From the NCBI RefSeq assembly GCF_001701025.1, contig NZ_CP016793.1, forward strand, positions 6,696,001 through 6,760,000: DNA of 64,000 bases, read 5' to 3'. The first letter of the stretch is position 1, and each line of letters opens with the position of its first letter. The position numbers and the translations under genes are program-made. The notes below the pieces were generated by a model, which had not been told where the DNA came from, did no database searches, and saw nothing but the letters and a program-made list of their open reading frames with translations. Below are positions 1 to 64,000 of the stretch, piece by piece. The DNA comes from Lentzea guizhouensis (GTDB lineage Bacteria; Actinomycetota; Actinomycetes; Mycobacteriales; Pseudonocardiaceae).

Positions 1-363
1 GGCGGCAAGTTCACGGCCGCGACCAAGCAGAGCGCGAACCCGGAGCTGGCCGCGCGGTTCGTCGCGTTCATGAACTCCCGGGCGGCGCAGGAGAAGTACG
101 CGAAGGAGGCCCAGTTCCTGCCCACCCGCAAGGACCTGATCTCCGAGGGCATCGCCTACCCGCAGCGCGCTGACGACATGGCGGTGTTCCTCGCCGACGT
201 CAGGCGCACCGACAAGGCTGCGTTCGCGAGCGTCTACAGCCCCGGCTTCTCGCCGACCGCGACGGCCGTGGTGAAGGAGCTCGCGTCGGTGATCGCCGGG
301 CAGCAGAGCCCGGAGCAGGCCGTGACGAACATCCGGGCGGCGGCCGAGAAGAACCTCAAGTGA
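1..363 (+). CDS. ABC sugar transporter solute-binding protein, C-terminal part
   Basis: The open frame enters from before the window and stops at 361-363, giving 120 residues that start in GGKFTAATKQ. The helix-rich tail, with FMNSRAAQEKYAKEAQFLP and a closing segment of small and charged residues, resembles the C-terminal lobe of family 1 extracellular binding proteins, which end with a 'remove n residues from the array' helix set. Two MalF/MalG-type permeases follow at once, and the stop overlaps the next GTG by four bases, so this is the binding protein of a three-gene carbohydrate importer (CUT1 type). The sugar cannot be told from this fragment. No ATPase gene is in view; such systems often share MsiK. 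Confidence 0.85.
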   Translation, partial: GGKFTAATKQSANPELAARFVAFMNSRAAQEKYAKEAQFLPTRKDLISEGIAYPQRADDMAVFLADVRRTDKAAFASVYSPGFSPTATAVVKELASVIAGQQSPEQAVTNIRAAAEKNLK

Positions 364-1238
364 GCAGGCGCCGGACCGTCAAGCCCTGGAACCAGCGACT
401 CGCGCCCTACCTGTTCATCGCCCCGAACATGCTGATCTTCGGCGTGTTCATCATCTACCCGGCGCTGAACGGGTTCGTGGTGAGCGCGTACGACAGCAAC
501 AACGGCCGCACGTTCCGCCCGGTCGGCACGGACAACTACGGCAACCTGTTCAGCGACGCCGAGTTCTGGACGGCCGCGCGGGCGACGGCGGTGTTCGTGT
601 TCGCCTTCGTGGTGCTGTGCACGGCGGGCGCGATCGGGCTGGCGTTGCTGCTCAACCAGCGGATCCGGGGCAGGGCGTTCTTCCGCGCGGTGTTCTTCCT
701 GCCCGTGCTGCTGTCACCGGTCGTGGTCGGCCTGCTGTGGAGCTGGATCCTGGAGCGACGGGCGGGCGCGCTGAACTCGGTGCTGGGCGCCGACATCCCG
801 TGGCTGATCGACGGGAAGCTCGCGCTGGGCGTCGCGGTGTTCGTCGGCGTGTGGACGCACGTCGGGTTCTACACGCTGATCACGATGGCCGGCCTGCAGG
901 GCATCGACGGCTCGTACTACGAGGCCGCGCGGCTGGACGGCGCAACCGCTTGGCAGCGCTTCCGGTTCGTCACCTGGCCGTTGCTGCGGCCCACCACACT
1001 CGTGGTGGTCGTCCTGGGTCTGATCGCCGGGTTCCAGGCGTTCGACTTCATCTACACGCTGACCGGCGGTGGCCCGCTCGGCGCGACCACCCTGATGGTC
1101 CAGTACATCTACGAGCACGCGTTCCGCTCGCCGATCCGCTACGGCCTCGCGGCGGCCGGGTCGGTCGTGCTGTTCGTGACGATCTTCGCGCTGACCATGC
1201 TGAACTTCCTGTACGCGCGGCGCAGGGAGGCGGTGTGA
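360..1238 (+). CDS. ABC sugar transporter permease, MalF/UgpA type
   Basis: The 292-residue protein has about six membrane segments, the first at residues 18-40 (LFIAPNMLIFGVFIIYP). The EAA loop that docks with the ATPase is visible near residues 187-205 (EAARLDGATAWQRF). It starts with GTG at 360, overlapping the preceding stop as GTGA, and its own stop overlaps the next GTG in the same way, so the three genes are translationally coupled. Length and topology are normal for the MalF-side subunit of CUT1 importers. The two permeases would form the membrane channel for the sugar delivered by the binding protein. Substrate unknown. Confidence 0.92.
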   Translation: MSRRRTVKPWNQRLAPYLFIAPNMLIFGVFIIYPALNGFVVSAYDSNNGRTFRPVGTDNYGNLFSDAEFWTAARATAVFVFAFVVLCTAGAIGLALLLNQRIRGRAFFRAVFFLPVLLSPVVVGLLWSWILERRAGALNSVLGADIPWLIDGKLALGVAVFVGVWTHVGFYTLITMAGLQGIDGSYYEAARLDGATAWQRFRFVTWPLLRPTTLVVVVLGLIAGFQAFDFIYTLTGGGPLGATTLMVQYIYEHAFRSPIRYGLAAAGSVVLFVTIFALTMLNFLYARRREAV

Positions 1239-2059
1239 GGCGCGCGCCGAGTACCGGCAAGGTCCTCACCTACGCCGGTCTGATCGCGCTGACACTGCTG
1301 TTCCTCGCCCCGGTCGTGTGGACCGCGCTGTCGTCGTTCAAGGACCGCACCGAGCTCGCCGCGCGCCCGCCGACGCTGTTCCCGCAGTCGTTCGCGGTCG
1401 AGAACTACACCGAGGCGCTGTCCCGCTTCGACTTCACCGTCTACCTGCGCAACAGCCTCGTCGTCACGGTGTCGGCGACGGTGCTGACGCTGGCGATCAA
1501 CGCGATGGCCGCCTACGCGCTGGCGAAGTACAACTTCCGCGGCCGTGACCTGCTGTTCCTGGTCACGCTCGGCACGATCATGATCCCGTTGCAGATCATC
1601 CTGATCCCGTTGCAGCAGGTCGCCTCCCAGCTCGGGATGACGAACTCGCTGCTCGGCATGATCATCCCACCGGCCGCGACGCCGACCGGCGTGTTCCTGC
1701 TGCGCCAGTACATGCTGACGATCCCGGACGAGCTGGTCGAGGCGGCGCGGATCGACGGGGCCGGGGAGCTCCGGATCTTCTGGCGGTTGATCCTGCCGCT
1801 GTGCCGGCCCGCGCTCGCCGTGGTGACGATCTTCTCGGTGATCTGGCGGTGGAACGACTTCCTGTGGCCGCTGGTGATCGCCCAGTCGCAGGACCTGTAC
1901 ACGCTGCCCGTCGCGCTCGCGCAGTTCAACAGCGAGGAGGTCGTGCCGTTCAACTACATCCTGGCGATGTCCGTGGTCAGCATGCTGCCGGTGATCATCG
2001 TCTTCCTGCTCACCCAGCGGCACATCGTCAAGGGCATCGCCCAGACCGGGCTCCGATGA
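1235..2059 (+). CDS. ABC sugar transporter permease, MalG/UgpE type
   Basis: The 274-residue protein starts at GTG 1235, preceded by AGGGAGG at 1224-1230 and overlapping the MalF-type gene by four bases. Longer in-frame starts exist upstream but lie inside that gene and give out-of-character residues. Six membrane segments are apparent, with the MalG-type EAA loop near residues 168-185 (EAARIDGAGELRIF) and a typical ending 'LLTQRHIVKGIAQTGLR'. It ends 8 bases from the stop of the convergent FGGY kinase gene, with no hairpin between them, so transcripts of the two units may overlap. Partner of the MalF-like subunit in a carbohydrate importer. Confidence 0.92.
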   Translation: MRRAPSTGKVLTYAGLIALTLLFLAPVVWTALSSFKDRTELAARPPTLFPQSFAVENYTEALSRFDFTVYLRNSLVVTVSATVLTLAINAMAAYALAKYNFRGRDLLFLVTLGTIMIPLQIILIPLQQVASQLGMTNSLLGMIIPPAATPTGVFLLRQYMLTIPDELVEAARIDGAGELRIFWRLILPLCRPALAVVTIFSVIWRWNDFLWPLVIAQSQDLYTLPVALAQFNSEEVVPFNYILAMSVVSMLPVIIVFLLTQRHIVKGIAQTGLR

Positions 2060-2067
2060 GCATGCAT

Positions 2068-3459
2068 TCAGCCGTGACGCATCGAGTTCAAGGACGCGAA
2101 CAACGGATCGGTGAACGATGTGATCTCCGCGTAGGCAGGCAGAAGCGCCGCATAAGCCGACACACCGGCAGGATCCGGCGTGAACACGTCCGCGGTGGTC
2201 ACCATCTCCTTCACCGCCGTGTCCCAGTCCGGGTGCACGCCGCTGCCGACCGCGGCGCAGATCGCCGCGCCCAGCCCGGCCGCGTCGCTCATCCTGGTGC
2301 GCCGCACCGGAGTGGCGAACACGTCGGCGAAGATCTGCATCATCAGGTCGGACCGCGAGCCACCGCCGGAGATCACGACCTCGGTGAAGTCGCGGCCCAG
2401 CGCCTCGGCCATCGCGCCGGAGTGGCGGTGCATCGTCATGGCGATGCCCTCCAGCACGGACCGGTAGATGTGGTCGCGGCCCTGCGTGCCGTCGAACCCG
2501 AGCAACGCGCCCCGCCGGTACGGGTGGTCCGTCGGCGCGAGCCAGTCCAGCACGGTCATCAGCCCGCCACATCCCGGCGCGACCGAGGCGGCACCGGCGG
2601 ACAGCTCGTCGAGGTCGGTGTCGAGCAGCTGGCGGTACCAGCTCACCGTCCACATCCCGCGCCGGATGCCGTCGCTCTCGTACAGGTACCGGCCGGGCAC
2701 GGACCCGAAGTTCGACCAGAACCGGCCCTCCGGGTCCACCGCGTGCTGCTCGCCGACCGTCATCGACGCGATGTAGGTCCCCAGCGACACCAGCAGCTCG
2801 GACGGGTTGCTCAGCCCGCTGCCCAGCGCCTCCACGGCCTTGTCGTTGGACGTCGCATACACCGGCAACCCGGCGGGCAGGCCCGTGGCGGCTGCCGCCG
2901 AGGCGGTCACGCGGCCGAGCAACGCGCCGGGGTCGACCAGCTCGAACAGCTGCGACCGGGTCATTCCGGAGTCCACATAGGACTGCGGGTCGGCCGACCA
3001 GCGCCACGACGCCTGGTCGACCGGCCACACCCCCTGGTAGTTCCCCGCGGTGTCGCGCAGCTCGCCGGTGAGCCGGTACGTCACGTACCCCGACGACGTC
3101 GTGACGTACCGGACCCCGGCAGCCGGCTCCTGCGCACGAGCCAGCCGCTCGTCCATCCAGCTCAGCATCGGTTCCGCGAGCATGCCGTCCGCGTCGAGCA
3201 GGCTGCGGCAGAACCGGATCGTGCACAGCCCGACGCCCGCGATCTCGCCCGGCGCGCCGGTGAACCGCTGCAACGCCTCCGCGCAGGCCGCGACGATCGA
3301 GTCCCACACGTCGTCGTCGGGGTGCACGACCTGGCCGGGCCGCGGGTACACCGACGGCCGCAGCGGGCGCTGGGCCGAGGCGTGCACGCGGCCGAGCTCG
3401 TCGACGATCGAGACCTTCGTGCTCTGCGAGCCGTTGTCGATCGCGACCAGGTAGCTCAC
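2068..3459 (-). CDS. FGGY-family carbohydrate kinase
   Basis: The 463-residue protein begins LVAIDNGSQSTKVSIVDE, the phosphate-1 loop of the actin/hexokinase-fold sugar kinases. Near residues 370-400 it has ISGGGSRSDLMMQIFADVF, the adenosine-binding region of FGGY kinases, so both halves of the family are present. The family phosphorylates polyols and ketoses such as xylulose, ribulose, glycerol or erythritol; the substrate here is not readable. GTG 3459 overlaps the stop of the FAD oxidase gene as GTGA, and this is the last gene of a ten-gene operon. I infer that it phosphorylates the carbon skeleton left after the upstream oxidoreductases act. Confidence 0.88.
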   Translation of the reverse strand: MSYLVAIDNGSQSTKVSIVDELGRVHASAQRPLRPSVYPRPGQVVHPDDDVWDSIVAACAEALQRFTGAPGEIAGVGLCTIRFCRSLLDADGMLAEPMLSWMDERLARAQEPAAGVRYVTTSSGYVTYRLTGELRDTAGNYQGVWPVDQASWRWSADPQSYVDSGMTRSQLFELVDPGALLGRVTASAAAATGLPAGLPVYATSNDKAVEALGSGLSNPSELLVSLGTYIASMTVGEQHAVDPEGRFWSNFGSVPGRYLYESDGIRRGMWTVSWYRQLLDTDLDELSAGAASVAPGCGGLMTVLDWLAPTDHPYRRGALLGFDGTQGRDHIYRSVLEGIAMTMHRHSGAMAEALGRDFTEVVISGGGSRSDLMMQIFADVFATPVRRTRMSDAAGLGAAICAAVGSGVHPDWDTAVKEMVTTADVFTPDPAGVSAYAALLPAYAEITSFTDPLFASLNSMRHG

Positions 3460-4934
3460 GGCTCGACCGGGAAGATCGTGCCCGCGTTCATGATCCCGTG
3501 CGGGTCGAAGCCGCGCTTGAGCACTTGCAGCAGGTGGTAGGCGCTGCCGTGCTCCTCGCGCGTCCAAGGCGTGCGGTACTTGCCGATGCCGTGGTGGTGC
3601 ACCATGGAACCGCCCAGCCGCAACGACTCCTCGACGATGATCGCGTTGAGCGGGATGTGGTACTCGGTGATCTCCTCTTCGGGCTCGCAGGAGATGCGGT
3701 AGTCGTAGACGAAGTAGAGGTTCGTGCCGGTCTGGTAGCTGTGCGACGAGTGCGCGCCCAGCATCGTGAGGTCGGCAGCGCGCGGGAACTCCGCGCGGAT
3801 CCGGCCGATGACCGCCTCGTACAGCGGGGTGACCTGCGACCAGTCGACCGACACCTCGGTGGTGTAGCCGAGGTGCCGGGTCTCCAGCATCGCCCGCTTC
3901 TCGGCGTCGATCTTGTCCTGGCCCCAGTTGAGGTTGTCGAGCCACTCGACGATCAGCTTCGGGTCGACGGCTTCGGTGCCCGCGAACGTCTTCTCGATCG
4001 CCTCCGCCGTGGCCCGCGCGATGCCGTCCGGGCCCTCGGCGACGAGCACGACCACGTTCTTGTCCTGCGAGAAGTGGCTGAAGTGCTGGTTCGCGTCCTC
4101 GGGGGAGTAGACCCGGCACACCGACGGCCGGTACCCGTCGGTGATCAACGTCCGCAGCCGCTCGACCGCGTCCCCGAACTCGTCGACCAGGAACCCGAAG
4201 TAGCGGTTGTGCTCCGGCTGGAACTTGAACAGCTTCACGGTGACCTCGGTGATCACGCACAGCGCGCCCTCGTTGCCGATCACCACGTGCCGGATGTCCG
4301 GTCCGGCCGCGCGCCGGGGCACGTTCTTGATCCGGGTCACCGTGCCGTCCGGGAACACCGCCTCCAGCCCCACGACCATGTCCTCGATCCCGCCGTAGAG
4401 CGTCGAGAACTGGCCGATCGAGCGGGTCGCCACCAGCCCGCCCATCTGCGCGAGCGGCTTGGACTGCGGCGAGTGCCCGGTCGTGAGCCCCTGCTCGCGC
4501 AGCAGGTCCTCCAGGCGTTGCAACGGGACACCGCACTGCGCGGTCACCATCATGTTGACCGGATCGATCTTCATGACGGCGTCCATGGTGGACCCGTCCA
4601 GGACGACCGTGTCCGCCACCAGCGTCTCCAGCCCGCCCTCGGTGGCGGTCCTGCCGGTGCGCGGCACGACATTGACCCGGTGCTCGTGCGCGAACGCCAG
4701 CACCTTCGACACCTCCTCGGTCGAGCCCGGCGTGACGATCGCCGCCGGGATCGGGCCGGTGAAGATGCCGTGCACCGAGGTGTACTTGCGGAACCGGTCG
4801 ACGCTCGCGTCGCGCAGCTCGTGCTCGTCGGTGGAGACCTTGTCGGCACCCAGCAACGAGACCAGCCCGGCGACGATCTCGGCGCGGCTCAGGTCGGAGG
4901 CGGAGGGGACGGAGGGCGGCGGTGCGGGGAACAT
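3456..4934 (-). CDS. FAD-linked oxidase, AGPS/VAO family
   Basis: The 492-residue protein has an N-terminal PCMH-type FAD-binding domain (about residues 45-225: PAAIVTPGSTEEVSKVL, then VVPRTGRTATEGG and GNEGALCVITEV) and a C-terminal FAD-oxidase domain ending FDPHGIMNAGTIFPVEP. The MVHHHGIGKYR segment matches the HHHG(V/I)GK signature of alkyldihydroxyacetonephosphate synthases and related oxidases. Related proteins oxidise hydroxy acids or polyols, or make ether-lipid precursors. Pairing with an FGGY kinase suggests a polyol or aldonate substrate (inference). The start is ATG 4934; a longer reading frame upstream overlaps the SDR gene and is not credible. A 50-base gap separates it from that gene. 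Confidence 0.85.
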   Translation of the reverse strand: MFPAPPPSVPSASDLSRAEIVAGLVSLLGADKVSTDEHELRDASVDRFRKYTSVHGIFTGPIPAAIVTPGSTEEVSKVLAFAHEHRVNVVPRTGRTATEGGLETLVADTVVLDGSTMDAVMKIDPVNMMVTAQCGVPLQRLEDLLREQGLTTGHSPQSKPLAQMGGLVATRSIGQFSTLYGGIEDMVVGLEAVFPDGTVTRIKNVPRRAAGPDIRHVVIGNEGALCVITEVTVKLFKFQPEHNRYFGFLVDEFGDAVERLRTLITDGYRPSVCRVYSPEDANQHFSHFSQDKNVVVLVAEGPDGIARATAEAIEKTFAGTEAVDPKLIVEWLDNLNWGQDKIDAEKRAMLETRHLGYTTEVSVDWSQVTPLYEAVIGRIRAEFPRAADLTMLGAHSSHSYQTGTNLYFVYDYRISCEPEEEITEYHIPLNAIIVEESLRLGGSMVHHHGIGKYRTPWTREEHGSAYHLLQVLKRGFDPHGIMNAGTIFPVEP

Positions 4935-4984
4935 GGCTCTGCTTTCAGGCGAGAGGTCGGCGGAGGCAGCGGGGTCGGCGGAGG

Positions 4985-5755
4985 TCAGCGGACGAGGTAG
5001 CCGCCGTCGACGACCAGCGTGTGGCCGTTGACGTAGTCGGAGGCGCGGCAGGCCAGGAACACCAGTGCGCCCATCAGGTCGCTCGGGTCGCCCCAGCGCC
5101 CGGCCGGGATGTGGTCGACCACCCGCTGGTTGGTCGCGGGGTCCGACCGGGTCGCCTCGGTGATCTTCGTGGCGAAGTAGCCCGGCGCCAGCGCGTTGAC
5201 CTGGATGTTGTGCTCGGCCAGCTCGTCGCAGTAGGCCTTGGTGAACCCGGCGATGCCGTGCTTGGTCGCGGCGTAGGCGGGGGACTGGCGGCCGCCGAGG
5301 AACGAGAACAGCGACGCGATGTTGATGATCTTCCCGGACCGCTGCGGGATCATGTACCTGGTCGCCTCGTGGGCCAGCTCGAACGCCGCCGTGAGGTTGA
5401 CCGCGATCATCGGGTCCCACTTGGAGCGGTCGAACGACTCCACGTCGTCGAGCAGGCTGATCCCGGCCGAGTTCACCACGATGTCGACGGACCCGAGCTC
5501 CCGCGCACACGTGTCGACCACGGTCGCGCACGCTCCCGGTGCGGTGATGTCCGCGGTCAGGCCGGCGAACCGCTGACCGTGCGCCTCGACCAGCCGCTGG
5601 GTCTCGCCGTCGTCGGACACCAGGCTGGGCACGAACACGTCGGCACCCGCGGCGGCCAGGCCGAGCGCGAACGCCTGGCCCAGCCCGGTGTTGCCGCCGG
5701 TGACGATCGCGTTCTTGCCCTTGAGCGAGAAGAAGTCCAGCCCGAAGTCCATCAC
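4985..5755 (-). CDS. SDR oxidoreductase, KduD-like
   Basis: The 256-residue protein has the classical SDR pattern: TGGNTGLGQ near residues 20-28 for NAD(P) binding, NSAG, a catalytic Ser-Tyr-x3-Lys set (INIASLFSFLGG, YAATK), and the ending ASDYVNGHTLVVDGGYLVR. The stretches IPAGRWGDPSDLMG and ALAPGYFATKIT follow 2-deoxy-D-gluconate/2-dehydro-3-deoxygluconate 5-dehydrogenase (KduD) closely. That favours a sugar acid or a similar hydroxy substrate, but SDR specificity is hard to read. The start is GTG 5755 (GTGA overlap) or the adjacent ATG 5752. Part of the ten-gene operon. Confidence 0.9.
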   Translation of the reverse strand: MMDFGLDFFSLKGKNAIVTGGNTGLGQAFALGLAAAGADVFVPSLVSDDGETQRLVEAHGQRFAGLTADITAPGACATVVDTCARELGSVDIVVNSAGISLLDDVESFDRSKWDPMIAVNLTAAFELAHEATRYMIPQRSGKIINIASLFSFLGGRQSPAYAATKHGIAGFTKAYCDELAEHNIQVNALAPGYFATKITEATRSDPATNQRVVDHIPAGRWGDPSDLMGALVFLACRASDYVNGHTLVVDGGYLVR

Positions 5756-7164
5756 ACGCTCCCGAAGGGATCGGAGACCGCGACGTAGGTGGTCTCGAGG
5801 TACTCCTCGATGCCCTCGGCACCACCCTCGCGGCCGATGCCGGAGTGCTTGACGCCACCGAACGGCGCGGCCGGGTTCGACACGATCCCGGTGTTGAGGC
5901 CGAGCATCCCGGTCTCCAGCGTCTCCGCGAGCCGCAGCCCGCGGTGGAGATCACGGGTGTACGCGAAGCACACCAGGCCGTACTCGGTGGCGTTGGCGAG
6001 CCGCACGGCGTCCTCTTCCGACTCGAAGGTGACGACCGGCGCGACCGGCCCGAAGATCTCCTCGCTCAGCAGCCGGGCGCCGACCGGGATGTCGGTGAGC
6101 ACGGTCGCGTCGTAGAAGAACCCCTTGCCCTCCAGTGCCTTCCCGCCGAGGACCACGCGCGCACCGCCCTCCACCGCGTCCTCGACCAGCTCGCTGACCT
6201 TGGCCCTGGTCTTGGCGTCGACCAGCGGGCCGAGCGGGTAGTCCCGCATCCGAGCGGCCAGCTTCCGGGTGAACTCCTCCGCGACGGAGGCGTGCACCAG
6301 GAACCTGTTGGCCGCCACGCACGCCTCACCGCCGTTGCGCAGCTTGGCCAGCACGGCGCCGTCGGCAGCGGCGTCGAGGTCCGCGTCCTCGAAGACCAGG
6401 AAAGGCGCGTTGCCGCCGAGTTCCATCGACACCCGCAGCACCTGGTCGGCCGACTGCGCGATGAGCTTCTTGCCCACCGCGGTCGAGCCGGTGAACGAGA
6501 GCTTGCGCAGCCGCGGGTCGCGCAGCAGCGGACCGGTGACCGCACCGGGATCGGTCGTCGTGACCACGTTCAGCACGCCGGCCGGCAGTCCGGCCTCGGT
6601 CAGCACCTCCGCGAACAGCAACGCCGTCAACGGGGTGAGCTCGGCGGGCTTCAGCACCATCGTGCACCCGGCCGCGATCGCCGGGGCGATCTTGCGGGTG
6701 GCCATGGCCAGCGGGAAGTTCCACGGCGTCACGAACAGGCACGGCCCGACCGGCCGCTTGACCGTGACCAGGCGGTTCTTCCCGTCCGGCGCGGTGGTGA
6801 ACCGGCCGGAGACGCGTGGTGCCTCCTCGGAGAACCACCGCAGGAACTCGGCGCCGTAGGCGACCTCGGCCCGCGACTCGGCCAGCGGCTTGCCCATCTC
6901 CGAGGTGATGAGCTGAGCGAACTCCTCGGTCCGCTCAGCCACCAGCTCGAACGCCTTGCGCAGGATCTCGGCCCTGGCCCGTGGCGCGGTCTTGCCCCAG
7001 GAGGCCTGGGCGGCGACGGCAGCGTCCAGGGCACGCACCCCGTCCTGGGGCGTGGCCTCGGCGACGGTCGCCAGGACCTCCTCCGTGGCCGGGTCCAGCA
7101 CGTCGAACGTGCGGCCGTCACTGGAATCGGCCCACTTGCCGTCGATGTACAACTTGGTGAACAT
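5752..7164 (-). CDS. NAD(P)-dependent aldehyde dehydrogenase, succinate-semialdehyde type
   Basis: The 470-residue protein has the standard ALDH landmarks: VTPWNFPLAMATRKIAPA, the FTGSTAVGKK cofactor loop, the general-base Glu in MELGGNAPF, and the nucleophile Cys in GGEACVAANRFLVH. The closest subfamily by these motifs is succinate-semialdehyde/glutarate-semialdehyde dehydrogenase (GabD), but the usual GQTC is GEAC here. ATG 7164 is chosen because GAGGGG lies eight bases before it; an earlier GTG at 7179 overlaps the upstream stop and would add five residues. It probably oxidises an aldehyde formed in the operon's pathway. Confidence 0.92.
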   Translation of the reverse strand: MFTKLYIDGKWADSSDGRTFDVLDPATEEVLATVAEATPQDGVRALDAAVAAQASWGKTAPRARAEILRKAFELVAERTEEFAQLITSEMGKPLAESRAEVAYGAEFLRWFSEEAPRVSGRFTTAPDGKNRLVTVKRPVGPCLFVTPWNFPLAMATRKIAPAIAAGCTMVLKPAELTPLTALLFAEVLTEAGLPAGVLNVVTTTDPGAVTGPLLRDPRLRKLSFTGSTAVGKKLIAQSADQVLRVSMELGGNAPFLVFEDADLDAAADGAVLAKLRNGGEACVAANRFLVHASVAEEFTRKLAARMRDYPLGPLVDAKTRAKVSELVEDAVEGGARVVLGGKALEGKGFFYDATVLTDIPVGARLLSEEIFGPVAPVVTFESEEDAVRLANATEYGLVCFAYTRDLHRGLRLAETLETGMLGLNTGIVSNPAAPFGGVKHSGIGREGGAEGIEEYLETTYVAVSDPFGSV

Positions 7165-7175
7165 GGCGTGTCCCC

Positions 7176-8069
7176 TCACAGCCTCAGGTCGACCCCGATG
7201 AGGTCCTCGTAGAGCTTCACCGGGGTCATCTCGCCGGCGCGGTCGCCGTACGAGGCGCGGGCGCGCCGGAAGATCTGCTCGACCAGCGCGGACAGCTCGG
7301 CCGGGACCCCGACCGACGCCGCGAGGTCGGTCGCCAGACCGAGGTCCTTGCAGGCCAGCGCGATCGCGAAACCCTCGTCGTAGTCACCGTGGTCCAAGAT
7401 GGACAAGACGTCTCGCTCGACGAAGTTGCTCTGGGCGGGGCTGTTGACGAGAGCGTTGCGCAGCACACCCAGGTCCACACCCGCCTTGACGCCGATCGCC
7501 AGCACCTCGGCCGTGGCGACCAGGTGCGAGAACCACAGCTGGTTCAGCATCAGCTTCACCGTGTAGCCCGCGCCGTGCCCGCCGACGTGCAGGATGCGCT
7601 CCTCTTCCCCCATGGCGTTGAACACCGGCCTCAACCGCTTCACGTCATCGAGGTCGCCACCGATGAAGATCTGCAGCGTCCCGTTCGCCGCGCCCACGGA
7701 CATGCCGCTGACCGGTGCGTCCAGCACGTGCAGGCCGGGGTTGGACTTGCGGACCTCGTCCGCCACCTCGGGCACGGACGTGGACATGTCGATCCACGTG
7801 CCGGTCGGGACCATCCCGGCGAGCACACCGGCCTGGCCGTTCATGACGTCGTGCACGTGCTTGGGCGTGGGCAGCATGGTGATCACCAGGTCGCTGGCCG
7901 CGGCGACCTCGGCCGGCGTGTCCGCCCACCTGGCGCCGCCGGCGACCAGCTCGTCCGCCGCCTCGCGCCGGATGTCGTTGACCACCAGGGAGAACCCGGC
8001 CTTCTGCAGGTTCCGCGTCATGCCGGAACCCATGCTGCCGAGCCCGATGAAACCGACGGTGCGGGTCAC
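7176..8069 (-). CDS. beta-hydroxyacid dehydrogenase, 3-hydroxyisobutyrate dehydrogenase family
   Basis: The 297-residue protein opens with the NAD(P) loop GFIGLGSMGSGM, has the substrate motif DAPVSGMSVGAANGTL near residues 118-133, and the catalytic lysine in GYTVKLMLNQL near residue 172. Family members include 3-hydroxyisobutyrate, tartronate-semialdehyde and gamma-hydroxybutyrate dehydrogenases, which interconvert hydroxy acids and semialdehydes. With the semialdehyde-type dehydrogenase next door this suggests a hydroxy acid to semialdehyde to acid sequence (inference). GTG 8069 overlaps the stop of the Fae homologue as GTGA, so the two are translationally coupled. Confidence 0.9.
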   Translation of the reverse strand: MTRTVGFIGLGSMGSGMTRNLQKAGFSLVVNDIRREAADELVAGGARWADTPAEVAAASDLVITMLPTPKHVHDVMNGQAGVLAGMVPTGTWIDMSTSVPEVADEVRKSNPGLHVLDAPVSGMSVGAANGTLQIFIGGDLDDVKRLRPVFNAMGEEERILHVGGHGAGYTVKLMLNQLWFSHLVATAEVLAIGVKAGVDLGVLRNALVNSPAQSNFVERDVLSILDHGDYDEGFAIALACKDLGLATDLAASVGVPAELSALVEQIFRRARASYGDRAGEMTPVKLYEDLIGVDLRL

Positions 8070-8584
8070 GCTCTCTCCTCCGGTGGCGTGTAGAACGGGT
8101 TGCTCGGGGACGCCGCCAGCACGTCTTTGAGCAGCGGCAGGTCTTGTGCGCCGTTGGCCAACGCCGTGCGCGTGGCCTCGCGGTTGTTGCGGTACACGGT
8201 GTCCGCGTCGTCAGCGCCGGGGTTGACCCAGACCGCCGCGATCAGCACGTGCGTCGAGGTGTCCGGCTCCGGGATGCTGCCCTCGGCCACCGCGTCAGCG
8301 ACCCCGGCGGCCACCCCGGCCTGCGCGGGACCCCAGATCAGCAGCCCGTGGTCGTCGTTCGCGGGCGCGGCCTTGGTGACGAACAACGTCATCGGCTTGA
8401 CCGGCAACGATGGCCGCAGCACCGCCACGAACGGCACGTGTCCGGCTGAAGGTGTCGCCAGCGCCGTGGCCCACGAGGTGCCGGCCGGTCCGTCGCGGTG
8501 GCCGAGCACGGTGTTGACGTGGGCCGCGTTGACGCCCTCGCCGACGAAGCTCTCCCCGATCTGCATGGTCTGTCCGTTCCGCAT
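8066..8584 (-). CDS. formaldehyde-activating enzyme (Fae) homologue
   Basis: The 172-residue protein follows Fae through most of its length: IGESFVGEGVNAAHVNTVLG at the start, including the His that is catalytic in Fae, then LRPSLPVKPMTLFVTKA and GPAQAGVAAGVADAVAEGSIP. Fae condenses formaldehyde with tetrahydromethanopterin in methylotrophs and methanogens; homologues elsewhere have other or unknown roles. Most actinomycetes lack this pterin, so a different one-carbon or aldehyde adduct is plausible. ATG 8584 lies two bases after the binding-protein stop; the in-frame ATG at 8566 would start right at the conserved block. It sits between an OpuC-type importer and three dehydrogenases in one operon. 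Confidence 0.85.
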   Translation of the reverse strand: MRNGQTMQIGESFVGEGVNAAHVNTVLGHRDGPAGTSWATALATPSAGHVPFVAVLRPSLPVKPMTLFVTKAAPANDDHGLLIWGPAQAGVAAGVADAVAEGSIPEPDTSTHVLIAAVWVNPGADDADTVYRNNREATRTALANGAQDLPLLKDVLAASPSNPFYTPPEERA

Positions 8585-8586
8585 GG

Positions 8587-9507
8587 TCAGATCAGCCCCT
8601 GCGAGGTCAGCCACTCCTGCGCGACCTCGTCCGGCTCGTCACCGTCGACGTCGACCTTGGCGTTGAGCTTCTGCATCTCCTCGGTGGTCAGCTTGTCCGC
8701 CATGGGCTTCAGCACGTCCGCGATCTTCGGGTGGCTCTTCAGCACGTCGGCCTGCAGCGTGAACCCGCCCTGGTAGATCGGGAAGAACGCCTTGTCGTCC
8801 TGCAGCACGGTCAGCCCGAGCGCGGCGATGCGACCGTCGGTGGCGAAGACCTCGCCGAAGTTGCAGTCCTTGCCGTCCTTGGTGGCGGTGTAGATGACGC
8901 CGGTGTCGAGCAGCTTGACGTTGTCCTTGGGCGCGTCGAAGGAGTACGTCTTCGAGACGCCGGGCCAGCCGTCGTCACGGGTGGAGAACTCGCTTTCGAT
9001 GCAGAACGTCTTCTCGTTCGCCGGGAGCTTCGCGATGTCGCTCATCTTCGTGACGTTGAGCTCCTTCGCCTTCTCGTTGCGGATCGCGAAGGTGTAGGTG
9101 TTGTTGAACGGCGCGGGCGCGACCCAGGCGATGCTCTTGGCCTCGTCGGCCTTCAGCACCGCGTCGAACTGCTCCTTCTCCGTCTTGAGCGGCTGGGTCT
9201 GCTTGTTGTAGGTGATCCAGGAGGTGCCGGTGTACTCCCAGTAGCCGACGAACTGCTTGTTCTCCAACGCCTGCCGCACGTTCGCCGAGCCCACCAGCTT
9301 GGTGTTGGCCTCCAGCGTGGCGCCGTGGGCGTTGAGCAGCTTCGTGGTCAGGTGGGCGAGGATGTACTGCTCGGCGAAGTCCTTCGAGCCGATCTGGCCG
9401 GACAGTCCTTTCAGGTCCTCGCTCTTGGCGGCGGTGTCGGCGGACGGGGAGCTCGAACAGGCGGCCAGCCCGAGGGCCAGCACGCCGATGAGGGCGCGCT
9501 TGTACAT
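8587..9507 (-). CDS. ProX/OpuAC-type ABC transporter binding lipoprotein
   Basis: The 306-residue protein has a lipoprotein signal (VLALGLAACSSSPS, cysteine at residue 17) and then IGSKDFAEQYILAHLTTKLL, the N-terminal motif of OpuAC/ProX binding proteins for quaternary ammonium osmolytes (the 'GSK.F.EQ..L' pattern). GYWEYTGTSW follows as in the same family. It would deliver choline, betaine, carnitine or a similar compound to the two permeases. AAAGGA precedes the ATG by eight bases. Its position before catabolic genes, rather than alone, suggests nutrient uptake rather than osmoprotection (inference). Confidence 0.9.
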   Translation of the reverse strand: MYKRALIGVLALGLAACSSSPSADTAAKSEDLKGLSGQIGSKDFAEQYILAHLTTKLLNAHGATLEANTKLVGSANVRQALENKQFVGYWEYTGTSWITYNKQTQPLKTEKEQFDAVLKADEAKSIAWVAPAPFNNTYTFAIRNEKAKELNVTKMSDIAKLPANEKTFCIESEFSTRDDGWPGVSKTYSFDAPKDNVKLLDTGVIYTATKDGKDCNFGEVFATDGRIAALGLTVLQDDKAFFPIYQGGFTLQADVLKSHPKIADVLKPMADKLTTEEMQKLNAKVDVDGDEPDEVAQEWLTSQGLI

Positions 9508-9544
9508 GGAAGGTCCTTTTGACGTTCGGTGTTCGGCGGAGGGG

Positions 9545-10291
9545 TTACAGACCGCGGGGGCGGACGAGGTCCTCGACGAGCCCGGCGGCCCAGTCGATGA
9601 GGACGGCGATCGAGGCGACGAGCACGGCGCCGACGACGATCACGGGGTAGCGCTGGAGCTTCAGGCCGTTCACGATCATGTCGCCGAGGCCACCGGCGTT
9701 GATGAAGGTCGCGATGGTGGCGACACCGACGGAGAACACCAGAGCGGTCCGCAGCCCGGCCAGGATCACCGGCGAGGCCAGCGGGAGCTCGATGCGCCAC
9801 AGCACCTGGCGCGGGGTCATGCCCATGCCCCTGGCGGCCTCGCGGGTGGCGTGGTCGACCTGTTCGAGGCCGGTCAGGGTGTTGCGCAGCACGGGCAGGA
9901 AGCAGTAGGCGACCAGCGAGATCAGGGCGGTGTAGAAGCCGGTCTGCCAGGCGATGGCCAGCAGGATCACCAGGCCGACCGCGGGTGTCGCCTGGCCGAT
10001 GTTGCCCAGGGCGATGACCAACGCGCGGACGGCCTTGGACCGCACGCGGTAGGCGGCGATCCCCGCGGGTATCGCGAGCAACGCCACGAGCGCGGACGAA
10101 ACCACGGTCAGCACCAGGTGTTCCTGCGTGCGGTCGAGGAGGTAGCCGGTGTTGAGCGTGCGTTGTTCGATCGAGTCGAGGGAGAGGGTGCTGAGCCAGA
10201 GGAAGAGCAGTGCCAGCACGACCACGACCGCGAGCGGCGTCACGAACCGCTTGAGCGCCAGGCGCTGCACCTGCCCGGTGTGGGCGGTCAT
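9545..10291 (-). CDS. OpuC/ProW-type ABC permease
   Basis: The 248-residue membrane protein has about six hydrophobic segments (first at residues 16-34). It carries the OpuCB/ProW loop TREAARGMGMTPRQVLWRIE near residues 140-160 and the family phrase 'NAGGLGDMIVNGL'. ATG 10291 overlaps the ATPase stop as ATGA, placing it third in the operon. A 37-base gap separates it from the binding protein. Together with the second permease it would form a hetero-dimeric channel, the usual layout of OpuC systems with OpuCB and OpuCD. Confidence 0.92.
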   Translation of the reverse strand: MTAHTGQVQRLALKRFVTPLAVVVVLALLFLWLSTLSLDSIEQRTLNTGYLLDRTQEHLVLTVVSSALVALLAIPAGIAAYRVRSKAVRALVIALGNIGQATPAVGLVILLAIAWQTGFYTALISLVAYCFLPVLRNTLTGLEQVDHATREAARGMGMTPRQVLWRIELPLASPVILAGLRTALVFSVGVATIATFINAGGLGDMIVNGLKLQRYPVIVVGAVLVASIAVLIDWAAGLVEDLVRPRGL

Positions 10292-11259
10292 GACGCCTCC
10301 ACCGGCTGCTTGGTCCTGTTCAGCGCGGCCGAGATCCGGGCGTGCGTCAACGAACCCCCGCCCCCGGACACGTTGACCCGGTCGGCACCGGTGACCACCA
10401 GCAGGTCCAGTGCGTCGCGCAGCGAGGCGTCGGCGTCGATCGCGGGCGCGGCGCTGTCCGGTGCGTCGAGCTCGACGTCGCTGATCGGGATCAACGCGAG
10501 GCGCATCAGACCGGCGCCGTGACCGATGAAGCTGGACACGTAGTCGTTGGCCGGGTTGGCGAGGATGTTCGCGGGCGTGTCGAACTGCTCGATCTGGCTG
10601 CGTTCGCTCAGCACCACGATCCGGTCGCCGAGCCGGATCGCCTCGTCGAAGTCGTGCGTGACGAAGATGATCGTCTTGCCGATCTCCGCCTGCAGCTTGA
10701 GGAACTCGGCCTGCAGCTTCTGCCGGGTGATCGGGTCGGTGGCGCCGAACGGCTCGTCCATCAGCATCACCGGCGGGTCGGCGGCCAGCGCGCGGGCGAC
10801 GCCGACGCGTTGCTGCTGACCGCCGGAGAGCTGCTTGGGGTAGCGGTGGGCGAACGTGCCGGGGTCGAGCTGGACGGTCCGCAGCAGCTCGTCGACGCGG
10901 TCGCTCGTGCGTTCCTTGGACCAGCCGAGCAGTTTCGGGACGGTGGCGATGTTCTCCGCGATCGTCATGTGCGGGAACAGGCCGATCTGCTGGATCACGT
11001 ACCCGATGTGGCGGCGCAGCTCGTTGGGGTCGAGGGCGAGGACGTCCTTGCCGTCGATGGTGATGGACCCGCTCGACGGCTCGATGATCCGGTTGATCAT
11101 CTTCATCGTCGTGGTCTTGCCGCAGCCGGACGGGCCGACGAACATGACGAGCTCGCCGGGCGCGACCGTCAGCGAGAAGTCCTCGACGGCGGCCTGCTGC
11201 TGGCCGGGGTAGCGCTTGGTGACGCGGCTCAGCTCGATGCCGACTCCAGGCTCAGACAC
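10288..11259 (-). CDS. OpuC/ProV-type ABC transporter ATPase with CBS-like tail
   Basis: The 323-residue ATPase has an intact Walker A (FVGPSGCGKTTTMKM, about residue 38), signature KQLSGGQQQRVGVARAL, Walker B VMLMDEPFGATD and the switch His in FVTHDFDEA. Residues about 255-320 are a shortened CBS-like region (IDADASLRDALDLLVV). In OpuA the CBS domains sense ionic strength; here only part of a pair is present, so osmotic gating is doubtful. GTG 11259 overlaps the end of the first permease gene by eight bases. It energises the importer of this operon. Confidence 0.92.
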   Translation of the reverse strand: MSEPGVGIELSRVTKRYPGQQQAAVEDFSLTVAPGELVMFVGPSGCGKTTTMKMINRIIEPSSGSITIDGKDVLALDPNELRRHIGYVIQQIGLFPHMTIAENIATVPKLLGWSKERTSDRVDELLRTVQLDPGTFAHRYPKQLSGGQQQRVGVARALAADPPVMLMDEPFGATDPITRQKLQAEFLKLQAEIGKTIIFVTHDFDEAIRLGDRIVVLSERSQIEQFDTPANILANPANDYVSSFIGHGAGLMRLALIPISDVELDAPDSAAPAIDADASLRDALDLLVVTGADRVNVSGGGGSLTHARISAALNRTKQPVEAS

Positions 11260-11905
11260 GGAGACCCCTCGAGGTGCTGTAGCGGGCGATCAGGACGAAG
11301 GCACCGTCGATCAGCAGTGCCAGCAGCACGACGCAGAGCGTGCCGGAGAGCGCGAAGTTGAGCGCGTTGACCGAACCGAGCGACGACAGGCCGCGGAAGA
11401 TGTAGAGCCCGAGCCCCGGCCCCGCGACGTAGGCAGCGATCGCCGCGATGCCGACGGTCAGCTGCGCGGCCACCCGGATGCCGGTCACGATCACCGGCCA
11501 CGCGAGCGGCAGCTGGATGCTCAGCAGGGTCTTCATTGGCGTCATCCCCATGCCCCTGGCGGACTCGACGATGTGGTGCGGGACCTCCCTGAGGCCGACC
11601 ACGGTGTTCCGCACGATCGGCAGCAGCGAGTAGAAGACCAGCGACACCACCGTGGGTGCCCACCCGAGCCCGAGCACCGGGCTGAGCAGGGCCAGCAGCG
11701 CCAGCGACGGGATCGTGATGGCGATGCCCGCCGCGGTCAGCGCCGTGGCACGGGGGATGTCGCGGTCCCACACCAGCAGCCCGACCAGCACGCCGAGCAC
11801 GGTGGCCAGTGCCAGGGACAGAGCCACGACGGCGAGGTGTTGCAGCGTCAGGGTGACGAGGTCTTCCCAGCGGCGGGCCAGGAAGTCGTCGAACGTTCCG
11901 GTCAC
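11252..11905 (-). CDS. OpuC/ProW-type ABC permease (first gene of operon)
   Basis: The 217-residue permease has about five to six hydrophobic segments and the coupling loop ESARGMGMTPMKTLLSIQ near residues 107-125, matching its partner. The longer open frame upstream would add about 90 basic, low-complexity residues that cross the regulator promoter. GTG 11905 is chosen because GGAGGG lies eight to ten bases before it and the protein then begins TGTFDDFLARRWED, a normal OpuC permease N-terminus. It is the promoter-proximal gene of the operon and faces the IclR gene across 115 bases that hold two palindromes. Confidence 0.88.
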   Translation of the reverse strand: MTGTFDDFLARRWEDLVTLTLQHLAVVALSLALATVLGVLVGLLVWDRDIPRATALTAAGIAITIPSLALLALLSPVLGLGWAPTVVSLVFYSLLPIVRNTVVGLREVPHHIVESARGMGMTPMKTLLSIQLPLAWPVIVTGIRVAAQLTVGIAAIAAYVAGPGLGLYIFRGLSSLGSVNALNFALSGTLCVVLLALLIDGAFVLIARYSTSRGLRV

Positions 11906-11966
11906 GGGGTGCGCCCTCCTTTCGGCGACGGTGCCGATGGCCGGGAACGGTAGATTTTCGGTTGTC

Positions 11967-12000
11967 TTGTGCACAACAGGTGTTGGCCATATGGCAACAC
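11967..12000. promoter_or_regulatory. two palindromes in the divergent permease/IclR promoter
   Basis: TTGTGCACAA (11967-11976) is a perfect 10-bp palindrome. A second, near-perfect palindrome at 11980-12000 has arms GTGTTG and CAACAC around a CCATATGG-like centre. Both lie in the 115 bases between the operon start (11905) and the IclR ATG (12021). IclR proteins usually bind such inverted repeats in their own divergent promoter, so these are the likely operators. Inference from position and symmetry only. Confidence 0.55.
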
Positions 12001-12020
12001 GCCTCGTAGAGTGCCGTGCC

Positions 12021-12863
12021 ATGCCTGGATCTTCACGTCGCAACTCAGCCGGTCTGGCCCGGGACATCGAGGTGCTGGAGGTGCTCGGCCGGCCGGAGGC
12101 GGTGCAGGCGGGCGGCCTCGGCGTGGTCCGGATCGCGGCACTGGTCGGCCGGGACAAGACGGTGGTGTCCCGCACGCTCGCGACGCTGGCGGACAGCGGC
12201 CTGGTCGACCGCGACCCGGAGTCCCTGAGCTACCGGCTGGGGTCACGGCTGTACGCGTTGGCGGCGCGCACGTCGGAGGGCGCGCTGGCGTGGAACGCGC
12301 GTGGACACCTGAAGCACCTCGCACAGGTGACACGCGAGACGGCGCACCTGTGCGTGCTGCGCGGCGGGAACGTGCTGACGCTGATGAGCGAGCTGAGCCC
12401 GAACCGCTTCCACACCACCGGGTGGGAGGGCGTGACGACCGCCGCCTGGCGCACGCCGTCGGGGCGCGCGTTGATCAGCGACTGGGACGCGGAGTCGCTG
12501 TCGGTCTGGTACGCCGAGCACGGCCACGACGAGGCGGTGCTGGAGGCGGGGGAGCGCGCCGACTCGACGTTCGCGGTGCTGGAACGCCCGTCACCGCGCC
12601 CGAACGCGATCAGCGACCTGGACTCGTTGGTGGCGGAGCTGAAGCGCGTCCGGGAGCGGGGCTACGCGACGTCGGACGAGGAGCTGGAACGCGGCGTGGT
12701 CGCGGCTTCGGCGCCGGTGTACGACTTCACGTCGCGGATCGTGGCGGCGTTGAACGTGTCGGCGCCGAAGGAGCGGATCGGGGCGCAGCTGGACAAGCTG
12801 GGGCGGATCGTGTCGGGGGCGGCGCGGGACCTGTCGGCGGCGCTGGGCTACTCGGCTCAGTGA
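12021..12863 (+). CDS. IclR-family transcription regulator
   Basis: The 280-residue protein has an N-terminal winged helix at about residues 15-75 (IAALVGRDKTVVSRTLATLADSGLVDRD as recognition region), followed by an IclR effector domain (AHLCVLRGGNVLTLMSEL, TAAWRTPSGRALISDW, RERGYATSDEELERGVVAASAPVYD). ATG 12021 is chosen since the longer frame upstream runs through the divergent promoter. It faces the ten-gene transport/catabolic operon and most likely controls it in response to the substrate or an intermediate. No strong ribosome site is visible. Confidence 0.9.
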   Translation: MPGSSRRNSAGLARDIEVLEVLGRPEAVQAGGLGVVRIAALVGRDKTVVSRTLATLADSGLVDRDPESLSYRLGSRLYALAARTSEGALAWNARGHLKHLAQVTRETAHLCVLRGGNVLTLMSELSPNRFHTTGWEGVTTAAWRTPSGRALISDWDAESLSVWYAEHGHDEAVLEAGERADSTFAVLERPSPRPNAISDLDSLVAELKRVRERGYATSDEELERGVVAASAPVYDFTSRIVAALNVSAPKERIGAQLDKLGRIVSGAARDLSAALGYSAQ

Positions 12864-12926
12864 TCAGTTCAAAATGAGCTGGCGTGTCGGATTTGCCTGC
12901 GGCGCAGGGCGTTCCAAGATCCCGGC

Positions 12927-13115
12927 GTGCGTGAGGAGGTCTTGACCGACGAGCTGTGAGCTCGGCTGGAACCGGCTGTCCACCGCCTTGTTCGGTGCCT
13001 CGGGCTCAACCTGTTGGCGGCGGTTGACCGAGCGGCACGGGCGGGAGTCTGGCAACAGCTGTGCGAGCGGCTGCTCGCCGAACTGCGCGCCGACGGGCTC
13101 GCGGCCGGGTGGCGT
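12927..13115 (+). pseudogene. IS5-type transposase remnant
   Basis: Read in one frame this stretch gives VREEVLTDEL, a TGA where the family has Trp, then ARLEP. After what looks like an internal deletion it continues with RAGVWQQLCERLLAELRADG. Both pieces are hallmark N-terminal segments of IS5-family transposases of actinomycetes ('LTDELWARIEPLLP' and 'GVWQRLHE.LL..LRAAG'). Only about 60 codons remain, with a stop and no DDE residues. It fills most of the 276-base space between the IclR gene and the TelA operon. Exact ends are uncertain. Confidence 0.65.
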
Positions 13116-13139
13116 TCCCGGTTGGGCGGCCTTCCGGGC

Positions 13140-13727
13140 TCACTCGCCGCGGTCCTCCAGGTACCGGCCGTGGTCCGCCTGCCGTTGCGCGTCCGCCGCG
13201 TGGAACCGCTCCGCCACCCGCACCGCATCGGTCTGCAGCAGTTCCAGCTGCCGCACCAGCTCCGTCCCCGACCCGCGCGCGGCGGCGTACCACCACGGCA
13301 GGTTCAGGTACGACTGCACCGACAACGGCAGGTCCGTCCCGATCAACCGGGTCACGGCGTGCAACGCGTCCGGGTCACCGCGCAGCTCCCGCGGCCGGTC
13401 GAGCATGCCGCGCAACACCTCCGCGATCTCGCCCAGCTTCGGGGCGACCTCCGCCGGAACCCGGCCGCCGAAGCCGTGCACGCGCAGGACCAGCGCGTCC
13501 AGTTCGGACCGCAGCTGCCCGGCCTCCTCCTCGGGATCGGTGACCAGCACGACCTTCTCGGGCGGTGCGGCCAGCGCGCCGACGCCGTAGAGTCCGGCGA
13601 CCACGAGCACCCAGTACGAGCCCGCGAGGCCGGCGAAGTGCAGGACCAGGCCCAGCAGGCCGCCGGCGCACCCGGCGAGGTTCTTCCAGGAGGCGAGGTA
13701 GCGCAGGACCGGGTTACTGGTAGCCAC
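13140..13727 (-). CDS. small membrane protein of the TelA operon (unknown function)
   Basis: The 195-residue protein has two hydrophobic segments at about residues 15-55 (LAGCAGGLLGLVLHFAGLAGS and YWVLVVAGLYGVGALAA), then a helical cytoplasmic part rich in Glu, Leu and Arg (VTDPEEEAGQLRSELDALVLRVHGFGGRVP). Similar short proteins near telA are sometimes labelled '5-bromo-4-chloroindolyl phosphate hydrolysis'; I see no catalytic motif. GTG 13727 overlaps the end of the VWA gene by 14 bases, so it is the last gene of a coupled four-gene unit. It may dock the TelA/VWA proteins at the membrane (inference). Confidence 0.75.
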   Translation of the reverse strand: MATSNPVLRYLASWKNLAGCAGGLLGLVLHFAGLAGSYWVLVVAGLYGVGALAAPPEKVVLVTDPEEEAGQLRSELDALVLRVHGFGGRVPAEVAPKLGEIAEVLRGMLDRPRELRGDPDALHAVTRLIGTDLPLSVQSYLNLPWWYAAARGSGTELVRQLELLQTDAVRVAERFHAADAQRQADHGRYLEDRGE

Positions 13728-15327
13728 GGATCTCCTTGAAGGCGGCCGAGAGCGAGCGGCTGCGGGCGTCGAACACCTTGCCGCCGCTCATCTTCGCCAC
13801 CCGTTCCATCTCGGAGGTGGCGCTCTCTCCGAACAGCACCGGGAAGACCGGGATGCCCTTCAGGTTCTGCGGCAGGGTCGCGTGGAACACCGAGAAGTCC
13901 TCGACGTCCTCGGAACCGGTGTTCTCGCCGTCGGTCATCAGCACGATCGAGGTGAAGCGGTCGGGGTCGGCGTTGATCTGTTCGCGCAGCACGTCGTACC
14001 CGCTGCGCAGGCTGCTGTAGATCGCGGTGCCGCCGCTTGCGTTCAACGCCTTCGCCGAGCTGCCGATCTGGTCGAGCACCGGGCGCGCGTTGTCCTGCGG
14101 CACCTCGTACTTCTGCGGGGAGCGGGGGCCGCTGTTGAACGGCAGCAGCGTCACCTGCTCGCGGCCGTGGAAGCGGTTGAACTTGCCGGCCAGCGAGGAG
14201 TCGGCGCCGGTGAGACCGACGACGGCCTCGCGCAGGCCCTCGATCGGGTCACCCTCCATCGAGCCGGACGTGTCGAGCACGTACAGCGTGCGGGACGGGC
14301 GGCGCAGCTGGTCGAAGTACGTGGTGACCAGACCGTCCACAGCGGACTGGCTGCCGGGGAAGGGCAGCTCCACCAGGTCGCGCACCGCGAACTTCCGGTC
14401 GAGCGGCACCTGCGGCACGACCGGTCGCCGGTGCGTGGAGTCCATGATCTTGCGCTGGACGTCGGCCGACTTCAAGTGGTCCGACAGCTTCTGGTGCGCC
14501 TCACGGGCGTCCGAGGTCGCGCTCGTCAGCAGGGTCAGCGGGTAGTCGGCGGTGACCACGCCGTCGTTCGGGTAGATCAACGTCAACGGCTGCGGCGTGG
14601 AAGCGTTGAGCGACAACAACACCGACTCGTAGTTGATCAGACCGTCCACTTTGGTGCCGGGGTCCTCGCCCTTCGCCCGCCGCGCGTACGCCTCCGACAG
14701 CCAGCCGGACGACCCGGCCGACATCGTCTGCGCCGAGAAGAACTCCTTGAGCTGCGGGGAGACCGCGGAGATCTTCGCGGCGTCCAGCGCGGAACCCGAG
14801 CCGGACAACGCCGCCGCCACCCCGACGAGCGCGGAGAAGCCGGAGTTCGAGGCCGACGGGTCGGTCATGCCGTAGGAGAACTTCTTCTGCCCGGCCGCCG
14901 CGGCGATCTCCGCCCAGCCGACCTGCTTGCCGTCCCAGCCCAGCTCCCGCACCTTCGCGGCGGGCAGCCCGAGCACGACGGGGGAGCCCATCACCTTCGT
15001 GGCCGTGCCAAGGCGTTTCTGGGCCTCCGGCACGAGTTCGAGGTAGCGGTTGGACGAGAACCACACCGCGTCGAACCCCTGTTCGGCGGTGCCGGACGCG
15101 ACCTTCTCGGCACCCTCGATCGTGCCGGTGAAGCTGAGCTTCACCGTGACACCGGTGGCCTTGGCGGCCTCGTCCAAGATCGGCTGCAGGTCGGCGAGCT
15201 CGCTGCCGGCGAGCACGCGCAGGACGCCGGCCTCGGCCTCGCCGACAGGTCTGATCGGGTCGGGGTCGTCGGAACACCCCGCGAGCAGCGCCACGGCGGC
15301 GACTGCCGGGATGAGGCGGCGGATCAT
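13714..15327 (-). CDS. lipoprotein with binding-protein and VWA domains
   Basis: The 537-residue protein has a lipobox (LLAGCSDD, cysteine near residue 18). Residues about 30-300 form a molybdate/sulfate-type binding-protein domain (VLRVLAGSELADLQPILDEAAK, FDAVWFSSNRYLEL, GMTDPSASNSGFSAL). Residues about 345-530 form a von Willebrand A domain with the metal-site motif DTSGSMEGD, a downstream Thr/Gly loop (SGGTAIYSSL) and MTDGENTG. It is an extracytoplasmic protein, coupled by ATGA overlap to telA. Fusion of a solute-binding lobe to a VWA domain suggests ligand-dependent assembly with the other binding protein of the operon. Function unknown. Confidence 0.85.
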   Translation of the reverse strand: MIRRLIPAVAAVALLAGCSDDPDPIRPVGEAEAGVLRVLAGSELADLQPILDEAAKATGVTVKLSFTGTIEGAEKVASGTAEQGFDAVWFSSNRYLELVPEAQKRLGTATKVMGSPVVLGLPAAKVRELGWDGKQVGWAEIAAAAGQKKFSYGMTDPSASNSGFSALVGVAAALSGSGSALDAAKISAVSPQLKEFFSAQTMSAGSSGWLSEAYARRAKGEDPGTKVDGLINYESVLLSLNASTPQPLTLIYPNDGVVTADYPLTLLTSATSDAREAHQKLSDHLKSADVQRKIMDSTHRRPVVPQVPLDRKFAVRDLVELPFPGSQSAVDGLVTTYFDQLRRPSRTLYVLDTSGSMEGDPIEGLREAVVGLTGADSSLAGKFNRFHGREQVTLLPFNSGPRSPQKYEVPQDNARPVLDQIGSSAKALNASGGTAIYSSLRSGYDVLREQINADPDRFTSIVLMTDGENTGSEDVEDFSVFHATLPQNLKGIPVFPVLFGESATSEMERVAKMSGGKVFDARSRSLSAAFKEIRGYQ

Positions 15328-16466
15328 GCTTGCTCCTCTGCACCGCGCACGCGGCTCAGGTGGTCGTGGGCGCGCCGGATCTCGAAGTCCAGCGCCTGCA
15401 CGGTGCCGGCCATCGAGTCGGCCGCGCGGGCCTTGAAGGTGTCGATCGCGTCGATCGCCGCGTAGATCTGGTCGAACGAGGTCCGCACGGCCTCGACGCC
15501 GACGGCGGGAGTGGCGGCGATGCGCTGGATGTCCTGACCCTGCGACGACATCAGCGCCGCGTTGGACTTCAGGATCGAGTCGGTCAGCCCGCGCACGGCG
15601 TCGACCTGGTCGATCACCTCGCGCTGCCCGGCGAGCGCCGCGGCGACCGCGACCCCGATGCGCAGCGCCGTGACGGTCGTGCCGACCGCCCGTTCGATGC
15701 CCTTGATCAGCTCGTCGTTGTTGCGGCGCACGACGTCGAGCGCCAGGTACCCCTGCGCGCAGACGGCGAGCTGGGTCAGCAGGTCCTGGTGCCGTTGCCT
15801 CAGCCCGAACAGCACGTCGGCGCGCAACGCGTTGGCCCGTCCCGGATCCGACAGGTCGAGGATCTGCACCTGCCGTTCGACCGCCTCGTCCATCTCACCG
15901 GCGAGCGCGGCGTCCTGCGACAGCTTGGTCATCAGGTCCCACAACCGCTGCCGCTCGCCCTTGATGGCCGCGTTGTCCCGTTTGAGCGCGTCCTGCCCGG
16001 ACCGCAGCTTCAGCACGATCCGGTTGACCGGCTCGTCGGCCGCCCGCAACCGCGCCAGCAGGCCCTTCGCGGCGTTGCCACCGGGGAGGAACCCGAGGAC
16101 CTTGCGGCCGGTCAGCTTCGACAGGTCCTGCGGGTCGAGCTCGCGCACCGACCGGCGCAGCTCGGTCAGGCTCGTCGACACCTGCGTGGTGTTCGGCGAC
16201 TGCACCGAGGCCAGCGTGCGGTCGAGCATCCGGCCGGCGACCTGCGCGGCCACCCGCATCTCCGCCTCGCCGAGCACGAGTGCCTCATCCACGATCCGGC
16301 TGAAGTCCGGCGACTGCGGGTCAACGGCGTTCAAGGCGTCGATGAACGCCTGGGCCTGCGCTGACAGCTCGGTGCGGGTGTCGTCGGCGACGGGGATGAG
16401 CCCGGCCGCCCGCTCGACCGGGACCGGCTCGACGGGGTCCGGGGGAGTGAGCACGAAGTCCGTCAT
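15324..16466 (-). CDS. telA: TelA-family toxic anion resistance protein
   Basis: The 380-residue protein is almost wholly helical, as expected for TelA/KlaA. It has FIDALNAVDPQSPDF near residue 42, the family core GRKVLGFLPGGNAAKGLLARL near residue 120, and long coiled helices through IGVAVAAALAGQREVIDQVDAVRGLTDSIL. TelA proteins were named from plasmid tellurite resistance, but their biochemical role is unclear; comparative genomics places them with Ter and VWA proteins in a membrane-linked stress response. It has ATG 16466, one base after the upstream stop, and an ATGA overlap with the VWA gene. I infer that it is the cytoplasmic scaffold of the operon. Confidence 0.9.
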   Translation of the reverse strand: MTDFVLTPPDPVEPVPVERAAGLIPVADDTRTELSAQAQAFIDALNAVDPQSPDFSRIVDEALVLGEAEMRVAAQVAGRMLDRTLASVQSPNTTQVSTSLTELRRSVRELDPQDLSKLTGRKVLGFLPGGNAAKGLLARLRAADEPVNRIVLKLRSGQDALKRDNAAIKGERQRLWDLMTKLSQDAALAGEMDEAVERQVQILDLSDPGRANALRADVLFGLRQRHQDLLTQLAVCAQGYLALDVVRRNNDELIKGIERAVGTTVTALRIGVAVAAALAGQREVIDQVDAVRGLTDSILKSNAALMSSQGQDIQRIAATPAVGVEAVRTSFDQIYAAIDAIDTFKARAADSMAGTVQALDFEIRRAHDHLSRVRGAEEQA

Positions 16467-16467
16467 G

Positions 16468-17562
16468 TCAGTACTGCTTCGCGATCGCTTCGAGCATCCG
16501 CTCCAGCGTCTCGTGCGCGGGCGGCTCGACGACGTCCACGACGTCCTGCGGCACCGTCAGGCCCTTCTCCTTGACGACCTCGTTGAAGTGCCGCGGATCG
16601 GCCGTCCGGAACCCGAACGTCGCCGCGAGCTTCCCCAGCTCGGCGTCGGTCTGCAGCAGCTGCCCGACCCGGTCACCGTTGTCCTTCAACGGCACCAGCG
16701 TGTGCTTGGACAGCACGGTCGGCGCCGGGTAGAGCAGCTTCATGTCCGGCCGGACCGTCGAGTCCCCGCGCACCACCCGGTCCACGAACTGCGCCTCGTA
16801 GGCCAGCACCAGCGGCGTCTTGCCCATCCCCGCCGACAGGTAGTCCTCGAACGGCCCCTCGGTGCTCGACTGCGTGTACCCCTGGTCCAGGAACAGCTTC
16901 GACACCGCCGGCAGCACCTTCGCCTCGGCCTCGGGCGAGCTCACCACCCCGCCGTTCGCGACGAACGACGTGATCGCCAGGAACATCGCCGCGGAGTTCG
17001 AGTCACGCGGGTCGGTCGTCGTGACCAGCAGGTTCTTGCGCGCCGGATAAGCCGTGTTGCCCGGCAGCTGGTCCCACCGCGTCCCCTTGGCCGCGAGGTC
17101 CAGGTACGCCTGCACGTCGAAGGTCTGGTAGCCCGGCCCCTGCTTCACCACACCGGCCTTGGTCAGCAGTTCGACGACCGGGTCGAACGTCGCCACCACC
17201 ATCGGCGACGAGAACGGCGCGTACGTGCGCGCGGCCTTGCGGTCCCGCTGGATCTTCTCGGCCGCCGGCGCACTCGACGGGAAGGCGAAGTCGTACTGGT
17301 CGAGCTCCGTGGCCGTGGCGATCTGCCGTGACCCGGCCGGATCCACCTCGACCTTGAGCCCGTGCTTCGCGAAGACGTCCTTGACCCGCTGATCGGCGAA
17401 GAAGGCGAGCTTCTCCGAACCGATCACGCCGCGCACCGTCGTCAGCTGGGCGGACCCGCCGCCGCCCTGGCCGAAGTAGATCGCGGCCGCCACGCCCACC
17501 AGGAGCACGACCGCCAGGCCGATGCCGAGCGTTCTCTTCAATGTCCACCTCTTGCGAACCAT
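16468..17562 (-). CDS. membrane-anchored substrate-binding protein of the TelA operon
   Basis: The 364-residue protein has a single N-terminal membrane segment (residues 12-33, LGIGLAVVLLVGVAAAIYFG) without a lipobox cysteine, followed by a periplasmic-binding-protein-like domain (GVIGSEKLAFFADQRVKDVFAKHG, QYDFAFPSSAPAAEKIQRD, TTDPRDSNSAAMFLA). It is the promoter-proximal gene of the TelA unit. ATG 17562 is preferred over a start 29 codons earlier, because the extra residues are basic and overlap the divergent promoter. An uncleaved anchor plus a binding lobe suggests a sensor or receptor rather than part of an ABC importer: no permease or ATPase is nearby. Confidence 0.8.
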   Translation of the reverse strand: MVRKRWTLKRTLGIGLAVVLLVGVAAAIYFGQGGGGSAQLTTVRGVIGSEKLAFFADQRVKDVFAKHGLKVEVDPAGSRQIATATELDQYDFAFPSSAPAAEKIQRDRKAARTYAPFSSPMVVATFDPVVELLTKAGVVKQGPGYQTFDVQAYLDLAAKGTRWDQLPGNTAYPARKNLLVTTTDPRDSNSAAMFLAITSFVANGGVVSSPEAEAKVLPAVSKLFLDQGYTQSSTEGPFEDYLSAGMGKTPLVLAYEAQFVDRVVRGDSTVRPDMKLLYPAPTVLSKHTLVPLKDNGDRVGQLLQTDAELGKLAATFGFRTADPRHFNEVVKEKGLTVPQDVVDVVEPPAHETLERMLEAIAKQY

Positions 17563-17682
17563 CTGCCGGAGAACAGATCTTTCGTCACTACGACGTCGTC
17601 CCGCCGGGAGTGGTCGCAATCGTGAGATGAACAGTCCGTGAACGCGCACGACCTCTGACGGACGGGTGAAGCGCGTGTACTC

Positions 17683-17698
17683 GGTTCGGGCCCGAACC
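17683..17698. promoter_or_regulatory. 16-bp perfect palindrome before the TIR gene
   Basis: GGTTCGGGCCCGAACC at 17683-17698 is perfectly symmetric and ends 13 bases before the ATG of the TIR-NTPase gene, within the 149-base divergent spacer to the TelA operon. It could be an operator or form a hairpin that hides the ribosome site. No regulator gene is adjacent. Confidence 0.5.
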
Positions 17699-17711
17699 TA
17701 CGCTCGTGCTC

Positions 17712-20623
17712 ATGGATGTCGCGAGAGGCCGCGAGGACGACGCCGAAACCCTGGTGTTCATCAACTACCGGAGCGGTGACAACCCCTCCGCGGCCGGGTT
17801 TCTGCACGCGGCACTGTCCACGAGGTTCGGTCCGGAGTCGATCTTCCTCGACTACGAGTCCATTCCGCTCGGCCGGGAGTTTCCCGCCGTGCTGGAAGAA
17901 CGGGTCAGGCGCAGTGCCGTTCTGCTCGTCGTCGTCGGTGAGCGGTGGCTGGACGACGAGCTCGGCGGGCGCTTGGTCCACGATCCCCAGGACTGGGTGC
18001 GCAAGGAGATCCTCATCGCGTTCGAGCACGGTGTCCCCGTGGTGCCTGTGCTGTTCGGCGAGGCCAGGATCGTGCCGGAGCGGCTTCCCGAGGAGCTGTC
18101 GGAGCTGCCGCGACTGCAGGCCTTCAAGGTGGGGAACCAGAGCCAGGGGCAGGACATGGCCGCCCTGGCCGACAGGTTGGTCCGCGACTTCCCCCGGTTG
18201 GGCGAGTGCACCGGGCGTCAGGTGCGGACGGTCGCGGAGTGCCGGGACCCCGTCGCGCTGGGAGTGCACGCGGCGATGGAGCACCCCGGCGGCCTGGTCC
18301 CGCCGTACGTGCCACGCCACGTGGACGCATCTGTCCGCACCGCGCTCCGGGAAGGCAGGCACGTGCTTCTGGTCGGCGACTCCACCGCGGGGAAGTCCCG
18401 CACCGCGTACGAGGCCATGCGGGTGGAACTGCCCGGCCACGTCCTCGTCGCCCCCGCCGACGCGGCCGAGCTGGCGACGGAGCTCGCCGGCCTGACGGGA
18501 ACGCGGACACCACACGTCTTGTGGCTGGACGACCTGCACCGCTACCTGGGAGCCGGAGTGCTCACCGCGCGGTCGGTCGCCGAGCTGACCGGCACAGTGG
18601 TCGTCATCGCCACGATCGGGCGTCGCACCACACGCTCTACACCACCGACCTGGAGCGCGAAGCGGTGCGGGACCCGGATCGCTGGCGCGGCCTGGTGCCC
18701 GCGGCGAAGGTGCTGGAACTGTTCGCGAAGGTGCCGGTGGACCGCAGGTGGTCGGAGCGGGAACTGCGCGACGCCGCGGAACTGGACGACCCGCGGTTGC
18801 AGCAGGCCGCGGCGCACGGCGACCGGTACGGCGTCGCCGAGTACATCGCCGCCGGGCCGCAGCTGGTGCAGAAGTGGCGCGACGGGTGGTCGCCGGGAGT
18901 GGCACCACGGGGATCAGCTCTGGTGGCCGCGGCGATCGACCTGTTCAGGGCGGGGATGACGACCGGTGTGCCCCTCGACGTGCTGGTCGGCCTGCACGAG
19001 GTGCACCTCCGCTCCCGGGGCGGCGCGCAACTGCACCCCGAGGAGGTCGATGAGGCGCTGACGTGGGCGACGACGCTCGAGTACGGCGCGACGAGCCTGC
19101 TGGTGCGGGAGACCGAGGAGCGGTACCGCCCGTTCGACTACCTCGTCGACTCGGTCGCCAGGAACGGTGCCGCACCGGCGATCCCGGCGGAGGTGTGGGA
19201 CGCCGCGCTTTCCCATGTGGACGACTCCGACCTGATGGCGGTCATCCTGCAGGCGTCCGGCCACAACCGGATGGATCACGTCGTGCGCGGGCTTGCCCGC
19301 CTGGACGGCGTGCACGGGTCGGGTGGCTTCTACGTGGTGGAACCGGGGAAGGGAGCACGGCGCGCCTTCCGCAGGCTGATGACGGTGGCACGCGACCAGT
19401 TCGCGTACGCCGGGTTCGACGACGTGATCCTCGCCCTGCAACAGGCGGAGCCCGGCACCGCCGAGTGGGACTACGCGATGGGGCGCTACCACCGGGAGGA
19501 GGACGATCTGGAGCAGGCGGAGACGTTCCTGCGACGCGCTGCCGAAGCGGGACATCCGCCGGCAGCCGCCGACCTCGGAGCAGTGCTGCTCGCGTCGTCG
19601 CGAGCCGATGAGGCCCGCGGGTGGTTGGAAACGGCGCTCGCAGCCGGAATCCGCCAAGCCGGGATCAACCTCGGCATCCTGCACCTCCTGCGCGGCGAGG
19701 TCGGTGCCGGCGCGGACCTGCTGGAGGACGTCGCCGATCTCGTGGAAGGCCGGCTGGCGACCAGACTCGCCTCCGACCTGGCGAACGACGGCGACCACCA
19801 GCGCGCTCGTCGCTGGCTGCTCCGCGCTCACGAGCGCGGCCACGAGCAGGCCGCGCTCCTCATCGGCGAGTCCTTCCTCGTGACCGGCGACGAGGCCGAT
19901 GCCGAGCACTGGCTGCGCACGGCGTGGGAGCGAGGGGTCCTGGCCGCCGCCGACCACCTCGGAAAGCTCCACTTCCACCGCGGTGAGTGGGATGCGGCCG
20001 AGCCGTTCCTGCGAGCGGGTGCCGAGTCCGGGTCCCCCGAAGCGGCCACCCTGCTCGGCAGCCTGCACTACCAACGGGACGAGCTCGAGGAGGCGGAGCA
20101 CTGGCTGCGGAAGGCCACGTCCGCGGGCAGCCGCGGAGCCCGGTTGGCCCTGGGGGTGGTGCTCCTCGACAAGAGCGCGCTGGACGAGGCCGAATCCGTG
20201 CTGCTGGACAGCCTGAGCGCGCACGAGGCCGAGGCTGCGACGTACCTCGCCAAGGTCCAGCACCAGCGCGGGGACGAGGCCGGGGCCGAGCGGTGGGCGA
20301 GGAGGGCGCTCGGCGTCCGGTACGACAGCGAACCCGCACTGCTGCTCAGCTCGATCCTGATGGAGCAGCGGAGGTACGACGAGGCGGTGGCGGTGTTGGT
20401 GCCCGGTCACGAAGCCGGCGATCCGGAAGTGACCCACAACCTCGGGATGGCCACCTTCCACCGGGGAGACCTGGAGACCGCGGTCCAGCTCTTCACCCAG
20501 GCCCAGATGGCGGGCGTTCCCGAGTCCGCCACAGCGTTGCGCGCCATCTTCCGCGAGATCACGCGGGCAGCAGAGGCCGAGGAGCACCGGCGGAGACGTT
20601 CCTGGTGGCGAAGACGCTCCTGA
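17712..20623 (+). CDS. TIR-NTPase-TPR/Sel1-like repeat protein, frameshifted
   Basis: Residues 10-150 form a bacterial TIR domain (TLVFINYRSGDNPSAAGFL, SIFLDYESIPLGREFP, LLVVVGERWLDD; candidate catalytic Glu in DWVRKEI). A P-loop NTPase follows (VGDSTAGKSRTAYEAMR near residue 225, Walker B HVLWLDDLHRYL). The last 400 residues are repeated helical pairs of the form 'LEQAETFLRRAAEAGHPPAAADLG', typical of TPR/Sel1 arrays. The frame breaks at about 18618-18620: ATCGGGCGTCGC needs one more G to read IGASHHTLYTTDLER. Adding one base gives exactly 971 codons with the stop, so a single missing G explains it. Either a recent mutation or a sequence error. TIR proteins with this layout are often NADase effectors in phage defence; that role is inferred. 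Confidence 0.8.
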
Positions 20624-20641
20624 CCTGACGAGGCGCGTGGA

Positions 20642-20814
20642 TCAGCCGGGGAAGGGGTGCAACGGCGTTCGGTCGCCCACGGACCACTTGTGCCCGAACG
20701 GAGCCGTGAACCCCTGCTGCCGGTGTGCGCGCCCCACGGCATCTCGTGGGTCACGACCTCGGACACCGCCGTCGCACCGGCGGCCGCGGCACGCGCGATG
20801 ACGTCCTCCGCCCG
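20642..20814 (-). pseudogene. glyoxalase/VOC-family protein, 3' remnant
   Basis: The minus strand reads AEDVIARAAAAGATAVSEVVTHEMPWGAHTG in one frame and, after a shift near 20715-20735, FTAPFGHKWSVGDRTPLHPFPG followed by TGA (20644-20642). 'DPFGHRWSL' preceded by 'A.AAGA' is the C-terminal pattern of PhnB-like VOC proteins. The 5' part is missing: the siderophore esterase gene ends at 20815. This is a truncated, frameshifted relic filling the space between the TIR gene and the siderophore locus. Confidence 0.6.
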
Positions 20815-21888
20815 TCACCGTTCGGTCAGCAGCCAGGCCACATCTCGCACGAGTGCCTGCCGCCAGCCCGCGCGGTCGTGCCCGGCGGGGGAGCGGTGGG
20901 TCCGGACGGTCGCACCCGCCTTCTCCGCCAGGTCCTCCACCACCTCGCAGTGCCGGTGCATGCGCGGCTCGTGCTCGCCGACGTCGAACGCCACCCGCAG
21001 CCCGGACAGCTCCGCGTCCCGCAGCCGTTCCGCCGTGTCGCCGCCGGCCGGGCCGTTCAGCGAGAAGCCCTGGTCCGGCAGTGCCGGGGTCCACCAGAAC
21101 GACCCCGACTGGCACGCCACCCGCGTCACCAGCTCCGGGAAGTCCAGCGCGGCCCGGAAAGCGCTCAACCCGCCCAGGCTCTGCCCGGCGACCACGAACC
21201 GCCGCAGGTCCACGGTCACGCCGTTCTCGGCGAGCAACGGCAGCAGCTCGTCCCGGACCGCCGGCCACAGCGCCGCACCCGTGTACTCGGCGTCGCGGTC
21301 ACGGGGCGTGGGCAGGAAAACCAAAGTCGCAGAAGGCATTTCGCCCGCCTGCACCGCAGACTCGAACGCCGCCACCGCCGGGTGCACGTACATCCAGTCG
21401 TCGCCGTCCAACAACAGCACGACCGGCTCACCGCCGCGATGCACGCGCACGGTCTTGCGGCCCAGCACGCCGTTCCACCGGAACCGGGTCGACGGCACGT
21501 CCAGCACCTCGTCCGGTCCCACGGCCGGCCAGTGCGGCTGCGGGTCGGCATCAGGCGTCGCGGCGATCGAGCGGTTCGGACCGGCACCGAAAGCGTTGAA
21601 CGGGTCCGCGTGCTCGCCGTCGTACTCGGCGCCGTCGAAGAAGTGGTACGTCACGCGCAGCCGGTGCGGCATCGCGACCTCGGCGTACCAGCAGTCGCTG
21701 TCCTCGAAGCGTCGTAACGACACCGGGTCCGACCACGACTCGAACCGCAGCGACGCCTCCGCGCCGCGCCAGAGGAACAACGTCCGGTAGCCGCCGTCCA
21801 CGGGAACGGACACCGGTCCTGTCACGGAGTCCCAGAACTCCGGGGTGCCGGGGGTCGCGGTGAGCCCGTACTCGGCGAAGCGTGCCAT
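20815..21888 (-). CDS. cchJ: siderophore esterase, Fes/IroE-like (CchJ-type)
   Basis: The 357-residue protein has an N-terminal enterochelin-esterase lobe (VTGPVSVPVDGGYRTLFLW, DPFNAFGAGPNRSIAA) and a C-terminal alpha/beta hydrolase with LLLDGDDWMY, nucleophile Ser in VAGQSLGGLSAFRAAL (about residue 240) and a final His in SPAGHDRAGWRQAL. In the Streptomyces coelichelin cluster the equivalent gene follows the NRPS and its exporter and is thought to release the peptide or hydrolyse the ferri-siderophore, since the NRPS has no thioesterase. ATG 21888 is preferred to a TTG ten codons earlier. A degenerate iron box lies just upstream. Confidence 0.87.
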   Translation of the reverse strand: MARFAEYGLTATPGTPEFWDSVTGPVSVPVDGGYRTLFLWRGAEASLRFESWSDPVSLRRFEDSDCWYAEVAMPHRLRVTYHFFDGAEYDGEHADPFNAFGAGPNRSIAATPDADPQPHWPAVGPDEVLDVPSTRFRWNGVLGRKTVRVHRGGEPVVLLLDGDDWMYVHPAVAAFESAVQAGEMPSATLVFLPTPRDRDAEYTGAALWPAVRDELLPLLAENGVTVDLRRFVVAGQSLGGLSAFRAALDFPELVTRVACQSGSFWWTPALPDQGFSLNGPAGGDTAERLRDAELSGLRVAFDVGEHEPRMHRHCEVVEDLAEKAGATVRTHRSPAGHDRAGWRQALVRDVAWLLTER

Positions 21889-21894
21889 GGGAAG

Positions 21895-21913
21895 TGAGGA
21901 TAGCCTGCCCTGA
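21895..21913 (-). promoter_or_regulatory. candidate iron box before the esterase gene
   Basis: Read on the minus strand the 19 bases are TCAGGGCAGGCTATCCTCA. They match the DmdR/IdeR iron-box consensus TTAGGTTAGGCTCACCTAA at 13 positions, with the central AGGCT and CCT kept. It ends seven bases before the esterase ATG and suggests iron repression of that gene on its own. Weak by itself; supported by better boxes elsewhere in the locus. Confidence 0.4.
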
Positions 21914-21920
21914 AACAAGG

Positions 21921-23636
21921 TCAGCGCGCCACCGCGAGCTGGTACTCGGCGTCCCGGCCGAGCAGTTCGCGGTGCGTGCCCTGGCTCGTGACCAGGCCGC
22001 CGTCGAGCACGACCACCCGGTCCGCCACGTCCAGCAGCGCCGGGCTGCTGGTGATCACGACGGTGGTGCGGCCGCGGCGCAACGAGGCGACGTTGCGGGC
22101 GATCAGGAGCTCGGTCACCGCGTCCACTGCGGTGGTCGGGTCGTGCAGCACCAGGATCTCCGGGTCCGCGGCCAGCGCGCGGGCCAGTGACAACCGCTGC
22201 CGCTGACCGCCGGACAGGTTCGCGCCCCGGTCCCGCACCGCGTAGTCGAGGCCCTCGGCGTGCAGGGCCACGACGTCGGTGAGCATCGCCGCGTTCACCG
22301 CCTCATCGACCAGTGTGGACGTTCCGGACGGATCAACGTTGTCCCGCAACGTTCCCGCGAACACCTCGTGGTGCGCGGGGTTCACCAGCAGGTGCTTGCG
22401 GACGCTGTCGACCGTCAGCCTCGCGAGCTCCCGCTCGCCGACCCGCACCACACCCGAGTACGTCGCGGGCGGCACGTCGACCGACAGCACGGCGGCCAGG
22501 TCGGCCGCCGCCTGCGGCTGATATGCCGCCACGGCGACGAGCTCGCCGGGCTGCACGGAGAACGACACCCCGCGCAGCGACCCGTGCCGCACCGCCTCGA
22601 CCTCCAGGCCACCGTCCGGGCCGGGTTCCTCGACACCGGGCGTCATCCGCGGCGGCGCGGCGAGCACCAGCGCCATCCGGTCCGCCGAGGCACGCGCGAT
22701 CATCACGTACTTCGGCATCTCGGAGAACAGCTTCAGCGGCTCGATCAGGAACTGCGCCAGGCCGACCGCCGTCACCAGCTGCCCGATCGAGATCTGCCCG
22801 TCGAACGTGAGCCAGCCCGCCCACAGCGTGACCGCCGCCGCCAGCAACGAGTTCAGCGCCAGCGCCGTGCCCGCGTAGACGCCGTTGACCCGCGCGACCA
22901 CGACCGACTGCTTCCTGGCCTCGTCCGACACCCGCCGGTAGGCCTGGAACGCCTGGTACGAGCCGCCGAACCCGTGCAGCGGCCGCAGACCGGCGATCAG
23001 GTCCGACACCTTCGCGCCGGCCCGCGCCACCTTCGCCTGCTGCACCTGCGTGCTCGCGCCGATCCGCCGCGACATGAAGCTCAGCACGGTCAGGATCGCC
23101 GCCGTGCCCGCGAACACCGTCACGCCCAGCGGCACGCTGATCACCGCGAGCACCACGCCCGCGATCGTGATCGACACCAGCGAGGCGATCAGCAGCGGCA
23201 CCACCTCGATGATGTCCGCGGTCTGGTCGGCGTCCTCGGTGGCGACGGTCAGCACCTCGCCGGACTTCAGCTCGACGTCGCGCGCCACCGGCTGCAGGCC
23301 GCGGTCGGCCACCGCGACCCGCCACCGGTGCGCCTCGGTCGTGTTCGCCTTCTGCAAGATCCGCATGCCGAAGCGCCACGAGTACGACACCGTCGCCATC
23401 ACGAGCCCCAGCCCGAGCAGCGCGAGACCCAGCGAGCTGAGCTGCCCACCGCGCAACGCGAACTCGACGATCGCGCCGAGCAGGATCGGCACAGCTGTCT
23501 CGGCCGCCTGGTAGGACCCCATCAGCAGGGTGCCGCCGGCCATCGCGCTCCGGTTGCGGCGCACGGCGATCCGCAGGATCTCCTTGCCGGTGCGGACGTC
23601 GGGAGTGGTCTCAGTGTTCGTCAAGGTGCTGCGCAA
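21921..23636 (-). CDS. cchI: siderophore ABC exporter half, lacking a P-loop (CchI-like)
   Basis: The 571-residue protein has six membrane segments in residues 30-300 and an ABC ATPase domain after 340. The signature [15 protein letters not shown] is intact (about residue 470). Walker A is lost: where GxxGxGKS/T is expected there is [15 protein letters not shown], with no lysine. Walker B is altered to [12 protein letters not shown], with His for Asp. It therefore cannot bind ATP in the usual way, but can supply the signature to a partner. Its start overlaps the NRPS 3' end by 26 bases. With the other exporter half (34473-36269) it probably forms a heterodimer that secretes the peptide. Confidence 0.88.
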
Positions 23637-26600
23637 TCGCTTCGGGGGTGGAGAGGGCGAGCAGGTCGCGGATGGTGATGATCGGGCCGAACTCGCGGCG
23701 GAGCAAACCGGCCAGCCGCACCGCGAGCATCGAGTGCCCGCCCAGGTCGGTGAAGCCGCTCGCCATGCCCACCTCGTCCTCGTCGAGGTCGAGCGCCTCG
23801 GCGAACATCTCCCTGACCAGGGTCTCGGTCTCGGTCAGCTCGCGCTGCTCGACCTTGGTCATCAGCGTGCCGAGCGGCCGCGCTTCGGGCAAGGCCGACG
23901 TGTCGGCCTTGCCGTTCACCGTCAACGGGATCGCGTCGACCTGGGCGTAGTGCGACGGCCGCAGGTAGTCCGGCAGACCGGCACCGACCGCCGCCGCGAC
24001 CGACGGGATGTCCGCGCCGTCGGTGAGCACGAGGTAGGCCGCCAGCCGGTACGCCCCGTCGACCTGGGGGTCCGACTGCGCGACGGCGGCGACGAACCGG
24101 ACGTCCGGGTGCGCGGCGAACCGGGCCTCGACCTCGCCGAGCTCGACGCGGTGACCGCGGATCTTGACCTGCTTGTCGGTGCGGCCCAGGTAGAGCAGGT
24201 TGCCGTCGGGGCGCCGGATCACCAGGTCGCCGGTGCGGTACATGCGCTCACCCGGCACCCACGGACAGGCCACGAACCGTTCCGCCGACTGCCCCGGCTG
24301 GCCGAGGTAGCCGCGCGCGATGCCGACACCCGACACGTACAGCTCACCGGCGACACCGTCCGGGACGTGCCGCAGCCACGGGTCGAGCACGTAGACGTCG
24401 GTGTTGTCGATCGCCACGCCGACCACCGGGTCGACGCAGTCGAACGTGCCGACGCCGAGGGTGTTGATCGTGTACTCGGTGGGCCCGTAGAGGTTGTAGC
24501 CGACCGTGCCGGGGGTGTCCGCGAGCAGCTGCCACAACGTCGGCGTCACGGCCTCACCACCGAGCAGCACCAGCGCGGGCTTGTGGTGCTCACCGTTCAG
24601 CAGCCCCTCGGCCACCAGCTGCTGCGCGTAGGTGGGCGTCACGTTGATGACGTCGACCTCGTGCTCCAGGCAGTACTCCACCAGCCCGGTCGCGTCGCGG
24701 CGCAGCTCCTCGTCGCAGATGTGCACCTCGTGGCCGTCGGCGAGCCAGAGCAGCTCCTCCCACGACATGTCGAACGCGAACGACACGGTGTGCGCGATCC
24801 GGAACATCCGGTGCCCGTGCTCGGCCAGCACCGGCTCGAAGATTCGCCGCTGGTGGTTGACGAGCATGTTGGTCAGGCCCGCGTACTCGGTGACCACGCC
24901 CTTGGGCTTGCCGGTCGACCCCGAGGTGTAGATCGTGTAGGCCGCGTGCTTGAGCCGGTCGGGGTCGTCCGGCGCGAACGTGATGACCGGTTCGGCGGCG
25001 GGCCACGGCTCGTCGAGCGTGAACAGGTTGCCGTTCAGCCGTGGTGCGACCGCGCTGGTCGTGATGATCAACGCCGGCTGCGCGTCCTCGACGATCGCGG
25101 CGATCCGCTCGTCCGGGTGGTCCAGCTCCAGCGGCACGTAGGCCGCGCCGCAGCGCAGGATACCGAACAGCGCGACGACCCAGTCCAGTGACCTCGGCAC
25201 CGCGATGGCGACCGACGTCTCGACGCCGATGCCCCGCTGGGAGAGCACGCCTGCGAGGTGACGGCTGCGGTCCCGCAGTTCGGCGAACGTCATCTTGTTC
25301 CCGTGCGAGACCAACGCGATCCGGTCCGGGTTGCGGTCGGCCGCGACGTCGAACAGGTCGACGACGGTCTGGTTGCCGAAGTCGTTGGCGGGCTGCAGCT
25401 CCGGCTGCGGACCGGTGCCGCGGACCGCACCGACCGGGCCGTCCGCCTGGGCCAGCTCGTCGATGATCCGCAGGTACTCGTCGAACAACCGCTGTGCCCG
25501 CGCGGGATCGGTGACCTCCGGCCGGTACTCCAGCTTCACGGTGAGCTGCCTGCCCGGCGTCACGACCCAGGTGAACGGGTAGTGCGTCGAGTCCTCCGAC
25601 TCGTGCTCGATGATGCCGTTCGTCCTGTTGAACTCGTCGAACGTGCTGTCGTCCAGGAAGTTCTGCAGCACGAACAGGTTGTCGAACAGCTGGTCCTGGC
25701 CGCTGGCGCGCTGGATCTCACCGAGCCCGACGTGTTCGTGGTCCATGGCGTCGACCCGGCGGGACTGGACGTTCCGCAGGAAGGTGGCGGCCGTGTCGTG
25801 CGGTTGCGCGGACACCCGCATCGGCACGGTGTTGAGCAGCACGCCGACGATCCCGTCGGTGCCTTCTTCTTCGCGGCCGGACACGGTCACGCCGAACACC
25901 GCGTCGCCGCGGCCGGTCTCGCTGCCGAGCAGCAGTCCCAGCGCGCCGGTGACGACGCTGTTGAGCGTCACGCCGTGCCTGCGGGCCGCGTCCCGGACGC
26001 GTTCCGAGGTCTCGACGTCCAGCGTCCGCACGATCTTCGTGGGCAGCGAGTCCGAAGTGGACCCGTCGCTCAGCAGCGTGGCGCCGGGCAGGTCGGCGAG
26101 GTAGCCGGCCCAGAACCGGTGCGCCGCCTGCGCGTCCTTCGCCTGGAGCGCACGGGTGTAGCTCTCGAAGCTCGGCGTGGCGGGGGAGGAGTCGACCGGT
26201 TCGTTGTGCACGAACGCCCGGTAAGCGTCGAACAGGTCGCGCAACACGATCTCGCGCGACCAGCCGTCCCACAGCAGCAGGTGGTAGCTGAACAGCAACG
26301 CGTCCCTGCCGTCCGGCAGCCGCAGCACGGTCAGCCGGACCAGCGGCGGGTTCTCGAGGTCGAAGCCGGTGCCGCGGTCCTCCGTGCGCAACGACTCCAC
26401 GGCGTCCTGGTTGAGCACGTCGACCGTGCGGACCTCGACCTGGCGGCCCGGTGCGAGGACCTGCACGGGTTCGCCGTCCTCGTCCTCGAACCCGGCGCCC
26501 ACCACCGGGTGCTTGGCGATGACGTGCGCCATCGCCTTCTGCAGCGCGCCGGAGTCGAGGCGGTGCCGGAACGTGAAGCAGCTCTGCGCGACGTAGTGCC

Positions 26601-29600
26601 CGGCGCTCTGGGCGAGCTCGGCCTGGAAGTACAGCCCGCGCTGCAACGGCGACACCGGCGCGGTCCGGCGAGCGGTGGTCGAGGCGTCCGCGATCCGTTC
26701 GAGCGCGAGCAGCCAGCGTGCCGCGATCTCGTCCGACACGTCCTGGGACAGCGCGAACGTGGCCCGCAGACTGCCCGTCGTGGTGTCGACCCAGGTGTTG
26801 ACCTCGACCGCGTACGGGCTGGGCTGCCGGCCCGCGTCGACGTGCAGGGCCTGCGACTCGCTGCCGCGCCCGAGGTAGTTGAACAGCACTTGCGGGCGGG
26901 GCAACGCGGCGAGCACGGGCGCGGTCTGCGGGTTGAGGTACCGGTGTTGGCCGTACTGCACGTGCTGCTGCTCGTCGGGCTGCATGTTCGTCAGCTCGCG
27001 TGCGGCCTCGACGGGGTCGGTGTGCGCGCTCAGCTTGACGGGCGCGATCGAGGTGAACCAGCCGACCGTGCGCGTGTAGTCGTGGTGCTCGCGGACCGGC
27101 ACGCGACCGTGGCGTTCGAGCTCGATGGTGAGGTCCGTGGGGGTGCCTTGGATCTCGGTGAGGGCGGTGCGCAGGGCACCGGCCAGCAGTTCGGTCAGGC
27201 CCAGGCCGAGTGCGGTCGGGGCGGTGTGGACGACGCGGCCGGTGATGTCGGCGGCGAGGTTGACGGTCACCTCGCGGACGTCGCCGACCTGCGAGGTGAG
27301 CGGCGGGGCGTCGAGCGCGTCGATCCAGCGGGGGAGGTCGGTGTTCGCCTGGGCGGTCAGGGTGAGCTCGGCCGCGTAGGTGGCGAACGGCGTGGTGGCC
27401 GGAGCCAGGTCCTCGCCGCGGAGGGCTGCGTTGATGTCGTCGAGGAGGATCATCCAGGAGACCGCGTCCACGGCCAGGTGGTGGACGGCGACGACGAGGG
27501 TTCGGGTGGACTCCAGCCACGCGAACTGGACCATGTCGCCGGCCTCGGGCTTCAGCCACATGACCGCCTGGCGGACTCCCTCCGCCGGGTCGTCCCCGTC
27601 CACGAGCATGATGTTGGCGTCCCGGTGCGGTTCGACGTGCAGCGCCCAGACCCCGTGCTCAATGGCCAGGCGCATGCGCAACGCCGGGTGCGCCGCGATG
27701 ACGGCGACGGCCGCCCGGCCGATGTCCTCCAGCTCGACACCGTCCGGTACCTGCAGCTGCCTGGCCTGCGCGAACCGCTTCAGCTCCCCGCCCAGCTCCC
27801 GCTGCCGCAGCACGATCGGCGTCGGCACGACCGGCCCGTCCACCGCCGTTTCAACGCCACGCGGGGAGCTTTCGTCCGACAGGAGCTGATGCGGGGTCCC
27901 CGCGTGGGAAGCGAGGAGGCGGGGGGTTTTGTGGAGGAAGAGGTCGCGAGGGCTGAGGGAGAAGCCCGCGGCGCGGGCGCGGTTGACCAGGCCGATCGCG
28001 ATGATGCTGTCGCCGCCCGCGACGAAGAAGTCGGTGTCGGCGTCCACGGCAGCACCCGGCAGGACGTCGGCGAAGATCGCGACCAGGGACTCCAGCGCCG
28101 GGGTCTCCCCGGCAGCGACCGCCGGGACGTCCTCGGCCTGGGCCCGCTCCTCCAGGGCCTTGCGGTCCAGCTTGCCGTTCACCGTCAGTGGCAGCGCATC
28201 CAGCAACAGCACCCGCTGCGGCACCATGTGCACCGGCAGCTTCGAGCTCAAGAACTCAGCCACATCGGCAGAAGGCGTGCCGACCACGTGCGCGACCAGG
28301 TGGTCAGCGGAGGAAGCCACCGTCACCGCGATGTCGACCACGCCGGGAACAGCGCGAACCGCCGCCTCGACCTCGCCCAGCTCGATCCGGAACCCCTTGA
28401 GCTGCACCTGGTCGTCGGCGCGGCCGACGAACTCCAGCTCACCGTCGAGGTTTCGCCGCGCCAGGTCACCGGTGTTGTACATCCGCCCGCCACCGAACGG
28501 ATCGGCGACGAACCGGGTCGAGGTCAAACCAGGACGGTTGAGGTAGCCGAGCGACAGCTGGTCGCCGGCCACGTAGATCGCGCCCACCTGACCCGGAGCA
28601 ACCGGGCGCAGCGCGGAGTCGAGCAGGTACGTGCGCAGGCCGGGGATCGGGCCACCGATCGGACTCACGTCACCGGCGGCGAAATCCGCGGCGTCCAGCA
28701 CCCGGTGCGTGACGTGCACGGTCGTCTCGGTGATGCCGTACATGTTGACCAGCTCGGGCCGCTCGGTGCCGTACCGCTCGACCCAGCCGCGCAGCCGGGA
28801 CAGGTCCAGCGCCTCGCCGCCGAAGATCACGCGGCGCAACGCCGGCAGCGGCTCCGACAGCCGGTCCGCCTCGATGAACTGGTAGAACGCCGACGGCGTC
28901 TGGTTGAGCACGGTCACGCCACGCGCGCGGACCAGCCGGTGGAAGTCGACCGGTGAACGGGTCAGGCCGTGGTCGGGGACGAGCAGCTCGCCGCCGTGGA
29001 CCAACGCGCCCCACAGCTCCCAGACCGCGAAGTCGAACGAGTACGAGTGGAACTGCGTCCACACGTCGGAAGGACCGAAGTCCATGTCCGGCTGGGTGTT
29101 CGCGAGCAGCGCCACCACGTTGCGGTGCGACACGACGACGCCCTTGGGCTTGCCGGTCGACCCGGACGTGTAGATCACGTACGCCGGGTTGCCCCAGTCG
29201 AACGACGGCAACGCGCCGTCGCCGGGCACCTCCTCGCCGTAGACGAGGACCCGCGCGGAGACACCGGCAGCGGCCAGCAAGCGTTCGAACCGCTCCCGGT
29301 GCTCCCGCTCCACCAGCACGACCTGCGGCGCGGAGTCGGCGAGCACGTACTCCAGGCGCTCATCGGGGTAGGCGAGGTCCAGCGGCACGTACGCGCCACC
29401 GGCCGACACGATCGCCACCAGCGAGATCACCTGCGGCAACGACCGCGGAATCGCGACGGCGACCCGCTCGTGCGGACCGACGCCCGCGTTGACGAGCGAC
29501 CGTGCCAGCCGGTTCTTGGTGTCGGCCAGCATCCTGTACGTCAAGCCCTCGGAGCTGCCGTCGAGGTGGCACATCGTCACCGCGCGCGCCGACGGATCAC

Positions 29601-32600
29601 GTTGCGCCGCAACGTCGAACAGCTCGGCCAGCGTGGCGGGCCCCACCGGAGCAGCGGCACGGTCCTGCGTCAGCACCGGCGTGACCAGCGACCCGGCCAG
29701 CAGCGAGGACAGCGTCTCGGCGAACGCCTGCAGCAACCGCTCGGCACCCGCCGACCGGACCACCGTCGTGTCGTAGATCAGGTTGAACCGCAACGAACCG
29801 TCGTGGCCGCGCTCGACGACCAGCGTCAGCGGGTAGTGCGGCGCGCCCTCGTTGACGACCTCGGCGATCGTGAACGGACCGCTCAAGGCCGTGACGTCGG
29901 TCGCCACGTCGAACACCACGAGCGTGTCGAACGCCGACCCGTGCTCGGCCTGCCGCCCGATCCGGGTCAGCGACACGTGCTGGTGCGGCAGCACCGCGGT
30001 CTGGTGCTCCCGCACCGACGCCAGCAGATCAGCAGCAGACGACCCGGTGCTCCACCGGGTCCGCACCGGAATGGTGTTGATGAACAGCCCGACCATGTCG
30101 GCGATCCCCGGCACGTCCGCGTCCCGGCCGGACACAGTGGACCCGAACACGACATCGGTGCGGCCCAGCAAGGCACCCAGCGTCACACCCCACGCGCTGT
30201 GCACCGCGACGCTCAGCGACACCCCGGCCGCCCGCACCGACTCGTCCAGGCCGTCGGGGGCGTCGAGCACCACGTCGTCGAACCGCTCGGACGGCGTGTG
30301 CCCCTCGGCCACGAACGACGGCCCCGGCAGCCCGGCCAGCTCAGCCGCCCACACCCGGTCGCTCTCGGCCGCGTCACTCGTGACCAGCCAGCGCACGTAG
30401 TCGGCGTAGCTGCCCCGCACGTGCACCGACCCCGGCGCCTCGTACTCGGCGAGCAGCGCGCGCAGCATCGGTGGCACCGACCAGCCGTCGGCGATGATGT
30501 GGTGCACCGTCTGCACCAGCACGTACCGGCCCGGCGCGGTGCGGATCAGCGTGAACCGCATCAACGGCCCGCGGGCGAGGTCGAACCCGGCCACCCGGTC
30601 CCGTTCGGCGAAGGCCGCGATCTCCTCGCCGGTCATCCCCTGACCGTCCACAGTGGAGAACTCCGGCCGCACGCCGGACTCCAGCACCGACACCACCCTG
30701 CCGTCGGGCAGCCCGACGAACCGCGCGGCGAGGTTCGGGAACAGCTCCAGCACCCGTGCGGCGGCGGCCTCCAGCCGGGAGGCGTCCACCGCGCCGGTCA
30801 ACGTCAGCAGCTGCTGCTCGACGTACCGGTGCGACGACTCGTCGTCGAAGATCGAGTGGAAGTACAGGCCCTCCTGCAACGGCGTCATCGGCAGGACGTC
30901 GCGCAACGCCGGGCTGTCCACCGCGTCGACGTCCGCCTGGCTCAGCGGCAGCAGGCCGAAGTCGCCGGGGGAGTGGCCGCCCTCGGTCAACGCGGCCAGC
31001 GCTTCCAACGTCTCGGTGAAGTACCCGCCGATCCGCTCCACGTCGGCGTCGGTGAACACCCCGGCAGGCCACGAGATCACGGTGACGAGCTCCAGCTCGC
31101 CGTCCGCACCCGGTTCGGCGCTGGCGTTGAACTCCAACGCGCGCGGCAGCCGCATCTCCGGATCGCGCTTCTCGCCCAGCTGACCGGCGTTCTCCGCCAG
31201 CTGCCAGTCACCGCTCGCGCCACCGGCGAACCGGCCGAGGTAGTTGAACAGCACCTGCGGCCGCGGGCCACCGAGCTCGTGGTCGCCCAGGTACCTCAGC
31301 GCGCCGTAGGAGACACCGCCGCTCGGCACCCGAGCGAGGTCTTCCTTGACCCGCTTCACCGCGGCGGGCAGGTCGTCGACCGTGCCGGGGTCGACCACCA
31401 CCGGGAACAGCGTCGTGAACCAGCCGACCGTGCGCGACAGGTCCGGGTCGAGCGGCACGAACCGGCCCTCGCGGCCGTGGCCCTCCAGCTCGACGTGCGC
31501 GAACGTCTGGTCCTGGCCGTTGTCCCGGCGCCACCGGGCGAGCGCGACCGCGAGACCGGTCAGCAGCACGTCGTTCACCTTGGCGTGGAACAACGCCGGC
31601 ACGTCACCCAGCAGCGCGGCGGTCGCCGCCGAACCGACCGTGACCGTCCGGACCTGCTCAACGGCAACAACGTCGTCATCGGTCAGCTCACGCCGGCCGA
31701 GCAACGCGTCCACGCCCGGCAGCGGCTGCCGGTAGTGCTCCAGGTCCGCCGAGAAGTCCGCCTGCTCCAGCAGCTGCGTCCAGCGCCGGAACGACGTCCC
31801 GACCGGCGGCAGCTCGACCGGCTCCCCGGACGACACCTGCCGCCACGCCAGCGCCAGGTCGTCGAACAGGATCCGCCACGACACCCCGTCGACGACGACG
31901 TGGTGGATCACGATCACCAGCTGGCGGGCGGCGGAACGCCACACCGCCCGCAGCATGATCCCGGCGTCCGGGTTCAGCCCCTCGGTCGCCGCGGCCACGC
32001 ACTCCTCCAGCTCGGCGCCGCTCTCCTCCCACAGCGCCGCACCGGTCTCCGGGATGTCGAACGACCACCGCGTGCCGCGCACCAGCTTGGCGCGCAACAT
32101 GTCGTGCCGGTCGACGACCGCGTCGAGGATCTGCGTCAGCGCGGACGCGGTCAGCCCAGCCGGGGTGTTGAGCACGACCGACTGCACGAACCCGTCGACC
32201 GCGTCCGTGGTCTCGCCGAGCCACTGCACGATCGGCAGACCCGCCACCGGGCCGACCGGAACGTCGTCGTGGTCGACCACCGCGCCACCCTCACGCGTGG
32301 CGACGGCGGCCAACGCGCGCGGCGTGCGGTTGACGAAGATCTGGGTGGCCGTGACGAACACACCCCGCGCCCGCAGCGCGCTCAGCAGTGAGATCGCGAG
32401 GATGCTGTCGCCGCCGAGCTCGAAGAAGTCCTGGTCGGCGCCCACGGCGTCGAGCCCCAGCACCGACGCCACCGCCGCGCAGATCACGGCCTCGTCGTCG
32501 TTCGCGGCCGCGGTCACCGGGCCGGTCTCGACCACGGGGTCCGGCAGCGCGCGCCGGTCGAGCTTCCCGTTGGGGGTCAACGGGAACTCGCTCATCACGA

Positions 32601-34443
32601 CGATGTGGGCCGGCACCATGTACTCGACCATGTGCTCGATCGCCCACTGCTTCACCGCGTCGGCCGACAGGCCCTCCACGGCCGGGATCACGTACCCGAC
32701 GAGGTAGTTGCCGCCCGCAGAGTTCTTCTTCACCACGACGCACGTGTGCCGGACCTGCGGGTGTTCGGCGAGCGCGACCTCGACGTCCTCCAGCTCCAGC
32801 CGCATGCCGCGGATCTTGACCTGGTTGTCGACGCGACCGAGGAAGTCGAGCGACCCGTCGGCGGCGAAGCGCGCCAGGTCACCGGTCCGGTACAGCCGCG
32901 AGCCGTCGGTGCCGAACGGGTTCGCCACGAACCGGGAGGCGGTCAGCCCCGGCGCGTTGACGTAACCGCGGCCCAGCAGGAACCCGCCGAGGTAGAGCTC
33001 GCCTCCTACGCCGACCGGGCACGGCCGCAGCTCGTCGTCCAGCACGTACAGGTCGGTGTTCGGGTTGGCCTTGCCGATCGACGTGGACAGCCGCTCGGCC
33101 TCGCCGCGGTAGATCACGTGCGAGACGCCGATCGTGGCTTCGGCGGGCCCGTAGCCGTGGTACATCGGGATGTCGAGCTGGGTGCGGAACCGCTCGTACA
33201 GCTCGGGGGTGAGAACCTCGCCGCCGCACCACACGTGCCGCAGGCTGTCCAGCTCGCCGTCGCCCGCGATGGTCAGCAGCACGTCCAGCATCGACGACAC
33301 CAGGTACACGAACGTCACCCGGTGCCGGTCGATCGTCTGCAGCAGGTGGTGCGGGTCGCGCTCGCCGCCGGAGCGCACCACGACGGTCCGCCCGCCGCAC
33401 ACCAGCGGCAGGAAGATCTCGTTGATCGAGATGTCGAACGACAGCGGCGCCTTGAACAGCGACGCGTCGGAGTGTCCGAAGTGGAGGATCTGGTGCACCT
33501 GCCACAGCAGCCGCTCGCTGATGGCCTCGTGCCGGATCATCGCGCCCTTGGGGCGACCGGTGGAGCCGGACGTGAACATCACGTACGCGAGCTGCGGGCC
33601 GAGGATCGTGACGTCGGTGGGGTCGGCCGGGTAGCCCGAGAAGTCCCAGTCGTCGAGCGACACGCGAACCGCCTCCGGCTCGCCCTCCTGGCCGGAGCCG
33701 AGCAGGAGGACGACCCGGGCGTCGGTGACCACCGACTCGCGCCGGGCGGCCGGCCACTGCGGGTCCAGCGGCACGAACGCGCCACCGGCCTGCAGCACGG
33801 CGAGCAGGCCGACGACCATCTCGGCCGAGCGGTCCAGCGAGATGCCGACGACCTGTTCCGGCTGCACACCGCGGTCGAGCAGGTGCCGGGCCAGCTGGTT
33901 GGAGTGCGCCAGCACCTGGCCGTAGGTGAACGCGCGGTCGCCGTCGTTGATCGCGACGGCGTCGGGGCGTTCGGCGGCCTGCGCGCGGAACAGTTCCACG
34001 ATGCTCGGCCGGTCGCGCGGGAAGTCGTTGTCGTTCCACCGGGCGAGCTGCGCGAGGCGTTCGTCGAGGGTCTGCGCGGTCATCGTGCCGATCGCCCGGT
34101 TGGGGAACTCGGCCAGGTCGTCCAGCACCCGCTGGGCCTCGTCGACCGCCACGCCCTCCGGCAGCGAGATCACCCAGCCGCCGGGACGCTCGGTGACGTT
34201 CCACCTTCCGGCGTCTTCTCCCTTGTCCGCCCACACGAGAAGATCGCCGAAGAGGGTGGCGGGGGTGAGGTCCACGCCCTCGGCCCGAGTACCGGGGTTC
34301 GCCCAGTGGTTCAGCGCGACGGCTGCGGCGACGGCGACGGTCCGCTGCGGGTACTCACCGGCACGGCGCCGAACGGAGGCAATCCGGGCGGTCGAAAGAA
34401 GTACGTCACGGTCGGCCATCAGTTCCATCGACGACTCAGCCAT
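23611..34443 (-). CDS. cchH: trimodular coelichelin-type siderophore NRPS
   Basis: The 3610-residue protein has, in order: A1 (about 145-640), T1 (650-720), E1 (730-1175), C2 (1180-1600), A2 (1605-2100), T2 (2110-2180), E2 (2205-2590), C3 (2595-3015), A3 (3025-3510), T3 (3530-3605), and no thioesterase. The specificity residues I read are DINYWGGIGK, DFWNIGMVHK and DMENLGLINK, which are those I know for formyl-hydroxyornithine, Thr and hydroxyornithine in coelichelin CchH. The carriers before E domains have GGDS and the last has GGHS, as expected. C2 has HHIIADG; C3 has HLLLWDG, so its second His is Leu. CchH makes a tetrapeptide from three modules by reusing one. ATG 34443 follows AGGGG and a strong iron box. 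Confidence 0.96.
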
Positions 34444-34457
34444 CCCCTCATCTCGGT

Positions 34458-34476
34458 GAAGGTGAGCCTAACCTAA
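34458..34476 (-). promoter_or_regulatory. iron box before the NRPS gene
   Basis: On the minus strand this is TTAGGTTAGGCTCACCTTC, 17 of 19 identical to the DmdR/IdeR consensus TTAGGTTAGGCTCACCTAA. It lies 15 bases upstream of the NRPS ATG and contains the TAG stop of the upstream exporter gene. Expected effect: iron-loaded repressor blocks transcription of the NRPS, exporter and esterase genes. Confidence 0.85.
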
Positions 34477-36269
34477 GTGTTTGTGGAGCCGAGTCGCCAA
34501 GCGGCCCAAAGCCTGGCGTAACGCCCGTCACGCGCGACCAGCTCGTCGTGGGTGCCCTGCTCCACGACCTGGCCGGCGTCGAGCACCGCGATCCGGTCCG
34601 CCGCCACGGCCTGGGTGAGCCGGTGGGCGACCAGCAACGTCGTCCGGCCCCGGCAGGCCGCCAGCGCGGCCTTCTCCAGCTGCGCGGCGCCCTGGCTGCC
34701 CGCCTCCGCGGTCGACTCGTCCAGCACGACGACGGGGGAGCGGCCCAGCACCAGCCTGGCCAGCGCGATCTGGGCCACCTTGGTCACGTCGAGGCGTTCG
34801 CCGCCTTCACCGACGTCGGTCCGCAGTCCGTCGGGCAGCGCCTCGACCCACCCCGCGGCCCCCACGGTCCGCAGTGCGTCCATCAAGTCCTCGTCCGACG
34901 CCTCAGGAGCGGCCAGGCGGAGGTCCTCCGCGAGCGGCCCGGCGAAGACGTGCGCCTCCTGGGTCAGGATGCTCACCAACGCCCGCGCGCCCGCCTCGTC
35001 GACGTCCGCGAGGTCGGTGTCGCCGATGTGCACCGAGCCGGTCAGCGGAGTTCCCGTCCCGGCGACAAGAGCGGCCAGCGTCGTCTTCCCCGCACCCGTC
35101 GCGCCGACGAGCGCCAGCGACGTGCCGGCGGGGATCTCCAGGTCGACGTCCTGCAGCACCAGGTGGTCGGATTCGGGGTACTGGAAGGAAAGTCCGCGCA
35201 CCGAGACCGGCAGCGGCGCGGCGTTCACGTCCACGGCCGCCGCGCTGCGCACGAGCTTGTCGCCGTCGGACTCGGACAGCACGCCGACCAGCCGGGTCAG
35301 GCCCGCGCCGGACTTCTGCGCCTCGTCGAAGAACGCCATGATCAGCCCGAGCGGGTTGAACAACCGGTGGAACAGCAACGCGGCCACGGACACCTGGCCC
35401 AGCGACGACTGCCCGCCGGTGACGAGGAGGTAGCCGACCACGATGATCAGGCCGAGGCCGATGAACTCGGCGCGGTTCTCCCGGCCGATGAACCGGCCGA
35501 AGAACCGGAAGACCTCGATGCCGATGTTGCGCACCCGCCACGACTCGGCGGTCACCCGGTCGCGGAACACGCCTTCCAGCCGGTACGCGCGCACGGTGTC
35601 GATGCCGTCGAGGCCGCTGATCAACGCCTGCGCGCGGTCGGCCTGCGCCTCGGAGCGGGCACGGTAGAGAGGTTGCGAGCGCGGCAGGTACCAGCGCAGC
35701 GCCCACCAGTAGGCGGGCAACGCCATCGCGCCGGCGATCCCGAGCCGCCAGTCCAGGCCGAACATGCCGGCCGTGGCGATCACGACCAGCACGGCCGCGG
35801 AGAAGATCGTCGGGATCGCGGTGCGGAAACCCTTGGAGATGACGGCGACGTCGTCGCCCACGCGGGACAGCACGTCACCGCGGCCGACCTGTTCGATTCG
35901 TGCGCTCGGCATCCCCAGCACGGCCCGGACGGCACCTTCGCGGAGCCTCGCGAGCATGTCCGCGCCGACCCGGCCGACCAGGTAGGTCGACACCGCCGTC
36001 ATGACCGCGCCCCCGAGCGCGGCCACGACCGTGGCGATGCCGACCGACCAGAGCATCGTCGCCGGGCGCTTCTCGACGAACCCGTCCACGACGGTGCCGA
36101 GCAGGAACACCGGCACGACCTGCAGCACGGCCCCGGCCACCGTCGCCAGCACGGTGGCGACCGGCAGCAGCGGGGCGGTGCGGCAGTGGTCGCGCACCCA
36201 GCGCAGGGCCTCCCGCCCGGTCGCCGTGCGCAGGATGGTCACGGGCGCGGACGACACGGCGGTGCTCAC
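34473..36269 (-). CDS. cchG: siderophore ABC exporter half with intact P-loop (CchG-like)
   Basis: The 598-residue protein has six membrane segments (first about residues 30-75, PVATVLATVAGAVLQVVPVFLL) and an ATPase domain with intact Walker A VGATGAGKTTLAALVAG (about 390) and Walker B VVVLDEST (about 511), plus the switch His in VAHRLTQAV. The signature region reads ERLDVTKVAQIALARL, with no LSGGQ. It thus has what the other exporter half lacks. GTG 36269 begins STAVSSAPVTILR; the longer upstream frame is basic and low in complexity. It lies between the binding-protein and NRPS genes, as cchG does in Streptomyces. Confidence 0.88.
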   Translation of the reverse strand: MSTAVSSAPVTILRTATGREALRWVRDHCRTAPLLPVATVLATVAGAVLQVVPVFLLGTVVDGFVEKRPATMLWSVGIATVVAALGGAVMTAVSTYLVGRVGADMLARLREGAVRAVLGMPSARIEQVGRGDVLSRVGDDVAVISKGFRTAIPTIFSAAVLVVIATAGMFGLDWRLGIAGAMALPAYWWALRWYLPRSQPLYRARSEAQADRAQALISGLDGIDTVRAYRLEGVFRDRVTAESWRVRNIGIEVFRFFGRFIGRENRAEFIGLGLIIVVGYLLVTGGQSSLGQVSVAALLFHRLFNPLGLIMAFFDEAQKSGAGLTRLVGVLSESDGDKLVRSAAAVDVNAAPLPVSVRGLSFQYPESDHLVLQDVDLEIPAGTSLALVGATGAGKTTLAALVAGTGTPLTGSVHIGDTDLADVDEAGARALVSILTQEAHVFAGPLAEDLRLAAPEASDEDLMDALRTVGAAGWVEALPDGLRTDVGEGGERLDVTKVAQIALARLVLGRSPVVVLDESTAEAGSQGAAQLEKAALAACRGRTTLLVAHRLTQAVAADRIAVLDAGQVVEQGTHDELVARDGRYARLWAAWRLGSTNT

Positions 36270-36330
36270 GGGAGAGAGGCCTTTCGCGGGGGTTGAGCAG
36301 GTGGTGCTGTGCCAGGACTGCTCGCCAGGA

Positions 36331-37374
36331 CTACTTGGCGGCCTTGGCGATCTCGTCGATCGCGTACGGCAGCGAGGCGAGCGTCGCCTGCGAGACCGCG
36401 GCACCGATCGCCGGGCCCTCGCTGTCGAGCAGCCAGGACACCTTGCCGTTCTTGACCGCCGGCAGGTTCGCGAAGAGCTCGAACGCCTTCAGCTTGTCCG
36501 CGTCCGCCTTGTCCGCGATCACGAAGATGCGGTCGACGTTCATCACGTCGATGCGCTCGGGGGACAGCGTGGTGTAGAACTTGCCGCCCGCGATCTCGTC
36601 GACCTTCGTGTTGCCCTTGAAGCCGATGCCGGTGACGAGCTGGCTGCGCACGTCGGTCGTGGCGAACGGCGCGACGGCGTCCTTGTACCAGGAGGTGACG
36701 ACCGCGGTCTGGTTCGCCCAGTCCGGGTTGGCCTTCTTGATCTCGGCCATCTTGTCGTCGATGGACTTGATGATCTTCTCACCCTCGGCCTGCTTGCCCA
36801 GGGCCTTCGCGATCTGCAGCGTGGTGTCCTGCCACTTGCCGCTGAACGCCTCCTTCTCGCCCTTGGGACGGGCGACCACCGGAGCGATCTTGGTGAGCTT
36901 GTCGTACCAGGCCTGGTCGGCCTCGGAGTAGACCGCGACGATCAGGTCGGGGCGAAGCTGCGCGATCTTCTCGTAGTTGGGCTCGGTGTCGCCGTTCTTC
37001 ATGACGACCTCGGGCTTGGTGGAGCCCCACTTGTCCTTCACCCACGGCCACTGGGTGTTGATGTCGGGGCTGGTGCCCTCGGGGTTCGGGTACTGGTCGA
37101 CCATGCCGACCGGCACGGTGCCCAGCGCGAGCATCGTCTGCTCGTCGGTGTAGCCGAGGGAGACGACCCGCTTCGGGGCCTCCTTGATCTCGGTCGTGCC
37201 GAAGAAGTGCTCGACCTTCGTGGGGAACGTGCCGCCGCTCGCGTTGGTGTTGCCCTCGGGGGTCGACGCCGGCTGGGAAGAGCCGCACCCGGCGAGCACG
37301 CTCGCGCCCACGACCACTGCCGCGGCTGCTGCGGTCACTCGCTTCCAGGTCATGGCTGTTCTCGCACGGTTCAT
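36331..37374 (-). CDS. cchF: iron-siderophore-binding lipoprotein (CchF-like)
   Basis: The 347-residue protein has a long lipoprotein signal (VVVGASVLAGCGSSQ, cysteine near residue 30) and a FepB/FhuD-type fold: APKRVVSLGYTDEQTMLALGTVPVGMVDQYPNP, RPDLIVAVYSEADQAW, and a C-terminal lobe with DVMNVDRIFVIADKAD. It would capture the ferric hydroxamate outside the membrane and pass it to the two permeases. An alternative ATG seven codons in (TWKRVTAA) would give a shorter signal. Two iron boxes lie in the spacer upstream. Confidence 0.92.
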   Translation of the reverse strand: MNRARTAMTWKRVTAAAAAVVVGASVLAGCGSSQPASTPEGNTNASGGTFPTKVEHFFGTTEIKEAPKRVVSLGYTDEQTMLALGTVPVGMVDQYPNPEGTSPDINTQWPWVKDKWGSTKPEVVMKNGDTEPNYEKIAQLRPDLIVAVYSEADQAWYDKLTKIAPVVARPKGEKEAFSGKWQDTTLQIAKALGKQAEGEKIIKSIDDKMAEIKKANPDWANQTAVVTSWYKDAVAPFATTDVRSQLVTGIGFKGNTKVDEIAGGKFYTTLSPERIDVMNVDRIFVIADKADADKLKAFELFANLPAVKNGKVSWLLDSEGPAIGAAVSQATLASLPYAIDEIAKAAK

Positions 37375-37412
37375 TCGGCACCTCGTTCTTCGCTGCCCAC
37401 GCGGCGGGGGAA

Positions 37413-37431
37413 TTAGGACAGCCGAACCTTA
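37413..37431 (-). promoter_or_regulatory. iron box before the binding-lipoprotein gene
   Basis: Minus strand TAAGGTTCGGCTGTCCTAA, 15 of 19 to the iron-box consensus. It is centred about 48 bases upstream of the lipoprotein start in a 75-base spacer. Together with the box at 37440-37458 it suggests a separate iron-regulated promoter for the binding protein. Confidence 0.65.
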
Positions 37432-37439
37432 TCACCCAG

Positions 37440-37458
37440 TTAGGGCAGGCTAACCTCG
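37440..37458. promoter_or_regulatory. second iron box overlapping the ATPase stop codon
   Basis: Plus-strand TTAGGGCAGGCTAACCTCG matches the iron-box consensus at 14 of 19 positions and is nearly palindromic in its centre. The TAG stop of the siderophore-import ATPase gene (37452-37450) lies inside it. Nine bases separate it from the first box. Confidence 0.55.
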
Positions 37459-38283
37459 TCCTTGGTCACTCTTCGATACCACGTGGGTCCGGCCGATGGG
37501 CACGATCAACGGCCGCTCGCTCACCGGGTCGTCGATGACTTTCGCCTGCAGGCCGAACGTGTCCAGCAGCAGCTCGCTGGTGATCACTTCGCCGGGGTGG
37601 CCCTGAGCCACGATCGACCCCGACTTCATCACGATGAGGTTGTCGCTGTACCGGACGGCCAGGTTCAGGTCGTGCAGCACCATGACGATGGTGCAGCCGT
37701 TCTCGTGCAGGTCGTCGACGAGGTCGATCACGTCGATCGCGTGCGCGAGGTCCAGGTAGGTCGTCGGCTCGTCGAGCAGCAGCAGGTCGGTGCCCTGGGC
37801 GAGCGTCATCGAGATCCACACCCGCTGCCGCTGGCCACCGGAGAGCGAGTCGACCGGGCGGTGCGCCAGGTCCGCGACACCGGTCATCGCCAGCGCCTTC
37901 GCCACGATCTGCGCGTCGTCGGACGACCACTGCCGCACCCAGCTCTGGTGCGGGTGCCGGCCGCGGGCGACCAGGTCGGCGACCGTCAGGCCCTCCGGCG
38001 CGATCGGGGTCTGCGGCAGCAGGCCCATCCTCTTCGCGACGTCCTTGGTCTTCAGCCGCGCGATGTCGTGGCCGTCGAGCAGCACCGTGCCCTGGCGCGG
38101 TTTGAGCAGCCGGGAGAGCGTGCGCAGCAACGTCGACTTGCCGCAGCCGTTCGGGCCGATCACCGTGGTGATCACCCCGGTCGGGATGGCGACGTCCAGG
38201 TTGTCGAGCACGACCCGGTCGGCGTACCCCACCGTGACGCCCTGGGCACCCAGGCGGGCGGCATCGTTGCGCAACGCGGTCAT
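37450..38283 (-). CDS. cchE: iron-siderophore import ATPase, FepC/FecE type (CchE-like)
   Basis: The 277-residue ATPase has Walker A VIGPNGCGKSTLLRTL (about residue 42), Q-loop GLLPQTPIAPEGLTVADLVARGRHPHQ typical of the siderophore/B12 importer family, signature [19 protein letters not shown], Walker B LLLLDEPTTYLDL and switch VLHDLNLAVRY. Length is normal. It lies downstream of the two permeases with a 29-base spacer that carries degenerate iron-box sequence. It powers ferri-siderophore import. Confidence 0.95.
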   Translation of the reverse strand: MTALRNDAARLGAQGVTVGYADRVVLDNLDVAIPTGVITTVIGPNGCGKSTLLRTLSRLLKPRQGTVLLDGHDIARLKTKDVAKRMGLLPQTPIAPEGLTVADLVARGRHPHQSWVRQWSSDDAQIVAKALAMTGVADLAHRPVDSLSGGQRQRVWISMTLAQGTDLLLLDEPTTYLDLAHAIDVIDLVDDLHENGCTIVMVLHDLNLAVRYSDNLIVMKSGSIVAQGHPGEVITSELLLDTFGLQAKVIDDPVSERPLIVPIGRTHVVSKSDQGRG

Positions 38284-38296
38284 AGGGCAACCTTAC

Positions 38297-38315
38297 TTAA
38301 CTGAGGCATACCTCA
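38297..38315. promoter_or_regulatory. degenerate iron box between permease and ATPase genes
   Basis: Plus strand TTAACTGAGGCATACCTCA matches the iron-box consensus at 13 of 19 positions and overlaps the TGA stop of the upstream permease gene. A second weak match overlaps it toward 38285. The evidence is position and partial match only. Confidence 0.35.
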
Positions 38316-39386
38316 GGCAGGGCGCTTCACGTTCGCGCGGACCAGCAGGTAGACGAGGAACGGCCCGCCGATCATGGCGGTGACGATGCCGACGGGCAGG
38401 TCGTTGGGCAGCACCTGCCGGGCGATCAGGTCCGAGCTGATCAGCAGCAGCGCGCCGAACAGGCCGGAGCCGACGAGCGGCGGCACCGGCGTGCGCATCA
38501 GGCGCATGGTGATCTGCGGGGCGACCAGCGCGACGAACGGCACCGGACCCGCCGCCGACACCGCGACACCGGCCAGCAACACCGCGCACAGCAGCAGTAC
38601 CGCGCGCACGACCGAGTACCGCACCCCGAGACCGGCGGCCACGTCGTCGCCGAAGTGCATCGGCCGCAGGTGGAACGAGACCGCCAGCACGACCACGACC
38701 AGCGCGATCGTGACCCACAGCGACGTCCACACCTCGGTCCACGACCGCGAGTCGAGCGACCCGACCAGCCACGCCTGCGCGCGGGCGACGTCCCGGATGT
38801 CGGCGAGCACCAGCAGCCACGTCGTGAGCGCCGTCATCACCGCGCTGACCGAGACGCCGATCAGGATCAACCGGAACCCGTCGATCCCCTTCTGCCAGGC
38901 CAGGAAGTAGACGAGCAACCCGGTGCCGAGCCCGCCGGCCAGCGCGGCCACGGGCAACCCGAGCGAGCTGCCCAGCACCGCACCGCCCGAGGTGGTCACC
39001 ACGAAGATCGCCGTCGCGCTGGCGCCCGCGGTGATGCCCAGGACGTCCGGGCTCGCGAGCGCGTTGCGGGCGATCGACTGGGTGAGCGCGCCGGAGATGC
39101 CGAGCGCGACACCGACGATCAGCCCGACCAGCGCTCGCGGCATGCGCAGGTCCATGATCACGAACTCGTCGACCCGCTCGCCCTGGCCGAAGATCGTCCT
39201 GATCACCGCGGGCAGGTCGATGGTGAAGTCGCCGATCGCGATCGAGATGCAGAACACCAGGAAGGTGGCGACCGCGAGCCCGGCGGTGGCGAGCACGAGC
39301 CAGGGCCGCCAGACCCAGGACCAGCCGCCGACCCGGACGCCGGCGTGCATCTTCTCGGTGCTCGTGTCGGTCGTCGTGGTGCTCAT
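38313..39386 (-). CDS. cchD: iron-siderophore import permease (CchD-like)
   Basis: The 357-residue protein has about ten hydrophobic segments, the normal FecCD count, with the family phrases LRMPRALVGLIVGVALGISG, PDVLGITAGASATAIF, GPVPFVALVAPQITMRLM and LPNDLPVGIVTAMIGGPFLVYLL. ATG 39386 gives an ATGA overlap with the other permease gene; the longer frame upstream only reads antisense-like basic residues inside that gene. It forms the membrane channel with its partner for ferric hydroxamates. Confidence 0.93.
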   Translation of the reverse strand: MSTTTTDTSTEKMHAGVRVGGWSWVWRPWLVLATAGLAVATFLVFCISIAIGDFTIDLPAVIRTIFGQGERVDEFVIMDLRMPRALVGLIVGVALGISGALTQSIARNALASPDVLGITAGASATAIFVVTTSGGAVLGSSLGLPVAALAGGLGTGLLVYFLAWQKGIDGFRLILIGVSVSAVMTALTTWLLVLADIRDVARAQAWLVGSLDSRSWTEVWTSLWVTIALVVVVLAVSFHLRPMHFGDDVAAGLGVRYSVVRAVLLLCAVLLAGVAVSAAGPVPFVALVAPQITMRLMRTPVPPLVGSGLFGALLLISSDLIARQVLPNDLPVGIVTAMIGGPFLVYLLVRANVKRPA

Positions 39387-40453
39387 GCCTGCCTGAACTT
39401 CCCGAGCCACACCAGCGCCGCGAAGAACGGGGCGCCGAGCAGCGCGACGACGATGCCTGCCTGCAGTTCGGCCGGGCGCACGACCAGCCGGCCGGCGATG
39501 TCCGCCAGCAGCAGCACGATCCCGCCCAGCAACCCGGCGAACGGCACCAGGAACCGGTAGTCGGGGCCGGTGATCCAGCGCGCGATGTGCGCGACCATCA
39601 ACCCGAGGAACGCGATAGGCCCGCACGCCGCCGTCGCAGCACCCGCGAGCAACGTGATCGCCACGACCCCGACCGTTCGCCCGGTCACGATGTTCACGCC
39701 GAGCCCGCGGGCCACGTCGTCACCGAGGTTGAGCAGGTTCAGCGTCGGCAGGTTGACCAGCGCGAGCAGCAGCCCGATGCCGACGAACCCGGCGGCCACC
39801 GCGATCACGTTCCAGCCCACGCCCTGCACCGAACCGGCGTTCCAGAACCGCAGCACGTCCAGCGACGCCTTGTCCTGCAACGCCACCGCCGTCGTCATCG
39901 CGGCGAGGAAGATCGTGACGCCCTGCCCGGCCAGCGCGAGTGTCAACGGGTTGCCCGCACCCCGCCCGAGACTCGACAACCCGAACACCACCACCCCGGA
40001 CGCCGCGGCACCGAGGAACGCGAACCACATGTACTGCAACGGGTTCCCGAGCCCGAACAGGTACACCGCCAGCACCACCGCGAACGACGCGCCGGCGTTG
40101 ACGCCCAGCAGACCGGTGTCCGCGATCGGGTTGCGGGTGTGCCCCTGGATCAACGCGCCGGCGATTCCCAGCGCGAGACCCGCGACCACCGCGAGGACGG
40201 TGCGCGGGATCCGCGACGTGTGGATGATCAGCGCGATCTCGGTGAGCCGCTGATCGGTGCCGGGGTCGCCGAACATCCCCTGCCAGACCTCCGCCGGGCT
40301 GAGCGCGCGGGCCCCGACCACCAGGGAGAGCACCGCGGCGGCGGCGAGCAGGACCACGAGGAGGACGAGTCCCAGCAGTCTGCGCCTGCGCGGGTCGACG
40401 ACCGCACCTGCCGGTGCGGGGTCGAGGCCGCGTTGTTCCACCACGATGCTCAC
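39383..40453 (-). CDS. cchC: iron-siderophore import permease (CchC-like)
   Basis: The 356-residue FecCD-family permease has about nine to ten membrane segments and the motifs SRIPRTVLAVVAGLALGIAG, NPIADTGLLGVNAGASFAV, CGPIAFLGLMVAHIARWI and AELQAGIVVALLGAPFFAALVW. It is the first gene of the import operon. GTG 40453 lies 11 bases from a good iron box. In Streptomyces two biosynthetic genes (ornithine hydroxylase and formyltransferase) lie beyond this point; here an unrelated SRPBCC gene does. Confidence 0.93.
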   Translation of the reverse strand: MSIVVEQRGLDPAPAGAVVDPRRRRLLGLVLLVVLLAAAAVLSLVVGARALSPAEVWQGMFGDPGTDQRLTEIALIIHTSRIPRTVLAVVAGLALGIAGALIQGHTRNPIADTGLLGVNAGASFAVVLAVYLFGLGNPLQYMWFAFLGAAASGVVVFGLSSLGRGAGNPLTLALAGQGVTIFLAAMTTAVALQDKASLDVLRFWNAGSVQGVGWNVIAVAAGFVGIGLLLALVNLPTLNLLNLGDDVARGLGVNIVTGRTVGVVAITLLAGAATAACGPIAFLGLMVAHIARWITGPDYRFLVPFAGLLGGIVLLLADIAGRLVVRPAELQAGIVVALLGAPFFAALVWLGKFRQA

Positions 40454-40464
40454 AGGCGGCTACG

Positions 40465-40483
40465 TTAGCTCACCCTTACCTAA
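40465..40483 (-). promoter_or_regulatory. iron box before the import operon
   Basis: Minus strand TTAGGTAAGGGTGAGCTAA, 15 of 19 to the iron-box consensus and itself nearly palindromic (TTAG...CTAA). It ends 11 bases before the GTG of the first permease gene, and its other side faces the stop of the SRPBCC gene. It marks the probable right end of the iron-regulated locus. Confidence 0.7.
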
Positions 40484-40501
40484 GTGCTTCACAGGTGCCG
40501 A

Positions 40502-40951
40502 TCACTTGACCGCGTGCCGGGCCTCGATCGCCTTGACGGTCGTGGCCAGCGCGGCGCCCAGCGTCTGCTTGGCGAACAGGCCCAGCACGAACCCGATCAG
40601 CTTGCCCTTGGGGTTCTTGCCGTCGCGCACCACCTCGGCGTGCACGATGGTCGTGCCGTCGGCCTGTCGCGTGAAGGTGTAGGTGTGGCCGGACGCGCCG
40701 CCCCACACGTTCGACTCGACGGTGGTGAGCACGACGTGGCTCAGGTCGGACCAGTCGTAGTGCAGGCGTTCCCAGACACCACCCTTGCCCTCGGTCACGT
40801 CGGCGAACGTGTCGCCGCGGTCGTGCACCACCAGGCCGGCGTCGGAGCTGTTGGGGAAGAGCTCCTCACGGCCGGGCCCGAAGTCGGTGAGCCCGGCGAC
40901 GAACTGCTCGGGCGTCGCGGTGGTCGGCTGCTGGAGGCGGATCGTGGACAC
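40502..40951 (-). CDS. SRPBCC/START-like protein
   Basis: The 149-residue protein fits the SRPBCC ligand-binding fold: a pattern of alternating strands (VWERLHYDWSDLSHVVLTTVE, HTYTFTRQADGTTIVHAEVVR) and a long C-terminal helix (GAALATTVKAIEARHAVK). Such proteins bind small hydrophobic ligands; no ligand or partner is evident. GTG 40951 is preceded by GAGGAG about nine bases away. It is not clearly part of the siderophore locus, since an iron box separates it from the permease gene. Confidence 0.75.
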   Translation of the reverse strand: MSTIRLQQPTTATPEQFVAGLTDFGPGREELFPNSSDAGLVVHDRGDTFADVTEGKGGVWERLHYDWSDLSHVVLTTVESNVWGGASGHTYTFTRQADGTTIVHAEVVRDGKNPKGKLIGFVLGLFAKQTLGAALATTVKAIEARHAVK

Positions 40952-41038
40952 TTCGTGTGCTCCTCAGGTCGTTGGTGACAGGAGCAAGGTTCGTCCGTTC
41001 GCGCCTCCGTCGCCCCAGGGAGACACCCTGGTCCCCGG

Positions 41039-41986
41039 TCAGCCCGTGAGCCCCAGTCCCCGGCGCAGCGCCTCGATCTCGTCGGCGAACATCCGGCGCG
41101 AGACCTGTGCGTTCTCGACGAGGCTCGACCCGTGGAACGTCCCGGGATACAACCGCAGCTCGGCCTGAACACCCGCGTGCGACAGCCGGCGCGCGTACTC
41201 GATGCCCTCGTCGCGCAACGGGTCGAACTGGCACACGGTCACGAACGCGGGCGGCAACCCGGCCAGGTCGGTCGCGCGGGCAGGTGCCGCGTAGGGCGAG
41301 ACCTCTGTTGTTCCGCCGAGGTAGCTGGCCCAGCTGAAGATCGCATTGGGACGGTTCCACAGCGGCGTGTCGACGTAGTCGCGCATCGACTCGGTGTCGA
41401 GCCGGTCGTCCAGCTCCGGGATGCCGAGCAGCTGGAAGCACAACGCGGGCCCGCCGCGGTCACGCGCCAGCAGCGCGACACCGGCCGACAGCCCACCGCC
41501 CGCGCTCTCCCCGGCCACGCCGATCCGGTCCGGGTCGACACCGAGCTCGGAGGCCTTGGCGGCGAACCACTCCAGCGCCGCGTAGCAGTCCTCGACCGGC
41601 GCGGGGAACGGGTGCTCCGGTGCCAGCCGGTAGTCCACGGACACGACGACCACGCCCAGCTCGTCGACCATGCGCAGCACGGAGGAGTGGAACATGTCGA
41701 GGTCGCCGACGATGAACCCGCCGCCGTGGACGTACAGCAGTCCGGGCACGGGCTCGGTGGTTCCTGTTGGTGTGTAGATCCGCACCGGGACGTCCGGTGC
41801 GCCGGCCGGGCCCGGCACGGTGGTGTCGCGGACGTCGATCGGGTTCGCGGGCTCGTACGTCGGCATGGCGGCGAGGAGCTCGGACTGGCCGGCGCGGGCG
41901 GCCAGCAGGCCCTCGTGGTCGGTGAAGCGGACCGCGGGCAGCATGTCGAGCCAGGGGACCAGCTCGGGGTCGATGGCGTAGCTCAT
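41039..41986 (-). CDS. alpha/beta hydrolase, hormone-sensitive-lipase family esterase
   Basis: The 315-residue protein has the HSL oxyanion motif YVHGGGFIVGD (about residue 85), the nucleophile elbow GVAGESAGGGLS (about 155), an acid in CQFDPLRDEG and the His in GTFHGSS. These enzymes hydrolyse short-chain acyl or carbamate esters. ATG 41986 begins SYAIDPELVPWLDMLP, a typical start; the longer frame upstream is arginine- and alanine-rich and crosses the repeat region. Monocistronic and divergent from the regulator gene across 400 bases. Confidence 0.88.
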   Translation of the reverse strand: MSYAIDPELVPWLDMLPAVRFTDHEGLLAARAGQSELLAAMPTYEPANPIDVRDTTVPGPAGAPDVPVRIYTPTGTTEPVPGLLYVHGGGFIVGDLDMFHSSVLRMVDELGVVVVSVDYRLAPEHPFPAPVEDCYAALEWFAAKASELGVDPDRIGVAGESAGGGLSAGVALLARDRGGPALCFQLLGIPELDDRLDTESMRDYVDTPLWNRPNAIFSWASYLGGTTEVSPYAAPARATDLAGLPPAFVTVCQFDPLRDEGIEYARRLSHAGVQAELRLYPGTFHGSSLVENAQVSRRMFADEIEALRRGLGLTG

Positions 41987-42121
41987 GCACCGATCATGGA
42001 GCTGCTCCAGCTCCGGCGGCAGCCGACACGTGGCGGGGGATCGGGGGATCGCGGCAGCCAGGTGGCGGGTGGGGGCGTGCGGCGCGGCGTTCGCTCGCTT
42101 CCGGCGCGGTCTGCGCGGCGT

Positions 42122-42290
42122 GGCGGTGGCTGGCGTGGCCTGTGCGGGCGGCGTTGGCGCGCGTGGCATGTGCGGCGCCGTGGTGGCCCGCGTGGCGTGT
42201 GCCGGCCTGCGCGTGGCCTGTGCAGCGCGGCCGTGGCCGGCGCGTGGCGTGTGCCGGCCTGGGGTTCGCCCGCTCCCGTCGCGTGCGTGT
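42122..42290. repeat. imperfect direct repeats in a 400-base intergenic region
   Basis: Between the esterase start (41986) and the regulator ATG (42387) the sequence repeats a unit close to GCGTGGCVTGTGC several times (near 42133, 42160, 42191, 42211, 42243). One 21-base copy, beginning CGCGTGGCGTG, occurs exactly at 42189-42209 and 42241-42261. Apart from these repeats I see no gene in the spacer: its open frames give only Arg/Ala/Gly/Val-rich peptides. Spacing is irregular, so this is not a CRISPR array. Origin by slippage is likely; a regulatory role is possible. Confidence 0.6.
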
Positions 42291-42386
42291 GCCGGTCCGG
42301 CGTTCGGCCCTCCTGCCGTGACGCTGCCGGTGCGCGGCCGGCGTTCGTCACCTCCTCCCGCGGCGCGGCAGGGCTATCGTGGCGGG

Positions 42387-43391
42387 ATGAAGGGCCTGCT
42401 GCTGCGGCTGTCCGGGTTGGACGCCGATGCCGAGAACGCCGTGCGGGTGATCGGGTTCTTCGACCGCCTGATCACCGAGCGCGCCGGTCTCGACGCCCTG
42501 GTGCACAGCACGGCCGAGCTGGCCGGCTGCCCGGTCGGGGTGAGCGCGCCGGGGCAGGGTCTGTCGCTGCGCGCGGAGCCGGGTGCCGCGGTGAGTGCCG
42601 GGCCGGTGCCGGTGCGGGCCAGGGTCCGTGCGCTGGAGGGTGGCGCGCGGGTGTGGGTGGCGCGTGACGGGGCGCCGGTGCCGTTGGACGACATGTTGCT
42701 GGAGCGGTTCGCGATCGCCGCGGCGGTGTTGCTGGACCACTCCAGCGTGCCGTTGCCGGAGCTGGGCGATCCGGCGCTGGTGGAGCTGGTGCTGTCGGAG
42801 GGGGTCGGCACGGCGGAGCGGTCGCGGGCGTTGCACCTGCTCGGGATCGGGGCCGCGACGACGTTGCGGGTGCTGGCCGCGAACGGTGAGGTGCCCGGCC
42901 GGTCGGTGGTGCTGGGGGACGTCCGGGCGGTGCTGGGCGTGGACGTGCCCGCGGTGGACGGTGTGCGGGTCGGGGTCGGGCCGCTGGTGCCGGCGATCGA
43001 GGCGGCGCGGTCGTGGCAGGGTGCGCTGAAAGCGTTGCGGTACACGGCGGACACCGAACCGGTGGTGTGGTGGGAACGGCTCGGCGGGCTCGCGCTGGTG
43101 GCCGACCGGGTCGAGGTGGCGGACATTGGGGCGCTCGACGACGTCCGCGCGCTCGACCGGCTGGCGGCCGAACCGCACGGGGCGGACACGGTGGCGGCGC
43201 TGGACGCGTTGTGCGCCACCGGTTCCGTGCGCAAGGCGGCCGGGGTGCTGCACCGCCACCACAGCACGATGACGGCACGGCTGGCCCGCGCCGAGTCGGT
43301 GCTCGGGTTCGAGCTCGACTCGGCGGGCGGGCGGTTCCGGCTGCACCTGGCGTTGCTGCTGCGCCGGTTGCGCGACAACAGTTCTAGCTGA
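42387..43391 (+). CDS. PucR/CdaR-like transcription regulator
   Basis: The 334-residue protein begins MKGLLLRLSGLDADAENAVRV and contains a GAF-like middle part (ALVHSTAELAGCPVGVSAPG) and a C-terminal helix-turn-helix (ALDALCATGSVRKAAGVLHRHHSTMTARLARAESVLGF). The 'GS.R.AA..L..H..T...RL...E..LG' pattern is that of PucR-type or LysR-like recognition helices in actinomycete regulators. Its stop overlaps the convergent hydrolase gene by eight bases. Target unknown; the divergent esterase is one candidate. Confidence 0.75.
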   Translation: MKGLLLRLSGLDADAENAVRVIGFFDRLITERAGLDALVHSTAELAGCPVGVSAPGQGLSLRAEPGAAVSAGPVPVRARVRALEGGARVWVARDGAPVPLDDMLLERFAIAAAVLLDHSSVPLPELGDPALVELVLSEGVGTAERSRALHLLGIGAATTLRVLAANGEVPGRSVVLGDVRAVLGVDVPAVDGVRVGVGPLVPAIEAARSWQGALKALRYTADTEPVVWWERLGGLALVADRVEVADIGALDDVRALDRLAAEPHGADTVAALDALCATGSVRKAAGVLHRHHSTMTARLARAESVLGFELDSAGGRFRLHLALLLRRLRDNSSS

Positions 43392-44340
43392 AGAACTCGG
43401 TGAGCGCGCGTGCGACGAGGTCGGGCTGCTCCTCGGCGAGCCAGTGGCCGGAACCGTCGACGCCGACGACCTCGAACTGGTTCGCCACGTTCGGCAGCGC
43501 GCCGAGGAACTGGTCGTAGGACGAGACCGACGCGAGCCCCAGCACCGGTGGCGTGAGCTTGGCGTAGGTCTTGCCGTCCGCGATGTCCTGGTGGAACGCC
43601 TGGTACCAGCCGTTGCTCGCGCGGATCGCGTCCGGTGAGTTGTACGACCGGGCGTAGATCTGGCGGGACCGCTCGTCGATCGCGGCCGGGGTGAACGCGG
43701 TGTTCGCGAACAGCCAGTCGATCAGATGGCGGAACCGGCCTGCCAGCAGCTGCTCGGGCAGCGCCAGGACCTGGTTGAACGCGAACCACCACAGGCTGAA
43801 TCCGCCCGGCGGCGGGAGCAGCGGGATGTGGTAGAAGCTCTCGTCGGGGTGCAGGACGTCCATGAACGCGACCTTGTTCGTGGCGTCGGGGAAGTTCGCC
43901 GCGTACGCGAACGCCACCATGCTGCCCAGGTCGTGGCCGACGACGTCGACCTTGCCGTACCCGAGGTGGCGGACCAGCTCGCGGATGTCGGTGGCCATCG
44001 TCTTCTTGTCGAACCCGCCCTGCGGCTTCTCCGACCCGCCCATGCCGCGCAGGTCGACCGCGATCACCCGGAACTTCGTCGCGAGCGCGGGCATGATCTT
44101 GTGGTAGAGCCACCACGTCTGCGGCCACCCCGGCAGCAGCACCAGCGGCTCCCCGCGGCCACCGGTGACGTAGTGCAGGCGCACCCCGTTGACCTGCGCG
44201 TAGTTGTGCTTGAAGCCCGGCAGGCTCGGTTCTGCGTGCTTGGCTTCGGCGCTCTCCGCGTTCGCCGTCCCGGCGCCCACCCCTGTGCCCGCGGCGAGTG
44301 CGGCGCCCAGTGCGAAGACGCCGCGTCTGTTCAGCTCCAT
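43384..44340 (-). CDS. Tat-exported alpha/beta hydrolase, epoxide-hydrolase-like
   Basis: The 318-residue protein starts MELNRRGVFALGAALAAGTG, a twin-arginine signal, so it is exported folded. The hydrolase follows: LPGWPQTWWLYHKIMP (HGxP-like oxyanion region with G-W-P), DLRGMGGSEKP, nucleophile Asp in VVGHDLGSMVAFAYA (about residue 145), and His in DGSGHWLAEEQP. Asp as nucleophile and the WP motif match epoxide hydrolases and haloalkane dehalogenases. ATG 44340 has AGGGA before it. The natural substrate is unknown. Confidence 0.87.
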   Translation of the reverse strand: MELNRRGVFALGAALAAGTGVGAGTANAESAEAKHAEPSLPGFKHNYAQVNGVRLHYVTGGRGEPLVLLPGWPQTWWLYHKIMPALATKFRVIAVDLRGMGGSEKPQGGFDKKTMATDIRELVRHLGYGKVDVVGHDLGSMVAFAYAANFPDATNKVAFMDVLHPDESFYHIPLLPPPGGFSLWWFAFNQVLALPEQLLAGRFRHLIDWLFANTAFTPAAIDERSRQIYARSYNSPDAIRASNGWYQAFHQDIADGKTYAKLTPPVLGLASVSSYDQFLGALPNVANQFEVVGVDGSGHWLAEEQPDLVARALTEFFS

Positions 44341-44413
44341 CGTCCCTACCCCCACATCGCGTTGCTCGGCGCGGACATCCGAACAAGCGGCGCTCGAAGA
44401 CCGCTGGAACCGG

Positions 44414-45535
44414 TCAGTGCGCGTGCAGGTCCTCGGTGCTCCACGGCGGCAGCGGGTCGTCGAAAGCGGCCCAGGTGGCGGGGTCGGCCAGCTCGGCGTC
44501 GGTCAGCAGGGCGGGGTCGAGGCGGCGGCGTGGTTCGTCGAGGTCGAGGCCCACGCCGATGAACACCAGCTCCTGCCGCGGCTGCTCGTCTTCGATCAAC
44601 TGGCCGGGTTCGAGCGTGAGGTTGGGACCGGCCTGCGACCACACGGCGAGCACGTCCGGACGGGTTGCGATGTGGCAGAAACCCTTGCTGCGCAGCGGTT
44701 TGTCCCATGTTTCCAAGGCGGTGACCAAGCGGCCGGGGTGAAACGGGCGGTCCGCGCGGTAGGTGACCGACCGGATGCCGTACTCCTCGGTCTCCGGGGT
44801 CTGCGTGCCGGCCAGCTCCTGGGCCCAGCCGGGGGACTGGGCGGCGGTGATCGGGTCGTACCGCCCGGTGTCGAAGACCTTGTCGAGGTTGATGGCGCCG
44901 TGTCGGGTGTGCAGCCGTTCTGCTGCGGGGTTGAGACGCTTGAGCAGGGCGTCGAGCGCCGCGAGCTCGGCCTCGGTGACCAGATCGGTCTTGTTGACGA
45001 CCAGCAGGTCGGCGAACTCGACCTGGTCCACCAGCAGGTCCGAGATCGTGCGCTCGTCCTCCTCGACGGCGCCCAGCTCGCGTTCGTCCAGTCGGTCACC
45101 CGCCCTGAGCTCGCGCAGGAACCCGGCCGCGTCGACGAGCGTGACCATCGTGTCGAGGCGCGCGTGGTCGGACAGGCTGGTGCCGTCCTCGAACGTCCAC
45201 TCGAACGTCGCCGCCACCGGCATCGGTTCCGAGATCCCGGTCGACTCGATGAGGATCGCGTCGAACCTGCCCGACCTGGCCAGCTCGCCGACGCTCTCCA
45301 GCAGGTCCTCCCTGAGCGTGCAGCAGATGCAGCCGTTCGTCAGCTCGACCAACCGCTCGGTCGTCCGGTCGAGCGTGCCCTGACCGCTGACGAGCGCGGC
45401 GTCGATGTTGACCTCGCTCATGTCGTTGACGATCACCGCCACCCTGCGCCGCTCGCGGTTGGCCAGCACGTGGTTGAGCAACGTCGTCTTGCCGGCACCG
45501 AGAAACCCCGACAACACCGTCACGGGCGTGCGCAT
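44414..45535 (-). CDS. COG0523 (CobW/ZigA-like) zinc-metallochaperone GTPase
   Basis: The 373-residue GTPase has the G1 loop [15 protein letters not shown] (residues 10-24), the metal-binding [10 protein letters not shown] (about residue 65), the NKTD-type G4 motif VVNKTDLV (about 177) and a C-terminal CobW domain with [12 protein letters not shown]0523 proteins load zinc or other metals under shortage. ATG 45535 overlaps the previous stop by one base, so it is coupled to a degenerate paralogue and placed under the same Zur-type box at 46558. That context favours a role in zinc starvation. Confidence 0.92.
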
Positions 45536-46542
45536 CACACCTCCTCCTCGTGCCACTCACCGAACGGGTCCACGAAGTCGAGCTCGTCCGCCAACGCGAG
45601 CTCCTCGTCCGTGACCACCGCCGCCTCCAGCGCCTCGGTGATGCTCCGCGGGTCCTTCGTGGTGATCACGACCAGCTCCTGGCTCTTGCCCTGGGGCCAC
45701 GCCCCGAGGTTGCCCACCCGCAACCCACCACCCGCCGACTCCAGCCACAACGCCTCGTCGGGCTGACTCACCACCCACACCCGCCCCCGCGTGCGCACCA
45801 CCCCGTCGAGCAACACGTCCACCGCCTTGTGCAACCGCATCGGGTGAAACGGCCGCTTCTCGCTGAAGCACACGAGCGACACTCCGTGCCGCGGCACCCG
45901 CGGCGGCTCCCCGTGCAGCAACGACCCGAACCCGTCGTCGAACCCGCCGCGCCGCGCGTTCTCCGGGATGTCGTTGAGCAACGCACCGGCGTCTAGCTTC
46001 GCGAGGTTCTGCCGTGGCGCCAACGGGTTGAGCCGGTCGAGCACCGCCTCCGTCACCGCGTCGGGCTGTTCGGTGAGCACCAGCGCGTCCGCGAACTCCG
46101 CCTGCCCCACGACGACCTGCGCGACCGTCCGCTCGTCCTCGGCAGCAGCCTTCATCCCCCGCTCGTCGAGCGTCTCCCCACCTGTCGCGTCGTCGAGCCA
46201 CGTCCGGGCGTCGACGACCGTGATCACGGCCTCGACCCGAACCTCGGTCCCGCTGAGCGCGAAGCAGACCGCCTCGGGCTCCAGCATCGGGTCGAGGTGC
46301 ACGACCACCCGCGCGTCGAGGCTTTCGAGCAACGGCACCAGGTCCAGCCTGAGCGTGCACGACACGCACCCGTGCGCCAGCTCCAGCACGGTCAGCCGAC
46401 CGTCGACCCACCGCTTGACCACGCCGTCGGCCAGGGCGGTGAGGTCGTGGCGGACCAGCACGGAGTCCGGTGACGCGCGCCAGAGCTCGTCGGCGACGTC
46501 GTGCTGCGTGAACCCGGCTACCAATACGACCCTCGCTGCCAT
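45535..46542 (-). CDS. degenerate COG0523 paralogue without a P-loop
   Basis: The 335-residue protein aligns along its length with the downstream GTPase: [65 protein letters not shown], and a C-terminal [14 protein letters not shown]. The G1 loop is replaced by [13 protein letters not shown], the metal motif CxCC is CVSC, and NKxD is TEQPD, so GTP hydrolysis is very unlikely. ATG 46542 is preferred to a TTG seven codons earlier that would lie in the Zur box. It may act as a partner or regulator of the active GTPase (inference). Confidence 0.85.
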
Positions 46543-46557
46543 GGCGGGGAGCGTATC

Positions 46558-46572
46558 TGACAATGATTATCG
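46558..46572. promoter_or_regulatory. Zur-type zinc box
   Basis: TGACAATGATTATCG is a 7-1-7 inverted repeat close to the Zur consensus TGAnAATnATTnTCA (the last base differs). It lies 16 bases upstream of the ATG at 46542 and would cover the promoter. It predicts zinc-dependent repression of the two-gene COG0523 operon. Confidence 0.75.
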
Positions 46573-46590
46573 TTCGCGAAAGTGGGCACC

Positions 46591-47064
46591 TCAGCTCAAC
46601 CGCATGATCGTCTCCTCCACCTCCCCCTGTCTCCCGTTCGCAAACCCCGCGTCGGTCCCCACCACCTCGAACCCGGCCTTCTCCAGCACCCGCCTCGACC
46701 CCGCGTTGTCGCTCGCCACCCGCCCGTACACCGGCCGATCCGGCACGACCTCCAGCAGCAACCGCAAAGCCGCGCTCGCCACCCCCTGCCCCCACGTACC
46801 GCGGTCGATCCAGTAGGTCACCTCCAGGTCGCCCTCCACGACAAAGCTCGCGACGGTCCCCACGAACCGCCCGTCGGCCAGCACGGCCCGGTTGGTGACG
46901 TCGGTCCGCCCCAGCACCTTGCGCATGTGGGCGTCGAACGCCGCCCGGTCGTCCGGGTCGGCAGCGGTGAAGGCGGCCATGCGCACCGACTCCGGATCCC
47001 GCATGAACTCGAACAGAGCGTCCAGGTCGGACTCTTCGATCTCTCGCAACGTCACCTCAGGCAT
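46591..47064 (-). CDS. GNAT acetyltransferase, RimJ/RimL type
   Basis: The 157-residue protein has LREIEESDLDALFEFMRDP at the start, DLEVTYWIDRGTWGQGVASAALRLLLE (acetyl-CoA pyrophosphate loop in WGQGVASAA), and VASDNAGSRRVLEKAGFEVVG, the closing motif of RimJ/RimL-type N-acetyltransferases. Length is normal. The acceptor may be a protein N-terminus, an amine or an antibiotic; nothing nearby decides it. It is a separate unit between the COG0523 pair and the stress-protein gene. Confidence 0.9.
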   Translation of the reverse strand: MPEVTLREIEESDLDALFEFMRDPESVRMAAFTAADPDDRAAFDAHMRKVLGRTDVTNRAVLADGRFVGTVASFVVEGDLEVTYWIDRGTWGQGVASAALRLLLEVVPDRPVYGRVASDNAGSRRVLEKAGFEVVGTDAGFANGRQGEVEETIMRLS

Positions 47065-47097
47065 GGGTTCAACGTAGCGACGAGCACCGACAAGAAA

Positions 47098-47580
47098 TCA
47101 CGGCACGACGAGCACCGGCCAGTGGCCCGTGCGGATCAGCCGGGTCGCCACCGACCCCGCGAACCGGTGCCCAGCCTGTTGCGACGCCCCGACCACCACC
47201 ATGTCGGCCTGGCACCGGTCCGCCGAGTCGCGCAGGGTCGTGAACGGGTCGCCGAAGGTCTTCACGAACGTCACCGGCACGTCCAGTTCCTCTGCCGCGG
47301 CCTGCATCTGGGTGCGCAGCTCGGCGTGCAGGCCGGCCATCGCCTCGTGTTCGAAGGCCGAGGCGGCGGCCGGGCTCAGGGCGGCCAGGGAGGAGTGGCA
47401 GGCGACGAAGGTGATGACCAGGCGGGCGTTCTGGCGGCGGGCCAGGCCGAAGGCGAAGGCGGCGGCGCGCATGGCCGTGTCGGAGCCGTCCACGCCGGCC
47501 AGGATGGTCCTGGCCGACGGGGCCGGGCGGGGGCCGAAGTCGTCCTTCGTGGACTCGAAGGCGTTGGGGGAGGAGGACAT
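47098..47580 (-). CDS. universal stress protein (UspA family)
   Basis: The 160-residue protein has a single Usp domain: ILAGVDGSDTAMRAAAFAFGLARR at residues 26-49 and the ending ADMVVVGASQQAGHRFAGSVATRLIRTGHWPVLVVP. The ATP-binding G-2x-G-9x-G-S/T motif is only partly met (GASQQAGHRFAGSV), so nucleotide binding is plausible but not certain. ATG 47580 lies four bases after the stop of the drug-exporter gene, so both may share a promoter. A stress or survival role is assumed from the family. Confidence 0.9.
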   Translation of the reverse strand: MSSSPNAFESTKDDFGPRPAPSARTILAGVDGSDTAMRAAAFAFGLARRQNARLVITFVACHSSLAALSPAAASAFEHEAMAGLHAELRTQMQAAAEELDVPVTFVKTFGDPFTTLRDSADRCQADMVVVGASQQAGHRFAGSVATRLIRTGHWPVLVVP

Positions 47581-47584
47581 CACG

Positions 47585-49128
47585 TCACCTCACCACGGCG
47601 GTGTCGGCGTCCTTCTGCTCCAGGTCGATGGTGGTGCGCAGGGTGATCGGCTTGAGCAGGAGGGCTGCGACGACGCCGATCACGGCCACGGCCGCGGAGA
47701 TCAGGAAGATGTGCGCGGTGGCGTCGCCGTAGACGTTGTGCACCACGGTCTGCACCTGTGGGGGCAGGGCCTGGAGGTTGAGCGCGCTGGTGGAGCCGGT
47801 GGACTGGCCGGGAGGCACGTGCAGGGCGGCGGAGAGGTCGGCGGTGACGCGGTTGGCCAGGACGGCGCCGAGCACGGACACGCCGATCGTGCCGCCGAGG
47901 GAGCGGAAGAAGGTGACCGTGGCGCTGGCGGCGCCCAGGTCGCGCAGCGGGACGCTGTTCTGCACGGCCAGCACGAGGTTCTGCATGGTCATGCCGACGC
48001 CGATGCCCACCACGGCCATCGCGACGCCGACGATCCACAGCGCGGTGGCGTGGTCGACGAAGCCCAGGCCGAGGAAGCCGAGCACCAGGATGATCGTGCC
48101 GGACACGATGTACGGCTTGATGGCGCCGGAGCGGCTGATCATGCGGCCGGAGATGGTCGAGGAGACACGCCCGCCATCAGCGGGATGGTCAGCAGGCCCG
48201 CCTCGGTGGGGGAGTAGCCGCGGCCGATCTGGAAGTACTGGCCGAGGAACACCGCGCCGCCGAACATCGCCATGCCGACCGCGAGGCTCGCGATGATCGC
48301 CAGCGCCGGGGTGCGCTGCACGACGATCTTCAGAGGCACCACGGGTTCCGGCACGCGCAGCTCCACGGCGACGGCCGCGCCCAGCAGCACCAGACCGCTG
48401 AGCACCATCGCCGCGGTCTGCCAGGACAGCCAGTCGAACGAGTTGCCGACGAACGACACCCAGACCAGCAACACGCTGACACCCGCGGCGATCAGAGCGG
48501 CGCCGAGGTAGTCGATCTTCACGTTCGACCGGCGCACGGTCTCCAGCTTCAGCGTCGCCTGCAGCACCACGAACGCGATCGCGGCGATCGGCACGGCGAC
48601 CCAGAAGCACCAGCGCCAGCCGAGCCACGAGACGTCCACGATCAGGCCGCCGAGCAGCGGGCCGCCGACGGTCGCCACGGCCATGACCGCGCCGAGGTAG
48701 CCGTTGTAGCGGCCGCGCTCGCGGGGCGGGATGATCGCCGCGATCACGACCTGGACCAGCGCCTGCAGGCCGCCGACGCCGAGGCCCTGGAACGCGCGGG
48801 CGGCGATCAGCTGGCCGGTGTCCTGGGCGAACCCGGACAGCAGCGAGCCGATCACGAAGATCACGATCGCGGCCTGGACCAGCGTCTTCTTGTTGAACAG
48901 GTCGGCGAGCCTGCCCCAGAGCGGGGTGGTGGCCGTCGCGGTGAGCAGGGTGGCGGTGACCACCCACGTGTACTGCGTCTGCGTGCCGTTGAGCGAGCCG
49001 ATGATCCGGGGCAGCGCGGTGGAGACCACCGTGGAGCTGACCATGGCCACGAACAGCGCGAGCAGCAGTCCGGACAACGACTCGAGCACCTGCCGGTGCC
49101 CCATCGCGCCGCTTGTCTCCGTCTTCAC
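47585..49128 (-). CDS. DHA2-family MFS drug exporter, frameshifted
   Basis: Residues 1-330 read as a normal EmrB/QacA-type exporter: LPRIIGSLNGTQTQYTWVVTATLL, the motif GRLADLFNKK, QGLGVGGLQAL, PPRERGRYNGYLGAVMAVATVGGPLLGG. After IPLMAG (about 48170) the frame must change to reach SSTISGRMISRSGAIKPYIV and the rest, ending DLEQKDADTAVVR. One extra G in the GGGCGT at 48170 restores a 514-residue protein, the usual length for 14-segment DHA2 proteins. GTG 49128 has AAGGGA before it. Exports drugs by proton antiport if intact. Palindromic operator upstream. Confidence 0.85.
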
Positions 49129-49162
49129 CGCGAGATCCCTTCGTCCCCTCAATTCTTGCGCG

Positions 49163-49180
49163 TTGTGCAAATTTGCACAA
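49163..49180. promoter_or_regulatory. 18-bp perfect palindrome before the drug-exporter gene
   Basis: TTGTGCAAATTTGCACAA at 49163-49180 is perfectly symmetric and lies 35 bases upstream of the exporter GTG. Such sites are typical of TetR or MarR repressors of efflux genes. No regulator gene is next to it in this window, so the regulator must act from elsewhere. Confidence 0.7.
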
Positions 49181-49250
49181 TGGGCAACTTACTCCAGGGG
49201 TACGCCGGGTGCAGGGAGACCCTCACCACGCTCCGCGCCGAGCAGGCGGA

Positions 49251-49276
49251 AGGCCGGTGCCCGCGGGCACCGGCCT
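49251..49276. terminator. 26-bp palindromic hairpin after the mhpB-like gene
   Basis: The 26 bases form a perfect palindrome (13-bp arms, AGGCCGGTGCCCG and its complement). They start nine bases beyond the stop of the dioxygenase gene. No T-run follows, as is common in actinomycetes. It probably ends the operon that runs from 51.6 kb and insulates the drug-exporter promoter. Confidence 0.65.
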
Positions 49277-49284
49277 CCCTCCCC

Positions 49285-50220
49285 TCAGGAGACCGGGAAC
49301 GTCGTCCCGATCCCCATTCCGGTGATCCACTCCGGCACGGGCTCGTAGCTGGTCCACCGCAGCGGCATCCCCACCGCGACCTGCCCGATCAGCCAGCACC
49401 GCACCTCGTGCCCACCGGTGCCCGCGTTCGCCTCCAGCGCGTCGTGCCCGATCCGCGCGACGTCGGACGGCGACCCCGCGACCAGCCGGTCGAGGAACCA
49501 GCGGTCCCACACCTCGTTCACCCGTGCGTCCGGGTTGCCGCCCATCGCCTTCACCCGCGGTTCGCGGGCCGCCGCGAACTCCCGCACGTTCGCCCGGCCC
49601 CTGATCAGCGAGTCACGCCGGTCGGTCGCCATCGCCGGGTCGCGCGGGTCGTTGGACGGCAGCCAGTGCGACAGCCCGCCGCTCGCCGCCACCAGCACCC
49701 GGCCGGGGAACTCCGACGACCGCAGCGCCGCACCCAGCGCCTTCCCGAGGGCGACGCAGCGGTCCAGCGACGGCAACGGCGGCGCGGCCGTGTTCACCAC
49801 CAGCGGCACCAGCGGCAGCGTCGTGCCACCGGTGATCATCTCGTAGCTCTGCACGATCCCGTGGTCGACGGTCAGCGAGTACGACAGCGACACGTCGAAC
49901 CCGGCGTCGGCCAGGCCGCCCTGCACCTCCCAGGCGAGCCTGCTCGCCACCGGCAGCGGTCCGGCGGTGCTGCCGAAGTCACCGAAGCCGACCGCCTCCT
50001 CGACGCCGAGCACGAACGGCGGCATGACGTCGTAGAAGTTGGCGTGGAAGTGGTCCGGCCCGACCACGACGACGGCGTCCGGTGCCAGCGCCTCGACCGC
50101 CTGCCGCACTCGGTCCGCGTCCCGCAGGAACGCACTGCCGGGACCACCCTGCGCGGGCGGCGGCAGCAGTGTCGCGAACGGGCTGTGCGACATGCCGGCA
50201 AAGCCGATGATCTCCGCCAT
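49285..50220 (-). CDS. mhpB: MhpB-like extradiol ring-cleavage dioxygenase
   Basis: The 311-residue protein is of the LigB/MhpB type (class III extradiol): GFAGMSHSPF near the N-terminus (iron His), GPDHFHANFYDVMPPF near residue 55, SLTVDHGIV near 120, and ASGGLSHWLPSNDPRD near 180. MhpB opens 2,3-dihydroxyphenylpropionate between C1 and C2. ATG 50220 overlaps the stop of the hydrolase gene by one base. Together with that hydrolase it gives the two central steps of a meta-cleavage pathway. The exact catechol is not known. Confidence 0.9.
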   Translation of the reverse strand: MAEIIGFAGMSHSPFATLLPPPAQGGPGSAFLRDADRVRQAVEALAPDAVVVVGPDHFHANFYDVMPPFVLGVEEAVGFGDFGSTAGPLPVASRLAWEVQGGLADAGFDVSLSYSLTVDHGIVQSYEMITGGTTLPLVPLVVNTAAPPLPSLDRCVALGKALGAALRSSEFPGRVLVAASGGLSHWLPSNDPRDPAMATDRRDSLIRGRANVREFAAAREPRVKAMGGNPDARVNEVWDRWFLDRLVAGSPSDVARIGHDALEANAGTGGHEVRCWLIGQVAVGMPLRWTSYEPVPEWITGMGIGTTFPVS

Positions 50221-51104
50221 CAGGAGGGGTCCTTCCCGTGCAGCAGCCAGGTGCGGTGGGTGTCGAGGAACTCCGCGACCTTCTCCCACTGGGGCCAGTG
50301 CCCCGCGTCGTCGATCACGTGCAGCCGCGCGTCGGGCAGCCAGCCCAGCAACATGTCCGCCTCGTCCAGGCCACCGGTCGGGTCGTGGCTCGTCCACAGC
50401 AGCAACGTCGGCGCGGCGATCTTGCCGACCCACGCCGGGTCCCAGGCGAAGTCCTCGCGCACCGCAGGGTCCTGCAGCACCAGCGTGTTCGTGATCGCCC
50501 GCACGAACCCGTCCCGCGAGTACACCGACCGGCGCAGGCCCACCAGCTCGTCGGTGACCATCTCCTTGTGGTGGAACAGGAACTCCACCCGCCGGCGCAC
50601 GGTCTCCTCGCTCGGGTCGAGCACGGCGGCCATCGTGCTGTCCCGCATCCGCTGCATGACCTCGGGCTTGTTCGCGATGTTGCCCGGTGTGTTCAGCACG
50701 AGCCGCATCACGCGGTCGGGGTGGTGCGCGGCCAGCCACGCCACGACCCAGCCGCCCAGCGACTCGCCGGACAGGTGCGCGCGGGAGATGCCCAGCACGT
50801 CCATCAGCCCGACGAGGTGCTCGACCAGCACGTCGATCGTGTACGGCAGGTCGGGCAGGTCCGACCAGCCGTGGCCGACCATGTCGTAGGCCGTCACCCG
50901 GAAGTCCTCCGCCAGCCCCGCGATGTCGCGCGAGTAGGCCTCCAGGTGACCGCCGGTGCCGTGCAGCAGCACGAGATCCGGACCGAACCCGGCCTGCAGG
51001 ATCCGCGTCCGCACGGTGTGCCCGCGCACCGGCACGGACACGTACCGCACCGAATGTTCCACATGGGACAGCTCGCCCCAGATGCTGATGTGCTCGCCGA
51101 TCAT
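50220..51104 (-). CDS. mhpC: meta-cleavage product hydrolase, MhpC-like
   Basis: The 294-residue alpha/beta hydrolase has LLHGTGGHLEAYSRDIAGLAE, DMVGHGWSDLPD, the nucleophile elbow LSGESLGGWVVAWLA (about residue 113), and the His in DDAGHWPQWEKVAEFL. These match C-C bond hydrolases of the MhpC/BphD group, which split the ring-opened product to a carboxylic acid and 2-hydroxydienoate. ATG 51104 overlaps the cupin stop as ATGA; the longer upstream frame is low in quality. The dioxygenase gene follows with a one-base overlap. Confidence 0.9.
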   Translation of the reverse strand: MIGEHISIWGELSHVEHSVRYVSVPVRGHTVRTRILQAGFGPDLVLLHGTGGHLEAYSRDIAGLAEDFRVTAYDMVGHGWSDLPDLPYTIDVLVEHLVGLMDVLGISRAHLSGESLGGWVVAWLAAHHPDRVMRLVLNTPGNIANKPEVMQRMRDSTMAAVLDPSEETVRRRVEFLFHHKEMVTDELVGLRRSVYSRDGFVRAITNTLVLQDPAVREDFAWDPAWVGKIAAPTLLLWTSHDPTGGLDEADMLLGWLPDARLHVIDDAGHWPQWEKVAEFLDTHRTWLLHGKDPS

Positions 51105-51619
51105 CGCTCCCCCTCGAACCGGGCGCGGGCCTCGTCGAACGTCGCCAGCCCCGCGCTCTGCCTGCGGGCCAGCCCGAACAACGCGAGCAACCGCGAGTTC
51201 TCGATGGTCAGGAACTCGACCGGGTGCTCCGTCGAGTCGTTGTAATGCCGATGCCACGTCCACGGTGGCGTGTAGACGAACGAACCTGCTTTCCACACAA
51301 CGGTTTCGCACCTCTCGACCTCGGCCAGCTGAATCTCGCTGTGCCCGTCGCCGGAGAGCACGAAGTGGACCGTCTCGTGGTGGTGCCGCTGCATGTCCGA
51401 GCTCTCGCCCGGCGGGATCACCTGGCGGAACAGCTCGAACGTCGCCGTCGGCAGCTTGCCCGCGATGCGCAGCGTGGTCGGGTTCGGCACCGCGCCCGGC
51501 GGGATCGTCTCCAGCTCCTCGTCGTGCACGACCAGCGGCCGTGCGCCGTCGGGCCGCACCGCGTGGGTGAGCGCGCCGAGGAAGTCCGGCATGGCGAAGT
51601 CGGGTCCGGAAGTGGCCAA
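51101..51619 (-). CDS. cupin-domain protein
   Basis: The 172-residue protein has one cupin barrel: metal-site residues in RHHHETVHFVLSGDGHSEI (about 78-96) and the second motif SFVYTPPWTWHRHYNDS (about 113-129). It could be a dioxygenase, isomerase or ligand-binding protein; first place in the dioxygenase operon suggests an auxiliary role in aromatic degradation. The start is taken as TTG 51619 because AAAGGA lies about eight bases before it; ATG 51592 is the alternative. Confidence 0.8.
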   Translation of the reverse strand: MATSGPDFAMPDFLGALTHAVRPDGARPLVVHDEELETIPPGAVPNPTTLRIAGKLPTATFELFRQVIPPGESSDMQRHHHETVHFVLSGDGHSEIQLAEVERCETVVWKAGSFVYTPPWTWHRHYNDSTEHPVEFLTIENSRLLALFGLARRQSAGLATFDEARARFEGER

Positions 51620-51637
51620 CGCGGTTGTCCTTTGCTG

Positions 51638-52358
51638 TCAGAGTGCGAACTCGGTGCGGCCGCCGTCGACCGTCAGCACGGTGCCGTTGACGTACGAGGC
51701 CTGCGGGGACACCAGGAACGCCACGGCCGCCGCGACCTCGGCGGGATCCGCGGCACGCCCGGCCGGGATGTCCGCGAGGTCGGCGCCGTGTCCGCGGGAA
51801 GGCCTCCGCGCCTGCGCACCTCCAGGCCGCGCGTCAGCGTCGCCCGGTGCCACGCAGTTCACGGTCACGCCTGCGCGTACGGGCGGGACGCGAGCTTCAC
51901 GCGGACGTCACCGCTGCGCGCAGCACGGTCGAGGCGGCCAGGCCGGCTGCGGCTGGCGACGGCCGTCGAGGTGACCACGACGACCCGCCGTACCCGCGCC
52001 CGGCCATCGCCGGCAGCGCCGCGGCCAGCAACGCGAGCGGCCCCACCAGCAACAGGTCCAGGTCCCGGTGCCACTGCGCGCACGTCACGTCGAAGAGCTC
52101 ACCGGGCGCCGGCCCGCCGGCGTTCACGACCACGACGTCGAGCGACCCGTGCCGTTCGTGCACGTGGGCGACGAGTTCCGCCGCCTGCGCCGGATCCGCG
52201 AGGTCGCATTCGGCGTGGTCGCGCCGAGCGCGGCCCCTCGAGCGTGGCCGCGGTCCGCGGCGCGACCGGTGACCGCTCTCGACCAGCGCGGCCGCGGTCG
52301 CCGCGCCGATCCCGCCCGCGCCGCCGCCCACCAGCGCGACCCTGGAGTTCTCGTTCAT
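51638..52358 (-). pseudogene. SDR-family dehydrogenase, multiply frameshifted
   Basis: Pieces in three frames rebuild one SDR of about 240 residues: VALVGGGAGGIGAATAAALVESGH from ATG 52358, then DLADPAQAAELVAHVHERHG and VVVVNAGGPAPGELF, RVVVVTSTAVASRSRPG, LAASTVLRAAVTSA, VKLASRPYAQA, GVTVNCVAPGD, and FLVSPQASYVNGTVLTVDGG before the stop at 51638. At least five indels lie between 52300 and 51850. The Tyr of the active site is not found in any frame where expected. Either a decayed gene or a poor patch of sequence. By position it was the first gene of the ring-cleavage operon. Confidence 0.7.
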
Positions 52359-52427
52359 CTGCCCGCCCACTGGTTGGGTGCCCCGGTCTGGTCCTACAGT
52401 CGTCGGGATGCGGCTGGACGACCAAGG

Positions 52428-53222
52428 ATGAGTCCCAGTGACCGGGACTCCCACGACACCGGGCCGAGCGGTTCACTCGAACGCGCGGCGGCGATCCTGG
52501 ACGCCTTCGACGCCGCGCACCGCGAGCTGGGCCTCGCCGAGCTGGTGCGGCGGTCCGGGTTGCCGCGCTCGACCGTGCACCGCACCGCCGCCCGGATGAT
52601 CGAGCTCGGCTGGCTCGACAAGCCGCAGGACCGGTACCGGATCAGCACCGGCCTGTTCAAGCTCGCCGGGCTGGTGCCGGTGCGGATGGAGCTGCGCGAG
52701 GCCGCACTGCCGTTCCTGCAGGACCTCTACGCCGCCGCCCGCACCACCGTGCAGCTCGGCGTGCTCGACGGCACCCAGGTCCTCGTCGTCGAGAAGATCA
52801 CCGGGCACCGGCCGATGCCGATGTTGTCGCAGGTCGGCGGCGTGATCCCGGCGCACTGCTCCGGGCTGGGCCGGGCGATGCTGGCCTGGTCGGACGCCGC
52901 GCGGGTGGAGGAGGTGATCGCCGGCGGGATGGACCGGCGCACCCCGCGCACGATCACGAGCCCGACCGCGTTGAAGCGCGAGCTGGCCTCGATCCCCGAC
53001 CGCGGCTGGGCCTACGACCGCGAGGAGGGCAACGTCGGCGTGAGCTGCGTGGCGGCGCCGATCTTCAACGCGACCGGCGAGGTGGTGGCCGCGTTGTCGG
53101 TGACCGGGCCGAGCGCGGCGGTGAAGCCGGAACGCATCGGGCCCGCCGTGCGGATGGCGGCGGCCGCGGCGAGCCGGGCGTACTCGACCCGGCGGTGGGA
53201 GGCCCCGCGGCGGTCAACGTGA
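52428..53222 (+). CDS. IclR-family regulator of the aromatic locus
   Basis: The 264-residue protein has a winged helix at residues 17-75 (SLERAAAILDAFDAAHRELGLAELVRRSGLPRS in part, STVHRTAARMIELGWLD) and an IclR effector domain (QLGVLDGTQVLVVEKITG, IPAHCSGLGRAMLAW, GNVGVSCVAAPIFN). It is divergent from the SDR/cupin/hydrolase/dioxygenase operon and upstream of the monooxygenase operon. An AGTCCC-N7-GGGACT repeat covers its first codons, which suggests autoregulation. IclR proteins such as MhpR and PcaR control aromatic degradation genes. Confidence 0.9.
   Translation: MSPSDRDSHDTGPSGSLERAAAILDAFDAAHRELGLAELVRRSGLPRSTVHRTAARMIELGWLDKPQDRYRISTGLFKLAGLVPVRMELREAALPFLQDLYAAARTTVQLGVLDGTQVLVVEKITGHRPMPMLSQVGGVIPAHCSGLGRAMLAWSDAARVEEVIAGGMDRRTPRTITSPTALKRELASIPDRGWAYDREEGNVGVSCVAAPIFNATGEVVAALSVTGPSAAVKPERIGPAVRMAAAAASRAYSTRRWEAPRRST
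52431..52449. promoter_or_regulatory. AGTCCC-N7-GGGACT repeat, copy 1 (divergent SDR/IclR)
   Basis: AGTCCCAGTGACCGGGACT is a perfect 6-7-6 inverted repeat just after the IclR ATG and 73 bases upstream of the SDR start. Two near-identical copies precede other operons of the locus, so this is a likely IclR operator. Confidence 0.65.
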
Positions 53223-53224
53223 AC

Positions 53225-53243
53225 AGTCCCAGCGAGCGGGACT
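53225..53243. promoter_or_regulatory. AGTCCC-N7-GGGACT repeat, copy 2 (monooxygenase operon)
   Basis: AGTCCCAGCGAGCGGGACT differs from copy 1 at two of 19 positions, both in the spacer. It lies 69 bases before the ATG of the flavin monooxygenase, just after the IclR stop. Candidate operator; a weak terminator hairpin is the alternative reading. Confidence 0.65.
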
Positions 53244-53312
53244 CGTGGTTGGCCGGGGTTGCCGGGGCGCCGCAGAGTGTGCTGCACCACACCCGCCACC
53301 AGGAGGACCAGG

Positions 53313-54803
53313 ATGCGCGTCGCGATCATCGGGGCCGGAGTCGCCGGCCTCACCACGGCGAAGGTGCTGCTGCAGGCGGGTCACGACGTCGAGGTGTTCG
53401 ACTCCGCGCCGGACGTCGGCGGCGTGTGGAGCCGCACCCGGCGCTACCCCGGCCTCACCACGCAGAGCCCCGGAGCGCAGTACTCCTTCTCGGACTTCCC
53501 GATGCCGAAGGACCTGCCGGAGTGGCCCACCGGTGAGCAGGTGCAGCGCTACCTGGAGTCCTACGCCCACCACTTCGGCATCGAGCCGTCGCTGCGGCTG
53601 GAGACGACCGTGACGTCGGTCGTGCCGGTCGCGGACGGCTGGGAGGTGACCACGGACGCCGGCATCGGCACCTACGACCGGGTCGTCGTGGCCAACGGCG
53701 TGTTCTGCGAACCCGCGCTGCCCGACTACCCCGGACTGGACGAGTTCACCGCGGCGGGCGGCCGGTTCATCGCGGGCAGCGACTTCCACGACGCCGAGGA
53801 GGCGCGCGGCAAGCACGTGCTCGTCGTCGGCTACGGCAAGTCGGCGTGCGACGTGACGGTGCCGATCAGCGAGGTCGCGGCGAGCGCCGACGTGATCGCG
53901 CGGCAGCTGCTGTGGAAGGTGCCGCGCAAGATCGCCGGGGTGCTGAACTTCAAGATGCTGCTGCTGACCAGGATGGGCGAGGCGCTGTTCCGCTACCGCT
54001 TCGTGCGCGGCTTCGAGAAGGTCCTGCACGGCCCCGCCGACGGGATCCGCCGCTCGATGCTCAACTCGCTGGGCTCGGTGTCGGTGCGCCAGTTCGGGCT
54101 CGCCGAGCACGACCTCATGCCGCGCGGGCGGATGGAGGACATCGTCAAGGGCGCGATCGGCCTGGCCACCGAGGGGTTCTTCGAGGGCGTGGCCTCCGGC
54201 GCGATCCAGGTGCGTCGCGACATGACGATCACCCGGCTGCTGGGCGGTGACCGGCCGCGCGCCGAGCTCGCCGACGGCACGGTGCTGCCCGCCGACCTGG
54301 TCGTGTGCTCGACCGGCTACACCCAGGGCGTGCCGTTCCTGCCGGCCGAGGTGCGGACGCGGTTGTTCGACGAACGCGGCAACTTCGCGCTGTACCGGCA
54401 GATCCAGCCGATCGACGTGCCCGGCCTGTACTTCAACGGCTACAACTCGTCGTTCTTCAGCCCCCTCAACGCGGAGCTGGCCGCGCTGTGGATCGCCGCC
54501 GACCTCGCGGGAGCGCTCCGCCTGCCGGATCCGGACACCCGGCTGGCCGAGGTGACCGCGCAGCTCGCGTTCATGGACGAGGCGACGAACACGCACCACT
54601 GCCGGGGTACGAAGATCATCCCGTTCTCGATGCACAACGCGGACGAGGTGCTGGGCGACCTCGGCCTGCAGATCGGCCGGTTCACCCGCTTCACGCACTG
54701 GCTGAACCCCGTCGCCCCCGCCGCCTACCGGAAGGTCACGCCCGCACTGCTCGCCAGGCTCGCCGACCCGCGAGCCGAGGTCGCCGCCGTCGCAACCAAG
54801 TGA
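53313..54803 (+). CDS. FMO/Baeyer-Villiger-like flavin monooxygenase
   Basis: The 496-residue protein has an FAD-binding loop GAGVAGLTTAKVL at residues 7-19, GGVWSRTRRYPGLTTQSPG near 47-65 as in FMO/BVMO enzymes, a second nucleotide loop VVGYGKSACDV near 172, and CSTGYTQGVPFLP (the FMO 'TGY' motif) near 332. These enzymes use NADPH and oxygen to hydroxylate or insert oxygen beside a carbonyl. ATG 53313 has AGGAGG eight bases upstream. It starts a three-gene operon with a cupin and an NTF2-like protein. Likely acts on a ketone or aromatic side chain (inference). Confidence 0.9.
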   Translation: MRVAIIGAGVAGLTTAKVLLQAGHDVEVFDSAPDVGGVWSRTRRYPGLTTQSPGAQYSFSDFPMPKDLPEWPTGEQVQRYLESYAHHFGIEPSLRLETTVTSVVPVADGWEVTTDAGIGTYDRVVVANGVFCEPALPDYPGLDEFTAAGGRFIAGSDFHDAEEARGKHVLVVGYGKSACDVTVPISEVAASADVIARQLLWKVPRKIAGVLNFKMLLLTRMGEALFRYRFVRGFEKVLHGPADGIRRSMLNSLGSVSVRQFGLAEHDLMPRGRMEDIVKGAIGLATEGFFEGVASGAIQVRRDMTITRLLGGDRPRAELADGTVLPADLVVCSTGYTQGVPFLPAEVRTRLFDERGNFALYRQIQPIDVPGLYFNGYNSSFFSPLNAELAALWIAADLAGALRLPDPDTRLAEVTAQLAFMDEATNTHHCRGTKIIPFSMHNADEVLGDLGLQIGRFTRFTHWLNPVAPAAYRKVTPALLARLADPRAEVAAVATK

Positions 54804-54811
54804 GGTCAGGA

Positions 54812-55279
54812 ATGGACACCCCCGTGGAACAGCAACACCGCGTCTACCGCACCGGCGACGGGACGAACGTCGGCGCGATCGGCCTGGGCATCTACACCCG
54901 GCTCACCGGAGCCGACACCAAGGGCGCCTACTCGCTCTTCGAGTACGTCGTGCCGCCGAACCTGGGCGGCCCGCCTACGCACATCCACAGCCGCGAGGAC
55001 GAGCTCTTCACGTGTGTGCAGGGACGCGTCGTCGTCGAGCTGGACGGCGAGGAGCACGTGCTGGGCGCCGGCGACTCGCTGCTGATGCCGCGCGGCGTGC
55101 CGCACATGTTCCACAACCCGTTCGACGAGGAGACCCGCGTGGTCGCCGTCGTGTCACCGCCGGGGCTGGAGAACTACTACCAGGCGCTGTCGGAGCTGCC
55201 GCCCGGCCCGCGGGACATGAAGCTGGTCGCGGAGATCATGGTCGAGCACGGCCTGTCGCTGCAGAAGAAGCCGTCATGA
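54812..55279 (+). CDS. cupin-domain protein
   Basis: The 155-residue protein has a single cupin: GGPPTHIHSREDELFTCVQG (residues 52-71, metal-binding His and Glu) and GDSLLMPRGVPHMFHNPF (second motif). It resembles quercetinase-like small cupins, but catalysis is not assured. It starts eight bases after the monooxygenase stop with TCAGGA before the ATG, and its stop overlaps the next ATG as ATGA. Probably an accessory or small dioxygenase of the same pathway. Confidence 0.85.
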   Translation: MDTPVEQQHRVYRTGDGTNVGAIGLGIYTRLTGADTKGAYSLFEYVVPPNLGGPPTHIHSREDELFTCVQGRVVVELDGEEHVLGAGDSLLMPRGVPHMFHNPFDEETRVVAVVSPPGLENYYQALSELPPGPRDMKLVAEIMVEHGLSLQKKPS

Positions 55280-55635
55280 CGAGGACCGAGATGGTGCGCT
55301 CGATGTGCGCCTCCGTCGACGCCGGGGATGCCGAGGCGTTCGGGGCGTGGTTCGCCGAGACGGCCACCTACACGTTCGGCAACAACGACCCGCTCGTGGG
55401 CAGGGCCGCGGTGGTGCGGGCCACCGCGGCCGCCGTGCAGGGACTGCCGTGGGTGCGCCACGTCGTCGACCAGGTGGCGGAGGTGGGGGACCAGCTGTTC
55501 TGCCGGTTCACCATCGAGACGGCGACGCGGGACGGGTCCGAGGTCGCGCTGCCGTGCGTGACGGTGATCTGGATGGACGACGACCAGATCGTGGACTACC
55601 GCGTGCACATGGACATATCGCCCGCTCTCGGCTGA
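55276..55635 (+). CDS. NTF2/SnoaL-like protein
   Basis: The 119-residue protein fits the NTF2-like fold: an N-terminal helix set (RSMCASVDAGDAEAFGAWFAETATYTFGNNDPLVGRAAV) and curved strands (QLFCRFTIETATRD, LPCVTVIWMDDDQIVDYRVHMD). Members serve as isomerases, hydratases or small hydroxylases. It is coupled by ATGA overlap to the cupin gene and is the last gene before a strong hairpin. Likely acts on an intermediate of the monooxygenase pathway. Confidence 0.8.
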   Translation: MTRTEMVRSMCASVDAGDAEAFGAWFAETATYTFGNNDPLVGRAAVVRATAAAVQGLPWVRHVVDQVAEVGDQLFCRFTIETATRDGSEVALPCVTVIWMDDDQIVDYRVHMDISPALG

Positions 55636-55638
55636 CGG

Positions 55639-55670
55639 CGAAGGGCCCCGGAGTCTTCCGGGGCCCTTCG
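55639..55670. terminator. bidirectional terminator hairpin
   Basis: A perfect 14-bp stem (arm CGAAGGGCCCCGGA, 55639-55652) with a GTCT loop, pairing with 55657-55670. It lies four bases after the NTF2-like stop and three bases from the stop of the convergent flavin hydroxylase gene, so it can end both transcripts. Confidence 0.85.
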
Positions 55671-55672
55671 TG

Positions 55673-57472
55673 TCATGCCGCTCGTGCCCGCGGATGCTCG
55701 GCCCCGGGGTGCAGACGGGTGAGGAACCGCCGGCACGCCTCGAAGTCCAGCTCGTCGGCGCGCCAGGCCACGTGCCCGTCCGGCCGGATCACGTACAACG
55801 CCTGGGAGTCCCGCTCAGTGAGACCGTAGTGCTCGAACACCTGCGCCGAGTCGGCCTGGTGCACGCGGTCGTCCGGACGTGCCTCGACGCGGGTGACGAG
55901 GTGGGCGCTGACGCCGAACGCGGTGAGCCGCCGGTCGATCTCGGTGATCTCGGGCGTGCCGAGGTGCCTGCGGGACAACGCGACCACGTGCAGCTCGTAC
56001 CCGGTGAGCAGGTCGAACACGTGGGTGTGCGCGTTGATCCTGGCGTCCGGGGCGCGGTGGCCCGCCAGCGGTCCCTTCAGCGAGTACAGCAGCTCGTTGA
56101 CGGCGAACTCGCCCGGCCGGTAGCCGAGGCCCAGCTGCGAGAGCCGGTGGAACGACCTGCGGTGCGGCAGGGGAGCCGCGGACATCCGGCCGATCAGGAA
56201 CGGGCCGAGCGTGTCGCGCAGCCAGGCCTTTGCGCCACTCAGCCCGGCCGCGACCTTGTACAGCCGATCGGTGAACTTCAACAGCCGCACGCCTTCGGGG
56301 TGCCGTTCCGCCGAGTAGCTGTCGAGCAGGGCGTCGGCGGCGCCGTGCCGGAGGACCGCGCCGAGCTTCCACGCGAGGTTCGCCGCGTCGTGCAGGCCGG
56401 TGTTCATGCCCTGGCCGCCGGCCGGTGAGTGGATGTGCGCCGCGTCGCCGACCAAGAAACCCCGGCCCTGCCGGTAGGTGCCGACCTTCTTCAGGTGCAC
56501 CTGGTAACGGCTGGTCCACACCGGACTGTGCAGCGTGACGCCGGTGTTCGTCGCCGTGCGCAGCTCGGCCTGGAGCCTGGCCAGGTCGAACGGCGCGTCG
56601 GGGTCGAAGTCGGTGACCATGACGCGCGAGACCTGCTTGCCCTGCAACGGCAGGAAGAGGCCGATGCGGTTGCGGTTCATGAACACCCGGAAGTGCGCGT
56701 GGTCGAACGGCCACTCGACCGTGCAGTCGGCCAGCAGGTAGCGCTGCGCGTACTTCTCGCCTTCGAAGCCGAGCCCGAGCTTGGCGCGCACCGTGCTGTG
56801 CGCGCCGTCCGCGCCCACGACGTAGTTGGCGGTGACCGTGCGGTCGTTCAGCGTCGCCATGACCGCGTCCTCGGACTGGACGAGGTCGACGAGCCTGGTG
56901 CCCCTGCGGACGGTGACACCGTTACGTGCCAGGTGGTGCAGCAGCAGCTCCTCCACCTCGGCCTGCGGTGCCATCAGGATGAACTGGTACGGCGTGGTCG
57001 CGGCCTTCGAGCGGTCGAAGTCCAGCCCGCCCGCCTCCTTTCCCCTGATGTGGAAGCGGATCCCGTTGGTGACCACACCCCTGGCGAGCAGCTCGTCGGC
57101 CAGGCCGAGGTTGCGGAACAGCTCGACCGTCCGCGCCTGCACCGCGAACGCCCGTGACTCGGTGGCCGGGCCGGCGTTCGCGTCGATCACGCAGACGTCG
57201 ACACCCTGCTGCTTGAGCAGTGCCGCGGTCATCAGCCCGCTCGGCCCGGCGCCGACCACGAGCACCTCGCAGTCCTGCGGGCTCTGCCGTGGCGCACGGG
57301 TTCGCGCCGGCGAGCCGTCTCGTTCGGGGTTGCGCACCTTGCCCAGCCTCTGCAACACCCCGGCGCCCGGTCGCGCGGCGAGTTGCGGCAGCGGGTTGTT
57401 GGTGAACTTGCCCCACAGCCGGCGTGTGACAAGTACGGCGATGGTGACGAGCGCGATGACCAGCAGTCCCAT
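55673..57472 (-). CDS. membrane-anchored flavin-dependent aromatic hydroxylase
   Basis: The 599-residue protein starts with a membrane segment (MGLLVIALVTIAVLVTRRLW), then about 45 linker residues, then a class A flavoprotein hydroxylase: VVGAGPSGLMTAALL near 72, VVGADGAHSTVRAKLGLG near 220, GFLVGDAAHIHSPAGGQGMNTG near 350, and a thioredoxin-like C-terminal domain. Related enzymes (PheA, TfdB, MhpA) hydroxylate phenols with NADPH. The anchor before the FAD loop is unusual. It follows the small monooxygenase gene by three bases in one operon. Confidence 0.88.
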   Translation of the reverse strand: MGLLVIALVTIAVLVTRRLWGKFTNNPLPQLAARPGAGVLQRLGKVRNPERDGSPARTRAPRQSPQDCEVLVVGAGPSGLMTAALLKQQGVDVCVIDANAGPATESRAFAVQARTVELFRNLGLADELLARGVVTNGIRFHIRGKEAGGLDFDRSKAATTPYQFILMAPQAEVEELLLHHLARNGVTVRRGTRLVDLVQSEDAVMATLNDRTVTANYVVGADGAHSTVRAKLGLGFEGEKYAQRYLLADCTVEWPFDHAHFRVFMNRNRIGLFLPLQGKQVSRVMVTDFDPDAPFDLARLQAELRTATNTGVTLHSPVWTSRYQVHLKKVGTYRQGRGFLVGDAAHIHSPAGGQGMNTGLHDAANLAWKLGAVLRHGAADALLDSYSAERHPEGVRLLKFTDRLYKVAAGLSGAKAWLRDTLGPFLIGRMSAAPLPHRRSFHRLSQLGLGYRPGEFAVNELLYSLKGPLAGHRAPDARINAHTHVFDLLTGYELHVVALSRRHLGTPEITEIDRRLTAFGVSAHLVTRVEARPDDRVHQADSAQVFEHYGLTERDSQALYVIRPDGHVAWRADELDFEACRRFLTRLHPGAEHPRARAA

Positions 57473-57475
57473 CGC

Positions 57476-57829
57476 CTACTCCCCGACCGCCGGGTGGGTG
57501 CTGCACATGCGCAGGAACTGCTGCCGCAACGGCCCTTCGACGTGCGGCTGGATGTCGCGCCGGAAGTCGTGCACGTACTGCATCCCGAGGTGCTCCTCCA
57601 GTTCCGCCTTGGACCGGAACATCTCGTAGATGACGAACGACGACCGGTCCGCCCGGTCGCGGTGCACGTGGAACTCCACGCACCCGCTCTCCGCCCGCAA
57701 CGGCCCGACGAGCCCGAGGATCAGCTCCTCGACCGCTTCTTCGTGGCCTGGCTTGGCCTTCGCGAACCCCAGGTGTGTGTACGGGCCGGACTCGTCGGCG
57801 TCCGGCTCCGGCAGGACGACTGCGCTCAT
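57476..57829 (-). CDS. antibiotic biosynthesis monooxygenase (ABM) domain protein
   Basis: The 117-residue protein has an ABM fold: AKPGHEEAVEELILGLVGPLRAESGCVEFHVHRDRADRS (in part) and FVIYEMFRSKAELEEHLGMQYVHDF, as in YgiN-type quinol monooxygenases. Such small cofactor-free enzymes oxidise quinols or serve as accessory proteins. ATG 57829 has GGGAG before it. It is the first gene of the hydroxylase operon, 64 bases downstream of the third AGTCCC-N7-GGGACY site. Confidence 0.85.
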   Translation of the reverse strand: MSAVVLPEPDADESGPYTHLGFAKAKPGHEEAVEELILGLVGPLRAESGCVEFHVHRDRADRSSFVIYEMFRSKAELEEHLGMQYVHDFRRDIQPHVEGPLRQQFLRMCSTHPAVGE

Positions 57830-57892
57830 CAGATCTCCCGGTGGCTGTGGTGACGCCACCGTGGCAGCGGGCTTCCCGGTTGTTCCACCACG

Positions 57893-57911
57893 AGTCCCGG
57901 GCAGTGGGACC
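57893..57911. promoter_or_regulatory. AGTCCC-N7-GGGACC repeat, copy 3 (ABM/hydroxylase operon)
   Basis: AGTCCCGGGCAGTGGGACC has the same 6-7-6 layout as copies 1 and 2, with one mismatch in the outer base pair. It lies 64 bases upstream of the ABM start. Same orientation-independent spacing as at the other two promoters supports a shared regulator. Confidence 0.55.
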
Positions 57912-57913
57912 CC

Positions 57914-60900
57914 TCAGCGGTACAGGCCGGGCAACGCCTTGGCGAGCTGCCGCAACGCTTCCGGGTCGGCGGCGGCGAGGCCGGGCAGGGCCTCGGTCCA
58001 CGAGCCGGAGGTGAGCTGGTCGGCGAGCGTGCGGCGGGAGGGCGGGGGAGTGGGGTCGGCCGTGACCTCTGTGCCGCCGCCCGGCTCCGGTCCTCGTCGA
58101 CGGGCGGGGCGCTGGCGCCGACACCGCGTCCGCCGCCAGCGCCCGCGCTTGTCCTCGTCACCGATGGTCTCGGCCATCAGACGTGCCTGCGTCGCGAACT
58201 CGGTCGCGAGGTCCGGTTCGCCCTGTGCCGCGGTGATCGCGCCACCTCGCTCAACGCCCGGCAGCGCTGGTGGGCGTCGTGGATCGAGCGGGCGATGCGG
58301 CCGCCGGGTGGTGCTGGCCGAGGCCGACCGCGACGGCCAGTTCGTGCACGGCGGAGGACTTGGCGGCCTCCGCCAGATCGCGTGCCGCGGCGACCAGGTC
58401 CGCGACGGCCGCCACGCCCAGTGCTGCCCCGGCGCGCACCAGTTCCGTGTGCGCGGACAGCTGCCAGTCAGGGTCGACGGCGGGCAGCCACGTGCGGGCG
58501 TCGGCGAGCAGCGCGTAGGCCTGCCGCGGGTCGGACGTGGCCCGCATGACCTGGGCGAGCGCACGGACCCGGTAGTACGGGTAGGTGATCTCGCGGACGA
58601 TCGGCTCCGCCTCGTGCGGGCCGACGGCGACGGCCAGCGCGGACAGCGTGGTGGCGTGCAGGTACGGGTCGGTGATCTCGCGGGCGACGGTCAAGGCGTC
58701 GGCGTGCGCGCCGATCCGCAGCAGTGCCTGGGCCACGGTCGCGCGGACCTGGGAACGGGGGTCGACGGCCGCGGCGGCACGGGCTGCGGCTTCCGCCGCC
58801 TCGGCGAGCTCCTGGGCCTGCGCCGGAACGGTGGTGGTGAGCGCCGTGAGCGCATCGACCTGGGCGACGGGGTCGCGCACGAGGTCGATGGCGCGCAGTG
58901 CGCCGGGCAGGTCGTCGTCCTCGGCGACCTCCACGGCGAGGTCGGTGAGCGCGGTGCGGCGCAGCAGCGGTCGGGATGGCGGCGACCAGCTCGGCGCGGC
59001 GGTCCGGGTGGCGAGGCGGGAGGTCGCGGCCAGTGCGACCGGCCGTGGTCGCGGTGGGCGGTGTTCGCGGCGGTGCCTTGGCGATGGTCGAGGTGAGACC
59101 GGAGTCGCCGGTGGCGGCGACGGTCCTGATCAGCTCCAGGAAGCCCTCGATCTGCCGGGACTTGGGCGAGACCGCGGCGAGGTCGGCGGGGCGTGCCTGG
59201 CCAGCGCGTGGCCTGGTGCGGGAACCCCTCGCGCACGAGGTGGCCGACCAGGGTGACGAGGTGCCGGCCGCGGGTGCTGGCCAGCCGCCGGGACCGCCCG
59301 AGGCCGACGGCGCGGTCCGGTTCACCGAGCATCACCCACGCCCGGACGATCTCGCCGACCGCGCCGTCGTACAGCGTGGGGTCGATCTTGCCGGAGATGC
59401 GGCGTTCCGCCAGTTCGAGACGCTCGCGGGCCTCGGGGACGCGGTCCCGCCGGTGCAGGGCGATCGCGATCTCCACATCACCCTTGACCTTGTGGTAGCG
59501 CGCGGAGTTCTTGACGCGGTGCAGGACCGCCAGCGCCTGGTCGGGGTCGCGGCCGGCCGCGTCGCACACCACCTCGGCGAGGGCCTTGCCGCACCGCTTC
59601 TCGTCGTCGAGCCGGGCGACCACGAAGTCGGCTGCCTCCTCGTACCGGCTGCGCGCGGACAGTTCGAGCGCAGCGGTCGTGACGAGCCGGGCGCGCCGCT
59701 TGATCGACGTCGCCTGGTCGCAGAGCGCTGTCGCCCGTGCCTCGTCCCTGTGCTCCCAAGAGGCTCTGACCAGGTCGTCCTGCAGTGCCGTGACGGCCTC
59801 CGGTGCCACCTGCCCGACCAGCGCCTGCGCCGCGTCGAGGTCGCCGACCTTCATGAGCGCCACGGCGAGTTCGGCGCGTGCGGCACTGAGCGCGTCGGGA
59901 GAACCGATCCGGTCGAGCGCGCTCTCCGCGATCTCGCGGAACCCACCGGCGCCGTCCCGCACCTTGCCCAGCACCGCCGCGCACGCGCTGACCCGGAGGT
60001 GATCCGCCAGCTCGCCGATGAGGCTCTTCGCCTGCTCCAGGTGCCCGAGGCCCGCCCACACCGCCGGCAGTTCCGGCGGGAACAGCGCGGTGCTCCCGCC
60101 GAGGTCGTCGTGCAGCACCGCGAGCTGCGCCAGCGTGCCGAGGTCACGCCCGTCGGCCAGCTCCTTCCGCGCCGCCGCGATCTCCTCCAGCGCGTGGGCG
60201 TTCGCACCGGTGAGCGCCCGCAGCCGCACGTGCCGGTCCGGGTTGAGCGCGAGCGCGACCGGGTCGTCCTGCGGGTGGTTGAGCAGCAGGTACTCCGGCG
60301 TGTCCGCGGGCCAGCCCCGATCCCGCCAGTCGTGCGCCCACCTGAGCAGCTCGGCGGTGAGCTCGGCCAGCCAGCGCCGCCCGATCCTCTTGGCCGCGTC
60401 ATCCTCGAGGCTCGGGTGGTCGAGCTGGTAGCGGAAGTGCCCTGGGCGCCAGAGGCTGTGCACCCGCGCGAAACTGCGGCCGGTCAGGCCCTCCAGCACC
60501 GTGTCGACCTCGTCGTTGAAAACGTTCAACAGCTCGGCCAGGTCGCACACCGCCAAGGCGCCTTTCGCTGCCGTCACGTACCCGAGCAGCTGCTTCTCCA
60601 GGGCCGAGCCGGTGATCAACGCCCGCAAGTCCTCCTGAGCGGTCACCCGCATGATCGTCGCGTGCTCGGACGTCGGCAGCTCCCACACCACGTCCGGTGA
60701 CAGCAACGGGTGCCCCGATTCGACCACCCGCTCCGGCAGCGGTCGTTGCGGCCGCGACGAGAGGATCACCCGCAACCCGGCAGGTGGCCTGGCGGGCATC
60801 AGGTGCACGATGCTGCCGCTGCCCTCGCCGGCCTCCTCGTCGAGCCCGTCGACGATCATGACCAGGGTGCCCTCACACCGGTCCGCTGCCAGCGCGAGCA

Positions 60901-61330
60901 GCTTCCGGAACTCGTGCTCGTCGCGCGGGGCGTTCGCGGGCGCTGCACTGTCGAGCAGCCCCGCCAGCTGGTGCCACACCGCGCGGACGAAGTCGGCCCG
61001 GTTGTCCGAGTGCTTGCGCCGGACGAAGTACCAGACGGGGAACAGGCCCTCGTGCTCCCTGCGCGCGAACTCCCTCAGCAGCGCCGACTTGCCGCTCCAG
61101 CTCTCCGCCCGCACCCACAGGTACGGGTCGGGACCGTCGCAGAACTCGCGCAACCGCCGCAGTTCGTCCTCCCGGCCGAGCAGCTCGACGTCGCTCGGTT
61201 CGAGCATGCTCGAGTAGTCCTGCGGTTCCTGCACGCCATCGCCGTAGAAGTTGACGCCGCCGTTGATGACACCGGCCTGCACCAGGGACTGCACATTGCC
61301 GCGGTTCACGTTGCTGACGTCGTGCGACAT
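57914..61330 (-). CDS. STAND-like NTPase with helical repeats, 3' third frameshifted
   Basis: From ATG 61330 the first 700 residues read cleanly. The N-terminus has NVQSLVQAGVINGGVNFYG, a short conserved-looking tag I associate with actinobacterial STAND and effector proteins. An NTPase follows (RAESWSGKSALLREFARRE near 100; Walker B VMIVDGLDEE near 170; SSRPQRPLPERV as sensor region), then helical repeats. Beyond about 59230 the frame must change at least four times (near 59230, 58970, 58300, 58245) to keep repeat-like sequence up to LPGLYR. The total is divisible by three, so net shift is zero. A pseudogene or a patch of sequence errors. Possible defence or signalling NTPase; function not known. 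Confidence 0.7.
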
Positions 61331-61394
61331 CGAACCCGGGACCTCCGACGGTGACTGGCCGTGCCGGTGGACATCGAGACCGGCACGCACGCCG

Positions 61395-62495
61395 TTACGG
61401 CGTTTCCAGCCGCCGCAGAACCTCCGCGAGCGTGTCCGGGCTCGTCGCGAAGTTCACCCGCACGAACGCCGACGTGTCAACGTCCGTGCCGGCGCTGAAC
61501 TCCCAGCCCTCGCTCAGCTTCACCCCCGCACCGGCGGCACCCTCGAACCACGCCAGGTAGGTGGCCTCCGGTGCGTGGTAGCTCCTGCCGGGCCCGATCC
61601 ACCGGGTGACCGCGTCCCGGTTGCGCCGCAACGTCAGCAGCAGCTCGGTCAGCCACGAGTCGCCGTCCTGCCAGGCCGCCACGGTGGCCGCGCGCCCCAG
61701 CGTGTTCGGCTGGCCGAAGTAGTCCAGCGGTGCCGCGTCGAGGGCCTTGCGCAGTGCCGGGACGCCGATGTGGGCGACCGCGCAGCGCAGTGCCGCGATG
61801 TTGAACGCCTTGGTGGCCGAGGTGGCGGTCACCGTGCGCCGGGCCGTCTCCTGGCTCAGCGACGCGAACGGGACGTGCCGGTGGCCGGGGTAGGTGAGGT
61901 CGGCGTGGATCTCGTCGGACAGCACCACGAGGTCCAGCTCCTCGGCCAGCTCAGCCAGGCCGGTGAGCTCGGTGCGGGTGAAGACGCGGCCGGTCGGGTT
62001 CTGCGGGTTGACCAGGACGAGCAGTTCGCACCCCTGGTCACGTACCACCTCCGCGTCGAACCGCCAGCCGTCGGCCGTGTGCTCCATGGGGATCGGCACG
62101 ACCCGGCGGCCCGCGCGCAGGATGCTCGCGAGGAACGGCGGGTAGGTCGGCACGTGCAGCGCGACGCCGTCACCGGGGGCGGTCGTGTGCTCGACGACCA
62201 CCTGGAGGACCTGGATGAGGTCGCTGAAGACCCTGGTGTGCCCGGAGGTGGGCGTCCAGCCGAAGCGGGTGTGCATCCGCTGCTCGAACGCGGTGACCAC
62301 CGGGTCGCCGGCCGGCCAGTGCGGGTAGCCGAAGTCCTCGCGCTCGACCTCCTGCCACAGCCGGGCTTTCACGGCGGGTGGGAGGCCGAAGTCCATGTCC
62401 GCCACCCACGCGCCGATCGTGCCCTGCGCGAGCGATCCCCACTTCACCCCGGAACCCGACCGCAGCCGGGTCTCGTCGATCCGGTCGAAGCTCAC
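61395..62495 (-). CDS. PLP-dependent C-S lyase/aminotransferase, MalY/PatB family
   Basis: The 366-residue fold-type I enzyme has WVADMDFGLPPAVKARL near the start, HVPTYPPFLASI, LVNPQNPTGRVF near 170, LSDEIHADLTYPGHRHVPF near 205, and the PLP lysine in TSATKAFNIAALRCA near 236. These are the marks of MalY/PatB cystathionine beta-lyases. They cleave cystathionine or other cysteine conjugates to pyruvate, ammonia and a thiol. GTG 62495 overlaps the DinB-like stop as GTGA. Confidence 0.92.
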   Translation of the reverse strand: MSFDRIDETRLRSGSGVKWGSLAQGTIGAWVADMDFGLPPAVKARLWQEVEREDFGYPHWPAGDPVVTAFEQRMHTRFGWTPTSGHTRVFSDLIQVLQVVVEHTTAPGDGVALHVPTYPPFLASILRAGRRVVPIPMEHTADGWRFDAEVVRDQGCELLVLVNPQNPTGRVFTRTELTGLAELAEELDLVVLSDEIHADLTYPGHRHVPFASLSQETARRTVTATSATKAFNIAALRCAVAHIGVPALRKALDAAPLDYFGQPNTLGRAATVAAWQDGDSWLTELLLTLRRNRDAVTRWIGPGRSYHAPEATYLAWFEGAAGAGVKLSEGWEFSAGTDVDTSAFVRVNFATSPDTLAEVLRRLETP

Positions 62496-62953
62496 GCCAC
62501 ACCCCGCTCGATCACGGCGCGCAGCATGTCCACGTGACCGTGGTGCTGGGCCAGCTCCTCGTAGACGTGCAGCAGCGCGGCACCCTGGTCGAGCGGGACG
62601 TCCGGGCCGAGGAACGACGAGTCGGGCTCGGCTCGCAGCGGTGCGCGGAAGTCGGCCTGCCGCACGTCCTGCTCCAGCGCCTCCTTCGTGCGCTCGACGC
62701 GGGCGAGCAGCGGCTCGACCGGTCCGGCCGCCACGAACTCGGAGTCGCGGTCCCGGTGCGCGGGACGGCCGGCGACCAACTCGCCCGCCCAGTAGTCGGC
62801 CACACCGCAGCAGTGCGTCAGCAACGCGTACGGGCTGCTCACGCCGGGTATGGGCGTCAGGGTCGCGCGCTCGGCACCGAGGTCGCGCACGGTCGTGGCC
62901 ATGCCGTCGAGGGCCTGGCCGGTGAAGTGGAGGTACTGCTCGACAGTGATCAT
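62492..62953 (-). CDS. DinB/DUF664-like protein
   Basis: The 153-residue protein has the four-helix DinB pattern: HFTGQALDGMATTVRDLG, LTHCCGVADYWAGELVAGR, LLARVERTKEALEQD, and LLHVYEELAQHHGHVDML, with His residues at THCC and QHHGH that could bind metal. DinB and mycothiol-dependent isomerase-like proteins act on thiol conjugates. That fits the coupled C-S lyase gene (inference: thiol or mycothiol metabolism). ATG 62953 is used; the preceding TTG is possible. Confidence 0.83.
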   Translation of the reverse strand: MITVEQYLHFTGQALDGMATTVRDLGAERATLTPIPGVSSPYALLTHCCGVADYWAGELVAGRPAHRDRDSEFVAAGPVEPLLARVERTKEALEQDVRQADFRAPLRAEPDSSFLGPDVPLDQGAALLHVYEELAQHHGHVDMLRAVIERGVA

Positions 62954-62961
62954 CAAGTCCC

Positions 62962-63025
62962 GTCACCTTCTAAGCCGGTGACGCTCACGTTGCCCGGCGC
63001 GTGCGTCACCTGTCAAGATGGTTAC
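62962..63025. promoter_or_regulatory. paired GTCACC-N9-GGTGAC operators before the CGNR gene
   Basis: An inverted repeat GTCACC-N9-GGTGAC spans 62962-62982. A second, GTCACC-N9-GGTTAC, spans 63005-63025 and ends on the base before the GTG of the regulator. Centres are 43 bases apart. They cover the whole 72-base divergent spacer and would let one repressor control both the regulator and the DinB/lyase operon. Confidence 0.6.
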
Positions 63026-63565
63026 GTGAGCTTCGCGTTCGTCAGCGGCGACCTCGCGCTGGACTTCCTGGGCACCCTGAAGTGGCGCGACGGCGACCAG
63101 GAGGAGCTGCTGAGCTCCCCGCGGGACCTGGCGTCGTGGGCGCTGCAGGCAGGGGTGATGACCGAGCCGCCGCGGCTGAGCGCGGCGCAGTTCACCGCGC
63201 TCGTCGAGCTGCGGGAGTCGGTCTACCGGCTGGTCAAGGGCACGCTCGCCGGCAGCGGCTGGCCGGAGGAGGACCTGCGGCGGGTCAACTCCTACGCGGA
63301 CGCCCCGGCGCCGTCGTTCACGCTGACGGACACCGGGGTGCGCAGGCACGGCACCGCGCGGTCACTCGGCGGCGAGATCGCCCGCGCGGCAGCGGAACTG
63401 TTGTCCCGCAGGGACGAGCTGGTGATCCGGGAGTGCGGGCGCGACGACTGCACGCGGATCTTCATCGACCGGTCGCGCACCGGCAACCGGCGGTGGTGCG
63501 ACATGGAGGAGTGCGGCAACCGGATCAAGGCCGCCCAGTACCGCGCCCGCCGCAGGGCTCAGTAG
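63026..63565 (+). CDS. CGNR zinc-finger regulator (ABATE domain)
   Basis: The 179-residue protein starts FVSGDLALDFLGTLKWRDGDQ, the ABATE-type N-terminal domain, and ends with the CGNR zinc finger: ECGRDDCTRIFIDRSRTGNRRWCDMEECGNR, in which four cysteines hold zinc (quoted here as overlapping pieces: CGRDDCTRIF and WCDMEECGNR). Such proteins are stress-linked transcription regulators of unknown ligand. GTG 63026 is the natural start since the next upstream frame crosses the operators. Stop overlaps the convergent tautomerase gene by seven bases. Confidence 0.88.
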   Translation: MSFAFVSGDLALDFLGTLKWRDGDQEELLSSPRDLASWALQAGVMTEPPRLSAAQFTALVELRESVYRLVKGTLAGSGWPEEDLRRVNSYADAPAPSFTLTDTGVRRHGTARSLGGEIARAAAELLSRRDELVIRECGRDDCTRIFIDRSRTGNRRWCDMEECGNRIKAAQYRARRRAQ

Positions 63566-63915
63566 ACCAGCTTCTGGTACTGCTCCCGGTCCAGGTCGTA
63601 GACCTCCAGCGTCACCTGCGTCGGCAGGCCGTCCACCGGCTTGAGGTGCTCACCGGCGAGTCCGATGACCGTGCGGCCCACCTCCTGCTTGCGCTCGGCG
63701 GAACGCCCGGACAGCAGGCCGACCCGGACGTGGACCATCGCCGCGGGGGAGCCGTCACCGATCACCGACTCCTCGATCTGCCGGAACCGCGTCTTGAACG
63801 CCCCTACCTCCGAGGAGACCAGCGGCGACACGGCCTGGTGCAGCGCGAGTGCGAAACCGCGGCGGTCGAAGGCATCGGCCAGCTCCGCGGAGTACTCGAC
63901 GGTGATCTGTGGCAT
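63559..63915 (-). CDS. tautomerase, 5-carboxymethyl-2-hydroxymuconate isomerase-like
   Basis: The 118-residue protein begins MPQITVEYSAELADAFD, so Pro2 is free after Met removal, as in the tautomerase superfamily; the length and the phrases RFRQIEESVIGDG and VRVGLLSGRSAERKQEVGRTVIG match HpaF/CHMI. That enzyme acts in homoprotocatechuate meta-cleavage. Here it stands apart from the aromatic locus, so the substrate is open. ATG 63915 is preferred over an earlier start, because Pro must follow Met. Confidence 0.85.
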   Translation of the reverse strand: MPQITVEYSAELADAFDRRGFALALHQAVSPLVSSEVGAFKTRFRQIEESVIGDGSPAAMVHVRVGLLSGRSAERKQEVGRTVIGLAGEHLKPVDGLPTQVTLEVYDLDREQYQKLVY

Positions 63916-63945
63916 GCGGCCCAACCTACCGCGCCACGTGACCGC

Positions 63946-64000
63946 TCACGTCAGCTCGGCCGAGTCCGTGAGCTGCAGCTTGCGCCGCGCCCGCTGGTAG
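63946..64000 (-). CDS. C-terminal end of an unidentified gene
   Basis: The minus strand reads YQRARRKLQLTDSAELT followed by TGA (63948-63946), with G or C in the third codon position at nearly every codon. This looks like the end of a real gene that continues past the window. The basic helix and 'LQLTDSAEL' are too short to name a family. It ends 31 bases before the tautomerase start and may share its promoter. Confidence 0.45.
   Translation of the reverse strand, partial: YQRARRKLQLTDSAELT

Follow-up and report, generated by a model that had tools for sequence, protein, structure and literature searches.

The genome of Lentzea guizhouensis carries ten minus-strand genes, accompanied by a divergent IclR-family gene, that combine an OpuC-type importer with a Fae homologue and an unusual set of oxidoreductases and a kinase. 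This raises the question of which compound these genes import and degrade. An initial annotation of the window (the whole 64,000-nucleotide stretch that we analyzed) had described them as an import and catabolic operon for a zwitterionic or methylated polyol or sugar-acid compound, which would be demethylated, oxidized and phosphorylated after uptake. The gene positions and family calls were confirmed by the window sequence and by profile searches, as follows.

11252..11905, minus strand: OpuC-type ABC permease 1, operon start (Pfam BPD_transp_1)
10288..11259, minus strand: ProV/OpuCA-type ABC ATPase (NCBIfam proV, 334 bits; cut-off, 326.6)
9545..10291, minus strand: OpuC-type ABC permease 2 (Pfam BPD_transp_1)
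8587..9507, minus strand: ProX/OpuAC-type substrate-binding lipoprotein (Pfam OpuAC)
8066..8614, minus strand: Fae homologue, proposed amine-eliminating step (Pfam Fae, 166 bits; longest start taken)
7176..8069, minus strand: beta-hydroxyacid dehydrogenase, proposed homoserine-betaine dehydrogenase (Pfam NAD_binding_2/11)
5752..7164, minus strand: succinate-semialdehyde-type ALDH, proposed fumaric-semialdehyde dehydrogenase (NCBIfam SSADH top, under cut-off)
4985..5755, minus strand: YgcW/KduD-like SDR, proposed glycerol C2 oxidation (E. coli YgcW, 66%)
3456..4934, minus strand: YgcU/AGPS-like FAD enzyme of the AGPS/GlcD family, proposed alkyl-DHAP ether-cleaving enzyme (E. coli YgcU, 63%)
2068..3459, minus strand: YgcE-type FGGY kinase, proposed alkyl-dihydroxyacetone kinase (E. 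coli YgcE, 44%)
12021..12863, plus strand: divergent IclR-family regulator (NCBIfam IclR-family models, under cut-off)

Adjacent operon genes either overlap by 4 to 28 bases or are separated by gaps of 11 to 50 bases, and ATG codons are present at 4934 (FAD enzyme) and 7164 (ALDH). A promoter and terminator scan of the locus found nothing, which in an actinomycete carries little weight. The closest named relatives at the window locus are Lentzea species. We assessed conservation in a sample of 80 loci with a related Fae, among which the IclR gene was kept in 72, the hydroxyacid dehydrogenase in 72, the ALDH in 68, and three or more of the four importer genes in 70 (PermA in 68, the ATPase and permease 2 in 70 each). 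The set was found across many genera, including loci with inverted or reordered parts (e.g., L035, L036, L084, and L095), and because it is kept despite such rearrangements, we judge from its conservation that the gene association exceeds chance. Both the ten-gene operon and its divergent IclR gene are genuine and conserved; the earlier interpretation depended on these genes staying together in other genomes, and they do.

The importer combines an OpuAC binding protein, two permeases and a ProV ATPase, together with cage-type residues. In the binding protein, Tyr92, Tyr206, Tyr245, Arg177, and Lys42 occur in all 73 rows of the alignment and Tyr138 in 72 of them; the tyrosines correspond to cage residues of ProX structures. 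The best PDB matches of the binding protein are acetylcholine and nicotine sensor scaffolds, and an Enterococcus importer protein, 27% identical to it, has Gly, Phe, and Glu at positions 42, 138, and 177. The conserved tyrosines, arginine and lysine support the placement of the importer in the quaternary-ammonium class, as had been suggested.

The SDR, FAD and FGGY genes that end the operon are related to ygcW, ygcU, and ygcE of E. coli. This kinship, like the AGPS-type residues of the FAD enzyme, had been overlooked in the initial annotation. The three genes lie side by side in the window, as do their relatives in S. clavuligerus, Priestia, Vibrio, and Ilyobacter. Genes near the set encode G3P-responsive antiterminators in E. 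coli, S. clavuligerus, and Enterococcus, an OpuC importer also in Enterococcus, and a betaine (BCCT) transporter in Vibrio. Lys165 of the SDR is present in 50 of 50 rows and Tyr161 in 49 (one row, L100, is a non-orthologue), and Asp206 of the kinase is present in all 41. The top PDB sequence matches of the FAD enzyme are AGPS, at 162 bits versus 111 for the next family, and AGPS Arg419, Tyr578, and His615-617 have aligned counterparts in its Arg269, Tyr402, and His441-443 (numbered from base 4919), with Tyr402 and the histidines in 47 of 47 rows and Arg269 in 17 of 17. E. coli GlcD and one GlcD-like paralogue do not have these residues and carry H-GDGN-H and GEHG instead. Tyr508 and Arg352 of the Dictyostelium AGPS-type enzyme, described as important for catalysis in the part of that study cited here (PMC3509576), align with the FAD enzyme, and Arg447 from the same source falls in a stretch left unaligned by phmmer. 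As aligned, the FAD enzyme has AGPS-type, not glycolate-oxidase-type, active-site residues.

In 28 of the 80 Fae loci (type-2 loci), enolase-superfamily, ALDH and Fe-ADH genes take the place of this three-gene module. Among the 23 type-2 genomes tested, 21 had no FAD-enzyme relative at E <= 1e-80. Sugar-acid dehydratase models come closest to the type-2 enolase. An ether-opening role is known within the enolase superfamily for 3,6-anhydro-L-galactonate cycloisomerase, and the replacement set is possibly a second way of opening a glycerol ether. That two modules can replace each other in this way suggests a glycerol ether as the substrate rather than the sugar acid that had been offered as one option.

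The Fae homologue scores 145.8 bits against an NCBIfam cut-off of 118.05 and has His32 in 83 of 83 rows, and the GPAQ-H histidine of a solved Fae (1y5y) is replaced by Ala99 in all 83. Methenyl-H4MPT cyclohydrolase (MCH), the sole enzyme of the H4MPT pathway searched and the one by which we judged its presence, is absent from the Lentzea genome at E <= 0.001, with control genomes positive; it is therefore improbable that Fae supplies this pathway with formaldehyde. The best PDB match of the hydroxyacid dehydrogenase is 2-hydroxymethylglutarate dehydrogenase, and its Lys172 and Asn176 are invariant in 74 rows, as are Cys282 and Glu248 of the ALDH in 75 (three of which are the other ALDH of type-2 loci).

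Near the SDR-FAD-FGGY module of Vibrio and Priestia, the place of Fae is taken by a divergent aspartase and a different ALDH. The Vibrio ALDH, whose best model is betaine-aldehyde dehydrogenase (under cut-off), shares 50% identity with the Priestia ALDH. The Vibrio AKR is 70 to 71% identical to the Fae-adjacent AKR of Caballeronia and Burkholderia, and the Priestia MFS is 61 to 63% identical to the MFS at Fae clusters of those two genera. Because AKR and MFS relatives are common to both cluster types, Fae and aspartase look like alternatives, and an aspartase-type lyase was found at none of the 80 Fae loci (35% identity cut-off). Both aspartases keep the ST pair and GSSxxPxKVN but differ at positions that face the amino group in aspartase. 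In Peribacillus, aspartase and BCCT lie within one reading frame, and Ensifer has an aspartase-type lyase 41% identical to the Vibrio one.

From the gene set and its conservation, the families, the active-site residues and the exchangeable modules, all read from sequence, we infer a substrate and a series of reactions. We consider it quite possible, if somewhat short of probable, that the compound taken up and broken down by way of the operon is glyceryl-N,N,N-trimethylhomoserine (GTS), the headgroup that remains when the betaine lipid DGTS is deacylated. The zwitterion GTS would be taken up by the OpuC-type importer, its glycerol C2 oxidized to a ketone by the YgcW-like SDR, and the free CH2OH phosphorylated by the YgcE-like kinase to give an alkyl-DHAP. 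The YgcU/AGPS-like flavoenzyme would then run alkyl-DHAP-synthase chemistry in reverse with water, a flavin-N5 adduct at C1 expelling the alkoxide, to yield DHAP and homoserine betaine. The hydroxyacid dehydrogenase would convert homoserine betaine to aspartate-semialdehyde betaine, which the Fae homologue would bind and from which it would eliminate trimethylamine, and the SSADH-like ALDH would oxidize the resulting fumaric semialdehyde to fumarate. Much of the overall interpretation in the initial annotation carries over, namely the conserved operon, the importer class, a zwitterion with a polyol part as the likely substrate and phosphorylation by the FGGY kinase, the latter two supported at the level of sequence, whereas demethylation finds no support, with no demethylase gene in the operon and no MCH in the genome.

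A broader proposal seems somewhat less likely: that two unrelated three-enzyme modules of bacteria open the same polar glycerol ether in betaine-lipid headgroups, one by AGPS-type chemistry reversed on a phosphorylated ketone to give DHAP and the other by an etherase of the enolase superfamily that converts a glycerate ether to pyruvate, that the Fae fold serves as a trimethylamine lyase in the role of a modified aspartase, and that E. coli ygcW/U/E is a glycerol-ether cleavage module.

Alternatively, the operon could encode an ordinary polyol or sugar-acid pathway. The SDR and the FAD enzyme would then be simple dehydrogenases and the kinase would phosphorylate a ketose, the Fae homologue would only scavenge formaldehyde or another aldehyde, and the importer would have shifted to a substrate without charge. 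The FGGY, KduD-like and GlcD-superfamily labels fit such a pathway, as do the nearest models of the type-2 enolase, the ETF-type genes that adjoin the FAD enzyme elsewhere, the first rank of D-lactate dehydrogenase in a VIA-align comparison of the FAD enzyme, and the MFS that stands in place of OpuC at some loci. We nevertheless think it unlikely, given the AGPS-type rather than GlcD-type residues of the FAD enzyme, the OpuC or BCCT adjoining the module in Enterococcus and Vibrio, the retained cage-type residues and the missing MCH.

The same ether opening could also act on the DGTA headgroup, glyceryl-2-(hydroxymethyl)-N,N,N-trimethyl-beta-alanine. Cleavage would release, as the alcohol, a 3-hydroxyisobutyrate bearing a trimethylammonium group, which the dehydrogenase would oxidize to a formyl compound before Fae removed trimethylamine or formaldehyde. 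This would suit a dehydrogenase of the 3-hydroxyisobutyrate/2-hydroxymethylglutarate family, closely matched to a 2-hydroxymethyl acid. We regard DGTA as a distinctly unlikely source, since the aspartase-type lyase found in Vibrio and Priestia suits an aspartate-type betaine, the Vibrio-version AKR is common to Fae clusters, and breakdown past formylacrylate lacks a clear route. DGTA is also mostly an algal lipid. DGTS, by contrast, is made by soil bacteria, according to the part of the source cited here (PMC3972451).

Two substrates could instead share one regulon, with Fae, dehydrogenase and ALDH serving free homoserine betaine and the SDR-FAD-FGGY module another glycerol ether. Homoserine betaine is described as a Trichodesmium osmolyte in the cited parts of PMC13403184 and PMC5864184. 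The Fae part stands alone in Leucobacter (L096) and Glaciimonas (L105), where a genome search at E <= 1e-80 gave no FAD enzyme, and at the Caballeronia and Burkholderia loci examined. The SDR-FAD-FGGY part stands alone at the loci examined in E. coli, Enterococcus, and Ilyobacter. Both parts are nevertheless together in 40 of the 80 loci, 38 of these with at least three importer genes, and we find this division improbable. Very improbable, in our view, is cleavage of C-N rather than C-O, with the AGPS-like enzyme expelling trimethylamine from the phosphorylated ketone of a 2,3-dihydroxypropyl-trimethylammonium-type substrate; the same three enzymes and the OpuC, BCCT and antiterminator neighborhoods would all allow this, but it gives Fae, the dehydrogenase and the ALDH no job and leaves the aspartase-type lyase and the enolase module unexplained. 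A glycine-betaine osmoprotection system beside unrelated enzymes, for which the importer family speaks, is scarcely credible, as importer and catabolic genes stay linked through rearrangements, with at least three importer genes beside Fae in 70 of the 80 loci.

DGTS replaces phosphatidylcholine in some algae and nonflowering plants, as stated in the cited part of a 2023 review (PMC9892843), and phospholipids in phosphate-starved bacteria (PMC3972451, cited in part). That part of the review also states that enzymes that break the DGTS ether bond are not yet identified. On the GTS reading, a conserved soil-bacterial gene set may import and digest a water-soluble betaine-lipid headgroup, by a route ending in DHAP or pyruvate together with fumarate and trimethylamine, and the FAD enzyme may be the one that breaks its ether bond. 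The proposal names two concrete candidates for cleavage of the DGTS-headgroup ether, assigns the E. coli K-12 genes ygcW/U/E a putative function, and suggests what Fae-fold proteins might do apart from the H4MPT pathway.

Compared with known systems, the window importer shares the four-gene layout, OpuAC domain and cage-type residues of OpuC/ProX/OsmU osmoprotectant importers, but it is linked to catabolic enzymes and an IclR regulator. The Fae homologue belongs to the family of H4MPT Fae and keeps His32, although its genome has no MCH and its rows have Ala for the 1y5y histidine. The Vibrio and Priestia lyases score 348 and 485 bits to the aspartase model PRK12273 and keep the signature loop, yet both fall under the family cut-off of 510 and are altered at amine-side positions. 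The type-2 enolase is related to 3,6-anhydro-L-galactonate cycloisomerase (71.7 bits), with the same kind of beta-elimination proposed, but it has KxR versus KxK in some related enzymes and a different proposed substrate. AGPS/ADPS is the closest PDB family to the FAD enzyme by sequence and shares its arginine, tyrosine and three-histidine motif; the window enzyme, at about 490 aa versus 584 and 658 in the PDB chains, lies in a catabolic operon and is proposed to cleave a polar ether rather than build a lipid ether. Finally, the E. coli K-12 ygcW/U/E locus, near ygcS, ygcP, and ygcQ/R and annotated as putative only, resembles these clusters in that YgcS is 49 to 56% identical to the MFS of Fae or lyase clusters in Leucobacter, Caballeronia, Burkholderia, and Priestia, but its ygcE lies on the opposite strand, beyond yqcE, and it has MFS transporters and ETF-like proteins instead of Fae, hydroxyacid dehydrogenase and ALDH.

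The window contains the ten minus-strand genes and the divergent IclR gene that the initial annotation had described, and the gene families assigned there (OpuC-type importer, Fae, dehydrogenase, ALDH, SDR, FAD enzyme, and FGGY kinase) stand:

11905-2068, minus strand, ten-gene operon, genes overlapping or nearly so
12021-12863, IclR gene, divergent from the operon

The window proteins retain their catalytic-type residues (Tyr/Lys in the SDR, Cys/Glu in the ALDH, Lys/Asn in the dehydrogenase, and Asp in the kinase), and the same residues are kept almost without exception in their relatives. Residue counts here are counts of rows: the FAD-enzyme set omits locus L075 and the kinase set omits six loci whose hits were partial; of the ALDH rows, three belong to the other ALDH, and one SDR row (L100) is a nonorthologue. 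A promoter and terminator scan of the operon found nothing, and there is no lipase gene within the operon. Outside the conserved set, two binding-protein-dependent ABC permease genes (360-2059) are directed toward the operon's end. The window also holds a gene for a solute-binding-protein/von Willebrand A fusion, adjoining a TelA-family gene (13714-16466), and a nonribosomal peptide synthetase of 3610 aa with three adenylation and four condensation stretches (23611-34443).

We scanned one genome per species for relatives of the window's Fae, which gave 84 loci, and scored gene presence at the best 80 of these 84 with identity cutoffs of our own choosing. Among these 80, we found the IclR gene in 72, the binding protein in 71, the hydroxyacid dehydrogenase in 72, the ALDH in 68, and at least three of the four importer genes in 70. 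Fourteen loci are shorter than 18 kb, and gene absences at these mean little; the other 66 contain the IclR gene, binding protein, dehydrogenase, and ALDH in 65, 60, 65, and 62 cases, respectively. Given that gene order and orientation differ among loci (L035, L036, L084, and L095), we conclude that the association of these genes has outlasted rearrangement. The window's layout (type 1), in which Fae occurs with an SDR-FAD enzyme-FGGY kinase module resembling ygcW/U/E, was present at 40 of the best 80 loci (in 11 named genera and at four MAG loci with broader labels), and a second layout (type 2) at 28 (in 11 named genera and at two MAG loci); a further locus combined type-1 genes with an enolase gene, and 11 were truncated or core-only. 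The distribution is patchy. Counting the window's own genome, a single contig of 10 Mb, a matching Fae occurs in 7 of 24 genomes of the genus and 8 of 99 relatives overall, while any Fae occurs in 17 of 396 sampled genomes of the phylum and the FAD enzyme (E <= 1e-110) in 3 of those 396. The closest named relatives of the locus in the Fae genome scan are Lentzea species. All-against-all clustering was affected by numerous ORFs in the wrong frame and by a merged cluster of 2138 ORFs, and it cannot prove other gene families absent.

At type-2 loci, the genes after Fae encode an enolase-superfamily enzyme, a second ALDH, the dehydrogenase, a group III Fe-ADH, and the ALDH. A search for FAD-enzyme relatives at E <= 1e-80 gave no match in 21 of the 23 type-2 genomes tested, for which completeness is not given (23 of 28 type-2 loci entered this test, with L055, L068, L074, L078, and L091 outside it, and L042 is excluded from the count as core-only by gene scoring). 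We therefore conclude that the two modules behave as alternatives for one slot. The other two genomes do have a relative (56-57% identical), encoded in a set of its own alongside a GlpP-type antiterminator and an MFS gene. Relatives of this identity lie elsewhere in the genomes of loci L042, L058, L059, and L081, accompanied by GlpP and an MFS gene. Leucobacter, Cryobacterium, and Frigoribacterium (L133-L136) have a second clade of ygc-type modules with this accompaniment (FAD enzyme 56-57%), perhaps for a different glycerol ether.

The nearest models and PDB labels of the type-2 enolase are sugar-acid dehydratases. Its first Lys and its His are kept, and the second Lys of the presumed KxK base motif is Arg in 32 of 32 rows (30 distinct, with L034 and L104 entered twice each and L041 omitted). 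Judged by these residues, elimination would be a better fit than epimerization; a role as a betaine 2-epimerase, for which we take hydroxyproline-betaine epimerase as the model, is less likely, since only one of the presumed bases is left. At locus L138, Fae (40%) and an enolase relative (44%) lie between two frames related to the Priestia Zn-ADH, with a dipeptide-type ABC importer alongside.

Smaller gene sets show which genes belong together. A plasmid of S. clavuligerus carries importer-Fae-dehydrogenase-ALDH and, at a distance of about 290 kb, a ygc-type module. Leucobacter ruminantium has importer-SDR-FAD enzyme-FGGY kinase and Fae-dehydrogenase-ALDH at separate places, each with an IclR gene. 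Two Leucobacter loci (L081 and L096) have Fae-dehydrogenase-ALDH-MFS, and Caballeronia and Burkholderia have Fae-AKR-ALDH-MFS. A thiamine-diphosphate enzyme like sulfoacetaldehyde acetyltransferase is encoded in Leucobacter on the opposite strand, upstream of the Fae operon (L085:6355-8352); we dropped it as a pathway member, as it is not in the gene lists of L081 and L096.

Aspartase-type lyases may stand in for Fae. The ygc-type modules of Vibrio and Priestia have genes for a "lyase" and another ALDH less than about 10 kb away. The AKR in Vibrio shares 70-71% identity with the one adjoining Fae in Caballeronia/Burkholderia, and the Priestia MFS protein is 61-63% identical to that adjoining Fae and 56% to YgcS. 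Both lyases are divergent aspartases (348 and 485 bits, cutoff 510). Compared with E. coli AspA, they share the ST of QSTND and GSSxxPxKVN, whereas GTS is replaced by GIG or GIS, and the Asn of QSTND by Ser, at positions that we take to be contacts to the substrate's amino group. The top model of the Vibrio ALDH is betaine-aldehyde dehydrogenase, below cutoff; the Vibrio and Priestia ALDHs share 50% identity. No lyase of this type was found at the 80 Fae loci (best 80 of 84; 35% identity cutoff). In Ensifer adhaerens W2-B9, lyase, ALDH, and AKR are clustered with an ABC importer of another kind; nearby lie an SDR gene and two dihydroxyacetone-kinase sets (L141:1254-6669), which could be another kinase solution for a glycerol half. 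On a Peribacillus plasmid (L142:11998-14556), one 852-aa frame encodes an aspartase-family lyase at 9-340 and, at 393-823, most of a BCCT betaine transporter; it may be a true fusion or neighbors joined by deletion, but it links a lyase of this type with a betaine transporter.

The importer class, together with the Tyr (presumably cage residues), Arg, and Lys of the binding protein that are kept in 71 loci, suggests a zwitterion with a quaternary ammonium and a carboxylate. Conversion of a glycerol ether to an alkyl-DHAP, and its cleavage to DHAP, would fit the SDR, the ketose-type kinase, the AGPS-type flavoenzyme, and the G3P-responsive antiterminators. For the other half, the aspartase stand-in and its betaine-aldehyde-type ALDH suggest conversion to an aspartate-type betaine and then to fumarate and trimethylamine. 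The favored candidate substrate is glyceryl-N,N,N-trimethylhomoserine, a compound that joins a glycerol-ether half to a betaine half. In DGTS, an ether bond is described as joining glycerol and homoserine betaine (PMC9892843), bacteria are described as producing this lipid under phosphate limitation (PMC3972451), and an algal lipase is described as converting lyso-DGTS to glyceryltrimethylhomoserine (PMC11711679).

In the Fae version, trimethylamine would be taken off the semialdehyde by Fae, with the ALDH acting afterwards; the ALDH there is SSADH-like, not betaine-aldehyde-like, by sequence, which fits this order. To our knowledge, the Fae step has no precedent. In type 2, the Fe-ADH and second ALDH would oxidize the glycerol end, producing a glycerate ether; its ether oxygen would then be expelled by the enolase-type enzyme, and pyruvate would be left. 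We infer all of these reactions.

The headgroup of DGTA, another betaine lipid, is a serious rival substrate because beta-hydroxyacids are the substrates of the solved proteins nearest to the dehydrogenase. Pathways for sulfolactaldehyde, tartronate, and sugar acids, raised by the dehydrogenase and ALDH labels, were rejected, as none covers the OpuC/BCCT transporters, AGPS-type residues, and aspartase jointly. The initial annotation had proposed import, demethylation, oxidation, and phosphorylation of a zwitterionic or methylated compound; this interpretation is partly supported and is here made more specific, while demethylation with formaldehyde capture falls, since the operon has no demethylase gene and the genome has no MCH. 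In the titles and abstract openings of open-licence PMC literature on Fae/FGGY and ygc genes, and likewise on betaine-lipid breakdown, homoserine betaine, and AGPS/ether cleavage, we found no description of the proposed glyceryltrimethylhomoserine pathway.

The ygc-type module also occurs in other bacteria. A G3P-responsive antiterminator accompanies it in E. coli (YgcP), S. clavuligerus, and Enterococcus; YgcP, named "putative anti-terminator," is 45-47% identical to those annotated as such. An OpuC-type "osmoprotectant" importer accompanies it in Enterococcus raffinosus and Enterococcus gilvus, and a BCCT transporter in Vibrio pelagius, where another BCCT gene lies farther away. The Enterococcus binding protein, excluded from our 73 binding-protein rows, is 27% identical to the window's and differs in lacking its Arg, Lys, and one Tyr. 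ETF-type genes adjoin the module in E. coli, Enterococcus, and Ilyobacter, a weak point left unexplained by redox-neutral AGPS chemistry.

By sequence, the top PDB relatives of the FAD enzyme are alkyl-DHAP synthases; by overall fold, its top match is AGPS with Foldseek and D-lactate dehydrogenase with VIA-align. Residues aligned with Arg419, Tyr578, and the three-His motif of AGPS are kept (47 of 47 rows for Tyr and His, 17 of 17 for Arg); the motifs H-GDGN-H and GEHG are found instead in E. coli GlcD and a GlcD-like paralogue. Tyr508, Arg352, and Arg447 are described as important in Dictyostelium alkyl-DHAP synthase (PMC3509576). The first two align with the FAD enzyme provided that the chain numbering as printed is shifted by three, a shift that both residues suggest, and Arg447 lies within a stretch left unaligned. 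Members of known families appear to make up one pathway, and the window's last three gene products are 66%, 63%, and 44% identical to E. coli K-12 YgcW, YgcU, and YgcE, which are annotated merely as putative.
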